Assembly (NCBI GenBank): GCA_020744425.1
Contig: JAGMUV010000030.1
Coordinates: 186,001 to 250,000, forward strand
DNA length: 64,000 nt
Direction: 5' to 3'
From: Dactylonectria macrodidyma
Taxonomy: Eukaryota; Ascomycota; Sordariomycetes; Hypocreales; Nectriaceae
Shown here: in pieces, positions 1-64,000 of the stretch
Layout: every line of letters begins with the position of its first letter
How positions within the stretch are numbered: the first letter of the stretch is position 1
Translations under genes and position numbers: made by a program
Notes under the pieces: generated by a model
What the model was told of the DNA's origin: nothing
The model's database searches: none
Seen by the model: the letters and a program-made list of their open reading frames with translations, nothing else

Positions 1-2470
1 TAATAAAAGGACTTACTATAACCTATAATAATAAAGAAGCTAGCCTAAGAGTTAGATAGTATATTAAAGAGCATTTAATTAACCTGGATTAGACTCTATT
101 AAATATTAAACTGGCTAAATACACTATTTTTATATTAAAATCATAGTTTTATAAATAAACTGCTTTAATAGTTAAGTATCTTTATAGTATTTATAAGAAA
201 TTATTAAAAGAGGCTAAAGTTATTAAAATCATTAAGTAGACTTACTATAACTTTAATATAGAAGTTAGAGCATTCTTAAGAGTTACTAGTTACTATAAGA
301 TATAGGTTACTAAATATATAATTATTATAAAGCTATTAATAAGTTTACTAAAGAAAGATGTTAAATTTATTTAAAGTGATTTATAGGCTAAGGCTATATA
401 AATACTAAAAGATAAATTATTATTAGTACTTATCTTAATTATTCTAAACCTATCTTTTAATTATAAAGAGGTTATTCTTATAGTTAATACTAGTCTGTTA
501 AGTTAGAGTTATATTCTTATATAAATAATGAATAGAAAATGCTATTTAGTAAGATTTAAATTTAGTATATAGACTTAGAGTGAATATAATTATAATACTA
601 TAAAAAGAGAATACTAAAGTATTCTACTTTTAATTAAATAGTTATATATGCATTTATATAGAATTCACTTTATATTAAAAATAGATACTTAAGTATTAGT
701 CTATTAGCTTAATAGAAAAAGGACAGATATTTTAAGAATGCTAGTTAATAAATAGATTAGTTATTTATTACTCTTTGACTTTATAATCTAATATATACTT
801 AGAATTAAGAATATAATAACTAATAGGCTATTTAAAAAACTACTAGGCCTATTTAATTAACTAGACTAAGAAGCTAAAGAGAATATTAAAGCCTTTATTA
901 ATTAATAATTAAATGCTATTATAGTTAACCTAGTAAAAACCTAATAAGAATCTTAATTACTATTAGAATTATTAAAAGATAAATATATTAATAAATTAAG
1001 GGTCTTAAGGAAGTTCTTATAGACTTAGTAATACTCTTAAAATATATTAAACAAAGTATATATATATCTTTACTTTAAAGTAAAAAGGTTCTTCTTCTAT
1101 AAAGGAATCCTATAGTTATAAGTAACTTACTTAAACTATGACCTTAAGCTAATTATTAAGAGTAAAGATATATAAAAGCATTTAATTAAATTATACTATA
1201 AAGACTATAAGTATTAAAGCTAAGAGAAAACTATAGAACTCTTAAAAGAGAGATACTACTAGCTAAACCTCTATAAGGATATAAATATAGCTATTCTAAC
1301 TTATAAGACTTGCTAAATCTATAATGTATAATAAGCTAAAGAACCTATAGTACTTACTAGACCTAGCTATTTTATAATAAAGATTTATATAGATACTTAA
1401 TATCTTAAAGAGTCTTAAAATAAAAAGTACTTATTAAAAGCTAGATATAACCTTATTAAATAAATTAAAGCTAAAGCTTTAAATTTACTTAAAGCCTCTT
1501 ATATATACTTATTCTTAAGAAAGATCTTTTCTTACTATAGGATACTTATTATAATAATTATTAATAATAGGTTAGAATATTAATAAGGCTTTATAAATAT
1601 CCTAAAAGACCTAAGTATATAGACTATATATATCTCTATATATAATACTAAAGTAAATAAGTTAATCGAATTAGGCTATAATAATATTATATTTTATATT
1701 AAGAAGATAAATACTTTAAGAATTAAGAATTAGTTAGTTAACTTCTTAGTTATTCTATTTATAAATAGAGTATTACTAAGGGCATTCTATAGTTATATTC
1801 CTATATACTTACTATATAAGTATAAACTAAGTCTTCTATTAAAAGAGGATATACTTATATAAAGAATAATCCTTTAGAATAATATAAAAATATTTAATTA
1901 AATATTTATAATTAGAATCTATACTCTTTCTTTCTTAGATAAGGATATAAAGATTATAAAGTAAAGGGTTATTAAGTTTAAAAAGAGGAAAGTAATAAGA
2001 ATAGATTAAGGATTTCCTTATGCTTTAAGAAAAACCCTACTAAAGGTTAGTAACTTAGTATTATAATATAATAACCCTAGAAAAACCGACCTTTTTATAG
2101 TAACTAAGTTTAAGCCTAAATAGTAGGGGCTATATAGGATTAAAATAGCCTTAGATAAAGGCTAGTATTACTTAGAAACTCTAGATAGACTACTACTTAG
2201 TATTACTTACTATAGTAAATACCTTAAAGTGTTTTAATAAAATAAAGATAGCTAGTAGAGCTTAGATAATGATTCTTTAGCTCCCTCTTACTAGAAGTGC
2301 CTTTTTTATAGTAATCCTTAAGCTAGATTAGTTAATTAAATGAAATAGGATGAGGAAATAAGCCTAAGAGAGAAGGATAGATTGAAAATAAGCCCTAAGG
2401 TTCCTTTTTAACTGACTATTACTAGTATTAAAGAGGAAAGAAAACTGAAGATCTAACTCCTATATAAAGA
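1..2470 (+). pseudogene. RIP-degraded Ty3/gypsy pol fragment
   Basis: This is a mutated remnant of a gypsy-type polyprotein, truncated by the window edge. Around 264-299 the plus strand reads VRAFLRVTSYYK, close to the conserved VRAFLG..GYYR segment between reverse transcriptase and RNase H. RNase H-like sequence follows to about 900. At 1228-1410 it reads ELLKERYY.LNLYKDINIA with K-T-C spacing, the integrase zinc-binding region, followed by an integrase-core-like stretch to about 1860. Stops are almost all TAA or TAG where related elements carry Gln or Trp, as expected from C-to-T RIP mutation on either strand. No functional product is possible. The family assignment is fairly safe; the exact clade is not. 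Confidence 0.75.
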
Positions 2471-3680
2471 TTAAGCCGCTGTTGAAACCACTGTTCGGAC
2501 TTTTGTTTCTGCGCTGCCGCGTTTCTGTATCACGTGTTTGCATTGCTTGAGTTGTTTTGAGACGAAGGACTCGATTGATTGGTCGACCTAGTTACAGATA
2601 GACTCTTATCCCTCCTCCCTTACAGAACCTTCCTCCGCCAAATCCTTCAACCCATCGCAGTCGATGTCAGAGGCGACCGGTCTGTATAGCCGCGGCATTA
2701 GACTGATTTTTTACACTAACTAGTACCAAGCAGCAGGATTCCCTTAGTTTCCAACGCATCAGTCGTTTTACGCGTTAATAATGGCCACGTTTCTCATGAC
2801 TTGCATCATCCACCCCTCGTTAATATCAGCTAGCGACTCGAGGAACGCTATTTCTTCTGGAGATATTTCAGATGCCGGCTTCGCTGCTAGTCGCCTCAAG
2901 AAGTATCGTTCGTTTTTGATCCAGTTCTTGAATCGTCGGTTACCTCTAAAGAGGCGCAGTCTTAAGAACACCTCAGTCTCGAAGATCGCTAAGGCGACTC
3001 GCTTACTATTAAAGAGTCGCCAGATCTTGATAGTTCTGGTTTCTTTAAGACCACATCCTATTACTATAGCCTTCAGCTTATTAAGGGTTTCTATATCCCT
3101 ACTAAGCTCAGTATCTAGGTCATATATAGAGAGAGCATAGCGGCTGCTGAAACCCGAGTTACTAGGAGCGTGGAGTGTATTGCATTAGACGTTCATTATA
3201 GTGTTCGTTATGGGTCGGTTAGATCGCGAAGAGTTAGTCTCTGATGAGCTGAATTGCGATGTAACTAGAATTATAAAGAGCTGAATTGCGACTTGGAACT
3301 GCGACGAGCTTGGAATGTGACGAACCCTCACGGGGCTTTTATCGCATGACGATTTTGCTTTCTGATATCTAGCTTTTCTATCTAGCTTTTCTATCTAGCT
3401 TTTCTATCTAGCTTTCCAGCTGCTTGACGCATTTCGAAGGGTTGATTAGGATAGTAAGGCTTGTACCCTAATGCAGTAGAAACTCTAGTCATTCTGAGTT
3501 ACTGTTGCCTTAGGCTTGGGTTTTGGGCCCTCACACTGTTATTTACTATTAGTTGTTTTTTTTTTTTTTTTTTACTGTTTAACCTCTGGCCCCTCTCTGA
3601 GTGTGCGCTGCTAAAGGACTATAACCTTAATATAAAGATCAAGCTTAAAAAGACTAGTTTAAATCTCTTTAAGTAAGATA
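2471..3680. other. Moderate-GC island within the AT-rich block, no convincing gene
   Basis: Composition is close to normal between two AT-saturated stretches, so this piece escaped or predates RIP, or was inserted later. A 67-codon minus-strand frame (2971 down to 2768) has protein-like composition, including NRRFKNWIKNERYF, but no recognised domain and no clear neighbours. Short tandem repeats lie at 3366-3417 and a poly-T run near 3555-3575. I see no complete gene. Confidence 0.4.
3366..3417. repeat. Four tandem 13-bp units
   Basis: The unit TATCTAGCTTTTC is repeated four times head to tail with no spacers, the last copy ending TTTCC. It is a simple minisatellite near the edge of the moderate-GC island. 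Confidence 0.9.
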
Positions 3681-5166
3681 AAGGAGTGGGAAATAATAAT
3701 AAGTTTAAAGTTTATATCTATTATTATTTTAAAGAGGGGTATAGTATAAAAAGTAAGAAAAGATAAATAATTACTACTTATTAATATTCTAGCTAGTTAA
3801 AGGCCTTATAAATTTACAGCTTGAAAATTAAACTTAAGACTAAACTAGTATTAAGATTAATATATAAAATATATAAACTAGTTAATTAAATGACTTTAGA
3901 ACTATAAAATAAAAGAAAAGCTATAAAAGCTATACTTATTTAAAATAGTGAGTTAAATATAATACTATAAAAGGATAAGTATACTTTATATAAAAGAAAA
4001 GTTAATTATAAAAGAGCTAACTAATAGAATCCTATTTATCTTATACTATTATAATAAGTTAAATATTAAAGCTATTAAACGAAGGAGTTTAATATATAAG
4101 AAATAAGCTGAATTAAGTTAATTAACTAATCTAATCCTAAACTACTACTAATAGACTAAAAACTGAAAACTTAAGCTTTAGAAAAGCCTATAGACTTATT
4201 CTAAATAGCGCGCTTTTTAGCATTCTGAATAGCTTTATTATAAGAAGACTCATTCTCTTAAACTAAAGGGAATTCATTAGAAATATAAGAGCAGTTTATA
4301 TAGTTAAGAATACTTACTATTTAATCATTAGGATTAATAGAACATTTTATACTAAATAAGAGATTAAAAGAAGTACTAAAACTAGGTTTAGAAGCTAAAT
4401 ACTTATTAAGAAAAGACTATTTATATTAAGAATTAGTATTTTAAATATAATTCATATATTTTCTATTTATAAACCTTAAGATAGATTAATAAGTATAAAA
4501 TAGCTATATATAATACTCTTTAATTATAAAGTAATTTAAAGTGCTTAATTAAATATAATACTTATATAATAGCGGATTTTAGTATTTAAAGAAGGCAATA
4601 ATTAAAGCCTTCTTATATTCAGATTAATAAAGCAGTTCTTTAATAAAATACTTATAAGAATAGCTTAAGTCAGTAAGAATATATACTAATTAAAGAGGCT
4701 AGTTAGAGATGTATTTTATTAAATATTTTAAAACTACATTAGCTATCTTATCTTTATAAATCTAAGCTTAGATATACCTCTTAGTAGAGTTAATATTAAG
4801 TAACTCTTCTTTAAGAATGAACTTAATAAAAAGAAGGAGACTACTATAGTTAAAGGCTATATATAAGTAAATCTAGATAGTAAAGTGCTTTTTAAACTAT
4901 AGAACCATTAGATTAAATAGTCTTAAGTATAGAAGAATACTTATTAATATAAAGTAAGCCTCTTTTTACTCCTTTTTAATTAATAAAGTCTTATAATAAC
5001 TATTCTAAATTAAACTAATATAAAGAGAGAATTTATTACTTTCTAACTAATTAGCTATATAAATATATATATTAAAAAGGGCTTTTTAACGGACTTTAGT
5101 AATATTAGAAAGGTAGAAGTTAGAAGAAGCTATTATTAAATAAGTTAATTAAGTAATATTAATAAA
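3681..5166 (-). pseudogene. AT-saturated RIP remnant, minus-strand frame legible
   Basis: Very AT-rich with strong TA enrichment. On the minus strand, about 5100 down to 4450 can be read as one frame if TAA/TAG are taken as former CAA/CAG, for example KEELLNINSTKRYIQAQIYK. I do not recognise the family. It looks like another degenerate repeat gene rather than part of the neighbouring LTR element, whose 5-bp target duplication begins at 5162. Confidence 0.4.
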
Positions 5167-5341
5167 TGTAAGAGTTAGGGCCGATGGAGCTGTGGTCTTA
5201 TCAGATAAGAGGCCACATGACATAGGCTAGACTAGCTCTTCAGCAAGGGCTAGCTAAGCACTCGCTAAGTGAACGCTTACACACCACCCTATACCTACCT
5301 TCAGATCTCTTATGTGATACCTTGACAGACCAACCCTTATA
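5167..5341 (+). repeat. 5' LTR
   Basis: Starts TGTAAGAGTTAGGG and ends CCCTTATA; the terminal CA has become TA. Aligned by eye with the 3' LTR it differs at about 11 positions, all transitions and with no indels, consistent with RIP after insertion. Confidence 0.95.
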
Positions 5342-5699
5342 ATTCGTTCACTTCTACATCCTAGCGGATTGTTAACGCATTACATAAGATAAGAAGGAAT
5401 ACACTACTGAACCCGGGCATTACTAAGCGAGCGATGAGCGAACTGCGAATAAATACAGGACTATTTACCCATAACCCCGCATAAAACGAAGCTAGGAAAA
5501 ACCTCGAACTACTAACCGTAGATAACGAAGGATTCTAATCAGAATACGATCCGATCGATTGCTTAATCTAAGAGGAAACTGAAGCAGGGCTACCCTATAT
5601 ACCCTATGAAGACAGCTTCTATAAAGAATTGCCATTACCTATAGTTTAATAACTAGTAACTAAGCGCTTGCTAAGAAGTCTATAACCAGGTTCTGAGAA

Positions 5700-6680
5700 T
5701 AATAGTAATAGAATGCAATCACTCCTTTATACTATAATATAATAATAGGAATAAGACTGATATTTCTAAAAAAAACTATTAGAATAACTTACTAAAGGCT
5801 TAGATAAGAAAGACCTTAAAGAATATAATAGACTATTATACTATCCTTATATAGTATTAACTAAAGGGGCTAATAGAGTCTAAATTAATGATTAGATAGA
5901 GGCAGTAAAGATAGTAAATGATCTCTAAGTATTTACTAGAATATACTAGAAGATCCTCTAGTCTATGACTAAACTCTCTTCACTATTATAAACCTAATGA
6001 AGAGATCACTTAAGGAACTTTACGCACCTTACATAGGACTAATTCACAGCCTTTCTAAAGAAGCTTTATGTAGACTCTAAATAGAGGGAGGTTGAACTAT
6101 ATAAGGAGCTCACAGCTCTCTAACAGCTCCCCGACCAGTTACTAATAGAATACTTTAATATATAGAGATCCTTGCATTCCTCGTTAAAGACAAAGGACCC
6201 AGAAGAAGATAAGACGCTTGCATTATAATACTACTACGGACTTTAAAACAGGGTTAAAAGAGACATTCGAAAGATATAGGTTGACATTTTATGAGCTAGA
6301 GAACTTATATTAAAAGTATAATGACTGTAGTAACCCTACAGCTAATATAGAGACATACCCTTAAGCTAAGGCAAGAAGAGAAACTACTTTAGTAGTAAGC
6401 AAGAAGGGCCATAGAAAAGACATACACTAAAGACCCCGATGCATATACTACGAAGCAGACCCTACACTCCGCGAGGATGAGGAAACTCGACGAAAGGTAG
6501 AGGAAGAGGCAGCCACTCTAACCACTCGGGATCAAGCAGTCGATAAGAGTATAGCAAGTACTCAGCAAAGCTAAAAGACAATTCCTACATTCAGTACTAT
6601 AACTGCAATAAGAGGGGCCATTTCGCTAGTAAGTGCATAGCAACTAAGAGAGCTCCTAGCGGACAGAACTGAGGAGACTA
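5700..6680 (+). pseudogene. Degenerate gag with mutated zinc knuckle
   Basis: The approximate capsid/nucleocapsid region of the chromovirus. Near 6593-6640 the plus strand reads YYNCNKRGHFASKC, a CCHC zinc knuckle in which the first Cys has become Tyr, a G-to-A change typical of RIP. The knuckle normally binds the element's RNA within virus-like particles. Many stops interrupt the frame, and the start cannot be placed. Confidence 0.7.
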
Positions 6681-6799
6681 TTAGAAAATAGTAACTATAT
6701 AACAATTCAGCATAAAAGTTAAAGAGATTGACTTATTAGAAAACGATTAGGCGTAGGGTCTGAAGATATAACCCCTATGCTAAAATCACGTCTTATACT

Positions 6800-9700
6800 A
6801 ATCAGTCCAATCGCCTAGGGATGAGCGATTGTTCTCTAAGCATATAATGAATATAAGGTCAAAGTAGATATAGATATAGCTATAGAAGTCAGCTTAATCA
6901 GCAAGAAGCTAGTACAGAAGCTAGGCCTTAAACCTACGCTAGATTGGCAAGCCCTAAAGCTAGTAGGCTTTAATAGGACTATTTATCCTATACTATGAGT
7001 ATATTAGGTAATATTCTTCCTCCTTAACTACTAAGGGTTAGTAAAGAAAATAAGACATTTATTTACAGAAGCCTTATAGAACTGACCTAAAGGAACAGGC
7101 GACTTATTACTAGTAAGAGAGACTATAGGCCAGGAAGGCATTATAATTAATATATATATGAATACGTGGTATTATAAGGCAGTCTTAATATAAGATCCTA
7201 ACTCCTTTATAAAAGACCTTATTATAAATAGTAAAAAGGCATATATTATATATATATATAGTATATTAGTGCTAAATAAGCGGCCACTGCTCGCCCTTAG
7301 AGAAGAGGATGAAGAAGGGATTAGCGTACTATTACCTGAACTTAAGTCAGAATGAGAGATCTTTAGCAAAGCTGAAGCAAAGAAGTTGCTGCTCCTAGAA
7401 GGAGCAGAACACTCTATTAAACTGATAGAAGGCAAAGAGCCTCCTTTAGGGATGATATACTCTACTAATAAGAAGCAAGCAGAGATTATTTATAATTACC
7501 TTACTAAGAATACGGAGATCAGTTAAGTAAATAGCTTAACTAATAGAGCAGGAGCTCTAGTCCTATTTGTTCTTAAAAAGGATGGAGGCATTAGGATATG
7601 CGTTAATTATTGTGGGTTGAATGCAGTTACTATTAAAAACCGTTATCCTCTATTGCTAATTAGCGAATTGCTTAATAGACTTACTAGAGCGAAATGGATC
7701 TTTAAAATTGACATTCGTAATGTCTACTACTATATCCGAATTAAGAAGGAAGACCAGTAGAAGACAGCATTCCGCATAAGATATAGTCACTTTAAATATA
7801 CGGTTATGCCCTTCGGGCTGACTAATGCACCTACCACCTTCTAGGCATATATTAACCGAGCGCTCGCCAGATTGCTTAATACCCATTATATAATATACTT
7901 AGATAATATCATAGTATACTTATAGACATAAGAATAATATACTAAGGATCTAAAAGAAGTCTTTTAAAGGTTAAAAACCTTCTAGCTCTATATAAAGTTA
8001 TTAAAGTGCGCCTTCTATTAGAAGGAGGTCGAATTCCTTAGGTATATAATTACTTAGGAAGGACTAAAGATAGAGCTGAGTAAAGTGTGAGTAATCGCTA
8101 AGTAGTAAGCGCTAGAGAGTGTTAAAGACGTGTAGGTCTTTTTAGGATTCTATAACTTCTATAGGAAGTTCATTCTAGAATACTCTTACTAAACGGCGCT
8201 ACTAATAGAGCTATTGAAGACTGTAGAGAATAAGAAACCCTTCGTATAGGGAGAAGATTAAGATATAGCATTCTAAATGCTAAGATCCGCCTTCTATTTA
8301 GTAAGCATTCTCTAACACTAGGACCCAGTAAGAAGAATTAGAGTAGAGATAGATGCCTCTCTAAAGGCAGTCTTAAGCATTTTGACCTAACTATACAGAG
8401 AATAATAAAGACTAGTCATATATTAGTCTTAGAAACTGACAGATACTGAGCAATGCTAGAGCATTGGCTAGTAAGAACTTCTGACTATTATTAAGAGCTT
8501 TAAGAACTGGAGTCACTACTTACTAGGACTCTTTAAGAAATTCCTCCTTTTAATAAATCACACAGCTCTTAAAGGAGTAATTAAAGCACTAGCTAAAGAC
8601 CTAAGAGGCAGACTAGCTAGGTAGGTATATAGATTAGCACCCTTTGACTTCAATATTGAACATAGACTAGGAAAGTATAATCCAGCTAATAGACTGTCCT
8701 ACAGACCTGACTATATAGAGGGGGAGATAGTATATGATGATATACTCCTAACCTTAGCTAATAAGCTGAACTTTATTAAAGAGCTTCTACTAGACGTTTA
8801 CTAAATAATTAGTAACTTCAAAGGGTAAACAAAGGTTATAAAAGTATATATTTAAGTAGTATGGGCAAGCCTAAGAGGCCCCGTAAGTTAAGTTAAGTAG
8901 TAAGTACCCTCATCCTGCGATTAGAATCAGTATAATAAAACTAAGGAAGATCAGACGCGCATAGCATTAATCTTTATAGTCATAAGAGCTAGAATAGTAA
9001 GCCAAAAGACTAATGAATATATAGAGACTGCTTAGTAAGAGCTGGCTGCTTATAGAAGCTAGGAGGACTTGTCTGAAGCTAGGGTTATTAATCTAGAGTA
9101 ATACATCCTATGTCCGATCATAAAAGAGCTTATAATAAGCAAAATGGCATTTTTATTATAATTATTAACGAAGTTAGAAGAATTAGTCTAAGGACTGTAG
9201 GCTAATGATCATTTCTACTAATAATAATTAGTAAGGGTTTGGCAAATAGCTAGAAAGATAGGAACCTATTATTATAATAAAAACAGCACCTTATTCTATA
9301 AGGGCAGACTCATTATTCTTATAGAAGAGACCTTAAGGATAGAAATCCTTTAATGCTATTATAATGACCTAAGAGCTGGGCATATAGGAAAAGCCAAGAC
9401 GCTAGAATTAATCAGTAGAAAATTCTATTAGAACTAAATTAGTAAGAATATTACAAACTATACTACTAGATATAAGAAATGCCGTAGTATCTTTATACTT
9501 AGACACAGGCTATACGGGAAGCTGCAGCCATTACTAATACTAGTAAATCCCTTCTAAGAAATTTCTATAGATTTCGTCATAAGGTTACTGAATAGTGCCT
9601 GAGCGGATAGTAAGTAATATAATGCTATCTTAGTTATAGTATACTATATAACTAAGTATGCAATCTTCATTCTATATAAGAAGATAATGACCGCTATATA

Positions 9701-10640
9701 ACTCGCATAAGTATTACATAAATAAGTTAAATGCAAATTTAGTATACTAGAAGGCATTATTAGTAATAGAGATAAGCTATTCATAAGTTAATTCTAGGCT
9801 AACCTAATAAGAGAACGGACGACCTATTACTAACTGTCTACTGCGTACTATCTACAGACAGATAGGCAGACTGAAAGAATAAACTAACTACTTAAGAAAT
9901 ACCTTCGCATCTTCGCAAGAAATGCATTAGAAAGATAGGCAGCATAGCTAGCAGAAGCCGAGTTTGCATACAATAACAGCCAGCATAGTATAATAAGAGT
10001 CTCTTTAATATAAGCACTATATAGCTACTATCTAAGAATAGTAAGCTATACTCTAAAACACTTAAAGACATAAGTATAAAGTATTGCTAAACGTATGAAG
10101 AACATTTAGCAAGTGCGCGCTAAAGCTTAAGAGAGTTAGGCTTAAGTAATAGAAGTATAAGCAAAAGCCTATAATAAGAGACACATTAAGTAAGAATACT
10201 ATAAAGGATAAATCGTAGGATTATCTATATATAACTTCTGATTTAAGAATAAAAAACTAGTACCTAAGTATATTAAAGTCACTATTATAAAGCGAGTTAG
10301 AAAGTAAGTATATTAAGTATACTTACTATAATAATACTGTTAAATGCACGATATATTCTTTATAGCACTCTTAGAACCGTAGCCAGAAGCTCGCTAAAGG
10401 TATAGTAATTACTCAGCAGACCTCCCAGACCTAAAAGAAGAGGAAAATGAGTGAGAAGTAGAAGAGATTATCTCAGATAAGAAGACTGGAGAAGACACAT
10501 TCTACTTAATCAAATAAGCAGGTTAGCTAGTAGAATATAACACTTAGAAACCATCCTAGTACCTAGAAAATACACAGAAAGCTGTTCATCAATACTACAA
10601 ACAGAAGAAACGTAATCATAAGAAATAGAACGATAGATAA
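6800..10640 (+). pseudogene. Degenerate pol: protease, RT, RNase H, integrase, chromodomain
   Basis: The protease-like region is near 6860-6990. Reverse transcriptase runs from about 7440 to 8100, with KKDGGIRICVNY, NRYPLLLISELL and VMPFGLTNAPTTF clearly readable; the catalytic YLDD box reads YLDN near 7893. RNase H lies at about 8337-8720 (VEIDASLKAV ... LAPFDFNIEHRLGKYNPANR). The integrase zinc region starts near 9350, with core motifs SIDFV and SNRDKLF before 10070. A chromodomain at about 10440-10600 reads EVEEIISDKKTGEDTFYLIK followed by RIP-killed Trp positions. Such chromodomains steer integration to heterochromatin in related elements. Numerous TAA/TAG stops make it inactive. Confidence 0.88.
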
Positions 10641-10797
10641 TTAAAGACGCACTAAAAGCGCACTAATAGTTCATTAAGCGGTCAATATCATTCAAAATAA
10701 ACTAAGTACTTAATAAGGCTAACTAATGCCTAAGCTAAGGCAACTACAGACCAGAACTATAAACTAGAACTAGAGCTATAAAACTAGAGATAACACT

Positions 10798-11963
10798 TAG
10801 TTATAAGACTTCTTCGCTTAATGGCTATAGTAAGGACGAGGAGTGTTATTTACATTCGCTAAAAGCATAGCGGGCGAAGGGAGAGCAGCCACAGCAGTAG
10901 CCTTAGCCTGGGCTACGACTGCCTCTGCCTTAGCGCAAAGAGATGCTTTGCTTTTATCATTATGAACGAGGGGAGACTTAATGATAGGAGATGGCGAGTG
11001 GGCGCGGCGTAGTTAATGAGGAGTCAGCAGCTTAATAGCAGAGAGAGCGCTAGTAGTACTACGATGAACGGAAGGAGCGCTAGAAAATAAGACGGATGCC
11101 TTAAGAGTAGGATTCTTATAATACTTCTTAATAGCTATCTTAACGTCATTATTAAAATCTTTAGGGTACTTAGCCAGAGATCCCTTAATAGGCATAGAGT
11201 GTATAGGCGTCTCTTTAGTAACTATAAGGCAAGTGAGTGCAGAACGAAGGGCAATGGCCTAGGTAGGCTCGCAGTAGTAAAGAGGAGTAATAGACTTAGA
11301 ACGCTCGGATAGCTCTTCCTTAGAGACGTTAGATAATAGACCTAACTAGACATACGTTAGTTTAGATGTATAGAAGCAGAGAAGAAACGTATAGTAAAAT
11401 CGGTTTATAACTTCATAAGTTGCGCAAAGCATAAAGCCTCTTAGTACACTAAGGAGGGATAACCGCCATCTATAGAGCGAGCATTCGTCAGATTCTTAGT
11501 AAAAGTAAAGATATAGCGCTAAGCAGCAGCAGCAGCCTTTATAGATCGATAGATCCTCTAGTATTTAAGATCATCGAAGGCGTTTATATTATCCTTGCCT
11601 TAATCGCACTAACCCTAGTAATAAAGGAAGTTCTAGTACTATTAAGTAGTAGGAATAAGTTTAGTAAGAATCTAGTAATATATTAGATATATAGCGAACA
11701 CTTAATAAGAACTCAGAAAGACTTACTATACCGCACTTCTGCTTTACCGCCTTATAGATAGTATACTAAGAAGATAAAGAGCTATACGTATAAGCATAGT
11801 TAAAAGAATAGTGTTTCTACTCTATATAATAGGAGTAAGGAACTTTATCTTTCAGCATTCTTAAAAACTAGTCATCTAGAAACATATACTCAGCGTTAGT
11901 CTAAGATTCGTACTATAATAAGACCTTCGCAGCGGCCGTGAGGAACGATATTATAGTGGACAT
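10798..11963 (-). pseudogene. Antisense frame between pol and 3' LTR, degraded
   Basis: On the strand opposite pol a coding-like frame begins at ATG 11963 (MSTIISFLTAAAKVLL) and, reading TAG/TAA as former Trp/Gln, continues with well-formed peptide such as YTIYKAVKQKCGIVSLSEFL. It then shifts frame near 11650 and continues as DNINAFDDLKYQRIYRSIKA and NLTNARSIDGGYPSLVYQEA. A last section, in yet another frame, is Ala-rich and ends near 10820 (ASLCAKAEAVVAQAKATAVA). The frame changes could be introns or indels. I recognise no domain. It may be an accessory antisense gene of the retroelement or a captured host gene. Confidence 0.5.
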
Positions 11964-12338
11964 ATAGCGAATGGACGTAGAATGATTAGCAAGTAGGGAG
12001 AGTAGGGAGAAGAGAGAAGACGATAGGAGAGCATATATAAAGCGAGAAGAAAGGAATATAGTGAGAAGATGAGCGTATGAAATTATATGAAGCTAAAGAA
12101 AGGAAAATAATAATTATAGGCAGTATAAAGAATGGAAATACTATAAATTTAGGCGAAGTGGGGCTATATAGCCGGCGAATACTAGCTGAATGCTTAGACT
12201 AATAATAAACACTGGACCCATAATTCCCGTTGTTTACGCTCTATAGCATACGGCGAATACGCGCCGAACGTACGGATAAATAATGACCTCATTACCTGGA
12301 CGATAGAGGCATGGGAATCACGCCTCAGGACGAGGCTT

Positions 12339-12355
12339 GAGAGAGAGGGAGATAA
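12339..12355 (+). other. Polypurine tract upstream of 3' LTR
   Basis: A 17-base run of purines broken only by one T (GAGAGAGAGGGAGATAA) directly precedes the 3' LTR, the position where plus-strand DNA synthesis is primed in LTR retrotransposons. Confidence 0.7.
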
Positions 12356-12356
12356 T

Positions 12357-12531
12357 TGTAAGAGTTAGGGCTGATGGAGCTGTAGTCTTATTAGATAAGA
12401 GGCCACGTGATATAGGCTAGACTAGCTCTTCGGCGAGGGCTAGCTGAGCACTCGCTAAGTGAACGCTTACACACCACCCTATACCTACCTTCAGATCTCT
12501 TGTGTGACACCTTGACAGACCAACCCTTACA
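12357..12531 (+). repeat. 3' LTR
   Basis: Begins TGTAAGAGTTAGGG and ends CCCTTACA, preserving the 6-bp terminal inverted repeat TGTAAG/CTTACA. Followed directly by the ATAAA target duplication. Confidence 0.95.
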
Positions 12532-15500
12532 ATAAAGTATAAAGAGAAAGAAAAAAGAAGGAAAGAAAAGAGAAAGAAAAGAAGTATTTTAAAGTAAAGG
12601 AAATGCATATACTAAGATTAATGCATATAGAGTGAATCATAGCTAGTAAGGAAAATAAATAACCTCTTACTACTTAAGACTTTAAAAGCTATTTCTCTTT
12701 CTCTTCTCCTTTTCTTTAATATAACTTAACCTCTCTTCTTATAATAGCTATTATTTTTAGAACTTATTACTCTTTAACTATAACTATTTAATATATTTAT
12801 TTAATTAAACGCTATTCTTTAACTAGCTTGGATAATGCTCTTAGAAACCCCCTTTCTTCTTAGCTAAGCTTTTACTTCTAATCTCTCTCCGCTTCTTATT
12901 ATAAGAACCTTATTATTATAACCTTCTACTCTCTAATCTCTTTACTTCTTTAAATCAGTTATTTATCTTCATTTCTGCCTGCTTTACTAATGCTTATAAG
13001 CTTATACTACTTAGTCTTAAAAATCCTATTTTTAAAACCTCATTACTAATTATAGTAAAAACCCTCCTCTTTTTAACTATAACTCTTTATTTTCTTTATC
13101 TTACTATTATTATAATATTAGATTATTAAATGACTTTATAATTTATTTAATTAAATAATTTACTATTAAATAACCTCCTTTTAGCCTAGCCTTCTTCTAA
13201 ATGAATCCTTTACTCTTCTTCCTACTAAGCGCCTTTACTATAAGTAGTCTTATTAATAATAAATAAACCTACTTCTTACTAAAGGCTTATTTTACTTAAA
13301 GTAAGAAAATCACTATTATTAATTATAGAAAGGGATTATTTTACTATACTTTAAAAGCATTCTTAGCTAAGTAGCTAAAGGAGATTATAATTAATTAACT
13401 AGCTTTATTATATCTTTATATAGAATAGCCTAAGTCTAGTAAAGAAAGGATAATTAATATATATAGTAATTATAAAGACTTTGAGTTTATAAAGGCTATA
13501 TTAATATAACCCTTATATAAGGATAATATAATGCTTTTTAAAATGTTTTAAAAGGAGTATACTCTTTACTTTTAAAACCTTTATAAAAAGCTATAAGATA
13601 ATACTTAGGCTAATAAGAAAGGACTTAGAGACTTTTTAATTATAATTATATATAAACTAAAGGATATTATTATAATATTTCTAATCCTACTTTTAGATAG
13701 TGCTTTTATAATTATAATAAATCTACTTATAAAGATAATAGATTTAGTTAATTAAATATATAAGTGCTTACTCTCTAAGGACCTTATTACTAAATATATA
13801 TTAAACTCTTATTATAACTCTAGTTATTATACTATTAAGTAGAATATCTTTAACTAGCGTTTTATAATTAGCCTAATTAATTATAAGGACTTTTACTAAG
13901 TATTATATATCTTTAATTAATACTTTAATTAAGTCTTTTATTATAATACTCTTAAAGGCTATACTTTACTTAATTATTAAAAAGTATTTACTTATACTTA
14001 GTGCTTTATTTTAATTAAAATAGGTTATTCTTATAACTTTAATATTTTCTATATTCTTATAACTAATTAACTAAGTAGTTTTAAATGTAAATACTTAGCT
14101 ATTTACTTTATATTTCTAAACTTACAAAGTATAATTAAAGCTATAAGACTTAGAGTCTATTTATATATAAATCTATCTTTAGTAACTTTAAGTATTAAGA
14201 AGCGACTAATAGAAGGAGAATATGCCTTTTTATAAAGAGATTAGCTTATTAATTTATTTAATTAATTACTTAAGCTATTTAAAGTCACTCTCTCTATTAA
14301 CTAAGAGTAAGTTAAGACCTGGTTTTTAATAGTTATTTATAATAAACTTAGATTTAAAAAAGTCACTATTATTAAATATAAGTATAGTAAGGCAGTGTTT
14401 TCTATACTCTTCTCTTATTATTCTATTTATAATTTACTTCTTAAAGGACTTATTAATATCCTTACTAAATTAAGTAACTACTAATTAATTAAGTAAACTG
14501 ACTTTCCTATTATTAAAAACTAGACTAAGGACTCTTAATTAATAATTATACTTACTAATACTATAATATTTAGGAAATTTATTACTCTTTTTAAACTAAG
14601 CTAAATTATTAAAACCCCTAACCTATTTAAATCCTATATAACTGCTTTATATACTCTTAATACTAATTAAGAACTTATTAACTAATTAATATAAGACCTA
14701 AAGCTAGTAATAACCTTAAAATCCTAATGCTTTAAAACTCTTCTAATTCTACTATTCACTTTTAAACCTAGCTTAAGTATTATAGATTTATTTAATTAGA
14801 TAGTTCTGCTTTATATAACTCCTGCTCTAATAGCTAGTAATAATTATAGTAATTCGAATAACTTAAATAAAGAGACTATTAATAAGAAGTAAAAGAAGAC
14901 TAATAAGGATATTATTATAAAATGAGCATTACTAAAAAAAAAGACTAATAATTAAATCATTTATACTAATAATTATACTAAGGCTATTCTTAATTAAGTA
15001 CTTATAAATAGAATTAAAGGAGTTTATATTATTAAACTAATAGCTAAAGAAGCTATAGAAATTGTAAAGAAGAATAATATTAATACTTCTATTTATATTA
15101 TAACTATATATATTACTAGGTCTTTTTATTTACTCCTAGCCTCTTACTAATAAATATATATAATTAATTAAATAAGAAGCTTTACTACTTTTATCCTAAA
15201 TAGTCTGATTTCTCTATTTTAATAAGACGCTATTATAAATACTTTAAGGTTAAGATTAGCTCTTCTTTCTCTTACTAGGCCCTCTTAGGCTAATTGTATT
15301 ACTATATACAAATTGACTTATACTCTACTTTTAAGACTTACTTAAGGATCATTACTATTATCTACTTTTATACTTACTAGACTTATTAATATATCTTAAT
15401 TATTTAATTTACTAAAGGATACTATTTAATTAAATACTTTTTAGTCTTTTTATATATTCTATAGTTAATTTTACTAAAGAGTTCTTATTATAGCTACTTT

Positions 15501-15700
15501 TATAACTTTACTTATTACTTTTAATATAACCTTAGTGCTTAAGTTCCTTTTAGACCCTCTTTTATAAATATTATAATTTTAGAAGAATAAATACAAGCTG
15601 GATTCTAGTTAATTAATTATGCTTAGATATTAGACTTATATATATTATCTTTCTTTTCTTATTATTTCCTTTATTTATTAAAGCTTTTCTTTTCTTTATT
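12532..15700 (+). pseudogene. RIP-degraded long plus-strand frame of unknown family
   Basis: Extremely AT-rich. From about 13321 to at least 15400 the plus strand can be read continuously in one frame in which the stops are TAA or TAG, standing where Gln or Trp would fit. Examples are LKDIIIIFLILLLDSAFIII and RLIEGEYAFL. This implies a former protein of roughly 700 or more residues. I do not recognise a named domain. The pattern suggests one large, once-multicopy fungal gene destroyed by RIP. The segment before 13300 shows nothing I can name. Confidence 0.5.
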
Positions 15701-18540
15701 ATTTACAGTCTTTAGGCTTATAGGGATAAAGCGCTAACTGTATAGAGAGGAATATATTAAGGCTGAGGGCTTACTAGCTAAAATGGCCTAAACATTTTAA
15801 TTAACTAACTAATTTAAGTACTAGTCTTAATAAAGCTATTAATAAGGATAATAGGAGTTAGTTTAAAATAAAAGGCAGAGATAATTCGGATATAAATAGT
15901 AATTAATTATATTCTTACTTACTTTTATTTTTAAGTTATTAAATTATTTTTAATATTATTATAATAAGATTTATTTAATTAACTAGAATATTTAATTCAT
16001 TTCTTAACTAGCTGCTTAATTATAACTCTGGCCTTCTTTTTATCTGTTTTATTTTATAAGTCTTATCTATCCTCGTTTTATTACACATCCTGCTTACCTT
16101 ACAGCATCTATTACTTTAAGTAGTAGTGTCTCTCTTATCCCTCTGCTTAATACACTATATAACTATTTAATAAAAAAAGGCATAAGCTATATTTAAATAA
16201 GGCATTATACAGGTTATAGCTAGAACTAATACTATTAGCCGATTTATAAATAAACAGTTAAAGTAATATTATTTAAATACTATTATTAAGTTTTTTAACT
16301 ACTTATTAAAGACTAGCCAGTATTATAATAGTATTATAATTAGTATATTAGCTATTATAGGATTAGATACTAATAGAAAGTAGGTTATAACTACTAATTA
16401 TATACTAATATTATTTATTATTATTAAAGGAACCCAGTATTTAGTTTTATATCAGTCTATATTAAAATAGTATAACTAAATTATATAATTATAGTAGACT
16501 ATAAGCTAGCGGAGAGCTAAGGAAAAGGCTAATAGGTTATTCTATATTATATAAAGAAAGGTATAGCGGTTTATAACTCAGATACTTAATTAAAAGGAGG
16601 CTGACCTAATACTAATAAATTAGATTATTAATATACAAATGTATAGTATAAAGATCTAATTTATAATACTTAATAATAAGAAGATTGATTAAGTTAGTAA
16701 TAAGATTAAGTATAGTAAAGTTAAGATTAATATAAGTAAGATATTAGATATTATATATAATATAATAGCTAAGGTATAGCGGATGTTAGCTAAGTTAATT
16801 ATAATAACTATAGAAGCACTATATCTAGTAGGTTAGTAAGAGTTAAAGTAAGAAGGAAGAGATAGAAAGAGAGTAAATAGAGAGGACGAGCTATTAATCT
16901 ATAATATATTACTAAGGATTCTATAGTTATAGATTAAGGACTGATATAATAAGAGCATATTAAAGTATTCGTTTTTATAAGATAAGGCTAACTAGCTATA
17001 GATTAAAATAGAAGATAAGTAAGTAATAAAGTAATTAGCTAAATTAATATAATAGTAAAAAGTATAAATAAGTAAGTTAATAAATCTTAAGTTTTTATAC
17101 TAAGGCTAGGCTATTTAAAAGTATAATTAAGAGATTAAAAAGTTCTAAAAGTTAATATAAGTTATTATATATATTATAAGGAGTTAGTTAATATATATAC
17201 TTAAATTATTAAAATTATATATATAGAATATAATAAATAGTAGAGTATAGAATATTTTTATTTATAAAGTAATAGTATATTTTATAATTATATATTATAA
17301 AAAGTTCTATAAATTATTTAAAATTAAAGTAATTTATTAGTTTTTACTTTATAAAATAAGAGAGTTATTAATATAGTATATATAGTTAGTATTACTATTT
17401 TAATAGAATATATAAAGGATAATTAAAGAGAAGAGAAGGATAAATGCGTTTTTATAAGCTAATAAAGTAATAAAGAAGGATAGGAGAAAGGAGAAGAAGA
17501 TAAATATAATAATAAGCAGTTTTAAAGCATGAGTAAAAGAGGAGAAGAAGGTAAAGAAGGAAGCTAAGAGCTAGTAAAAAGAGGTAAAGAAATAGAAAAA
17601 AAAGGAGAAGTGAAGAAAGAGAGTAGAAAAGAATATAGAAATAGGTAAAAGGGAGGAAGAAGGGAGTGAGGAGGGTTAGGAAATAGTGAATAGTAAGAGT
17701 AAGAAAGGGAATAATAAGAGTAAGAAAGAGAATAATAAAAGTAAAATAATAAAGAGTAAAGAAAAGTAAGAAGAATAGAATAGCTATAATAAAAATAAAG
17801 TACTAAATATGCTTAAAGTAATACTAAAGCTAGAAGAAGACTTAGAAGAGAAGGCTATATTTATATAATAGTTCTATCAGTTTAAATAGATAAGTAATTA
17901 AGCCTAAGCACTATTCGCCAAACTCTATATTAGGATTCCCTTAAGGTTATTATATAAAATGTCCTAATAGCCTAAGTATTATACTAAGTTCCTACTTATA
18001 CTGGGTTCTATATAGAATTATATATAATTAGTACTATAAGTTATTTTTATAAGGACTTAGGTTTAGGATTATCACTTAATATAACTAAAAGCTACTACTA
18101 AGTGAGATAAATAAAACTATAAAAAGAAAAGAAATGTAAAAAAGGGGTAAAAGGAAAAGAAGTAAGAGGGTTAGAAAATAATAAAAGAAAAAGTAAGAAT
18201 ATAGAACTTACTACTTAAGAATAGCTAAGTATAACTTAAGATTAATATATATAATAAGAATAAGTAGTAATAGAAGAGTATATATAGTTTAATAAAGAGT
18301 ATTAAGTATTAATTTATAAACTATATTATACTAGTATCTAACTATAAGCTAGTATTAAATAGTATTTTTATAATTAATACTAGCTTAAAGAGTAGATATT
18401 AAGTAATATTATTAACTATTTTAATATAAAAGAGGAGTTAAATAATCTAATATAAATAATAATACTAAGTAATAGTATAAAGCCTATTAATACACTCTAA
18501 TTACTAAATAGTTATAATTATATATAATGCTAATACTTAA
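15701..18540 (+). pseudogene. Second RIP-degraded frame plus lysine-rich tract
   Basis: From about 16205 to 17000 a plus-strand frame reads through with TAA/TAG at likely Gln positions (ARTNTISRFINKQLK, ILAIIGLDTNRK). At about 17430-17790 there is a Lys/Glu-rich stretch typical of a low-complexity protein segment. I cannot name the family. The AT-saturated composition ends abruptly near 18540. Confidence 0.45.
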
Positions 18541-20443
18541 CTATAGTATTATATGTGACGGCTTGCCTGCCTCCGGAAATGGTGGTCCTAGCCCACCATT
18601 TCGGCGGTTGCCAAACCGGGAAATCTTCGGTTCCACAATCACTCGCTGCTTTTGCGCCGCCTATAAAGCGGCCAGTCCCCGGCCCCGCATCCCTATGTAC
18701 CTCTGTCGTCTCTTCCTCTCACTTTTTTCTCCTTCAACATTACATGACCTTTGGTTCAGCGACACCACCTCAACTTGCACTGCACACAGGTCATTCTTCT
18801 TCGTCAGTCCTTCGCCAGGAAGGACTCTTTGTCGCCTACATTTCTTCCTTTCTTCGACATCTTCGCGATATCGATCTTCATTGACGGTATACTCATCGCC
18901 ATGATGCAAGCACAATTGGCCAATGCCCAGCCCCATCCGTATCATCCCACATCATCCGACCCCTTGGCGGTCGGCCCCCTTTAGCTTTTACCAAATTACT
19001 GAAAACGGCAATTCGACAATCAGACGAACCGAGCACGGCTGTATTTGTCGTCGACTTCATGCGTTGGCCCCCATCATCCGGCAGCCGTTTGTCTGCAACC
19101 CCTGGCTTATGGTCGGGATGACCGAGGGTGGGCGTCTGGTCTACCAGGTCGCGGCGAGGCAACCTGGCTGACAAGGTGGTATTGGGTTTGCTCTTGGACG
19201 GAGCGACGAATGATCGTCGAAGTTTCTCGAGATTACCGCTTCAATGCCATGGGGGAGGAGATGAGAGGGGCTGGCGGGCTTGAGGAGTGATGCGGCTTGC
19301 GGAGGAAGCAGACCAACGACTACTGGTGGCAGCGACAGGGCTTGGTACGCCGGTCTCACGTTGAGTGAACCTTGGTCCACAACAATCCATGCTCGGCGCA
19401 CCCGTTCCGGTCACAGGGAGGCTTCCTCGTGTCCAACGGGGAGCCAGCCGGTTGTTGGTCGTCGGTTGCCTCATCTCCATTTCCCGAGAAGGACGATGGA
19501 CGTGTTGATAGCGCCAGTGCTGTGACAAGGCGACATGGGTGTGTCATAGCCTCGGGGGATGACGGATCATCACCAAGTGGCAGTGCGCTCTCAATTCATG
19601 CAAGCTGTCGGACTTCTGCGGCACTCCTGATTGCCCTCACCGCAAGCGATAGGTTCGACTGCCCCTGGGCCTTGTCAAGTCTGCCTGGACCGCGATCATT
19701 AGACGGATCTAGAGCTGGCTGAACTGCCCGAACGGAACATGAGGGTGTGGTAGCCGCATAAGGGGATGGAGAGGATTTCCGCGGCAAGATGCGTTATGAC
19801 TCAACTGCAACAGCGAGGAGCAGTGATGGTGTCATTCTTGCCGAGGGTTGCCAGGCATGTTCGGGGATGACGCGTTCGTCTTCGATTACGATGCTCGAGC
19901 GCCCGGATAGAATCGCTTCCGGGCGACCATCCAATGGAGACGACGAGAGGTAGCCAGCTGATCAAAGTCTAGCAAGCTGTGTTGTAGGATGAGGAGAAGG
20001 AGAAGGATGTGATCCTGCTAGGTTGTTCAGCTCTGCTCTAGTCAAGCCAACTGCCTCGCCCGAAGAGGTAGTTCAACCGTCAGCTCGCGAGCCGGCCGGC
20101 GAAATGGGGGCTCATCAGACGAATCACGCCTGAGCTCACCACCAACAGAGCCACATCACCGACGTTTCTATCTATTTCCGTGCGCATCGAGTCGGTCCGA
20201 CCCTTCTCTCCCAAGTCCAGCTGAATCAAACCCTTGTTTTGGAGGGTCGCTAGTGAGTCCTGTTAGACGATCGAGTTGCTTTTGTTCCCCGTCGAGGGAG
20301 GGTGGCTCTGCCTCGTGGGTGGGGAGGAGAGAGCGACTTGATAAAAGCTGGAGATCCTCCGCTCCTGGATCGTTCTTCATCCTGCAATTCTTCCTATCCA
20401 TACTTATCATTCCTGAACAGCTCTTTGCTTTACGCTCACCATT
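18541..20443. other. Normal-GC intergenic region, possible broken gene start at 18901
   Basis: GC content jumps at about 18545. A pyrimidine-rich stretch (18700-18890), like a fungal transcription-start region, leads to an ATG at 18901 that opens only 27 codons (MMQAQLANAQPHPYHP...) before a TAG. Overlapping frames on both strands between 19000 and 19800 are short and mutually contradictory. I read this as either the remnant of a gene 5' end or a long upstream region for the Myb-like gene at 20444. Confidence 0.35.
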
Positions 20444-22595
20444 ATGGACCGTCCCTTGAAGATCAAGCAATGGGATCCTTCCAAGCCAAAACGAAAGCCC
20501 AATCTTCGTGCAACTATAAGGAATCCCGAGCTGCGGCCTGTCCTTTCTGATGCCTCCTTTGCTCAGTCTATCGCGTGTGACGCGGATAATCCTTGGCCTT
20601 TTGTAGGCGGGGAGGACTTGACCAATGCCGACCCCTACGCGGGGTTCCCGTCGATGGAGGAAATCATTGACGAGGTGATGCGCTCTGCCGCCAGTGACAG
20701 CGCAAGGGACAGCATCGACGCACCGAATCCCACACCATTATCGGGTCTTGAGAAGAACGAGCGGTGGAGCTACAAGAGTCAAAGTATTATCCTAGAATCT
20801 AGACCTGAGATACGGAGCTGACGGGGCCTCGTAGATTCTGCAATTGTCATCAAGAAAGATAAGGGCATTACAAAGCTGCTTCCAGCGCATACCGCCACCC
20901 CGAAAGCCATCTTCAATTCCATTTTCCCCTATGCAGGCGATAAGAGAGCAGGCGACAGCGTCAAGACATTAAGTCTTCAGAATGACACGCCTAAATGCGG
21001 CAGTAATAGTCAAGGTAGTATCCCAGAATCCCTATTCTGAGATAAGAAGCTTACAAGGACTGATAGAGATTGCCACTGACATGGAAAAAGACAAAGAACA
21101 CGGTATATGTGAGATGTCTCCCAAACACACCATCGCCCCGGTGGCCACTCCCGACTCCATTCCGGGCCGACAAGTTGGTCTTGATGATCTGGCTGGTGGA
21201 ATGCCGACTGCATCCAAAAATGTAGCACCCCTCAATGCGCTGTTGCCATTGGTCTTGGGTGGTGAAGAGCCCGACAATGATCCTCAGTCCTTGTCCTTCC
21301 TCGCTCAACCGCCTCCCGCGGCAACCGAGGTTGAGAATCATTCCCCGCAGGAGGAGCATAGTGACAGCACCGAGCATGGAGACATCCTGGAGGCTGATCA
21401 TTGCGGGGACATTGTTGAATCGACCCCCACTGAATCGGGTTTTGGGTATGCCTCACCCTACCCAACGGATACGTCTCTCTCGTCAGGCTCAACCGCACCG
21501 TCCACGCCTCCCTCGCCTTCCTTACTTTCAAAGGATGAGACGCTGCAAAACCCTACCCAGGTTCAGGCGGAAGGCACTTCGGGTCAGAGCGGCCTTGTGC
21601 CAATGGCCATGGATCTCAACCAACACGCAAGTAGCACTCAGGAGCCTGAAGTTTGCTCTTCGTCGAAGCAACCCGTTGATGACATGATTGGGGGCCGAGG
21701 CCGTTGTGGAGGTGATGTTGAACCTTGTTCTACGGGGTTAGGAGGCTCCCGTGCACCGACCCCCAGACGAAGAGCCCGAGGTTCATATATCCTCCACGGT
21801 GATTACTATGAAAGTGACGCCGGCGACGGCGACGACGATAACGACGAAAGGGGTCAACAGTCTCCAGAGCTCGACGGGGCCGAAAGGTCAAAGCGATGCG
21901 GTGGGAGCCTTCCTATTGAGGTCTTGCTTAACAATGCCAAATACAGTCCTGCTCAGAGCGCCGAGGACAGCGAGCGGGATCATGATGGCGACGAGGATGA
22001 GGATGAAGCTTATGGAAAGCGTCGACGCAAACGCCGTCGTTCCCATGAGCCCTTGGCTAGCATCAAGCGCCGTGGCTATGGGCATACCACTCGCCAACGG
22101 CCAACGAACACCACACGATCGGTACCAAGGGATCGAGCGCCGACACCCCGTATGTTTAGCCCGTTTTCGTCATGCACTACATCGGACGATTCAGATACTA
22201 GGCATGATTTTGCGAAATTTCAGGAATGGCAACTTGACAACGTCATACTGAAGCAGGTTGTTCTCGACGGTCTAACCACCTTTCAGTTACAATTTGGCTG
22301 GGACATGTGCTCGAAGCATGACAACACGGGCGATACTGTTCACGACAGGCGCCGCCGAACATTTGCAGGCTCAACCGGCCGAGTACATCGCGGCGAAGGT
22401 GCGAAAGCCAAGTTCACACCGGAAGAAGATAGTTTCCTCCTCGAATTGAAGGAGGGCGAAGACGGCCAGTCATCTCAACAGCTCACCTGGTCAGAGATTT
22501 ATCGGCGGTTCAACGAGAGATTTCCGGGTCGACGATCGTGTGGGTCACTTCAAGTGCATTACTGTACGAAGTTGAAGGGCCGAGGGGAGCCTTAG
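20444..22595 (+). CDS. Myb/SANT-domain nuclear protein, three exons
   Basis: My model joins 20444-20783, 20835-21014 and 21067-22595, giving 682 residues. Intron 1 (51 bp) has GTATTA, CTGAC and TAG signals; intron 2 (52 bp) runs from GTAGTA to GATAG with CTTAC inside. Both keep the frame. The middle is low-complexity with an acidic run (DAGDGDDDNDERG) and a basic KRRRKRRR likely nuclear signal. Residues about 622-680 resemble a Myb/SANT helix-turn-helix (FTPEEDSFLLELKE ... LTWSEIYRRFNERFPGR). The role is inferred as DNA binding and transcription control; targets are unknown. A tandem chromodomain fragment lies 0.6 kb downstream on the same strand. The start at 20444 is the first ATG that gives a continuous spliced frame. 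Confidence 0.75.
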
Positions 22596-23230
22596 CATAC
22601 GGTTAGCAGTATTATAATTTATGCATTGGACTTTTACTATCTTGGTTACGTGTTTTGTGGTTTTGCAACCAATGACCGAAAACTTATGGTAGCAAATCAC
22701 TTTACCAGAACCAGTGACATTCGCCCATTATGCTTTAGGTTACATCTAATGGCTACACTCTCATACTATTATTTCAATCACTCATTTTTACATTTCGTAA
22801 ATAGCTTCATTGATAAGTTGTTGCATCTGATACGAAGGGTGCATTGTGATGTAAATAGAAGCTCTTGATTTCTATCTAACTGAGGGCTCGCGGCAGACCT
22901 ATTTGTAGGTTGCCCTCATAGCTATGATAAGGTTCTCGGTAGACCGGATCCCAAGGGATCCGGGTCTTTGAGACCGGCTTGTTAGGAAGCCGGGTCTTCG
23001 AGACCGGCTTGTTAGGAAGCCGGGTCTTTGAGACCGGTTTACTAGAGATCCGAGCCTTTGAGACTTTATCTTCAGTCTCAACAGTTGATAGATGTGACAT
23101 AATATTTCGTAGTTAACACTGGGTGAAATGCCAGTGTACTAATGGTATTATGATGCTCACGTGATCGTCTGGTATAGAAAGCCATGGAAGGCCATGGAAG
23201 GCCCGCACAGCCATGGAAAATTTAGGACAG
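22596..23230. other. Intergenic region with a minisatellite
   Basis: The Myb-like gene's 3' flank. An AT-rich stretch to about 22870 shows no gene. It is followed by the 30-bp repeat array (22941-23080) and then short CCATGGAAGG repeats at 23181-23216. Confidence 0.6.
22941..23080. repeat. 30-bp minisatellite, about three full units
   Basis: Three 30-bp units start at 22961, 22991 and 23021, with partial copies on both sides. Each contains the near-palindrome GGGTCTTCGAGACC. Units abut without spacers. The minus strand is open through the array, giving a 10-residue repeat (SKTRLPNKPV), but I see no gene around it. Confidence 0.85.
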
Positions 23231-23633
23231 GTGTCCTTTGTGGCTCGGTGCTGAGAGCGAACCTGCTAGAACAAGTTATTATCTCGTGAAGTGGGCAGAC
23301 TATCCAGATCACGACAATTCATGGGTTAAGAAGGACGATATTGCAGCTGACACGGTTAATGATTTCGATGCCGCGTACAAACGCCATGGTGGAAACTACA
23401 CTGGCATCACGCTACTTAAGAAACGATCTCGTCATGGAAAGTTTAAATATCTTGTGAGTTGGAAGGGACGTCCCCGCACGGATGACTCATGGATTGAAGA
23501 TTCTAAGATAAGTATGCGTTTGATTGAGGAGTGGGAGGAGAAGGAAGCTACCTCATTCAGGAAGACAATCAAGGTTAGGCGTAATATGAATCCTAGGACG
23601 CGCAGGGGTGGGAGGTACAGTAGGAACGAGTAA
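23231..23633 (+). pseudogene. Tandem chromodomain fragment
   Basis: An open frame ending at TAA 23633 encodes two chromodomain-like units. The first is YYLVKWADYPDHDNSWVKKD; the second is KYLVSWKGRPRTDDSWIEDS. Each has the aromatic/WKG/NSW pattern of chromodomains, which bind methylated histone tails. There is no in-frame ATG before the first unit; an in-frame TAG precedes it at 23223-23225, and TTAGGACAG at 23222-23230 could be a splice acceptor. The arrangement parallels the two chromodomains ending the recombinase gene at 53358-56669, which carries the same NSWVKK motif. I infer a detached 3' exon of a related gene; a small independent gene with a missed upstream exon is also possible. Confidence 0.6.
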
Positions 23634-24696
23634 CTCACTCAGTTATATATGTACAGGGTCCATCAATCAAGCCATACATTTTTTTCTGCCGGCAGAATTT
23701 TTCAAACGTTTGTGTGAGTGATTGCACGTATTGCTCATACCGTATTGTGTCTACCGTAATGGCATGGCCGTATCTTACGCTAAGCGCTAAGTCCAAAGAG
23801 CATAGAGCATATTTGGACTAGTCAATACAACTAAATGCGTAACCGGCTTCATCTTTTGCACAAACACTTATAATTTCGAGCACGGACCATGCCGAAGGGG
23901 GTACCTATGTATACATTGCATAAGCCATAACTGGCCTAAATCTTCGCTTATTTACTTCGGATGTCAGCTTTTGAAAAGTCTCACGAAGTACCCAAAAAAT
24001 TTCAAGCAGTGCGTGCAGGGGATCTCAGTATGCCGCTGCACTGGGCACAGTTTGTGCATTACGGGGCATGAAGCACCGTTCACGTGTACATAATTATCTG
24101 TCCATAGTATGAGGTTTTCATCCAGTAATCGCCCCATAATTCCTTTATTGTCACCATCAACGTTCCTTATCCGTTTGCTAGCTTCGTCAGACGTAATAAT
24201 GTCATTTTGCCCATGCTGACCGCCTAGTCAATATTCGGCCCTTGATAAGTTATATCACCTATGGTCGCAGTACACCGCGTCTCAATGCTTGAGTCTGCTT
24301 ACTCCAGCTGTGATTGGCTGTCGTTTGGGTTGTTTGAGTACTTAGTGGGACTTTTCAGAAGCTGACACCTTATAAAAATAAGCGAGAATTTAGGCTAGTT
24401 CTAGCTAATGGAATGTATATATAAGTATCCCTGGCAGCATGGTCTGTGCTTCCAAATACAAGTGTGTGTGCAAAAGATGAAGCCGATTACGCATTTAGTT
24501 GTAGAACTGAACCAAAGAGATAGGCGATACGCTGGCGTCTGGTACATAGCTAGCGAGAGACAGGAGCGCCCACATCCGCGGGCAGGTGCCAACTGGCAAG
24601 AATTGGATGAACGAAGAGTGGTTGGAGCCACTGTCCTCTTCCGGCGTCAGCAATCATCCACTTCATCCATGGCGCCTAACACTAAGTACATACATA

Positions 24697-24724
24697 CAGT
24701 AGCGGCCGCAAAAAGTGTCCGCCA
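24697..24724 (+). repeat. Solitary MITE terminal sequence
   Basis: Preceded by TA, it reads CAGTAGCGGCCGCAAAAAG then TGTCCGCCA, nearly the same as the ends of the MITE at 47063-47246. No matching inverted partner is visible downstream, so this is probably a truncated copy. Confidence 0.6.
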
Positions 24725-25874
24725 ATGCCTGGAGGAACTACGAAGTAAGTTCCGAAAGGTTCCTTAAGGGACCGCAAGGTGGCTGCGTCGGGTGGTGGAG
24801 GAAGAAGGAAGAAAAGACTTACTGCCTGGGCTTGACCAGACCCTACAAAAGCACAGACCACTCTTCCTTCCGTATTGGGCCATCACACGGTGTATCACAT
24901 AGTGGGTGGCCTTTGCTTTTACTGTACTGCACAAGCTTGAACTTCATAGGTCCAAGCCACACAGCCACAAGAGGCTAGAAATGACGCAAAGCAGCGAACG
25001 CAAGCTGAACAGCCATGCGATATTGTCGCCCTATCTGGCATTGATTGCTCGATCCTCTTCGCCCAAGTATTTCAGATATGTCCTTGACTCTCGCTCTCGC
25101 GGACTGCAGATAAGACGCCGCTTGCAACAGGACAGGCTACTTGCTTATATCTTAATGAATCTATCTTGAATATACTATAATATTTAGTAAGCAGGAGTTA
25201 ATAAATAGGAATTGGTTAAGCCCTTGGGCCCGTAGAAGGGCATGAGGGATGAACAGAAATAAGTAGCTTGAAAATATATGAACACTATACTCCTCGAGTT
25301 ATTCAAGCCAAGTTAGCAGTTCTGTTGAGCTAGCAGGAAGTTGACATCATCGATATCCTCTACCCCACATATTTGCACACTACAAATCGGCAGTTGAATA
25401 ACCAACTAGAAAGACCGCTATAAAGTTACGGCGAGAGACCAGCGAGTTACCAGAAGAGAGTTGTTAGATTGGGTCATGTGTACCCAATTAGGGCAGGAAC
25501 GTGCTACATAAGTAGCGCGCTGCGTTTTTGGCCTATTGGTCAAAATCCAACAAGAGTGACAGATTAATGAACCTTATTATGTAGGACTACTGAAGCGGGG
25601 CGGATTGGGCTGGTGCTGTGAAGGGTAGCTCAATGGCTAGGGCCTAAAGAGGCCTAGCTGTGGGGAGCCATTTTTGGCTAAAGAAGATCGGCCCCATTTT
25701 TCAGCCGAAGGCTGACTCTACACCAGTTCTTAAGTTTTCCGAATATGAGGGTTTGGTGCAAGATTGGCCAAAAGTTTCTGATTGGTCCAAAATTTTGTAT
25801 GGGCAGCCGCAAAACGTGCAACAACTGGATGACGGCCTCAAAAAAGTGGGACCATACCTTGGCAGCTGGCATTA

Positions 25875-25935
25875 CCCCCGGTTTGTTTACGTTGGATTTC
25901 GTACACCCCCGGTTTGTTTACTTTGGATTTCGCAT
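25875..25935. repeat. Two-copy 31-bp direct repeat
   Basis: Two adjacent copies (from 25875 and 25906) share CCCCCGGTTTGTTTAC followed by TTGGATTTCG. It lies about 35 bp upstream of the Helitron transposase start. Confidence 0.8.
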
Positions 25936-27443
25936 ATAATGCTGCTTGATGTCTTGCTTCGTTAAGCAATGAGTCCTAAGCCTACTCCTCAACGGCTACG
26001 AGATGATATAATTCCCATCGTCTGTGCCCGCTGTGGTGAGGAGAAACCGGCTGGTGACTTCGTTAGCAAAAGGAAATCTGCGGGTAACACTAAGAATTGC
26101 CTGGAGTGCCGTAATCAGTGCAATTCTCATGTCAGCTGTCTCTCCACTCCGTAGGGCTTTCAATGCTAACTAAATGAAGAATTCCAGATCCAGAGGCGCG
26201 ATTCTGACAATGAGGAGCCTCGCTGTCCGTCCTTCCTCAGTTGAAAGGCCAGCCCCGAAGAGAACCGACACAGATGCTGGCCTTTCGCCTCCGAACGAGA
26301 GATCCGGAACACAGCCTACTTCACCGGAGAGACTACGACAACTTCACACGGCGAGGAGGTTATTTGAAGAGCCAATTAGCCAGCCGCAGGTGGTGCTGGG
26401 GACGCCAATCCCACCAACCCAACAAAGCTTGCGCAACTTCCGGACTCTTGCTCCCTCACCGCCCGTACAGCTAATGACCGATCAAATCGCCTCACATTCT
26501 GATCCATCTCCTGTCCCAAGCAGCACAACTAATACTGAGTACTCTTACTTAGCTTCTAGGTTCCATAAGGGCGGGAAGAACTCACAAGATAATGCTTCTA
26601 AGGCCGAGGCGAAGGCAAAGCAGGTGGCTATACAGCGCGACCATCGTTCACGGCGCCGTGCAGGGGAGACTGTCTCCCTGACTCCCTCGATATCTCAACT
26701 GGGCGTCTTTGCAGTTCCTCATGAGCCTGGAGAAGGTATCCCTGGCCGTGATCGTCGTCGTTATGCAGGCTAACCACCGTATTAGCCGACGGTCATGGCG
26801 CCTGTCCAGAACGGGACGGGATAAATATGGGTGACATGGGAGAATTCTCTGAATCCGATATTGACGCCGATGACTACTTCAATTTGCTTCTCTCGCCTGC
26901 TCGGCCACGGAGGTATCTCGAGCAATTGGGGGTAGAGTGCGATTCCGAACCAGGGGACAAAGACGAGAACGACGAGAACGACGATGACACGGTGGGCAAA
27001 AGCCCTCTTCGCCGTCGCTCGAGGCAGCCTTCCGCACAGCCGTCTCATGGTCGTCGTGGTCGTCGTGGCCCTGCCCCTGGTACGGGAGGGCGGCCGAGAA
27101 AATCTCAGACGCAAGCTCAACCTCCACGGCCGCCGCGACGGTATCGGAGTCCAGTGATGATTTCACCTGAACAATCGGCGGTGTTCCACGCACAAGATCC
27201 GGTGTGGAATGGGGACCTCGACGCTTGCGCCTTGACTGACCGCGATAAGGCCATCCTTCGCGAGTTCTGGACCACGCTTGACAATGACCAGATGCAATAC
27301 TGCAGTAGATGCCAAGAGCGCTGGTTCCAGATGAGGATAGACTCGGAGGGCATTTGTGCGCGTTGCTGTCGAAAGGATGAGGAGCGTCGCCCCGACGAGC
27401 CGTACTTTTTCTCTGCGGATAACCAGCTCGATTTTGGCCCTAT

Positions 27444-29712
27444 CCCATCGAGTGCGGATGGACCCCATTTTCGCCAAGGGCGGGGTAAAGCCAATCAGGG
27501 CTTATGGGACCACTAGAATAATCGAATCATATGCTAAAATTCAGGGTACCTCGATTCCTCTATAGATTTTGGGTGTGCCAGAGGTACCAACAATCTCCAT
27601 CAGTACATAGCGGTACGTTACAGTCTAAGCAGCCTTTTCGAGTCTTTTTTCGCTGTTGCGGCTGTTGAGTGAGGCTATTCCTAGATACCTCACTTAGAGC
27701 CTCGCGTTTCTTCCTCCTGCCGCAATAGGTGCAAGGCGAGTTAACCCCCCTTGATCCCTTGCGATGGTGCTGCCAAGGAATAGATGTTTTCCTCTTATCT
27801 GAAGCCCGTTGAGGTCGTGAAAGTCTTCGACCTCCTGCTAATGGTCCAAACTGTTGAATAAGCTGGGATGCAAGCAGTCGCCGCCATTGGTACTGGTTCT
27901 TGACCTTTTGCCACTCGGGCTTGCCCCAGAGCTGCAGGAAGAAGCTATTCACAACGATCACTTCTAGCAGGAAATTCCAAGCAAGGGCTTGCCAGCCTCC
28001 TCGACGAATAGGGCGGCTGTATTGATAATAAGACCTCATCTGGTCACTTATATCAACCCCATTCATCTTATGGTTATACTCGTCAATTGCCTCAGGCACC
28101 GGGAGGTTCTTCCGGACGTCTGGGCCGAAGGCTTCTTTCCGGGCAGCCCGCTTTCCAGCAGAGCTTCCGGCCGGTCGGCGCCGGAGACGGATAACCTCCC
28201 GGCCGTCTCGGAAGACGGTTGTCAAGAAGAGGACAAGGGCGTTATCCTTCCAGGTGAATTGGTTGACCTATGAAGAGACAAACTGATCAGTATGGAGATA
28301 TCTATAGAAAGCAGTTTGCAATACCATACCTCCCCATCTAAGGTAGGGATGCAATGGATCTGACCCCAAGGAATACCCTGGCCTTCTGCTTCCTTCTCGG
28401 CGACGAGGATCTTATCTATCCCACTGTCTTTCCGGCAGGTCCCGGAAGCTCCGACCTGCTGCTTCCGGAGGGCCCGGAGAAGCCGTACGGAAGCAAAGAG
28501 ATTATCTAGGAATACGTGGTAGACTGCAGCCGGAAGTAAGGTAATAAGTGTCGTTACAACCCGCTGCGTTGGCGTTAACGGGACCCACTTTGCAGCAGCA
28601 GCTCCAGCCTTGCTGTCTTCCGGCCGGGCTTGAGGGACTAGTCCGTACGGGCCCTTTCCGTGTACGTGCCAGAGCCACCGGAGGCAGTAGCCCGATTGGG
28701 CAAGGATCCAGACCTTGAAGCCGGTTGGGATCGGCTTCGTCGGTATTGTCGTCGTCTCTAGGGACCGGCCCGTAAACCGGACCATAGCCTCGTCAACGGT
28801 AAGGTCGGAGCCGGCTGTATAGAAGGAATCCCCAGTCTCTTGGATATGGGCTGACCACTCGTTTACCTTCCGGTATATATCTGGCATCCCGGCTTGGGCG
28901 GGGGCTTGGGCCCGGGCCTGGCGTTGACCTCCTGACTGGCTGGGCTGGAATTCAGAGGTATCAAAGATACGTAGCTGCCGGAGCAGACTTTGGAAGCGGT
29001 CCCGGGAGATAAACCGGGTGAATAGATAGATAGGATCCTCCTTTTGCTGTTGAGTTGACCAATATCTTGATATTTGAGGTTCGCTATGTATCCCCATATA
29101 AAGCAGGATTCCTAAGAAGAGGTAAATCTCATCTACAGAAGTCTTCCTCCACTCATACACTCTTGACCGTTTAGCCCGGGGACCTTCCTTAGATAACGGC
29201 GCTGCATTCGTCCATTGCACCCACCGCTCAATAAGGCCCCGGGGAACGTACCGGAGGAATAGGTCAAGCGGGGCTGCCGGCAGCTCCCGTATCTCTCGGG
29301 GCCGGGTCGGTACGTCAAAGGGTACGAAGGAGCCCGGCGGCCCGCGCTCGACAGCCGGAGGTTCGTGGGGCCGGACTGTGCTGTTATTGCACTGCTCTGG
29401 CGTACAGTCGGCAGTGCAGGCGACAGCGAGGTCTTCAGGAAGGATCTCAACCACAATACAGCTCCGTACGGAAGCCCCGGAAGCCCCAGAAGCATCGGAA
29501 GCCCCGGAGGCACCGGAGGCATCAGAAGAATCAGAATCACTAGAAGACATCGCAGCATTGAACAAAATGACGGTTTTGGTGGTGACAGCAGGTAAGAAAA
29601 CATAGGTGCAAATGATGTTTCGTCATGTACTGATTGAAGTGCGGAGTAAAAGTGGGTATAAAAGTGGGTATTTTGGCCTTGGCGAAAATGGGGTCCATCC
29701 GCACTCGATGGG
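27444..29712 (-). mobile_element. piggyBac-type DNA transposon in the Helitron gene
   Basis: A 2,269-bp element with perfect 36-bp terminal inverted repeats beginning CCCATCGAGTGCGG (27444-27479 and 29677-29712). It contains one spliced piggyBac transposase gene on the minus strand. CCC...GGG ends fit the superfamily. The flanks are not TTAA: the Helitron frame is restored if a 2-bp AT (27442-27443 and 29713-29714) is the target duplication. Confidence 0.9.
27560..29550 (-). CDS. piggyBac transposase, two exons
   Basis: Exons are 29550-28330 and 28267-27560 on the minus strand, with a 62-bp GTATGG...CATAG intron; 642 residues. The start is the first ATG (MSSSDSDSSD), which leads into a Ser/Asp/Ala-rich region. 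The catalytic Asp triad of this superfamily appears to be present in DLTVDEAMVRFTGR, HVFLDNLF and GVDISDQMRSYYQYSRP. The C-terminus is Cys-rich (CTYCGRR ... CLDCNVPLCTDGDCWYLWH), matching the zinc-binding domain that recognises transposon ends. No internal stops or frameshifts are visible, so the element could be active. It lies wholly within the terminal inverted repeats and antiparallel to the Helitron gene it interrupts. Confidence 0.92.
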
Positions 29713-30010
29713 ATACCGACTGAATTGCCCCAGCTCACACCTATCGAAGAGTCCTTGATTGCCCGTGTTCACGTCCACGTGAACATTATGCTTGTGCGAG
29801 GCCAGCAGTACAAATATCGGGGGCACGTAGTTCACTTTCTCCGTGAGGTTGGTTTGGTGTACCACCAGCTCCCGCTTTTGCCTCATGAGTTGAACACTGT
29901 GCTACTCCGACCTGCGAATACGTCGTCCCACGCAATGCTTAGCCGACAGTTTACCCGCCAGTTCCGTGTGCGCCGCCAGCCGGTTGCCATATGGCTTAAC
30001 TACCTCCGGC

Positions 30011-30797
30011 CAGACTTGCGTATTGTGATATGCTAAAGTGATATCACACTGTGCTAAAGTGCTAAAGTGATATATATCACCGTGAATATATATCACACTT
30101 TTTTTCAGCTAAGTGTGATATCACGATAGCTAAAATGCTATCGCCCGTGTAGTACCCTTATCTGATAAGATTAGATAATCTTATCTATAGTACTTTGGTT
30201 GGATCTACTGCAATGAACTTTTTCAACACCCCCTTGTTCTCATCACATCTTTAACACAACATAGGATTTCATAGTGTATTTAGATTCGCAGAATTCCCCC
30301 ATAATCTAAATACGAGTTGTTAGATTCAATCTTTCTTGCTAAGTTGATCATGCACACGCCCTTCCGTGGGATGTGATAGGATACCAACCACAGCTTCTTT
30401 AGCCTGGGCTGTAGCTCCCTACCCTATAGTGATATCAATTGTGACGGGAGCGTCTGGAGTGCTGGACCGAGGGTGGGGTCGATACGTAACTAGGGCGCAC
30501 GGGGCAGGCCACAGGGACTATTAACACGTCTACGCGTCTGCGCGCCTGCCCACTTTCTCTCTTTCCTCTTCATCGTAGTATTCTCGCAATACAGTGGCAT
30601 TACCTCTTGAGTTGATCTCATCTGGCCCGTAACATCAATCATGCTAAAGTGCTATAGTGATATCAATCATGCTAAAGTGCTATAGTGATATCAATTGTGC
30701 TAAAGTGCTAGGGTGATATTCTAGCACACTTTTTGCGAATATGTGAATATGAATATGAATATCACTTTAGCACGTTATATCACAATACGCAAGTCTG
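30011..30797. mobile_element. hAT-like non-autonomous element in the Helitron gene
   Basis: A 787-bp insertion with inverted ends starting CAGACTTGCGTATTGTGAT, about 21 bp, flanked by a perfect 8-bp duplication CCTCCGGC (30003-30010 and 30798-30805). CAG ends and an 8-bp duplication are hallmarks of the hAT superfamily. There is no transposase inside. The interior carries many copies of GCTAAAGTGATAT-type motifs in both orientations. Removing it restores the Helitron frame exactly. Confidence 0.9.
30634..30717. repeat. Three 28-bp tandem repeats in the hAT-like element
   Basis: Units start at 30634, 30662 and 30690 and share ATCAATCATGCTAAAGTGCT followed by ATAGTGAT, the last copy slightly diverged. 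They are related to the sub-terminal motifs of the element and may be transposase-binding repeats. Confidence 0.8.
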
Positions 30798-33700
30798 CCT
30801 CCGGCGCCATCATCCTGGCTATCGATGTATCGTCATCGACGAAGAGCGGCTGAGTCAATTGCCTCAGGACGGCAATGTTCTGGATGCTATCCCTCGAAGT
30901 CAGGTGGATGCCACAGACGTTGGACCCGAGGATGATCAGGAGGCAGAACCAGACCTCGAGGACGAGGTTGCAGTGCCAGATCTTTTGGCCAAAGATACGG
31001 AGCTCGATGCCCTCCGGACCATTCTCGCCGAAGGACCGGAAGATGGCCGGGGGCTTCCTCTAAGATCCCAGACTCAAGTGCAACACGAGCTGGAGCTCCC
31101 GAACATACGCCATACGCCGATCAATGAGTTCAACCGGTCGCACGCCCTGCTCTCCTTAGCCTTTCCCTGCCTCTTTCCAGACGGTAGAGCGGACTTTGTT
31201 GAACCTCGGTTACGCTCTATTGATTATAGGGATTACATCGAGCACGCGATGCGCTGGCATGACGGGCGTTTTGCACGCCACCCGACCTTCCGCTTCGTCG
31301 CCTTCAACACACTAATGCGGTCACAGGCACGTTCACGGTCCAGATTCTTCGTGAAGCAACATGATGGGAGGCATCAGCCGCTCACGCGAGAGCAACTTAT
31401 TCAGGCGCTCGAACACAGCGAGGACCCGGAGGCGCAGGCGCTGATCAACTCGATCACAAGACATGCGGTTTCTATTCGCGGTACGCGTCCATTCTGGAAC
31501 AAAAAGAGGCAGGACCTCGAGGCCTATGCCTATAACCTTGGTTGTCCTGGTGCATTCATTACGTTTAGCCCGGCAGATTTACACTGGCGGAGTCTCTATC
31601 AGCACATGCCCCAGTATGATGACTGGCTAGCCGCCACTGAGCCGGAGAGGATGGCTCTATCGCGCCGCCTATTGCGGCAGAACCCTCACATTGCCGCTTT
31701 CCACTTCTATCGCCGATACTGCCTCTTTCGGGATATCGTGCTAAGCAAGAAGTTCAGCATTACGGATTACTGGGATCGGTATGAATGGCAAGGCCGTGGT
31801 AGTCCACACAACCACGGCCTGTACTGGATGGATAATTGCCTCAGAACCGACATGGAGGAGGAAGCCGCTCGTGATGTATTTGCACGCACGTGGGGATTCT
31901 ATATCACTGCTATTAACCCCGAGCCGAGTAGGACTATGCCTCAGGGTGAGGGAAATCCCCTGAGCGTGGATCCTCTGAGCATAGAGATGACATTCCTGCG
32001 GCTCTCACAAATCGTCAACCGTTGCCAGCGCCACAAGTGCAATACCACGTACTGCTTGCGCGTGAGGAAGAGAACCGGTGATCTGGCGAGGGACATGGAA
32101 GGTGCTGCTGCGGATATCGAGGCCGCTAACGCGGCCAATCCAGAGAGGGAGTGTCGCTTTGACTTCCCTCGTGCCTTGCGGGAGCTGGCCGCAGTGATCA
32201 GGAAGGAAGGCAGGTCGTACTACGTCTTTGAGGCGGCCCGGAATGACAGCCTTATGAACAACTTCAATCCTGCGATTATCCTAGGCTGGCTAGCCAATAT
32301 CGACATATCTCCTTGCACCAGCTTACAGGCGGTTATTACGTACGCTGCGAAGTATTGCAGTAAATCTGAGAAGAAGACCGAGTCTTTCGCCAGGCTTGCA
32401 GACCAGGTCTTGCCTCACACATCACACGTTCAGCCCCTGTTGTCCTTCTCCTCTCGCCTGATGAACAAGCTGATTGCCGAGAGAGATTACTCGGCGCAGG
32501 AGATTTCTCATCTGCTGCTTAACATTCCGCTGCAAGAAGGCACCCGTATGGTTGTCACCGTGGACTGCCGTCCATTGGAGCGACAGGCGCGTTCGTATCG
32601 TGTGGATGGAGATGTTAACGAGGCCATCGGCAGCTATAGGAAATATTTAGAGAGAAAGGACCAGCATGAGGATGTAACGTATCTCGAATACCTGCAGTCG
32701 TACAATCTCAACACGTGGAGGAGACTCGCTGCTCATGCGAAGAAGAGGGTCCTGTCTTACTTCCCTCGATATAAATCCATGGAAGCCTCTTCCCAGTTTA
32801 ACGACTTCTGTCGTATTAAATTGATGATGGTTCATCCACATCGCTTTCCAGAAGAGTTGCTCGTGGTGGGTGGCCAGCGGTTCGATTCTTTCACAGCTGG
32901 GTACATGCGCTGCAGACAGCTCCACGATACCCATGCGGACGATCATTATGGAGAGCCGGATACGGATGAATTGACGGCAGAGGACGATGAGTTTGAGCTT
33001 GAGGCCCATGAGGAGCCCATCGCAGAGGAGGATTGGCATGAACTCGCCCGCATGCTACCTGACCGCCCGCTGGAGGAAGAGGACATCGACATCCTCGGCC
33101 GCCGAGATATTGACATTAATTACGATTGGACCCCTCATGTTGGGCGGTATACTGATGATGGCATTCTTAACGGCGACTACTGGAAGCAACGCAAAGCGGA
33201 AAACACCCTTGACCTTGACGTGGATGATCAGCCATTAGAGGCTCGCGATTCCCTAAATCCAGAGCAGCGCCTGGTGTACGACACAGTGATGGGCCACTTC
33301 CTGACCCGGGATCCCTCCCAGTTGTTACTCCATGTGGATGGCGGAGGCGGCACTGGGAAGTCATACCTCATTAACCTGCTCTCAGCGCACCTTCAAGCCG
33401 CGACACAGGGGAGGGGGGCACCTGTTTGGCGTGCCGCGCCCACGGGCGTCGCGGGAAATCAGATTTCGGGCACTACCTTGCATTCCCTGTTGCACCTGCC
33501 AATTAACAAGGACTTCAAGCCTCTCTCAGCTATTGATAAGGCCCAGCTCCAGAAGAAGCTTAAAGATATTAAGTATCTGATCATTGATGAGAAGAGCATG
33601 CTAGGACTGCGTCAGCTATCTTGGATCGATGACCGTCTCCGAGAGGCGTTCCCGAATAAGAACGAAGAGTTCTTTGGCGGCTTGAACATCCTGTTAGTTG

Positions 33701-34775
33701 GTGACTTTTTTCAGCTTCCCCCTGTGCTGCAGAAGCCGCTTTATTATGATAAAGAGGTTCAGGGAGTAGAGATTAAGGGCAGAAACGCATATAGGCGATT
33801 CGATAAATCGGTCTTCTTGAAAGTTGTCCAGCGGCAGCGTGGCGACGATCAGGAGGCATTCCGCCTAGCTCTCGGGGAATTACGGCTGCTTCAACTATCT
33901 GTGGAGTCCTGGAAGCTCCTTTCTAGCCGCGTACAGGCAAAACTAGACGATCAAGAGGTCGCAAGGTTTGTCAACGCCTTACGAGTATACGCCACTAAAG
34001 ATAGGGTGAACGAATATAACCACTATCACCTCGACCGCCTCAGCCGGCCAGTCATCCAGGTCATGGCTAAGAACGTCGGCTCTGGCGCGGCTACTGCGCC
34101 TGATGATAAGGCGGGCAACCTTGCGAAGCAGATCCCTATATGCATTGGCTCCCGTCTGATGCTGACGTCCAACCTTTGGCAGCCAGTTGGCCTCTGCAAC
34201 GGCGCTCGCGGCACAGTTTACGATATCGGCTGGGCACCTGGGGCCGACCCCATCCAAGACCCTCCCTGTGTTATTATGATTGAGTTTGACAAATACAGCG
34301 GACCGGTATTCCTAACCACCGCTGATGGCAGGAAGATTGTGCCAATTCTCCCAGTAGAGAGGGACTTCCTCATCGGAGCCACTCTCTGCACTCGCACCCA
34401 GTTCCCCCTGATCGTATGCTATGCAATTACTGTGCATAAGTCACAAAGCATCACCGAAGACATGATAGTTACAGATCTGTCCTGCCGGGACTTTCAGACT
34501 GGTTTAAGCTACGTGGCTGTCTCTCGCGTGAAAACGCTCGACGGTCTGATGTTAGATGCACCATTTAATCGTAATCACCTGGTCTACGGGTCTCCTCCGG
34601 ATGGCATGAAGATGAAGATGAGGGATCAGAAGCTTCGGAAACGACAGGTGCTCACACGGAATCCGTACATGTCACATAATACCAATAATGGCCATGGCAA
34701 TGGATCAGTACGTAGATAATGCAGTAGTAGTAATAGCTTCCCGGCCCGCGGACACACAGCCTTCGGCTGAGGCTA

Positions 34776-34833
34776 CCCCATGCACCTCATCGCCGCTCCA
34801 ATGTGCATGGGGTGACGTAGTATTTTATACTAC
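34776..34833. other. Two hairpins downstream of the Helitron gene
   Basis: A 10-bp stem (CCCCATGCAC at 34776-34785 pairing with GTGCATGGGG at 34803-34812) is followed by a 7-bp stem GTAGTAT...ATACTAC (34817-34833). Helitron 3' ends carry a short hairpin just before CTRR, but CTRR is not evident here, so this is only a candidate terminus; transcription termination is an alternative. Confidence 0.4.
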
Positions 34834-34922
34834 AACCCATGCGCGACAACACATATGCCACAATCCACCTAACAGCGCGCCATCTTATTTTTCTTCTGAA
34901 AGTCAAGTGTCGTATTTGATTC

Positions 34923-36510
34923 TTATAAAGAAATGCTATTTAGAATGCCGAGGACCTTTTCAATATACCTCACACCTACCGCCACTCCATCCTCATCCTG
35001 GAATTCTCGTTCGTCACCAAAATCCAGGTTGTCCTCGTCCAGACAGGTTAAGCATGTCTCGACCACCTCGCTGTATTTAGTACCCATCTTGGCTCTCAAC
35101 ATGTTGCTACGACTAAGAGTAACTAGGTGCTCCTTCAGTATATTGGGACTCTTAAGCTGTGACCTGTCTTCAGCGAGACTAAGAGCTGTTGACGGCTGCG
35201 CAGCCCCGTCGGGGTCGTAAGTAACGAGCGACTCCCACAGACCAATCTCAAGAAGGCATACTCCAAGGCTGTAGATGTCGTGCTGCATCACATAGTAGTC
35301 GACGTTGTTTCCCTGCCGCAGCGGATGCCGGTACAGATTGGTCTCCCACTTCATATCGGTCACCGGGTATGTCCTCCCATCTGCATTTCGGATGACCTGA
35401 AACCCAACTAGGCATGCCATGCTGGAGAGTCTCCCCTCCTCCGTCTCGCTGAGGCTCAGTATCGTCTCAGGGCGGATATTCTTGTGTACGAACCCGTACA
35501 AGTGAACGTAATAGACAGCATTGACAAGCTTTTTCGCCATCTCGAGGCGGTCGGAAAGTGAGTCATGGGCTTGGCCGGAGAGCAGCAGTTGCCGAACAGT
35601 GCGGATGGCCGTATATCCCTCTGGAACCCGGAAGAGGAAGGCCATGCCGGAGGTCTTACCCTGCCGCACGACCCCCTTGCAGCTAAAGACTCCAAAGGTG
35701 AAGGGATCCGAGTCTCGAAGACGGCGGGCAAACTCCCGTGCGTCTTTGGACTGGACTGCCCCGTTGGTGACCATGTCGACAATGAACCGTCTGGAGTCTC
35801 CTGGACGCGTGGCTACCAGGGCCGTGCAGGACAAAATGGCTTCTTTGTTATAGCCGTTTAGCTCCTCTTCGCGAATAAAGACGCTCTGGGATTCTGTCGA
35901 GGGCCCTTTGAACGCTCGACGAAACTTCCGGGCTACCAAACTGAAGTCCGCTGCTCCCGTAGGTCCGGTTTTGATGACGTTATTGAGCGTCACGTCAACA
36001 GTAGGAGGAGCAAGTTTGATCAAGTGAAACCAAGAAGGCTCGTAGAGTCTCTGCCAGGATTCCAGTTCCGCTATAGTCGCCTCAAGGGTATCCTTCAACC
36101 GCACGTACTGTAGCTTTTTCACCATTTCGGGCATTGGGCGCTGGGAAAACTTTGAGAGATTCTGAGTAGCTGCATCCAACTTGCCCCGGAGGACGCAAAG
36201 AGTTCGCTGTTGAAGAGCTTTGTGGTCGTCGGTCATGGTGCTTTCTAGCTCCTTGGTCACCTCCAGCTGGCTGAGAACTCGTGTCCAACACACTTCAATG
36301 CGGACAATCATCTCGTCGACCTTGGCGTCAGCTTCTCGGTAGTCCTTGCAGGCCTGAACCAGAGCCTTTCCCCATCTTTTTTATATTTTAAATCTGGTTA
36401 GCCCTTATAATCATCAGTGATATCTATGGACGTATTGTCTTGGATACATACTTTATGCATAAGTCGATAGACCCAGTAAGGCCAATAACTCCAATAGCGA
36501 ACTCAGCCAT
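34923..36510 (-). CDS. HeLo-domain pseudokinase (MLKL-like architecture)
   Basis: Exon 1 is 36510-36452 and exon 2 is 36375-34923, with a 76-bp intron (GTATGT donor, GCTAACC branch, AAAAAG acceptor); 503 residues. The N-terminus (MAEFAIGVIGLTGSIDLC ... KDYREADAKVDEMI) resembles HeLo-type helical bundles, which in fungal cell-death proteins act at membranes. The rest is kinase-like but catalytically dead: HRD is replaced by HKN (317-319) and DFG by VGF (343-345), while the later fold motif DIYSLGVCLLEIGLW is kept. The second exon alone would begin mid-domain at Met42; the first exon supplies the missing helix. The neighbour across a shared 1-kb upstream region is an active-looking kinase with ankyrin repeats. 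Role inferred: regulated cell death or incompatibility executor. Confidence 0.78.
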
Positions 36511-37505
36511 TAAATGCTGAAACCTAGAAATCAGTGGAATTCTCGAATGTCGTGCTCAGGTGGAAGCCCGGATATGGGTAGTGCTACCGTTGCTTCAGTG
36601 TACGCCTGAGTAGGAATACAGACACGATGACAACCCAACCCGAGAGTCGATCGGGGCGAGGGGAACTGACTAGGGGTCAATCCGCCTCCCCTAAGACAGC
36701 GATTTGCAAATGGGCAAGTGCGCGGACCGCTAACCTTTCTAGTGTTGCAAATGGTGTGATAATGACGTGGAAGGCTGAACGCCGTCTGAACGGCCGTCCG
36801 TAGGTGACTTGCTAGGGTCACCCATCCAAAGTCTTTATGGCGCCAATAGTTGATCAACGCTTGTGCACGAGTCCTACACACTGCGGCAATTCCGCGATTC
36901 GTCAGGATAAGACGTTGGGCCTCAATCTGGCAATGTCATCAACCGACCTTCTCAGAAATCCCGCTGGGTAGGGTGTCCGCCACAGCCACAGATATGGCAC
37001 CTTCTATCACCTGCGACAGTACGTAGAATGTCAGGAAATCAGTTTGTGATGTATTCGAAACTCATGCTAATATTGATGCCGCACATCGATTGTCTTTTTA
37101 ATGAAGTGTGTACCGCGATGGCTGGGTCTCCAGCTAACAGGGGGATGATGCAAGCTGATCTAAACGGGGGTAGCGCTTACAAGCCGGATGCAGACAGGGA
37201 GCTTCCCAGCCTGTGCCTCTGCGCATACTTATCTCACTAGGCAGATCGCATGACCGAAAAAAATGGACTATAGGTAATGGTGATTTGCTTGATTTAGGTA
37301 TCCGTGGCCCAACATATTAGCCGGTACAACCAATTAACGTACGTAGTAGAGCAGCAGGTGACAAGTCGTGACTTATGGCGTAAACGCTAGCTAAGGTCCC
37401 ACTTCATTCCCTGCCACTAATGGTCATGGCGATCATCCAGGTAGAATTCTGTCCCATTTCCCCTAAGATTCACCCATCGCCGAATTTGTGGAAATACTTA
37501 TCTCA
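36511..37505. promoter_or_regulatory. Shared upstream region of a divergent kinase pair
   Basis: A 995-bp gap between the start codons of two divergent genes. No open frame with recognisable motifs and no transposon ends are seen. It probably holds both promoters; no specific TATA or operator can be assigned. The frame upstream of the kinase ATG stays open until a TAA at about 37462, so an extra 5' exon of that gene could lie here. Confidence 0.45.
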
Positions 37506-39827
37506 ATGGAGGATGAACTACCGGATCATGTCCGGGACTACAAGCTGGAGACCACATTCCCTAAGAAACGCGAAATTGTCCATATCTATGATGACCCTGA
37601 TGCGCCTCCATCGTCGCAACAACGGTTGGAATGTTGGAAGAGCGACAAACGGCCCATTGGCCGTGGCGGCCAGGGGCAAGTTTTTTTACAGACATGTACC
37701 AGTGGCAGTAGACATTATACCCATCGCGCAGTGAAAACAATCCCACTTCAGGATGGCAGCGGAAGACGACGATACATTCGAGAGCTCGAAACCATTGTCA
37801 AATTCTCTCACGACAAGGTATGTGCTCGTCTGGGTTTTAATATCATGCCACAGCCAGGCCGTTCAGCGCGATAACAGTCTATAAAGGCACTTTATGCTAA
37901 CTCGGACGAGTAGTACTCCAAATACTTCGTGAAGTCGCTGGGATGGTATGAGAAAAAGGACTTATTGTGTATCGCCATGGAGTATGTCCCTACAGGAGAT
38001 TTGCAGACATATCTCTGCGATCATCCTGCCTTGCCTGAAAGCGACTCCCGCCAGATCACCAGTCAAGTGCTGCGGGGCTTGGCAATCATGCACGGAGAAG
38101 GTTTTGCTCACCGTGACATAAAGCCTCAGGTGAGTGAACTCCGAAAAACTCGACCGCCGTTCAATTTGGCAGTGGACAAGTATCTGATCTCCGACACAAG
38201 AATGTCTTAATTCAACAACGTCCAACGCCTACAGAGCCAGGCTCTTGGTGGGTTAAACTTTCAGATTTTGGTATCAGCAAGAGACTGGAAGCAGCTACTA
38301 GCGGCGCAAGCACAGTGATCGGTACTGTCGAATACATGGCACCGGAGCTCTTTGACCAAGACAGCCTCCCGGATATCAACTACCCGGCAGCAGACATGTG
38401 GGCCTTGGGCGTCATGACCTTCTGGATATTGACCAAGTCTCGCGTGTTCTCGAGTCAACGGCATTTCTTTCAGTATGAAGCGCGCCCAGACACACTCTTC
38501 CCTCGTGGCTCTTTGGTCGATTTTCATGTCAGCCTAGACGGGCAGGCTTTTATTCGTGCTTTGATGGGGCCGAAGCCGGATGAACGACTAGACTCTAAAG
38601 CAGCCATTTGTCATGCCTGGGTTCAGCCTTGGATGCCAAGTGCGCCGATAATCCCAGACGATCGCAGCGAGTAAGTCCAGCGACTCATAGAATATTCTGA
38701 GCTGACAGTTGACGATGTAGATCATCAACTTCATCTTCCGGAAGGAGTTCGTTCGATGAAGAGAGGGGAATGACAACACAGGTCTCAAATATCACCGATC
38801 TGCCAAATGCTTTGCAAACGGGCTCGAATACCCAACTGACCGTTATTCCACGGACGCTGTTACAAGAGGTGCTTAACGATCACATATCGAATTTCCATGC
38901 TGAAGGGTCAGCAGCTAACCGTCTATACATGATCAGGCCCAGACACCACCAGCAGTAGAGATGTGGGACGAGGCCGAGGTCGAGCTGCTTCTCGAGAAAG
39001 GCGCTGACCTAGAGGCCAAAGATGGCTCCGGTCTGACACCGCTGTTGTGGGCAGCAGCGACCTGGCACGAGGCCTTAGTGAAGCTGCTTGTTGAGAAAGG
39101 CGCCGACCTAGAGGCTACAGATCGCCACAACCAGACACCGCTATTGCGGGTAGTAGCGAATGGGCACGAGGCCATAGTGAAGCTGCTTATTGAGAAAGGC
39201 GCCGACCTAGAGGCCAAAGATGGCCAAGGTACGACACCGCTATTGTGGGCAGCAAGAGACGGGCGCGAGACCATAGCGAAGCTGCTTGTCGAAAAAGGCG
39301 CTGACCTAGAGGCCGAAGATGGCCGAGGTACGACACCGCTATCGCATGCAGCAAGGTATGGGCACGAGGCCGTAGTGAAGTTGCTTGTTGAGAAAGGCGC
39401 CGACCTAGAGGCTAAAGATGTCTATGGTTGGACACCGCTATTGCTAGCAACAGGGACTGGGCGCGAGGCCATAGTGGAGCTGCTTATTGAGAAAGGCGCC
39501 GACCTAGAGGCTAAAGATGGCTCCGGTCTGACACCGCTATCGCGGGCAGCAGATAACGGGCTTGAGGCCTTAGCGAAGCTGCTTGTCGAAAAAGGCGCTG
39601 ACCTAAAGGCTAAAGATAGCAACGGTTTGACACCGCTATCGCAGGCAGCAAGGCATGGGCACGAGGCTGTACTAAAGCTGCTTATCGAAAAAGGCGCTGA
39701 CCTAGAGGCCAAAGATGGCCACGGTTGGACACCGCTATCGCATGCAGTAGCAAACGGGCACGAAGCTGTAGCGAAGCTACTTTCTAAGAAAGGCGCCGAC
39801 GTAGAGGCCAAAGATAGCAACAGTTAG
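37506..39827 (+). CDS. Protein kinase with ankyrin repeats, premature stop near the C-terminus
   Basis: Model: 37506-37817, 37914-38129, 38201-38670, 38721-38868, 38937-39827; 678 residues. Introns are 96, 71, 50 and 68 bp and all junctions keep phase. The kinase has a glycine loop IGRGGQGQVF (51-60), AVK lysine (K77), HRDIKP (D172), DFG (D198) and MAPEL, so it looks catalytically active. From residue about 391 there are nine 33-residue ankyrin units of the form E.L.KLLVEKGADLEAKD..G.TPL, highly alike. The ninth unit reads SNS-stop-TPL where others have W or L: TGG to TAG at 39825. The frame then continues for 28 more codons to TAA 39911, so the last repeats were lost recently or the protein is simply shorter. 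Kinase plus ankyrin recalls RIPK4-type signalling proteins. The start is the first in-frame ATG and may be preceded by another exon. Confidence 0.82.
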
Positions 39828-39911
39828 ACACCGTTATCGCAGGCAGCAGCGAATGGGCACGAGGCCATAGTTAAGCTACTCCAAACCTATACTATTACCG
39901 TGAAGACCTAA
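38961..39911 (+). repeat. 99-bp ankyrin-coding repeat array
   Basis: About nine and a half 99-bp units in direct orientation, differing mainly at the positions that form the ankyrin beta-turn and surface. Such internally homogeneous arrays can change copy number by unequal recombination. Confidence 0.9.
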
Positions 39912-40988
39912 GTCGTCACTGATCCCTTCTAGTCTCTCGACCCATGCGTGACCTAACCTGAACCAGGCTGTCTGAGATTGCAGAACGTTGACTCAGCGCG
40001 GCAATACGGAGTACCCAAGTACCGATCAGGAAGGATCATACTGGATGACTGCGGGACGCCCATAATCCAGGACGATTTATCAGCGGATCATTAGGGATCA
40101 ACAGACGGACATGAGCCACTATGATCCCAGGAAAATTGCACAATATAGACCGTACATATTCCCGTGGACTAGGCCATACGCTCCTCGGCTATCAATACAA
40201 CCATTTTTTTTATTTCCTTTGTTCTCGTAGGGTCGTAGGGACTGGGACAAATTTATCTTCCTTTAGATCGAATGTTCGAGAATCATCTACAATTATTGCT
40301 AGACGCTAGGGAGCTCTAAAAGAGAATAGGACCGAGCCGGTCAGGGAAAACAGCGATAACGAGTAATAAATAGTATAGCTAGTAGGGCAATGAATACCCG
40401 CGAAGGATATATATCAGGTTGGGGTTAGAGACGGCGAAGATCTTGGTGATGTCATGTCCGTGACATCACCGGCGACAGTGCCTGGTCTATAAAAGGCATC
40501 GACGCCGACGCCCACATTCTCTCCTTCCTCCTTTCCCTTCAAACAGACACCTGCGAGGACGCCCACTGCTGCCTAAGGCATACCTACCCCTAAGGCGCCA
40601 CCTACCTGGTACAAGGCGGTGCTTGTCAGTCTCGTTCCTTCACCAGCTTAATGACGCTAGAACAGTTCCTCCAGGCTTCCTTTGGCGGGCCGCTTGCCGG
40701 ACCGGTCCCTCCTGTTGAATGTCAAATGTCTTCTCCCACGAACCATATTTGGGACCATGTGGCTGTGTACAGTGTGAAGACCTCTCGGACACGGAGTACT
40801 CCTGCAAGGCGGCACTAACATTTCTGCCAATCCATTTTTGGCTCCGGCTGACATGGCTGACGGAGACATAAATAAGGCTTGCTGTTTCATTTGTGGCCTT
40901 GCCGCCTGGTGCGCCGTTTCTGGCTTTGTTCGCCCATCTTTGTCACCACGCACGGTACAGCCACAATGCGCCACAGCCATGTGGTCCA
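39912..40988. other. Intergenic region with promoter-like or LTR-like sequence
   Basis: 39912-40320 shows no gene. From about 40384 the sequence resembles a promoter or LTR: a 10-bp inverted repeat GGTGATGTCA/TGACATCACC (40445-40470), a TATAAAAGG box near 40487, a pyrimidine-rich leader, and an ATG at 40651 opening MTLEQFLQASFGGPLAGP, 55 codons to a stop. A further open stretch reads MADGDINKACCFICGLAAWC. I cannot identify it; a truncated retroelement or gene 5' end is likely, cut by the LINE fragment at 40989. Confidence 0.4.
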
Positions 40989-41134
40989 GAGGCAAAAGCA
41001 GAAATTGGACGCTGTAAGGGCTTTTACGAGATCATGGCAAAAATTGGGAAAATTGGGAAATGGATATGCACAATAGCAACTAGTGCCCTATTGGTCACAA
41101 GCCACCGGGCGAAATAAATTGTGTGTGTGTGTGT
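40989..41134 (+). repeat. 5'-truncated LINE copy (3' tail only)
   Basis: About 146 bp matching the 3' ends of the two large LINE copies (GGACGCTGTAAGGGCTT ... GCCACCGGGCGAAATAAATT), ending in a (GT)7 tail. 5' truncation with an intact 3' tail is typical of target-primed reverse transcription. Confidence 0.88.
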
Positions 41135-41907
41135 ACTGTACATAGCATGACACGGATCTGGTCAAGCTTTCCGGGAGACACTCGGGGAGCCATTAAGTGC
41201 TGTGTTGATGAGCCTCTTCTGGCTCATGGAGCAGGCTAGCTTGCGGTGGGGTGGAAGGTCAAGAATCGTCTGCGACCACTCGGGGTTGCTGCCTTGTCGC
41301 TAGACGCTTGATGCCTGAGGCAAGCTTAAGCCTGTTGTGGCCGCAGCTCAGAAGAATTATCGCTTCAAGCACACCCTGAGTTAGCCACATACAGTCCCAC
41401 ATTTACGAACCTGCAGACATTAAAACACGACCGAGGAACATAAGCTGGACTGTAATATGCACTTTATTATTTCCGTTACCTAAGTACTACGTCAGCATCT
41501 ACTCGGCATAGCAACGGAGAGCGTAGGAGGGAAAGAGATAACTCAGATAAGTGCCGCACGAAATTGTCACAACATATTACACACACACACACACACAATT
41601 TATTTCGCCCGGTGGCTTATAACCAATAGGGCACTAGTTGCTATTGTACATATCCATTTCCCAAATTTTGCCATGATCTCGTAGAAGCCCTTACAGCGTC
41701 CAATTTTTGCTTTTGCCTCTTCGATTTTCCGTCTCTCCGCAGAATCTCGTGGGGTTTGTATTATTGGCAAGCTAACTTGAAGGCTATTCTTCAAGTGTTC
41801 AGAGTCCTATCTACGGCGGCTGAAGCGGTGCCTGCTGTCCATGGCACGAGGTGTTTGATGTAGGGTAGGTTAGTAAGAGAGAATAGGTAAGGTTTCGCAA
41901 TCTGTTT

Positions 41908-43443
41908 TCAACGTCGTGTGTTGTCGAGTCGACCTGTGGCTATCGCAAATCGTATAGTTGCGCGGACTGCGCCCATATTTGGCGTCCATTTTGCATCGTC
42001 TGATGGCGATTTTCCTCCCAGGAAGAACGAGAGATTTCCTCTTTGTGTCTCGGTGCACTGCAACATTTCGGTTCGGTATGCCGTCCATTTTCTGCATCGA
42101 AAGAGAAAATGCTCAACCGTCTCTGTCGCTTGTCCACATGCGCATTGTTGTGATGGTGATGCTGTGATCCGAAAGAGGTATCCATTCAATCTGGCCATGC
42201 CTGTCCTGAGCTGTGCCAGCACGCTGGCTTCTCTCCATGACAAGCTATCGTATAGTTGTCGAGTGTGCTTCCCTGGTAGTGCAGCATCGACTCTCTTCGA
42301 AAACTTTCCGACATTGTCTGGTAGGTGTTTGCTAGTACACTGGCTCAAACGAGCTTTGTTAAGGGTCGTCGATCGCATTCTGGGAAACTTCAGAACCGGG
42401 ACGGCACCGTCTCGGGTTGCATCCCGCGCCTCTTCTTTAGCAGCCTTCAGGAGCTTGTGTTCAGCACTAGTGGGAATCCATATGACAGTCACCGAATTTC
42501 CATTGACCTTCAACGTGTCGATGGAATCGTATATGCATCCAACATACTCTTGACCAGATTGTTGGCGGGGATTTCGGATCGTAAGCACGACAGCCTTGTT
42601 GCTCGTCAATAGTGCCACGCTTCGGTATCTCAGGTCAGGTAAGTGCCTCAATGCGTATGCCATCGCCGCCAGCTCCGCAGAAAACGGGTTCTGTTCCGTT
42701 CTCATGCCAAGCGTAAAGGAAAATCGTTCCCGTCTCGGCCCTCCCCGCACCGACACAGGGATCTCAATGACCCCGCCGACTCCTACTACACCGCTCCGTG
42801 CTGAACTGCTCACTGCAACCCGTATTGCCCAGCCCAGATCTGCTTGCCTCGTCTCTGTCTCGTCCTTGTCGACAACGATAGTTTGTACCCGTTCTGCCCA
42901 AGGTGCCAGTGTGAATGGATTAACCGTTTCTAACTCCTCCATCGGTATCTCATTGAGTGCCACTGCAAGCTCGTGAAATGGCGAGCGATTGTATCTTCTG
43001 AACTTTCGGATACGAGATGTAGCGTTGCGGAGTGGGTTGGTTGCTGGCAGGGTGTGGAGGTCAATCCACATCTTGATCGCCCGCCTCCAGAAACGCTCCT
43101 GTGCACTGGCGATATGCGCCTCTGCTTCTGCTACGCTTGTTGCCACCGTGAGAAATGTTCCCACGATCGCTTGTGCCCCAATCCTCTGGACTCGGTTGAT
43201 AGGGCTGGCCCTTCTGTACTTACATGCGTGCATCCAGACGTTTGAGGCATAATCCATCACAGGGGCCACCATGGCTGTAAACAGTTGTCTTGCTGTTGCT
43301 GGGGTAAGACCCCTGAGCCTCTGACCATCTGTCGGGATGGTCTCTAGTGCAGCGGCAATTCGGGCGTTTATTTCCTTCCATGGTGCATTTTTGAGTAGGA
43401 GTCGTTCCTTGGCCTTTGGCACCGGGAGCAGACATCCCAACAA
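41908..43443 (-). pseudogene. LINE ORF2 C-terminal part: thumb-like, RNase H, Cys-rich tail
   Basis: A 511-codon open frame lacking the polymerase core. It starts with the post-polymerase region (RQLFTAMVAPVMDYASNVWM), common in Tad/I-type LINEs. An RNase H-like domain follows (GVGGVIEIPV ... NPFSAELAAMAYALRHL ... IWIPTSAEHKLLKAAKEEA). Near the end is a CACGQATETVEHFLFRC zinc motif. The fingers and palm with the catalytic YxDD are absent, because the 1.4-kb insert at 43436-44854 sits where they should be. It is protein-identical to the mirror frame at 50859-52394. Translation from the first in-frame codon is doubtful. Confidence 0.85.
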
Positions 43444-44854
43444 GCAGTACTGATTGATAAGGCCTTTACTGATAACTGATCGATTGATTACTATGCTACT
43501 GATACTGATTGATTAGCTTATCAGTAAATGCCAAGACATGACGTAATCAGGGTTCAAGTCCACTGAACTTCAGGCCTCAGTTGATTGGATTCAGGGTTTA
43601 CACGTGACGTAAAGAGGTCCGTGCACTCGTGCACGGGTCACTGAGTGATCCTAAATCCACGGGAAGTGCTCCTGGAGTATCATGGATTTGAACCCTGAAC
43701 GGAATTGTCCCTTCTCGACGGCGAAACGACAACTGGGAAATATGACTCGAACCAGGGTGGAATCAATGCCAGCAAGGCGCTCTCGCCAGGAAAAGTACAG
43801 CCACTATGCCTCCAACTTGTATGATGGATATTTTGTAGAGACCAGCGTGTTTGCTGGAATGTCAAGTGCAAGCTTCGAAATCGATCGACCAATCGATTTG
43901 ATCGATTCGATTAATCGATTCGATTTCGATTTCGATCGATCGATCAGAGCTGCCAGTCGATCGATTTGATCGTCGATCGGGTGGACCATATATAAATCGG
44001 TGAGGTGCAGGGTAGGCTGCCCTGGATTCTGCCTCTGTGTGGATCGCTACACATCGCATGCCCCACAAAGCACCCCTGGCAGGCGCGATTGGTGGAGAGA
44101 CGCTGCTGTTGAGTGCTTTCTAAGGAGGAAGGCGCCCCACCACCTTCCTTTTTAGGATTCCGCAGCTTCGTTGTCTCGTCACGTGAGGCTCTGTCTGATC
44201 GATTTGATCGATCGATATCGATCGACTGAGAGGGCCGCTCGATCGATATCGATCGATTGAGGGTGACGATCGATATAAATCGATCGATCAGGACTTGTAA
44301 TCGATCTATACGATCGATTTCGAAGCCTGGTCAAGTGCATTGCGCAGCACAGTTACGTGAGTCAACCTACCCTATACAGTGGATAAGGGCTACCGCATAT
44401 CTCACCTGTTTGTTGTGGCGGGGCTGGTACTTATTAACTTCTCTGGGCTGGTTTCCCTGGAAAGATAACAGGCGCTTCATCGTCCCTCATGTCACGAATA
44501 TTCGATTTGAGATATCGATTCAAAGTAAAAAAAAACTGGGTTGCCGTTGAATATGTAGAAAGTAATTCTGGGTTCAGACACGGGCGATGGGTTGTGTTGC
44601 TGAGTACCTGATTTACCGCACTGATCGCAGCGATCTGGATGTACCTGCTAACACATCTTAGCACCACGTAGGACTGAATTGATGCACTGTGGCAGGCAAC
44701 TACTACGTAGAATGTCACAAAATATCGACGCTACGAAAAACCTGGTCACGTGCGTTACTGATTACTGATTGATTGATTAGGGGCTTACTGATACTGATAA
44801 CGTATCAGTATCAATCAGTAATCAGTACTGATTGATAACTGACTGCTTGTTGGG
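43436..44854. mobile_element. 1.4-kb TIR-bounded insert replacing the LINE RT (left arm)
   Basis: Bounded by perfect 12-bp inverted ends CCCAACAAGCAG (43436-43447) and CTGCTTGTTGGG (44843-44854), with sub-terminal repeats of TACTGATTGATA type. It has no transposase and no matching flanking duplication. It lies between the endonuclease and thumb regions, where about 400 codons of reverse transcriptase are missing. It contains a nested 461-bp element at 43869-44329. Confidence 0.75.
43869..44329. mobile_element. hAT-like MITE rich in GATCGAT motifs (left arm)
   Basis: A 461-bp element with ends CA(A/G)GCTTCGAAATCGATCG and a perfect 8-bp duplication GTCAAGTG (43861-43868 and 44330-44337). Its sub-terminal regions consist of overlapping ATCGAT/GATCGATC words in both orientations. 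No coding capacity. CA-starting ends plus an 8-bp duplication suggest hAT. Confidence 0.82.
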
Positions 44855-45592
44855 ACCTCTGACCGGGAGCGAAATGTCGAACTCCGTCTCAATGGCACGA
44901 TGATCGGAGCCATGCTCTGTACCGTGTATCGCACATTTGACAGCTGAGGTCGCTAGGTCCTCGGATGCGAGGACCAGGTCGATCGTTGATTCATGTTCTC
45001 CGCCTTGCCAAGTCTTCGTGCCTCTCTGGAGCAGACTGCTGAGAGCAAACTCACTCATCAGATCGATGATTTGGTCTGCCTCGCCCTGTCTCTCTAGCGA
45101 GACATCCTCCCCTCCCCAGAGCTGATCGTGGCGGTTGAAGTCGCCCGCAATCACTACGTCCACCACTCTTCCTGCGTCTCGCCTCGTATCTTCAATAGTT
45201 TTACGTAGGTTGTCGCATGCCTTCCTCAGCGCCTCAACTTCAATTCCTTGAACATAGACAGAGAACACCAATATTGAGCGTTCCGGGAGTCGTATCAGTG
45301 CCGCCGTTATGTCTGGGGACTCAATCGGCACCTGCTCGGCATCCAAATCGTTCCTGATCCAAAGCATGCTTCGGATCGCCCATCTGCCTTCTCTGTACGT
45401 CGGTGGTACCATCTTCATCCACTTATGGTGTGCCATTGGAGTCGTCAAAAGACGGCCCTTAATCCTCCGCGCTTGTGGTTCCTGGATGGCTAGCACTGCT
45501 GCGTTCTGAATGTCTTTATCGTTCATCAAACTTTCATGAACTTCGCCGCGTTTTCGTACGTTGAGCTGGATCATTCGAAGCGTGCTACTCAT
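44822..45592 (-). pseudogene. LINE endonuclease domain (left arm), truncated by insert
   Basis: ORF2 starts at ATG 45592, overlapping the ORF1 stop by 8 nt (ATGAGTAG), as in many fungal LINEs. It encodes an exonuclease-endonuclease-phosphatase type domain: IQLNVRKRGE, VVIAGDFNRHDQLWGG, STIDLVLAS and the catalytic GSDH near the end. These enzymes nick target DNA for primed reverse transcription. The frame runs into the TIR insert after RGPNKQ and ends a few codons later. All residues needed for nicking seem present, but the protein lacks reverse transcriptase. Confidence 0.85.
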
Positions 45593-46904
45593 GCGGAGAA
45601 GGGTAGAGCTTCTTGCAATTTCTGCTGAACGACTCGTGGGGACCCCCACAGAGCACACACTTGAAGATAGTTTCGTTGCATGTGCTATGGTGGTGACCTT
45701 CCTTTGCGCATTTTCCACAAATCTGGGTGTTGTTACATTGGAAAGCTTTATGACCGACTTGTTGGCAGTTGTAGCACTGATTTGGGCGAGGTCGGCGTTC
45801 GAACACTCTGGCGTATCCAGATTCTCCTCCAGCATAAAAGAAACCCTCCGAGAGGAGCCTTCTTGCGTCTGAGCCTTTGGTAAGGTAAACGACCATTGAG
45901 CCGTATGCTTTTGGAATGTCTCTTTTGCTTAGCCAAACTATCTTTGCAATCTGCGTGTCGTTTTCCTTTCCAAAGGCCTCGGCAGCTCCCGTACGGATGT
46001 TACCCGCTTCATCCAGCACTGCTATGCGCTTGACGTTATCCACTTTAATGGGATAGAGCTCATCCCGTAGCACCCGGGCGCCTCGTGCCAACTTGGCTCC
46101 CACCAGTCGTTTCACCATTTGGTGTTCAGCTTCATCTCTGCACACGATCCTGATACGGTTCCGGCTCTTCCGGTCCTTGGTTACCGCCTGGCAGCGCCAG
46201 CTGGACTGGCCCTGCTCAGCACGTACCTCGCTCTCCACGATAGTCCGGATAGCACTTGCTGTAATCAGCTCCGCTTCTTCCTTTTCCACCCTCGATGTGT
46301 CGACCGTGCAATAAAACGCATCGGTGAGGTTCGAGGGCGATATGTTGCCAGATGGGATGCTGCTAGGTTGGGCCGAGGGTGGCGATGGCATGACGTCAGC
46401 GAAGGAGATGTGCGGGGTAGCTGCCGCGCTCGTGGCGATAGCTTCAAGTTGTTCGCGAATTCGCTTCAACTCATCGCCCATCTGCTTCTTGGTGTCTTCC
46501 AATTGTTGACTCAACTCTTGGGCCGCATTTTGCTGCTCCTCAGCTGCTTCCTTCAAATCTCGAATTACCTCTTGCTGGTTGCTGATGACCCCGTTCTGCT
46601 CCTTGATGGCTTCCCTTAGCCCTTGGAACTCAGCGCGGTACTCGCCCAATAGCTCCAAGGCCTTCTGGAGCATCGCCCTTCCCTCGTTGTTGTTGCTACT
46701 GTTTCCCTTCCTTGGGTCTGTCGCATGATCGGCTTCCCCTTCAATCGTTGTCGCTCTCGTTGTCGCTCTCGTGGCATATCGGCTGCTTTTGTTCGGTTCT
46801 TTCGCAGTGTCCTCGAGCTTTCACTTCATGCTTCGAAGCCTCATCGGCGTCGACACGCGGCCGCTTGGCCCCACCAAGGTCTCGGCGTTTGCCAGAGAGG
46901 TCAT
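45585..46904 (-). pseudogene. LINE ORF1 (left arm), nonsense-mutated
   Basis: A coiled-coil/gag-like protein with C-terminal zinc knuckles (CYNCQQVGHKAFQC, CGKCAKEGHHHSTC, then CVLCGGPHESFSRNC). It binds the LINE RNA. The ATG at 46904 (MTSLANAETLVG) is followed after 27 codons by TGA at 46823-46821, absent from the right-arm copy. A downstream Met at 46673 could give a 362-residue product. Confidence 0.85.
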
Positions 46905-47050
46905 GATGAAAGCCGGCCCACCACCTTACAAATCTTCCAATTGAGGAATAAAAAGATTTCAAGATAGATCGATAGTAATCGTTTTTCCCGAATAGTCCTC
47001 GAAGTTTTCGGCAGGAGTATAGTAGCGGCCGCGAAGAGTGTCCGCCAATT

Positions 47051-47062
47051 CTGTACTTACTA
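47051..47062. other. Target duplication B at the left LINE 5' end
   Basis: CTGTACTTACTA is the reverse complement of TAGTAAGTACAG, which directly follows the (TG)n tail of the right LINE at 52721-52732. It therefore belongs to the other copy's insertion, evidence of an exchange. Confidence 0.75.
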
Positions 47063-47246
47063 CAGCAACGGCCGCGAAAAGTGTCCGCCAGTTGCATGTT
47101 GAATGTGATTTTCCGCACGGACCACCTTTCCTTATGCTAAGTAGAAGTACGTACAAGGGACCAGAATTGGTCCCTACCCTATATGTGGTCCGTGCGGGAA
47201 TCAAATTCAACATGCAACTGGCGGACACTCTTCGCGGTCGTTACTG
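47063..47246. mobile_element. MITE at the palindrome centre
   Basis: A 184-bp element with inverted ends about 60 bp long, starting CAGCAACGGCCGCGAA and CAGTAACGACCGCGAA, flanked by TA on both sides. TA duplication and CAGT-like ends fit Tc1/mariner-type (pogo-like) MITEs. Related 28-bp end sequences also occur just outside it at 47020-47048 and 47264-47292, and alone at 24697. Confidence 0.8.
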
Positions 47247-47257
47247 TAATATGTTGT
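47247..47257. other. Target duplication A at the right LINE 5' end
   Basis: TAATATGTTGT at the right LINE's 5' side matches the sequence just beyond the 3' tail of the left LINE (reverse complement ACAACATATTA ending at 41579). It too is paired with the wrong copy. Confidence 0.75.
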
Positions 47258-47391
47258 ATGCAACTAGCGGACACTCTTCGCGGTTGTTACTGTACTGTAA
47301 CGAAATATAAAGACAGTACCAGGGATCTATCTTGAAATCTTTATTATTATCTGAATTGGAAAAGTTGTGAGGCGGTGGGCTAGCTTTCATC

Positions 47392-48717
47392 ATGCCCATT
47401 CTGGCAGGCGACGAGACCTTGGTGGGGCCAAGCGGCCTCGTGTCGACGCCAATGAAGCTTCGAAGCATGAAGCGGAAGCTCGAGGATACCGCGAAAGAAC
47501 CGAACAAAAGCAGTCGATATGCCACGAGAGCGACAACGAGAGCGACAACTGCTGAAGAAGAAGTCGATCATGCGATCTATCCGAGGAAGGGAAACAGCAG
47601 CAACATCAACATCAACGAGGGAAGGGTGATGCTCCAAAAGGCCTTGGAATTATTGGGCGAGTACCGCGCTGAGTTCCAAGGGTTAAGGGAAACCATTAAG
47701 GAGCAGAACGGCATCATCAGCAACCAGCAAGAGATGATTCGAGACTTAAAAGAAACAGCTAAAGAGCAGCGAAATACGACCCGAGAGATGAGTCAACAAT
47801 TGGAAGACACCAAGAAACAGATGGGCGACGAGTTGAAGCGAATTCGCAAACAACTTGAAGCTATCGCCACGAGCGCGGCAGCTACCCCGCACATCTCCTT
47901 CGCTGACGTCATGCCATCGCCACCCTCGGCCCAACCTAGCAGCATCCCGTCTGGCAATATATCGCCTTTGAGTCTCACCGATGCGTTTTGTTGCACGGTC
48001 GATACCTCGAGGGTGGAAAAGGAAGAAGCGGAGTTAGTTACAGCGGCTGCTATCAGGACTATCGTGGAGAATGAGGTGCGTGCGGAGCAGGGCCAGTCCC
48101 GCTGGCGCTGCCAGGCTGTGACCAAGGACCGGAAGAGCCCGAACCGGATCCGGATCGTGTGCAGAGATGACGCTGAACACAAAATGGTGAAACGACTGGT
48201 AGGAGCCAGGTTGGCACGAGGCGCCCGGGTGCTACGGGATGAGCTTTATCCCATTAAAGTGGATAGTGTCAATCGCATAGCAGTGCTGGACGAAGAGGGT
48301 AACATCCGTACAGGAGCCGCCGAGGCCTTTGGAAAGGAAAATGACACGCAGATCGCAAAGATAGTTTGGCTAAGCAAAAGAGACATTCCAAAAGCATACG
48401 GTTCAATGGTCGTTTACCTTACCAAAGGCTCAGACGCAAGAAGGCTCCTCTCGGAGGGTTTCTTTTATGCTGGAGGAGAATCTGGATACACTGCAGGGTT
48501 TGAACGCCGACCTCGCCCAAATCAGTGCTACAACTGCCAACAAGTCGGCCACAAAGCTTTTCAATGTAGTAAGATCCAGATCTGTGGAAAATGCGCCAAA
48601 GAAGGTCACCACCATAGCACATGCAACGAAACAATATTCAAGTGTGTGCTCTGTGGAGGTTCTCATGAGTCGTTCAGCAGAAACTGCAAGAAGCTCTACC
48701 CTTCTCCACATGAGTAG
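47392..48717 (+). CDS. LINE ORF1 nucleic-acid-binding protein (right arm), intact
   Basis: 441 residues from ATG 47392 (MPILAGDETLVG) to TAG 48717. The central region is a predicted coiled coil rich in Glu/Gln/Lys (residues about 80-160). The C-terminus has zinc knuckles CYNCQQVGHKAFQC, CGKCAKEGHHHSTC and CVLCGGSHESFSRNC. In related LINEs this protein packages the RNA. Unlike the left-arm copy, it has no premature stop. It overlaps ORF2 by 8 nt, suggesting coupled re-initiation. Confidence 0.88.
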   Translation: MPILAGDETLVGPSGLVSTPMKLRSMKRKLEDTAKEPNKSSRYATRATTRATTAEEEVDHAIYPRKGNSSNININEGRVMLQKALELLGEYRAEFQGLRETIKEQNGIISNQQEMIRDLKETAKEQRNTTREMSQQLEDTKKQMGDELKRIRKQLEAIATSAAATPHISFADVMPSPPSAQPSSIPSGNISPLSLTDAFCCTVDTSRVEKEEAELVTAAAIRTIVENEVRAEQGQSRWRCQAVTKDRKSPNRIRIVCRDDAEHKMVKRLVGARLARGARVLRDELYPIKVDSVNRIAVLDEEGNIRTGAAEAFGKENDTQIAKIVWLSKRDIPKAYGSMVVYLTKGSDARRLLSEGFFYAGGESGYTAGFERRPRPNQCYNCQQVGHKAFQCSKIQICGKCAKEGHHHSTCNETIFKCVLCGGSHESFSRNCKKLYPSPHE

Positions 48718-49480
48718 CACGCTTCGAATGATCCAACTTAACGTACGGAAACGCGGCGAAGTCCACGACAGTTTGATGAACGATAAGGACATTCAGAACG
48801 CAGCAGTGCTAGCCATCCAGGAACCACAAGCGCGGAGGATTAAGGGCCGTCTTTTGACGACTCCAATGGCACACCATAAGTGGATGAAGATGGTACCACC
48901 GACGTACAGAGAAGGCAGATGGGCGATCCGAAGCATGCTTTGGATCAGGAACGATTTGGATGCAGAGCAGGTGCCGATGGAGTCTCCAGACATAACAGCG
49001 GCACTGATACGACTCCCGGAACGCTCAATATTGGTGTTCTCTGTCTATGTTCAAGGAATTGAAGTTGAGGCGCTGAGGAAGGCATGCGACAACCTACGTA
49101 AAACTATTGAAGATACGAGGCGAGACGCAGGAAGAGTGGTGGACGTAGTGATTGCGGGCGACTTCAACCGCCACGATCAGCTCTGGGGAGGGGAGGATGT
49201 CTCGCTAGAGAGACAGGGCGAGGCAGACCAAATCATCGATCTGATGAGTGAGTTTGCTCTCAGCAGTCTGCTCCAGAGAGGCACGAAGACTTGGCAAGGC
49301 GGAGAACATGAATCAACGATCGACCTGGTCCTCGCATCCGAGGACCTAGCGACCTCAGCTGTCAAATGTGCGATACACGGTACAGAGCATGGCTCCGATC
49401 ATCGTGCCATTGAGACGGAGTTCGACATTTCGCTCCCGGTCAGAGGTCCCAACAAGCAGTCAGTTATCAATCAGTACTGA
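48710..49480 (+). pseudogene. LINE endonuclease domain (right arm), truncated by insert
   Basis: Starts with ATGAGTAG overlapping the ORF1 stop. Domain motifs are as in the left copy (GDFNRHDQLWGG, STIDLVLAS, GSDH). Only a few residues differ from the left arm, for example VPM versus VPI, all upstream of about 48998. It terminates inside the TIR insert. Confidence 0.85.
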
Positions 49481-50866
49481 TTACTGATTGATACTGATAC
49501 GTTATCAGTATCAGTAAGCCCCTAATCAATCAATCAGTAATCAGTAACGCACGTGACCAGGTTTTTCGTAGCGTCGATATTTTGTGACATTCTACGTAGT
49601 AGTTGCCTGCCACAGTGCATCAATTCAGTCCTACGTGGTGCTAAGATGTGTTAGCAGGTACATCCAGATCGCTGCGATCAGTGCGGTAAATCAGGTACTC
49701 AGCAACACAACCCATCGCCCGTGTCTGAACCCAGAATTACTTTCTACATATTCAACGGCAACCCAGTTTTTTTTTACTTTGAATCGATATCTCAAATCGA
49801 ATATTCGTGACATGAGGGACGATGAAGCGCCTGTTATCTTTCCAGGGAAACCAGCCCAGAGAAGTTAATAAGTACCAGCCCCGCCACAACAAACAGGTGA
49901 GATATGCGGTAGCCCTTATCCACTGTATAGGGTAGGTTGACTCACGTAACTGTGCTGCGCAATGCACTTGACCAGGCTTCGAAATCGATCGTATAGATCG
50001 ATTACAAGTCCTGATCGATCGATTTATATCGATCGTCACCCTCAATCGATCGATATCGATCGAGCGGCCCTCTCAGTCGATCGATATCGATCGATCAAAT
50101 CGATCAGACAGAGCCTCACGTGACGAGACAACGAAGCTGCGGAATCCTAAAAAGGAAGGTGGTGGGGCGCCTTCCTCCTTAGAAAGCACTCAACAGCAGC
50201 GTCTCTCCACCAATCGCGCCTGCCAGGGGTGCTTTGTGGGGCATGCGATGTGTAGCGATCCACACAGAGGCAGAATCCAGGGCAGCCTACCCTGCACCTC
50301 ACCGATTTATATATGGTCCACCCGATCGACGATCAAATCGATCGACTGGCAGCTCTGATCGATCGATCGAAATCGAAATCGAATCGATTAATCGAATCGA
50401 TCAAATCGATTGGTCGATCGATTTCGAAGCTTGCACTTGACATTCCAGCAAACACGCTGGTCTCTACAAAATATCCATCATACAAGTTGGAGGCATAGTG
50501 GCTGTACTTTTCCTGGCGAGAGCGCCTTGCTGGCATTGATTCCACCCTGGTTCGAGTCATATTTCCCAGTTGTCGTTTCGCCGTCGAGAAGGGACAATTC
50601 CGTTCAGGGTTCAAATCCATGATACTCCAGGAGCACTTCCCGTGGATTTAGGATCACTCAGTGACCCGTGCACGAGTGCACGGACCTCTTTACGTCACGT
50701 GTAAACCCTGAATCCAATCAACTGAGGCCTGAAGTTCAGTGGACTTGAACCCTGATTACGTCATGTCTTGGCATTTACTGATAAGCTAATCAATCAGTAT
50801 CAGTAGCATAGTAATCAATCGATCAGTTATCAGTAAAGGCCTTATCAATCAGTACTGCTTGTTGGG
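49448..50866. mobile_element. 1.4-kb TIR-bounded insert replacing the LINE RT (right arm)
   Basis: Mirror image of 43436-44854, with the same 12-bp ends. Presence of the same defect in both arms fits transfer by gene conversion or mobilisation of an RT-less LINE subfamily. Confidence 0.75.
49973..50433. mobile_element. hAT-like MITE rich in GATCGAT motifs (right arm)
   Basis: Mirror image of 43869-44329, with the same 8-bp duplication and ends. No differences seen by eye. Confidence 0.82.
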
Positions 50867-52394
50867 ATGTCTGCTCCCGGTGCCAAAGGCCAAGGAACGA
50901 CTCCTACTCAAAAATGCACCATGGAAGGAAATAAACGCCCGAATTGCCGCTGCACTAGAGACCATCCCGACAGATGGTCAGAGGCTCAGGGGTCTTACCC
51001 CAGCAACAGCAAGACAACTGTTTACAGCCATGGTGGCCCCTGTGATGGATTATGCCTCAAACGTCTGGATGCACGCATGTAAGTACAGAAGGGCCAGCCC
51101 TATCAACCGAGTCCAGAGGATTGGGGCACAAGCGATCGTGGGAACATTTCTCACGGTGGCAACAAGCGTAGCAGAAGCAGAGGCGCATATCGCCAGTGCA
51201 CAGGAGCGTTTCTGGAGGCGGGCGATCAAGATGTGGATTGACCTCCACACCCTGCCAGCAACCAACCCACTCCGCAACGCTACATCTCGTATCCGAAAGT
51301 TCAGAAGATACAATCGCTCGCCATTTCACGAGCTTGCAGTGGCACTCAATGAGATACCGATGGAGGAGTTAGAAACGGTTAATCCATTCACACTGGCACC
51401 TTGGGCAGAACGGGTACAAACTATCGTTGTCGACAAGGACGAGACAGAGACGAGGCAAGCAGATCTGGGCTGGGCAATACGGGTTGCAGTGAGCAGTTCA
51501 GCACGGAGCGGTGTAGTAGGAGTCGGCGGGGTCATTGAGATCCCTGTGTCGGTGCGGGGAGGGCCGAGACGGGAACGATTTTCCTTTACGCTTGGCATGA
51601 GAACGGAACAGAACCCGTTTTCTGCGGAGCTGGCGGCGATGGCATACGCATTGAGGCACTTACCTGACCTGAGATACCGAAGCGTGGCACTATTGACGAG
51701 CAACAAGGCTGTCGTGCTTACGATCCGAAATCCCCGCCAACAATCTGGTCAAGAGTATGTTGGATGCATATACGATTCCATCGACACGTTGAAGGTCAAT
51801 GGAAATTCGGTGACTGTCATATGGATTCCCACTAGTGCTGAACACAAGCTCCTGAAGGCTGCTAAAGAAGAGGCGCGGGATGCAACCCGAGACGGTGCCG
51901 TCCCGGTTCTGAAGTTTCCCAGAATGCGATCGACGACCCTTAACAAAGCTCGTTTGAGCCAGTGTACTAGCAAACACCTACCAGACAATGTCGGAAAGTT
52001 TTCGAAGAGAGTCGATGCTGCACTACCAGGGAAGCACACTCGACAACTATACGATAGCTTGTCATGGAGAGAAGCCAGCGTGCTGGCACAGCTCAGGACA
52101 GGCATGGCCAGATTGAATGGATACCTCTTTCGGATCACAGCATCACCATCACAACAATGCGCATGTGGACAAGCGACAGAGACGGTTGAGCATTTTCTCT
52201 TTCGATGCAGAAAATGGACGGCATACCGAACCGAAATGTTGCAGTGCACCGAGACACAAAGAGGAAATCTCTCGTTCTTCCTGGGAGGAAAATCGCCATC
52301 AGACGATGCAAAATGGACGCCAAATATGGGCGCAGTCCGCGCAACTATACGATTTGCGATAGCCACAGGTCGACTCGACAACACACGACGTTGA
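50859..52394 (+). pseudogene. LINE ORF2 C-terminal part (right arm)
   Basis: A 511-codon frame identical in translation to 41908-43443: thumb-like region, RNase H-like domain and C-terminal Cys/His motif. The polymerase core is missing. Confidence 0.85.
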
Positions 52395-52721
52395 AAACAG
52401 ATTGCGAAACCTTACCTATTCTCTCTTACTAACCTACCCTACATCAAACACCTCGTGCCATGGACAGCAGGCACCGCTTCAGCCGCCGTAGATAGGACTC
52501 TGAACACTTGAAGAATAGCCTTCAAGTTAGCTTGCCAATAATACAAACCCCACGAGATTCTGCGGAGAGACGGAAAATCGAAGAGGCAAAAGCAAAAATT
52601 GGACGCTGTAAGGGCTTCTACGAGATCATGGCAAAATTTGGGAAATGGATATGTACAATAGCAACTAGTGCCCTATTGGTTATAAGCCACCGGGCGAAAT
52701 AAATTGTGTGTGTGTGTGTGT

Positions 52722-53357
52722 AGTAAGTACAGTACAAATTCTTGATGATTGTAACAGTTATTCAGTTCAGTTAAGGCTCCAGTTTTAGTCAAATATCCAG
52801 TTTTACAAATGTCTAGTTTTAATCAAACGCCCAGTTGTCTCAGATATTCAGTTTTAGTCAAATGTCCAGTTTTGTCAGAGGTCAAAAGTGGACGTTGGGG
52901 TATCAGGAAGCTCAGCCATATCGTGGTGATAAAGTTACAGTACTAGGCGACGGTATTTTAATGTTCTCGGTCCATTTTTCAGCAAGCTCTCAGCGTGGGT
53001 ATTCTGGGAGATATATGCTAACATACACAGAAAGAGAAAACAAAGGTCAGAAAGAGTGGTCAGAGTGGATTAAGGAAGGTTAAGGAATTAAGACAAAAGG
53101 CCAAGATACTCACTGCATTATTTTTTGTTTTTGACCCTATAGCCGGTGATTTCAGAGTCGGGGGCTATATCCCTAATGGTGAAATAATTCCGGATTTTAA
53201 TCTTCTGATATTTAGCCTGGAATTCCTTCACAAAGACACCAAACTTCCTTTCTCCATCTCTTCACTCCCAGACCTCGCCGTGGTATTAAGACTCGAATGC
53301 CTTCACGAACTTCATTTATTCTTTTGCTTGCTCATCCCGTCTCATTAATGCCGCCCA
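52722..53357. other. Upstream region of the recombinase gene
   Basis: It lies between the LINE tail and the recombinase start. It begins with the outer copy of a LINE target duplication and a degenerate tandem array at 52779-52882. An 82-codon frame at 52835-53083 has no recognisable domain. If the recombinase is a Starship captain, the element's 5' edge could lie here; I see no diagnostic terminus. Confidence 0.45.
52779..52882. repeat. Six degenerate 17-18 bp direct repeats
   Basis: Consecutive units resemble CCAGTTTTAGTCAAATRT (from 52779, then CCAGTTTTACAAATGT, CTAGTTTTAATCAAACGC and so on). They lie about 480 bp upstream of the recombinase ATG. They could be recombinase-binding iterons or a plain minisatellite. 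Confidence 0.65.
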
Positions 53358-56300
53358 ATGGGGAAAGCTAAAAGCGCAGCTGACACCCTCCACCTAGGCT
53401 GCGAAAGGAGCTCAGAGAAGGAAAGCAACATCGTGAATGGAGAATTAGTCCTGAGGAAGATCCAGCCTGCAGTGGAACGGAGTTACGCCAAAAAGATGCA
53501 ACCAGAGGCATCACCAGATGACTTGAGGTCTCTGAAAGACTTCGTGAGAAAAATGGCCTACAGTATCGATGGTGAGGAAGGGATTGAGGTTCCCGGTTCG
53601 GAGACTGTACGGAAGTACTGGAACACATTCACGGCAGCTTGGCAGCGCGCCAACCCCGAGCAATCAATACCGCGTGGAATAGCACATTCTGTGACAGAGG
53701 TATTCATCTCATTCTTCGCTTCTTACTGAATTTCTTATCATATTGACTTCGATGCTAGTACATTAACGGGCCACTGGCAGAAGAGATGGGAATTCCAAAC
53801 ATAAAGAGATCTAGGAGATTTGCCACGAAAAAAGTCTTGCTGAATTATGCGAGGCAGCTTTGGGCGGCGGACTGGGTCGAATACAAGCGCCCAGGAACGC
53901 TCATCGATGACTGGGGGTTTCTATTAGGGAATGCATACTCTTCTTCTCGGATCGGGGAGCACATCGAGTCGACCTGTCGTGCGGGCACCGGGCGAGGCCG
54001 CCATTTCAAGGTAATGATATTATGTTTGATTCGGATGCTACTGTATCGACTAACTGTGGCAAGGACCTCACTTTTGTTGTATTCATCAACGGGATGGGGA
54101 TGCCGGAATTCGCCATTCAGCTCACCCGTCATACAAAAAACATGACGTCTACGCCAGACAAGAGGTAAGATTATGGTTCAATTCCAGTGAATCCGCTCTG
54201 ATTTTTACTTTCTCAGGCTACAACACGCCTTGTATGAAGGAAACGAGCCTGGACTTCTCTGCTTCAACCCGATGATCCCTTTCCTTGCCCGACTCTTAGC
54301 GTATGGAGCGTTTAGGGATCGTAGAACCATCGAAGACCTCTTGACAATTGTACCACCCGAGGATGAGATGTTGGTGCTACAGTGGAAAAATGACCTCCTT
54401 GAGACACCATTCTTCAAAAGCCAATCGACGGACAATATCGAATCTGCGGCTGCGTTCAGCCATCGGCAACGATTGCTGGGCCTACGGGCAGGATACGCGA
54501 CACCGTCAAGTCATCATGACATCAGGGCGGAGGCTCTTCACTTGATGAGTGCGTATACAGTTTCCGAAGCCTCCCTCTTGCTAACCCGTTCTCTTCAAAA
54601 GATCTATTCGAGTCCGAAGCTACACGGATGGTATATGCTGGACACACCGACCCGAATACGCCCCCAAAGCATTATTTGCCTCGGAACGGCGCAGATAGCC
54701 AGGCACCCTACCACGGCCAGAAAAGGCGTGATATAGTCCTCGACCTCTTCCGTGGATTGACCATACCTCGCAATCCAAGGTTATGGCAGTGCCTGCCTGC
54801 AAAAAAGCAATTCGAGTTTGAAAACAGCACTGAATTCATACGTATAAATAAGGAACTCGTTAAGCGACCGGGCACAAGCGACAGCAAATCGTCACAAGAG
54901 CGAATAAAACTGTACACGGAGAAACGGAAAATGTTCTCCAAAGAGCTGCGAGACTGCCAAAAACGCCAACCGGTCAAGCACGATGATGCGCTAGGATACC
55001 ACAGGGCAATATTCGACCCTACCTGGTTCATGATGCCGGAAAGAGACCGTCTGACGCAAAATCTCTTCGAGATTGATACGCTGCGAAGCCCCATAGGTCT
55101 CGCAGTGCTCCGCGACATACTGGCTCTTTATCAGAAGAACTCTAACGTGGAGTATCGGCCAGGATTGGAGCCGGACAAGTGCCCTTGCGGAAAAGGCAAT
55201 GGCAGCTCTTACGATTGGCGACACGTGAACACATGCTTCAAGGCAGCCATGGCAAAGGTATATGGCTTTGCAGAGCTGTGCCTTCTGTGTAACGAGTGGT
55301 TGCATTGCACCGAGGCCTGGGATGCCGATTGTCAACACCACATGGATCACCTGGATCGCCTCCCGGTTTGGTGCGATCCTCTCACTTCTGGCGGCCTCCT
55401 CGCCAAAGCTAGTTACTGCCCGTTCTGCCTCGGGGACAGAAACGTGCCGGTCTCAGTGCGAATGCATCAGTTCAAGATACGGTGGACGTGGCTCGACCAC
55501 ATCCAAACCCACATCAGGACACTGGAAGGTGGGCATATGCCTGTACACTGCCCAATTCTGCATCCCACTTGCCTCGGAGTGTTTGAGTCGATCCAGGAAC
55601 CGCAATTTCATCTGCAAGACGCTTTTGGTGTCGAACGGAATAGGGATTCCACGAAGATAAAGAGACCAAGACATGAGAGTGACGACATTCCGCCTCCGAA
55701 AAGGAAGAGACCGCAACGATACCGAGACGATCTTGAAGAAGACGACATAATGGCTTTGGCGAACACTCAATACACGTTCACTAATGTTACCATGGACAGC
55801 CTGAATAGAGAGAAGCAGCTGCCTCGAACATCCCCAGACCTTTCTCAGAGCTCCACCCCTTCCTGGGGCTCAAATACTATACCTGCCGATGATGAAGCAC
55901 TGTCTGGCTATAGCACTCCGTTATCATCCATCGTGTCTGAGGAAGAGATTGACCCGACCATGTTCGTAACGGAATCACGGCCAGATGACAAGCCTATGGT
56001 CTCCACAGCTACCAAGCCTCCATCGGAAGCAATTCAGGCCGTTTTCAATGACACTCAAAGTGCGTCACCCTCTTGAAACTAATATATTGGCTGATTTTGA
56101 CTGATGTTACAGGTATTCCCAACGACTCCATACAGAAAGCGGATGAGCCAAGAACATCATGCCACTTGGATATTGACGAGCAATTTCAGGGTGTACCAGA
56201 TACTCTGGCCATTGGAGGACCCGAGGCCGAAGCTGACCCAGACCCTACTGTCGCCAACAAAAACCTCATCCGTGGAGTCTCATCGCAAGGCAATGATGAA

Positions 56301-56669
56301 GTACTTTATGACACTCCTCTTGCCCTAGACCAGGAGGGTACCGAGTTTGAAACTGAGAATCTAGTCGCCAAGGGGCGCATTGGCAGGAAAGTGTGGTATA
56401 GAGTAAAGTGGAAGGGATACCCAGAAAGCGAAAATAGTTGGGTGAAGAAGAAGGATGTCGGCATGGGAGCTATAGCTGACTACGAGGCAAGGCACCCCCT
56501 GGGTCAGGGCGAATACAAATTTGAGCGGTTGGTATCGAAGCGGGAGTTAGATGGAATCACGGTGTATGAGGCAAAGTGGAAAGGGCAAGTACATACTGAA
56601 AATGCTTGGGTGGGCAAGGGGGATGTTAGTGCCAAGGTCGTCGCAGCATTCGAGGCTGAACTCTCGTGA
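53358..56669 (+). CDS. DUF3435 tyrosine recombinase with tandem chromodomains
   Basis: Six exons: 53358-53699, 53759-54010, 54064-54164, 54217-54548, 54602-56059, 56113-56669; 1,013 residues; introns 52-59 bp, all in phase. Residues 60-370 match the DUF3435 family, to which Starship captain recombinases belong. A complete tyrosine-recombinase set is visible: R178 (SSSRIGE), K223, H332-D-I-R335, H357 (AGHTDP) and Y367 (KHYLP). Such enzymes cut and join DNA through the tyrosine. Residues about 535-666 hold paired Cys/His motifs (CPCG, CLLC, CPFC, HIQTH, HCP...HPTC), zinc-finger-like. The end carries two chromodomains (about 906-957 and 957-1010; WYRVKWKGYPESENSWVKKK). Chromodomain fusion suggests targeting to methylated chromatin. 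No frame damage is seen. Whether this is a captain or a stand-alone DUF3435 gene is open. Confidence 0.82.
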
Positions 56670-57859
56670 TACATCTAATTCTAGACTTGGGCCTTATCTT
56701 ATAGAATTTCCTATATCTGCTGCTATTAGGTTTCAGACGCAGAGTGAACGCCTCCGACATATTAAGGGCCTTAAGCTCGACCGGGAGGACGCGCAACTTA
56801 CACACCTCTCCTTTCTGGATGGTCCCAATAACAGGGCGAAGGTCTTAGTACCTAGACCTAGGAGATACTCCGTGTCCTCCTCGCCAAGATAAAAAAGCCA
56901 GAGCGCCTGCACGGTGCTAATAGAGGCAACGAGAATTCCGCTGGCAATTAGCGAGCGCCTTAAGTTTAAAGATGAAAATCTAAGTCTTTCTGAATTTAAA
57001 AAAATAGTCGTGGCCTTTATTCTTGTTCTTTAGAGCGCCACAAGGTAAGGGGAGTAGAATATGTGTATAAAGACAGCTTTTTGGACCATTTATTAACGAA
57101 GCACTAAGGCTCCGTTGCAATGGTACTTGGAATAGTCTAATGACATAGCAGCAAATCTAATACATTTTGAAAACTTATCGACCAGCCGTACTGTAACAGC
57201 CACAAAATTTTCAGCCCCTACAACCCTCTGAAAACAAATTTAAAACCAAATAAGAGAAGAGCATTATAGAGTATGTTAGTATGACTGAATATTGATAATA
57301 GCGAGCCAACGGAGGATGTAGAGGATAGCAATATTCTGGCTTATTCTTTCCGAATTAGATATTGCGCGGGCCTTAAGATTGGAAAATTTGCAGTGAGATG
57401 AAAACTTACTTCCACCCGGGCTATGCTAGTTTACCACCTCTAGATTCACAAGTGTCATAATAATAACTCTCCCTGAGATACAGCCAATTACAACAGTAGA
57501 TCCAGACACCTTTGCACAAATAGGGCGAAACTACAAACCACATATCGATACTGGATTCAACTGCCTCATAGGGATATTTCACGTATTGATCGATACTTTT
57601 CTTACGAATTTTGATTGAAGGCTACCATTCGGTTCCAGTCTGAGCAGTAACCGACTGCTTCGCAAGTCCGTTTACTAAGGGACCGACTACTAAGTTGAAG
57701 AGTGGCAGTTTTCGCAACACCAAATCTCGACCCCTGAGCTACCTTCGGCAACATTACAACTCAACGGGGTTTCGCTTCACGTCGGTTCTCTAAGGGATTC
57801 ACCGACTAGTAAGTTTATGTCCCAGACGATACCCATGGTCATCTCAACCATCGTCATCC
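56670..57859. other. Intergenic region
   Basis: 3' flank of two converging genes. At 56690-56892 a plus-strand frame reads protein-like (FPISAAIRFQTQSERLRHI) but has no start, no partner exon and no recognised domain; it may be a gene scrap. The rest is AT-leaning with nothing I can name. Confidence 0.5.
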
Positions 57860-60250
57860 TCATCTGAAAGACTCGTTCCTGGTAACAGCCAAGAAAGTCA
57901 AGCTCCAATACTGAACAATGTTGGTCTCAGTGGGGGTCTCCCCCGTCGACTGCGCGTCCACCAAGGGGACGGCGTTGAACCTCCCGTCCGAGTACCGCCA
58001 GCTCCAGACTTCGGAGCCCAGGTTGCGCCGGTTCTCATCGATGACGTCCCAGAGACGGTTATACGCCGCCACGACCTTGGAGTGGAGGGCCTCGTCAGCG
58101 CAAAAGTCCGGAACCGACTCGGCGCCGCGTTCGCATCGGCCGAGCTGCCGCTCCAGGCCCGCCGCCATCATGGAGAGCTGCCAGGACCAGACCACGGTGC
58201 CGTGGTAGGACGAGCTGGTGAAGTTGGCGGAGTACGCGGGCGCACCACCGTAGGCGGGGTTGGCGACGAGAAGGCCCACGTCGGTGGTCAGGCCCGCGGG
58301 AAAGGGTCGCAGGATGTGGTCGGCCGTCTGCGACAGGAAGCCGCTCAACTGTTCCTGGTCAGTGGTGTTGAGGAGGAAGTGACGGAAGCAGTCGTCCGTG
58401 TTCATGACGCGGACTATGTCGATTCCGTTGTCGGCGTCGAGTGCGACGCCGTAGAATGTGACGGAGGAGTTGATGCCGTCGGACTGCGAGGGAAAGGCGA
58501 AGGTGTTGGACTCGACGTAGTCATCGAGCAGGGCCCGAGCTTCGTCTTGCTCGACGGTGACCTCGAAGAAGCGTAGAGTCTCGTCTTCCCAGATCTGGGC
58601 CGCATTAGCCGCTTCTTTGGCCCAGTCAGGGTGTTCGGGGAAGAACCCGGCTTCCGCGAGGGCGGAGATGGCGAGTAGGGCGGCGGGGGCGATGGCGGTG
58701 TTTACGTTGTAAGGGATGCGGCCGCCCCCGAGGCCGTAGATACTGTCACGCCATTCGCCGGTGAGCTCGCCGTCCTTGAGGTGGACGAGGTTCGCCTTGA
58801 TTTGACCACCCGGAGCTGCGAAAGCTGCTGTATTGTTCATGATCTTCTCGGCGTTGATGAGAGCCAGCTGGTGATAGGTCAACCCTTTGTTGTCGGGATT
58901 GATACTTGCCTCCGTGGTCATGAACTCGGAAGCGCGCCCTCTACCCTCTGCATTCTTGACGAAGTAGTCTCTCAGCAGGACCGGTAAGAAATAGTCGGTG
59001 TCAATCATATGGTAGTCGTAACTCGGGTCCGACGATATGATATTCCGCTGAAGGTTGATGAAGGTCGCGAAGTCGCCGATGCCTTCTTCGTGGGCGGCAC
59101 TCCCGTCGTGCTTGTTGATGCGCTCCAAGACTGCTGCAATGCCCGCTTCGAACGCACCGCCCTCTCCCGTGCTGAGGATCGCCTCCATGAGCAGCATCGA
59201 GATCATGCTGTCACGGCCGAAGTAGGTCAAGAAGCGCCAACCGCCAGCGAGCAGCTTATCCCGGTAGGAAAGGAATGACATGGACTTTGTCCAGTCCGGC
59301 AACTGGTCAACAAGGTCCTGAGACCGCTCATTGAGAAGCTCCGACGGACTCAGCCGTTCAAGTTGGGGATAGTTGAAAGACCCGTTGAACATGTACGTTC
59401 CGGCTTCGAAGTCGACCATTCGGTTTCTCAGTGTGACAGATGCGTCGTCTTCGGCTGGTGCAAAGGACAGGGTGGTAGTAGTGGCATTGTCGAGCCAGAG
59501 TCGCGACAGAGAGACACCTTGGCCGTCAACCTCGGAGAATTCCAAAGCATCTTGGATGAGAGGATAGAGATGACTTGCTCCCTCCGTGAAGTCACGAATG
59601 GTGCGGATACTGCCGAAGATGGGTACCACAAGCGACGCTGAAGAGTTGAACTTGATATGGCCCGTGACGCCAACTACCGGATTCTCAGAGTCACCATCGT
59701 CCTCATAAATCGGATCAAGGGTGTAGCCTGTCGTTGTCGAGTTCACGAGAGAGATGGCCAATGAGCCGTTGAGCCCATTCTGTGGTTGGAAGAACGAAAC
59801 GATGCCACTATTGCCGGCAGGCCACGCAATCTAGAGCAGATATTAGCGTTCTACCTCTATCTACATCGACAGCGGAAGATGAAGGACTCTCACCAGTAGC
59901 CGTGGTCCAATAAGTGCCAAGTTGCTTTCTGGGAGTGGGCTTGTCACGACAACTTGCGAGGCGGAGTGGCAGTCGGTGTAGAAGTAATTGATGTACGGTG
60001 GATCGCTGAGGTCAAACCGGAGAGGCTCGTCAGCGCATTTGTCCGATGGCGGTGACGGGCTCCCCGATCGAGCTAGATTGCAGGAGTGATGGCGACCTCT
60101 GAGACGTGCGAGTAGTGAGTAACCTGGTACAGACTGGGTCTGATCGAAGAGGAACGCAACCTACGTGTCGTGCTTCTGGCCACACAAGCTGGCCTCCACG
60201 CAAGCCCCGAAGAGCACTGCACCGGTAACAGTCACCACTGAGAATTTCAT
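57860..60250 (-). CDS. Secreted six-hairpin glycosidase-like protein
   Basis: Exons 60250-60165, 60098-59894 and 59830-57860 on the minus strand; introns 66 and 63 bp; 753 residues. The start MKFSVVTVTGAVLFGACVEA is a classic signal peptide. Many N-x-S/T sites agree with secretion. Around residues 290-310 it reads GGWRFLTYFGRDSMIS, resembling the (W/Y)FGRD-type motif of amylo-1,6-glucosidase and other six-hairpin glycosidases. Further on are YHMIDTDYFLP, GEWRDSIYGLGGGRIPYNVN and YHGTVVWSWQ, typical of an alpha/alpha toroid with acidic active-site residues. The substrate is unknown; a debranching-like alpha-glucosidase activity on secreted polysaccharide is one possibility. Without the two upstream exons the protein would lack an ATG and signal. 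Confidence 0.78.
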
Positions 60251-61371
60251 GTGAGATGATTGAAGCTCTGAGGCTTGGAAGAGTTAAGTTGCAGCTCAAT
60301 GTCGTGTTCCGCATTTGTTTTTCACTCAAAATCTTCAGACGTCGTTGACGATGATGTCTCCTCATATACTCAGGTTCCCGGCAACACTGGAACATCCGGG
60401 AGTCTCAGCGCCGCATGGCCCAAATCACCGATATGTGCCATGCGGGCTGAATCTGCCAACGGGCCGAATCTGCCAACGGGCCGAATCAAAGAAAGAGTCA
60501 AGGCGGTTGTGGCCTTTCCATGTCGAGAAGCTGCGACGATGTAGGCGCGTTGGCGGCGGGCCTAGAGAGGATGCATTAGGCTTTAAACCCCCCCCCCCCC
60601 CCCCATTATCCCTAGGTTTGCGCTAGTATGATGACCAGGGCAGCATGTGGGGACGCCAAAGAACCGGGGAAGGGCCGGAGGCCACGATGCCCGGGAGACG
60701 ATGCGGAGATGTGGGAGGGGTGATCCTTGTTGCGAAGCAGTCAGTGATCCAAGGGATTCCAGAGCAGTGAGAGCGAGGGAGGGCAAAAGTCGGGCGTGTG
60801 TCTATCTCCCCGATCTGTCTTTATGGCCTGCTAACTAGACGGTTGAGTGGGGGCATTGATCCTGCTGATCCGCCACACCGCGTCATGCCGCGGTGTTAGC
60901 TCTAAGTCCGCGACATTTAGTCGCCTGTTTTCTTCGACTGCAGCCTGATGAATGGACCCATCCCAGCATGGCGTCGGGGGAGTTAAACACCATCCCGAAG
61001 CTTCACTAACAAGCCAATCACATTGCCCCCGCCCCCCCTTCTAGTGATTCCCTTACTTGGCGTGCTTACCTTTACTTGAGTAGCATCTCCAGATCATCGG
61101 AATGCGGAGAGATATCCGACTTTGTGGCCTCTTGGGGAAAAGTTTATACGTTTGGGCCAACAACGGCACGAGACAACGCATTTGCGTCTCCACAGGATGC
61201 AGAGCGACTATCCGGCTATCATTGAACAGGTCCAAGATAACCATGTATATAAACCTGTTTCTGAGAGTGAGTATGTGTTACTCTCTTTATAACTACTTAT
61301 CTTTCCAAGACCTTGATTTAACCGGGAAAACCTTTCACTAGTATCACTATTGCAATAAAGTCCAAAACATC
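60251..61371. other. Intergenic region with poly-C run
   Basis: Upstream region of the glycosidase gene and of the DUF2961 fragment. It contains GGGCCGAATCTGCCAAC direct repeats near 60440-60485 and a C17 run (60588-60604). No gene is seen; frames shorter than 105 codons lack motifs. Confidence 0.55.
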
Positions 61372-61644
61372 ATGAATAATTTCAGCTCCTCCCTCGGCAG
61401 CGACCTCCTTAGTAATGCTGCAAAGTTGAAAACGGCGCGCACCGGTCGCGTCTCCAGTTGGGACCACAGCGGTCTTAACGAAGATGCCTGGGTGATCCAA
61501 CCAGGGGAGACGGCTGTCTTGGCGGACCTCGAGGGACCTGGCACCATCACCTACCTGTGGTTCGTCCAGACATGCTGCCGCATCATCGGCCCCTGCCTCA
61601 TCCCATACTCCAGTGAGATTTGCGGCGCTTGTGATGCCATTTGA
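61372..61644 (+). pseudogene. Truncated DUF2961 (GH172-like) gene
   Basis: ATG at 61372 opens MNNFSSSLGSDLL..., then RVSSWDHSGLNEDAWVIQPG and ADLEGPGTITYLWFVQTC, the characteristic N-terminal pattern of DUF2961 proteins (S.D..G.N.D...I.PGE...L.DI.GPG.I.H.W). These are secreted or cytosolic glycan-degrading enzymes in fungi and bacteria. Only about 85 residues remain, against a usual 350 or more; the frame ends at TGA 61644 and I find no continuation. It has lost its 3' part, possibly through rearrangement with the adjacent Helitron fragment. Confidence 0.65.
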
Positions 61645-62083
61645 CATAATTGCTATAGCGATTAATATACAACTAACTAGCATATGTGAGGTTTAGCAAG
61701 TGCTCGCCGGGCTATTAAAAAATATGCTGACACCCTCACCGGCGGTGGGGAGGGTGTAATACAGTCCGAAGGATGTATCTCTATGACATGATATTTCATA
61801 CTAAAAACTCTGGCTGTTCCCTGGTGCTCCGTGAACCATGCTCCTCTCCTGCGTGCGTGACTGTGTCCTTTTTTCGCCCTCTCTGTGTTCTATAGCGACC
61901 TCATCAAGAAAAAAGAGGTTGGAATAGTGGCTGGTCAAGTTGCTGTTGCTTGCGCCGGTCCTGGTCGCGGACTTTCATCAAAACACCTGCTAATCTGTTA
62001 GGACTTATAGAGCCTCAAGCGTGAATAACATGATGGAACTCTACTTGCCATCAGGTAGCTTCTCATAGTGGAGAGATGCCCGT
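61645..62083. other. Intergenic junction region
   Basis: Lies between the truncated DUF2961 gene and the truncated Helitron. No gene is visible. A GC-rich hairpin-like CACCCTCACCGGCGGTGGGGAGGGTG at 61733-61758 could be a terminator or a terminal structure. Confidence 0.45.
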
Positions 62084-63632
62084 TCAAATGGGGCATCGAT
62101 CATTAACCCGTCTAAATTCATTTATCGGTGTTCTCCGAATGTCTGGCATTTCAAGCTGATGTTGTTGTGTCAACGGTCGTACAGTAAGCGATTCATCGCG
62201 CTCTTCGCGCTCTTCGCCAAGAACGTGCGAATGTAATGCTTCCATCTCTGTATCCTCTGGTAGTAGATCTGGCACTGCAGACTGGTCAACCTCATCTGGC
62301 TCAACATCGTCATTCTCCACGGTACCCAAATTAGCTGAAAGAGGATCGGTGGCTTCCGCAGTAGCAACCTGATCAAGTACACCACCATCTTCAGGCAGCA
62401 CTGACATCCGCTTCTGGCAGACAGTAATATCTCGGTAGCCCGGGTGGTTATTCGACAGGAAATCCAGCCACTCCTGGAGACAACGACGGCGTACGCGGAA
62501 CTGGCGTCTGAATTGGCGGTTAAGGTGGGCATGTTCGCTTGTATTCGGAGGGCGCAGCAGGATAACATCTAATTCAGGGGGTAAAAGGGGAAGTTGGCGA
62601 TACACTTTGCCAACATCGCGGAGAAAGTGCACAATATGGCCACGATACTTGTATTGCTGCCCTCGAACCTGCATCACGTTCACGAACACATGAACTGGAG
62701 CAATTAGCATCTCTTCTACTATTGTCAATTGGGGGAGGAACGCAGGGATTAAGCCAAAATCCAAGTGATTTTCGGCTGAAAAAAACAAAGGCTCATCCTC
62801 CTTTTTGTTCTCGTCCTTGGCAATGCAACGCTTGCAAAAACCATCTTTCAAGCCCATATCAAACCATGTCTCCTGACAGCGGGCGCAGTGTTCCATTCGG
62901 TCGTTTTCCAGCTCCGTCCAGAACTTCTGCAGGAGCTCCTTATTGTGAGGGAACGATCATGTGACTTTCATACTTTATGAATAGTCTCATTTAACTTATG
63001 AACATTTGTGTAAATAGCTTAAGTCAGAGTTTTCCTTAGGAATCTCTTTCTCTCCTCGTAAACAATCATTTTGCCCAAGTCGCACTCGACCTCGTTCGTG
63101 CTCTTGTCCCGTCACACTTATCTCTGTCAGACAACGGGCAATGGGACAGATCACGCATCCAGTCAGGATCCGGAAGCTCGAAATCTCGACGTTGCATGAA
63201 AGGTGAGCGGGGATGTCTCCCCCGGGCTGGTCTCGGCCAAATAGGAAAACTCGGCACCGGAGATTCGATCGGCGTTCCAAGTCGTACGCCTTCTTGAGAA
63301 GCAATTGAGGGACCTGGTGGGGAAGTAATCGACGCGCCTGCTCGTGGTGACGTGGCAATTGGTGTTCCCAGCAGAATAGATTCTTGTGGGTTAATTATTG
63401 TACGTAATTGCAAGTCTATCAATGGCAATCCTTCTCGACGTATTGGGGATAACTCAGCTTGTTCTGCAGAACGCTTAGAGGCGCCTGAGGCTTGCCGATT
63501 CCTACAGTCGAGACAGTTAACCGTAAGCCTTCCACATGATATGGAAGGACTTTTCTTCGAAATGAATTGATCTGCCGGCTTCTCCTGCTTGCAGTTCCTG
63601 CAAGCCTTCGTTGAAGGGATAGAATCAGCCAT
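62084..63632 (-). pseudogene. Truncated second Helitron transposase copy
   Basis: Starts at ATG 63632 (MADSIPSTKACRNCKQEKP) with the same Cys-rich N-terminus as the Helitron at 25969. It continues through CARCQETWF, RGQQYKYRGHIVHFLRDVGK and LEMPDIRRTPINEF, then leaves homology and stops at 62084. Rep and helicase domains are missing. The frame is interrupted by a 173-bp LTR-like insertion (62944-63116). Its uninterrupted sequence across the positions of the piggyBac and hAT insertions confirms that those are insertions in the other copy. N-terminal protein identity looks about half, so the copies are not recent duplicates. Confidence 0.85.
62944..63116. mobile_element. Solo LTR-like insertion
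   Basis: A 173-bp segment with TGTGAGGG...CCGTCACA ends flanked by a perfect 5-bp duplication CTTAT (62939-62943 and 63117-63121). TG...CA termini plus 5-bp duplication indicate a solo LTR. Removing it with one duplication rejoins the Helitron frame (RDK to ELLQKFW on the minus strand). It is not similar to the LTRs at 5167 and 12357. Confidence 0.75.
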
Positions 63633-64000
63633 GACTATGTTGGATTGGAGGGACGGTTTGATGAGGAAGGACGGCGCGTTGGCCACATTGTGTCGTCGTT
63701 GGCAGGCCGACAACGCAGACCGTCCATGTCGAGTGGAGACACAACTGACCAGTCCCCGTTGAGTGGGGACACAAGACACATCTGACCAATGAGAGACGAG
63801 CTTATACTTCGAGTTATCGTCGTAATAGAAAGTCCTTCGGACTGAATAAAATAATGCGAAAGGCAGTTATCTTACGTAATTAGTTGCCCTCCGTAGAGTT
63901 CCTTTTCCTAACCCTAATAATCCCTATACAGTTCCTTTTCATAATTTGCTGGAGTACAGTTCTACTGTACCAAGCGTTACTTGTAATTTACTAAATTACA
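63633..64000. other. Upstream flank of the truncated Helitron
   Basis: Contains a near-repeat GTTGAGTGGGGACACAA / CGAGTGGAGACACAA (63690-63776), then AT-rich sequence to the window edge. No gene is seen. The Helitron 5' end should be here but I cannot identify it. Confidence 0.4.

Follow-up and report, generated by a model that had tools for sequence, protein, structure and literature searches.

Genes encoding HeLo-type pseudokinases were found repeatedly head to head with kinase genes in the 77-Mb genome of Dactylonectria macrodidyma, and judged by their sequences these pairs look like the fungal equivalent of the RIPK–MLKL switch for cell death in animals. The pair identified in the window (the whole 64,000-nt stretch of DNA that was analysed) is probably a two-gene module of the cell-death type, in which a membrane-acting pseudokinase is under the control of a sensor kinase. 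HeLo-pseudokinases have already been published; their pairing with a kinase was not found in the literature searched.

Organisation of the Gene Pair

The two divergent genes claimed in the earlier note were both present (Table 1). The minus-strand open frame corresponds to positions 34923-36380, and a protein of 503 aa is predicted when exon 1 (MAEFAIGVIGLTGSIDLCIK) is joined to exon 2 across a 76-nt intron. The stretch encoded by exon 1 is characterized by a mean hydropathy of 1.63. A similar short first exon also precedes four distant paralogues, and all five distinct genes of class A (the subfamily of the window pseudokinase, class B being the other, non-window subfamily) start with a hydrophobic N-terminal stretch.

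Table 1. Features of the divergent gene pair; coordinates refer to the window and exons were predicted from sequence alone.
Feature	Position	Strand	Remarks
Pseudokinase gene	34923-36510	-	two exons
Exon 1, HeLo-like pseudokinase gene	36452..36510	-	ATG at 36510; hydrophobic N-terminal stretch
Exon 2	34923..36375	-	HeLo-like helical domain followed by the pseudokinase (HKN, GFQ); stop codon 34923-34925
Intergenic region, 995 nt	36511..37505	.	between the two start codons
Partner kinase-ankyrin gene	37506-39827	+	five predicted exons
Kinase domain	37506..38670	+	predicted exons 37506-37817, 37914-38129, 38201-38670; AVK, HRD, DFG
Predicted linker exon, kinase to ankyrins	38721..38868	+	fourth donor of the gene, after this exon, non-canonical (GTGCTT)
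Ankyrin-repeat exon	38937..39827	+	nine 33-residue repeats; in-frame TAG 39825-39827 closes the frame
Continuation of ankyrin frame to TAA	39828..39911	+	remainder of an ankyrin-like repeat, beyond the end of the predicted protein

The Pfam Pkinase profile matched the window pseudokinase with E = 5.8e-5, under the curated cut-off, and solved kinases were matched in large number by the pseudokinase family profiles. Of the motif replacements described earlier, HKN for HRD was retained, and VGF for DFG was discarded, as GFQ occupies the DFG position in the aligned register. As far as its sequence tells, the window pseudokinase is a kinase fold without catalytic residues. A full-length structure model was of low confidence (pLDDT 37.5). 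No Pfam match to DUF7580 (PF24476) was obtained for this protein up to E = 10, and 6 of its 15 aligned relatives matched the domain; no papers on DUF7580 were found in the literature searched. A search of viral contigs found no relative.

The plus-strand gene encodes the complete kinase with ankyrin repeats that had been described, with matches to Pkinase at E = 7.7e-46 and Ank_2 at E = 3.5e-93 and with the AVK, HRD and DFG motifs intact. Its end had been placed at 39911, which is the next stop; the in-frame TAG comes earlier and leaves a further repeat out. Because the ankyrin frame ends early, the window copy may be impaired. The stretch between the two start codons presumably contains a shared promoter region.

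Linkage of Pseudokinase and Kinase Genes in the Genome

A kinase match was detected within 6 kb at no fewer than 27 of the 38 HeLo-pseudokinase loci, with 1.2 linked loci expected from random placement. In this single genome the two kinds of gene are thus linked much more often than chance would allow. The kinase lists give lower bounds, with 122 of 368 and 121 of 184 candidates scored. The 38 include one truncated locus (C14), one degraded (C40) and two weak ones (C12c, C39), and three weak rows (C34:3901693, C2:1719097 and C23:2292383) were left out of the count. The pseudokinase locus at C40 is interrupted by stops. When five recent copies were counted once, at least 23 of 34 loci were linked.

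Among the kinase matches listed, none of the 37 HeLo-only loci used as a control had a kinase within 6 kb and a kinase neighbour was found for 1 of 25 canonical DUF7580 rows. The HeLo-only set includes the HeLo row C34:3900922 despite a distance of about 0.6 kb to the weak row C34:3901693; for neither of the two did the kinase matches listed show a row within 6 kb.

Divergent orientation was observed at 22 of the 27 linked loci (22 of 25 unfused pairs), and at two others kinase and pseudokinase were located in the same open frame; the frame at C5 carries both Pkinase and DUF7580. Paralogues of 27-45% identity retain the arrangement, and two different classes of kinase are represented among the partners. 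Reading the flank of a locus without a kinase row added a 28th pair, and at 10 of the 38 loci no kinase was found among the kinase matches listed and the flanks read. The upstream flanks read at 5 of the 11 loci lacking a kinase row contained one kinase-like frame, one NLR-type DUF7779 fragment (Pfam), one zinc-cluster-like protein recognised by eye and, in two cases, nothing recognised. Ankyrins were present with partner kinases of class A, of class B and at C8; the partner frames of C4, C10b, C76b, C76d and C34b, as far as they were read, showed none.

In 18 pairs compared, all partner kinases kept the HRD-type Asp, and the DFG Asp was kept in all 17 that were read (one DHG and three DFS included). 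In all 18 pseudokinases Gly stood in place of the DFG Asp, and the HRD Asp was missing from 17 of them.

Similarity of the N-terminal Domain to HeLo

The HeLo-like nature proposed for the pseudokinase N-terminus was upheld by profile–profile comparison with HeLo-positive paralogues and not by a direct match: a Pfam search with the 503-aa model, run up to E = 10 under filters that remove most matches above about 0.1, gave no HeLo (PF14479) match. Aligned with the HeLo-positive N-termini in hhalign, class A gave a score of 33.3 over 130 columns (E = 2.4e-4 for one comparison, probability 43.5); 20 column-shuffled decoys scored no more than 12.5 and the reversed profile 14.3. The C56/C76a bridge had probabilities of 82 and 85. 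These comparisons support homology of the window protein to HeLo, transitively via the HeLo-positive paralogues.

A Pfam HeLo row was present at 17 of the 38 pseudokinase loci, and C10b was HeLo-positive in addition in a separate search. The class B profile matched the HET-s HeLo structure 2wvo (8.1e-13) and the MLKL structure 4btf (9.9e-13) in the PDB, and for the class B N-termini the HET-s HeLo domain was the best PDB match. A single-sequence model of the N-terminus encoded by exon 2 was all-helical and of low confidence (mean pLDDT 59.3), and a fold search with it returned no PDB match at E ≤ 0.001.

Relation to MLKL and RIP Kinases

The likeness to an MLKL/RIPK module drawn in the earlier note held on the MLKL side, in architecture and decayed motifs, and was not supported as kinship on the RIPK side. 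MLKL ranked first among kinases for the mixed and class B pseudokinase profiles, with a small lead for unmasked class B segments (9e-12 versus 6.8e-11 for IRAK4). Once the HRD and DFG positions were masked, MLKL fell to the fifth row for class B, behind LIMK1 and HRI, and for the class A profile, that of the window, it stood at the 53rd row (6.6e-4). As the lead was lost on masking, the shared decay may be convergent, and to call the pseudokinase a specific relative of MLKL would be an overclaim.

The window kinase was nearest to Rad53 and then to DAPK3, and RIPK kinship was not supported. A RHIM-type core, sought with the one simple pattern [IV]Q[IVLC]G, occurred neither in its kinase part nor in any of eight class A pseudokinases. 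The C56 partner kinase, the one tested from the second class, was nearest to CTR1, LRRK2 and MAP3K12.

Recent Copies of the Pair

Near-identical pairs were located on five contigs. In the L023 copy the pseudokinase was truncated and the kinase matches were retained; three further copies of the pseudokinase frame were open, with exon 2 dN/dS of 0.14-0.18 over six comparisons. The pseudokinase frame of the recent copies is under purifying selection. The intergenic region was about 88-95% alike among the duplicated copies, and the ankyrin arrays varied between them.

The window surroundings are rich in transposons. Transport of the pair as Helitron cargo was considered unlikely, since the matches to the repeated stretch following the Helitron frame stop at about 34827-34840, before the pseudokinase gene, and the block that the window shares with C34, C28 and C9 reaches barely beyond the stop codon of the pseudokinase gene.

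Proposed Mechanism and Alternatives

In the mechanism we propose, the kinase–ankyrin protein would act as sensor and switch, with the ankyrin array binding a ligand or non-self protein. The active kinase would then act on its neighbour, most simply by phosphorylation. The neighbour would be the presumed executor, a HeLo-like helical bundle restrained by its dead kinase domain, the receiver of the signal, and once released it would insert its hydrophobic N-terminal helix into the membrane. What is inferred in this scheme is that the two proteins interact, that the neighbour is phosphorylated and released, that it attacks membranes and that the pair serves immunity or non-self recognition.

The pair could instead be of a poison–antidote or selfish kind, with a harmful HeLo-pseudokinase kept off by the linked kinase and the linkage kept since separation kills. 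Spread of pairs through transposon-rich DNA, such as surrounds the window, would also fit this reading, as would the near-identical pairs on five contigs and the L023 copy, with its truncated pseudokinase and retained kinase matches. However, most pairs are diverged rather than recent movers, and C12b, C10d, C9b and C40 (the last broken by stops) are Pfam HeLo-positive with no kinase within 6 kb among the matches listed. A kinase with an ankyrin array is also an unusual shape for an antidote, and we regard this reading as unlikely.

Pseudokinases are commonly decoys or scaffolds, and the HeLo similarity of the window protein is transitive. Both points would suit a guard–guardee arrangement: the kinase would guard, or be guarded by, a pseudokinase that serves as decoy substrate, and the helical domain would be used for binding instead of killing at the membrane. 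The hydrophobic N-terminal stretch shared by all five distinct class A genes and the HET-s HeLo match of the class B N-termini suit a membrane role instead, which makes the decoy reading rather improbable.

Linkage without joint function, with pairs duplicated together and the kinases serving separate roles, seems the least probable. The mirror-tree correlation over pairs (r = 0.66) arose because pairs split into two classes, and within classes it was not significant (class B, r = 0.15, p = 0.23; class A, r = -0.31), giving no support to co-evolution of pair members there; C56 is a class B pair, yet its pseudokinase was nearest to a class A one by distance. Class A kinases also occur without pseudokinase neighbours (1 of 6 upstream flanks read next to window-like kinases elsewhere held a related protein). 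These points are outweighed by the prevailing divergent orientation, its retention among distant paralogues with two kinase classes, the one open frame with both domains and the two controls, limited as they are to the kinase matches listed.

Extending the sensor kinase–executor reading, we propose tentatively, as somewhat short of an even chance, that necroptosis-like modules form a whole family in filamentous fungi, each with a sensor kinase, in many cases bearing ankyrins, as the direct activator of a HeLo-pseudokinase. Such modules would have been built with at least two kinase classes (Rad53/DAPK-like and TKL-like) and would diversify in the manner of an immune repertoire, by pair duplication and ankyrin reshaping.

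Fungal HeLo executors are controlled by NLRs via amyloid signals and gasdermins by proteases, according to PMC12881547. If true, control of a HeLo-pseudokinase by a kinase would give fungi an equivalent of the RIPK3–MLKL step, and one could then test whether the kingdoms have in common a membrane-lytic cell death under kinase-to-pseudokinase control or whether such control has arisen repeatedly. With approximately 28 natural pairs, this single genome would allow pair specificity to be compared and both genes of a pair to be expressed in laboratory yeast.

Comparison with Known Systems

In necroptosis, MLKL is activated by a separate kinase, RIPK3 (PMC12881547). Like animal MLKL, the window protein is predicted to join a helical membrane-acting N-domain to a kinase-dead domain, with GFQ at the DFG position where mouse MLKL has GFE. 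It differs in that the N-domain of its family is of the fungal HeLo kind and, unlike RIPK3, its partner kinase is Rad53/DAPK-like. Plant MLKL has, as is proposed for the window protein, a membrane-acting helical domain joined to a kinase-like domain. Such homologues are recorded for plants in the accessible text of PMC12881547, which, unlike the arrangement in the window, describes no linked activating kinase for them.

Fungal DUF7580 proteins share their domain with some members of the pseudokinase family; the window protein itself has no match to it. A kinase combined with ankyrins is known from RIPK4 and DAPK1. The window partner shares with them an active kinase, as judged by its motifs, and C-terminal ankyrins; kinship to RIPK4 was not supported.

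The fungal HeLo/HELL proteins HET-S and HELLP are clustered with NLR partner genes (PMC12881547 and PMC10197012), and the window pair likewise combines a HeLo-type domain with an adjacent, putative sensor gene. Here the sensor would be a kinase with ankyrins instead of an NLR, the executor bears a pseudokinase, and no amyloid motif was found with the one RHIM-type pattern. A protease gene accompanies more than 80% of fungal gasdermin genes in a cluster (PMC12881547), and in these pairs of the HET-Q1/HET-Q2 type a pore-former lies beside an enzyme, many with sensor repeats. The window pair would follow the same plan, with a kinase replacing the protease and a HeLo-pseudokinase replacing the gasdermin.

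Structure of the gene pair and its surroundings

The window (C24:186001-250000, contig C24 of the 77.3-Mb genome; C numbers denote contigs and letter suffixes separate loci on them) carries two divergent genes. Genes with introns, together with the many HeLo-family members, suggest that the genome is fungal. The minus-strand gene was predicted to encode a protein of 503 aa with the N-terminus MAEFAIGVIGLTGSIDLCIK, for which Pfam gave kinase matches below the threshold only and no HeLo match. Its motifs, read in register, were HKN and GFQ, so the replacement of HRD by HKN proposed in the earlier note stands and GFQ takes the place of the VGF given there. The neighbor was rightly described as a complete kinase with ankyrins, its product retaining AVK, HRD and DFG and matching Pkinase (7.7e-46) and Ank_2 (3.5e-93). 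The exon model of this gene is a prediction from sequence alone, with a non-canonical fourth donor. Because the ankyrin frame of the window is truncated, the copies on C28 and C34a, where this frame is complete, may be better representatives of the system.

Features of the window
Feature	Position	Strand	Basis
Pseudokinase gene, main open frame	34923-36380	-	Open-frame reading
Pseudokinase gene, first exon	36452-36510	-	Spliced over a 76-nt intron, gene prediction
Partner kinase gene, five predicted exons	37506-39827	+	Gene prediction and sequence
AT-rich block	1-18000		20-36% GC per 2-kb step vs. about 46-58% elsewhere
DDE_Tnp_1_7 transposase frame	28225-29622	-
Helitron-type frame	30712-34840		Helitron_like_N and PIF1 helicase matches
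Repeated segment	34720 to about 34827-34840		At least 41 matches across the genome, itself included
Inverted repeat	41581-46695 / 47607-52721		5115-nt arms, 98% complementary, 911 nt between
DUF6570 frame	62087-62956	-

The region around the pair is rich in transposons. The arms of the inverted repeat bear mirror-image retrotransposon-type frames, with RVT_3 and zinc-knuckle matches in one arm, and the AT-rich block can be guessed to consist of mutated repeats.

Pseudokinase relatives and their linkage to kinase genes

Protein searches of the genome returned 36 matches with the window pseudokinase and 40 with a distant paralogue. Merging them by hand, with three weak rows left out, gave 38 pseudokinase loci, those on C43, C27 and C40 being found with the distant query only. 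Three more open copies (C34, C28 and C9) were 95-96% identical to the window pseudokinase, and most remaining matches of the window query showed 27-45% identity across the matched stretch. A fifth copy, on C14, was truncated; in this pair (C14:1006925-1009454) the pseudokinase match ends after about 33 residues and the kinase matches persist. The pairwise dN/dS of exon 2 was 0.14-0.18 (six comparisons among the four open copies), values that suggest purifying selection on the pseudokinase.

Three kinase searches (139, 140 and 47 rows) were merged into 159 loci. A kinase match lay within 6 kb of 27 of the 38 pseudokinase loci (22 divergent, 1 convergent, 2 downstream on the same strand and 2 within one open frame), against a mean of 1.2 and a maximum of 7 under random placement (2000 trials). 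The HeLo-only control had no such neighbor in 37 rows (Fisher 6.6e-12) and the canonical DUF7580 control had one in 25 (4.9e-8). These tests assume independent loci, which paralogues are not; with the five recent copies collapsed to one, 23 of 34 loci were linked (1.1e-10). The suggested linkage thus exceeds chance in this one genome, to which every count refers. Reading the upstream flanks of five loci lacking kinase rows added one divergent kinase-like frame (C76:804615; Pkinase 1.1e-5, under the cut-off), which brings the total to 28 of 38. A scan of viral contigs found no relative.

Among the best 14 rows for the C56 class B kinase, itself included, 12 lay within 6 kb of a pseudokinase and one more (C39) about 7.5 kb from one. 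Class A-like kinases are less exclusive to such neighbors than the class B kind; among six without a pseudokinase neighbor, whose upstream flanks were read, one adjoined a DUF7580 protein. At this locus (C13:972594-976044) the kinase follows the DUF7580 gene (5.9e-17) on the same strand, an arrangement which suggests a further type of pair; the DUF7580 protein has MSGFEVAGIVLG close to its N-terminus. The pseudokinase locus C76:524760-527600 has no kinase row and carries an NLR-type DUF7779 fragment divergently upstream, perhaps a swapped sensor.

Conservation of motifs, pair classes and ankyrin arrays

In 18 compared pairs, all partner kinases kept the HRD-type Asp (one as NRD) and all 17 that could be read kept the DFG Asp (one DHG, three DFS). 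The pseudokinases had Gly in place of the DFG Asp in 18 of 18 (GF in 15) and lacked the HRD Asp in 17, C18 having HKD; C1b aligns poorly. Five pairs combined a Rad53-like kinase with a class A pseudokinase (the class of the window, C10a, C4, C77a, C12a and the recent copies) and 13 an HGD-type kinase with class B, comprising the other pseudokinases compared. The split is not clean, as the C56 pseudokinase is nearest by distance to a class A one. The mirror-tree correlation over all pairs (r 0.66, p 5e-5) reflects the two-class split; within classes it was not significant (class B r 0.15, p 0.23; class A r -0.31). Joint function of kinase and pseudokinase is supported by fusion frames: a 766-aa frame at C5:508322-510619 joins an active-type kinase (Pkinase 5.1e-27) to DUF7580 (8.1e-7), and in the match tables both kinase and DUF7580-like pseudokinase matches assign one 789-aa frame on one strand at C21:889253-891358.

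Ankyrins were located downstream of the kinase in the window, C28, C34a, C56, C1a and C8, in a separate frame after the kinase frame in C18, and by a weak match in C76c, while for C9 and C14 their presence rests on DNA matches; none occurred in the partner frames read at C4, C10b, C76b, C76d and C34b. Frames held 9 motifs in the window (before the stop), 16 in C28 and 15 plus further degenerate units in C34a. The better rows between copies were 74-82% alike in ANK-region DNA, some pairing repeats in different register, vs. 95-96% for the pseudokinase protein. Variation among window repeats clusters at positions 10-13, 17-18, 20-22, 24 and 27-28. Together these patterns fit a fast-changing recognition surface and are no test of selection on it.

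The HeLo-like N-terminus

The Pfam HeLo profile gave 56 rows in the genome, and 17 of the 38 pseudokinase loci contain such rows; C10b was likewise above the cut-off in a separate scan. Class A pseudokinases had no direct Pfam HeLo match, and the HeLo-like N-terminus proposed for the window protein finds its support in alignment with HeLo-positive paralogues. The class A N-terminal profile aligned with nine HeLo-positive N-termini at a score of 33.3 (130 columns, E 2.4e-4, probability 43.5), whereas none of 20 column-shuffled decoys exceeded 12.5 and the reversed profile reached 14.3. C56 and C76a were intermediates aligning with both groups (probabilities 82 and 85). A short first exon coding for a hydrophobic stretch opens all five distinct class A genes. 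When a class B profile (10 sequences) was compared with the PDB, its N-half matched the HeLo domain of HET-s (2wvo, under the label SMALL S PROTEIN; 8.1e-13) and its C-half matched MLKL (4btf, 9.9e-13).

Relation to MLKL and the proposed mechanism

A mixed profile of 15 pseudokinases placed MLKL top in PDB (4m68, 1.7e-10), the mouse HRN and GFE aligning opposite the fungal HKN and GF(D). The claim of MLKL affinity is limited by three results: the class A profile (8 sequences) had HRI top (2.4e-7) and MLKL in the 53rd row (6.6e-4), the class B kinase-fold segment alone favored MLKL by a narrow margin (9e-12 vs. 6.8e-11 for IRAK4), and masking its HRD and DFG positions left MLKL (1.7e-7) behind LIMK1 (4e-8) and HRI (5.6e-8). 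The resemblance to MLKL noted earlier holds for the HeLo-plus-pseudokinase build and the decayed motifs, and the lead of MLKL is lost once the motifs are masked. The family thus consists of pseudokinases of broadly TKL-like affinity, whose MLKL likeness lies in decayed motifs and is not claimed as common descent.

Passages of PMC11476962 report MLKL homologues in fungi and plants. No kinase gene paired with a HeLo-pseudokinase was described in the passages seen of open-licence PMC papers, including PMC11476962, PMC10197012, PMC5485727, PMC12258605, PMC9815663 and PMC4835503; as the search was confined to such papers, this is weak evidence that the pairing is new to the literature.

The anatomy fits a model in which a sensor kinase controls its membrane-acting neighbor via the dead kinase domain of the latter. 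By analogy with HET-S and MLKL, and given the linkage, the kinase would interact with the pseudokinase and phosphorylate it, the N-terminal helix would be released and cell death would follow, in a manner comparable to the RIPK3-MLKL step of animals.
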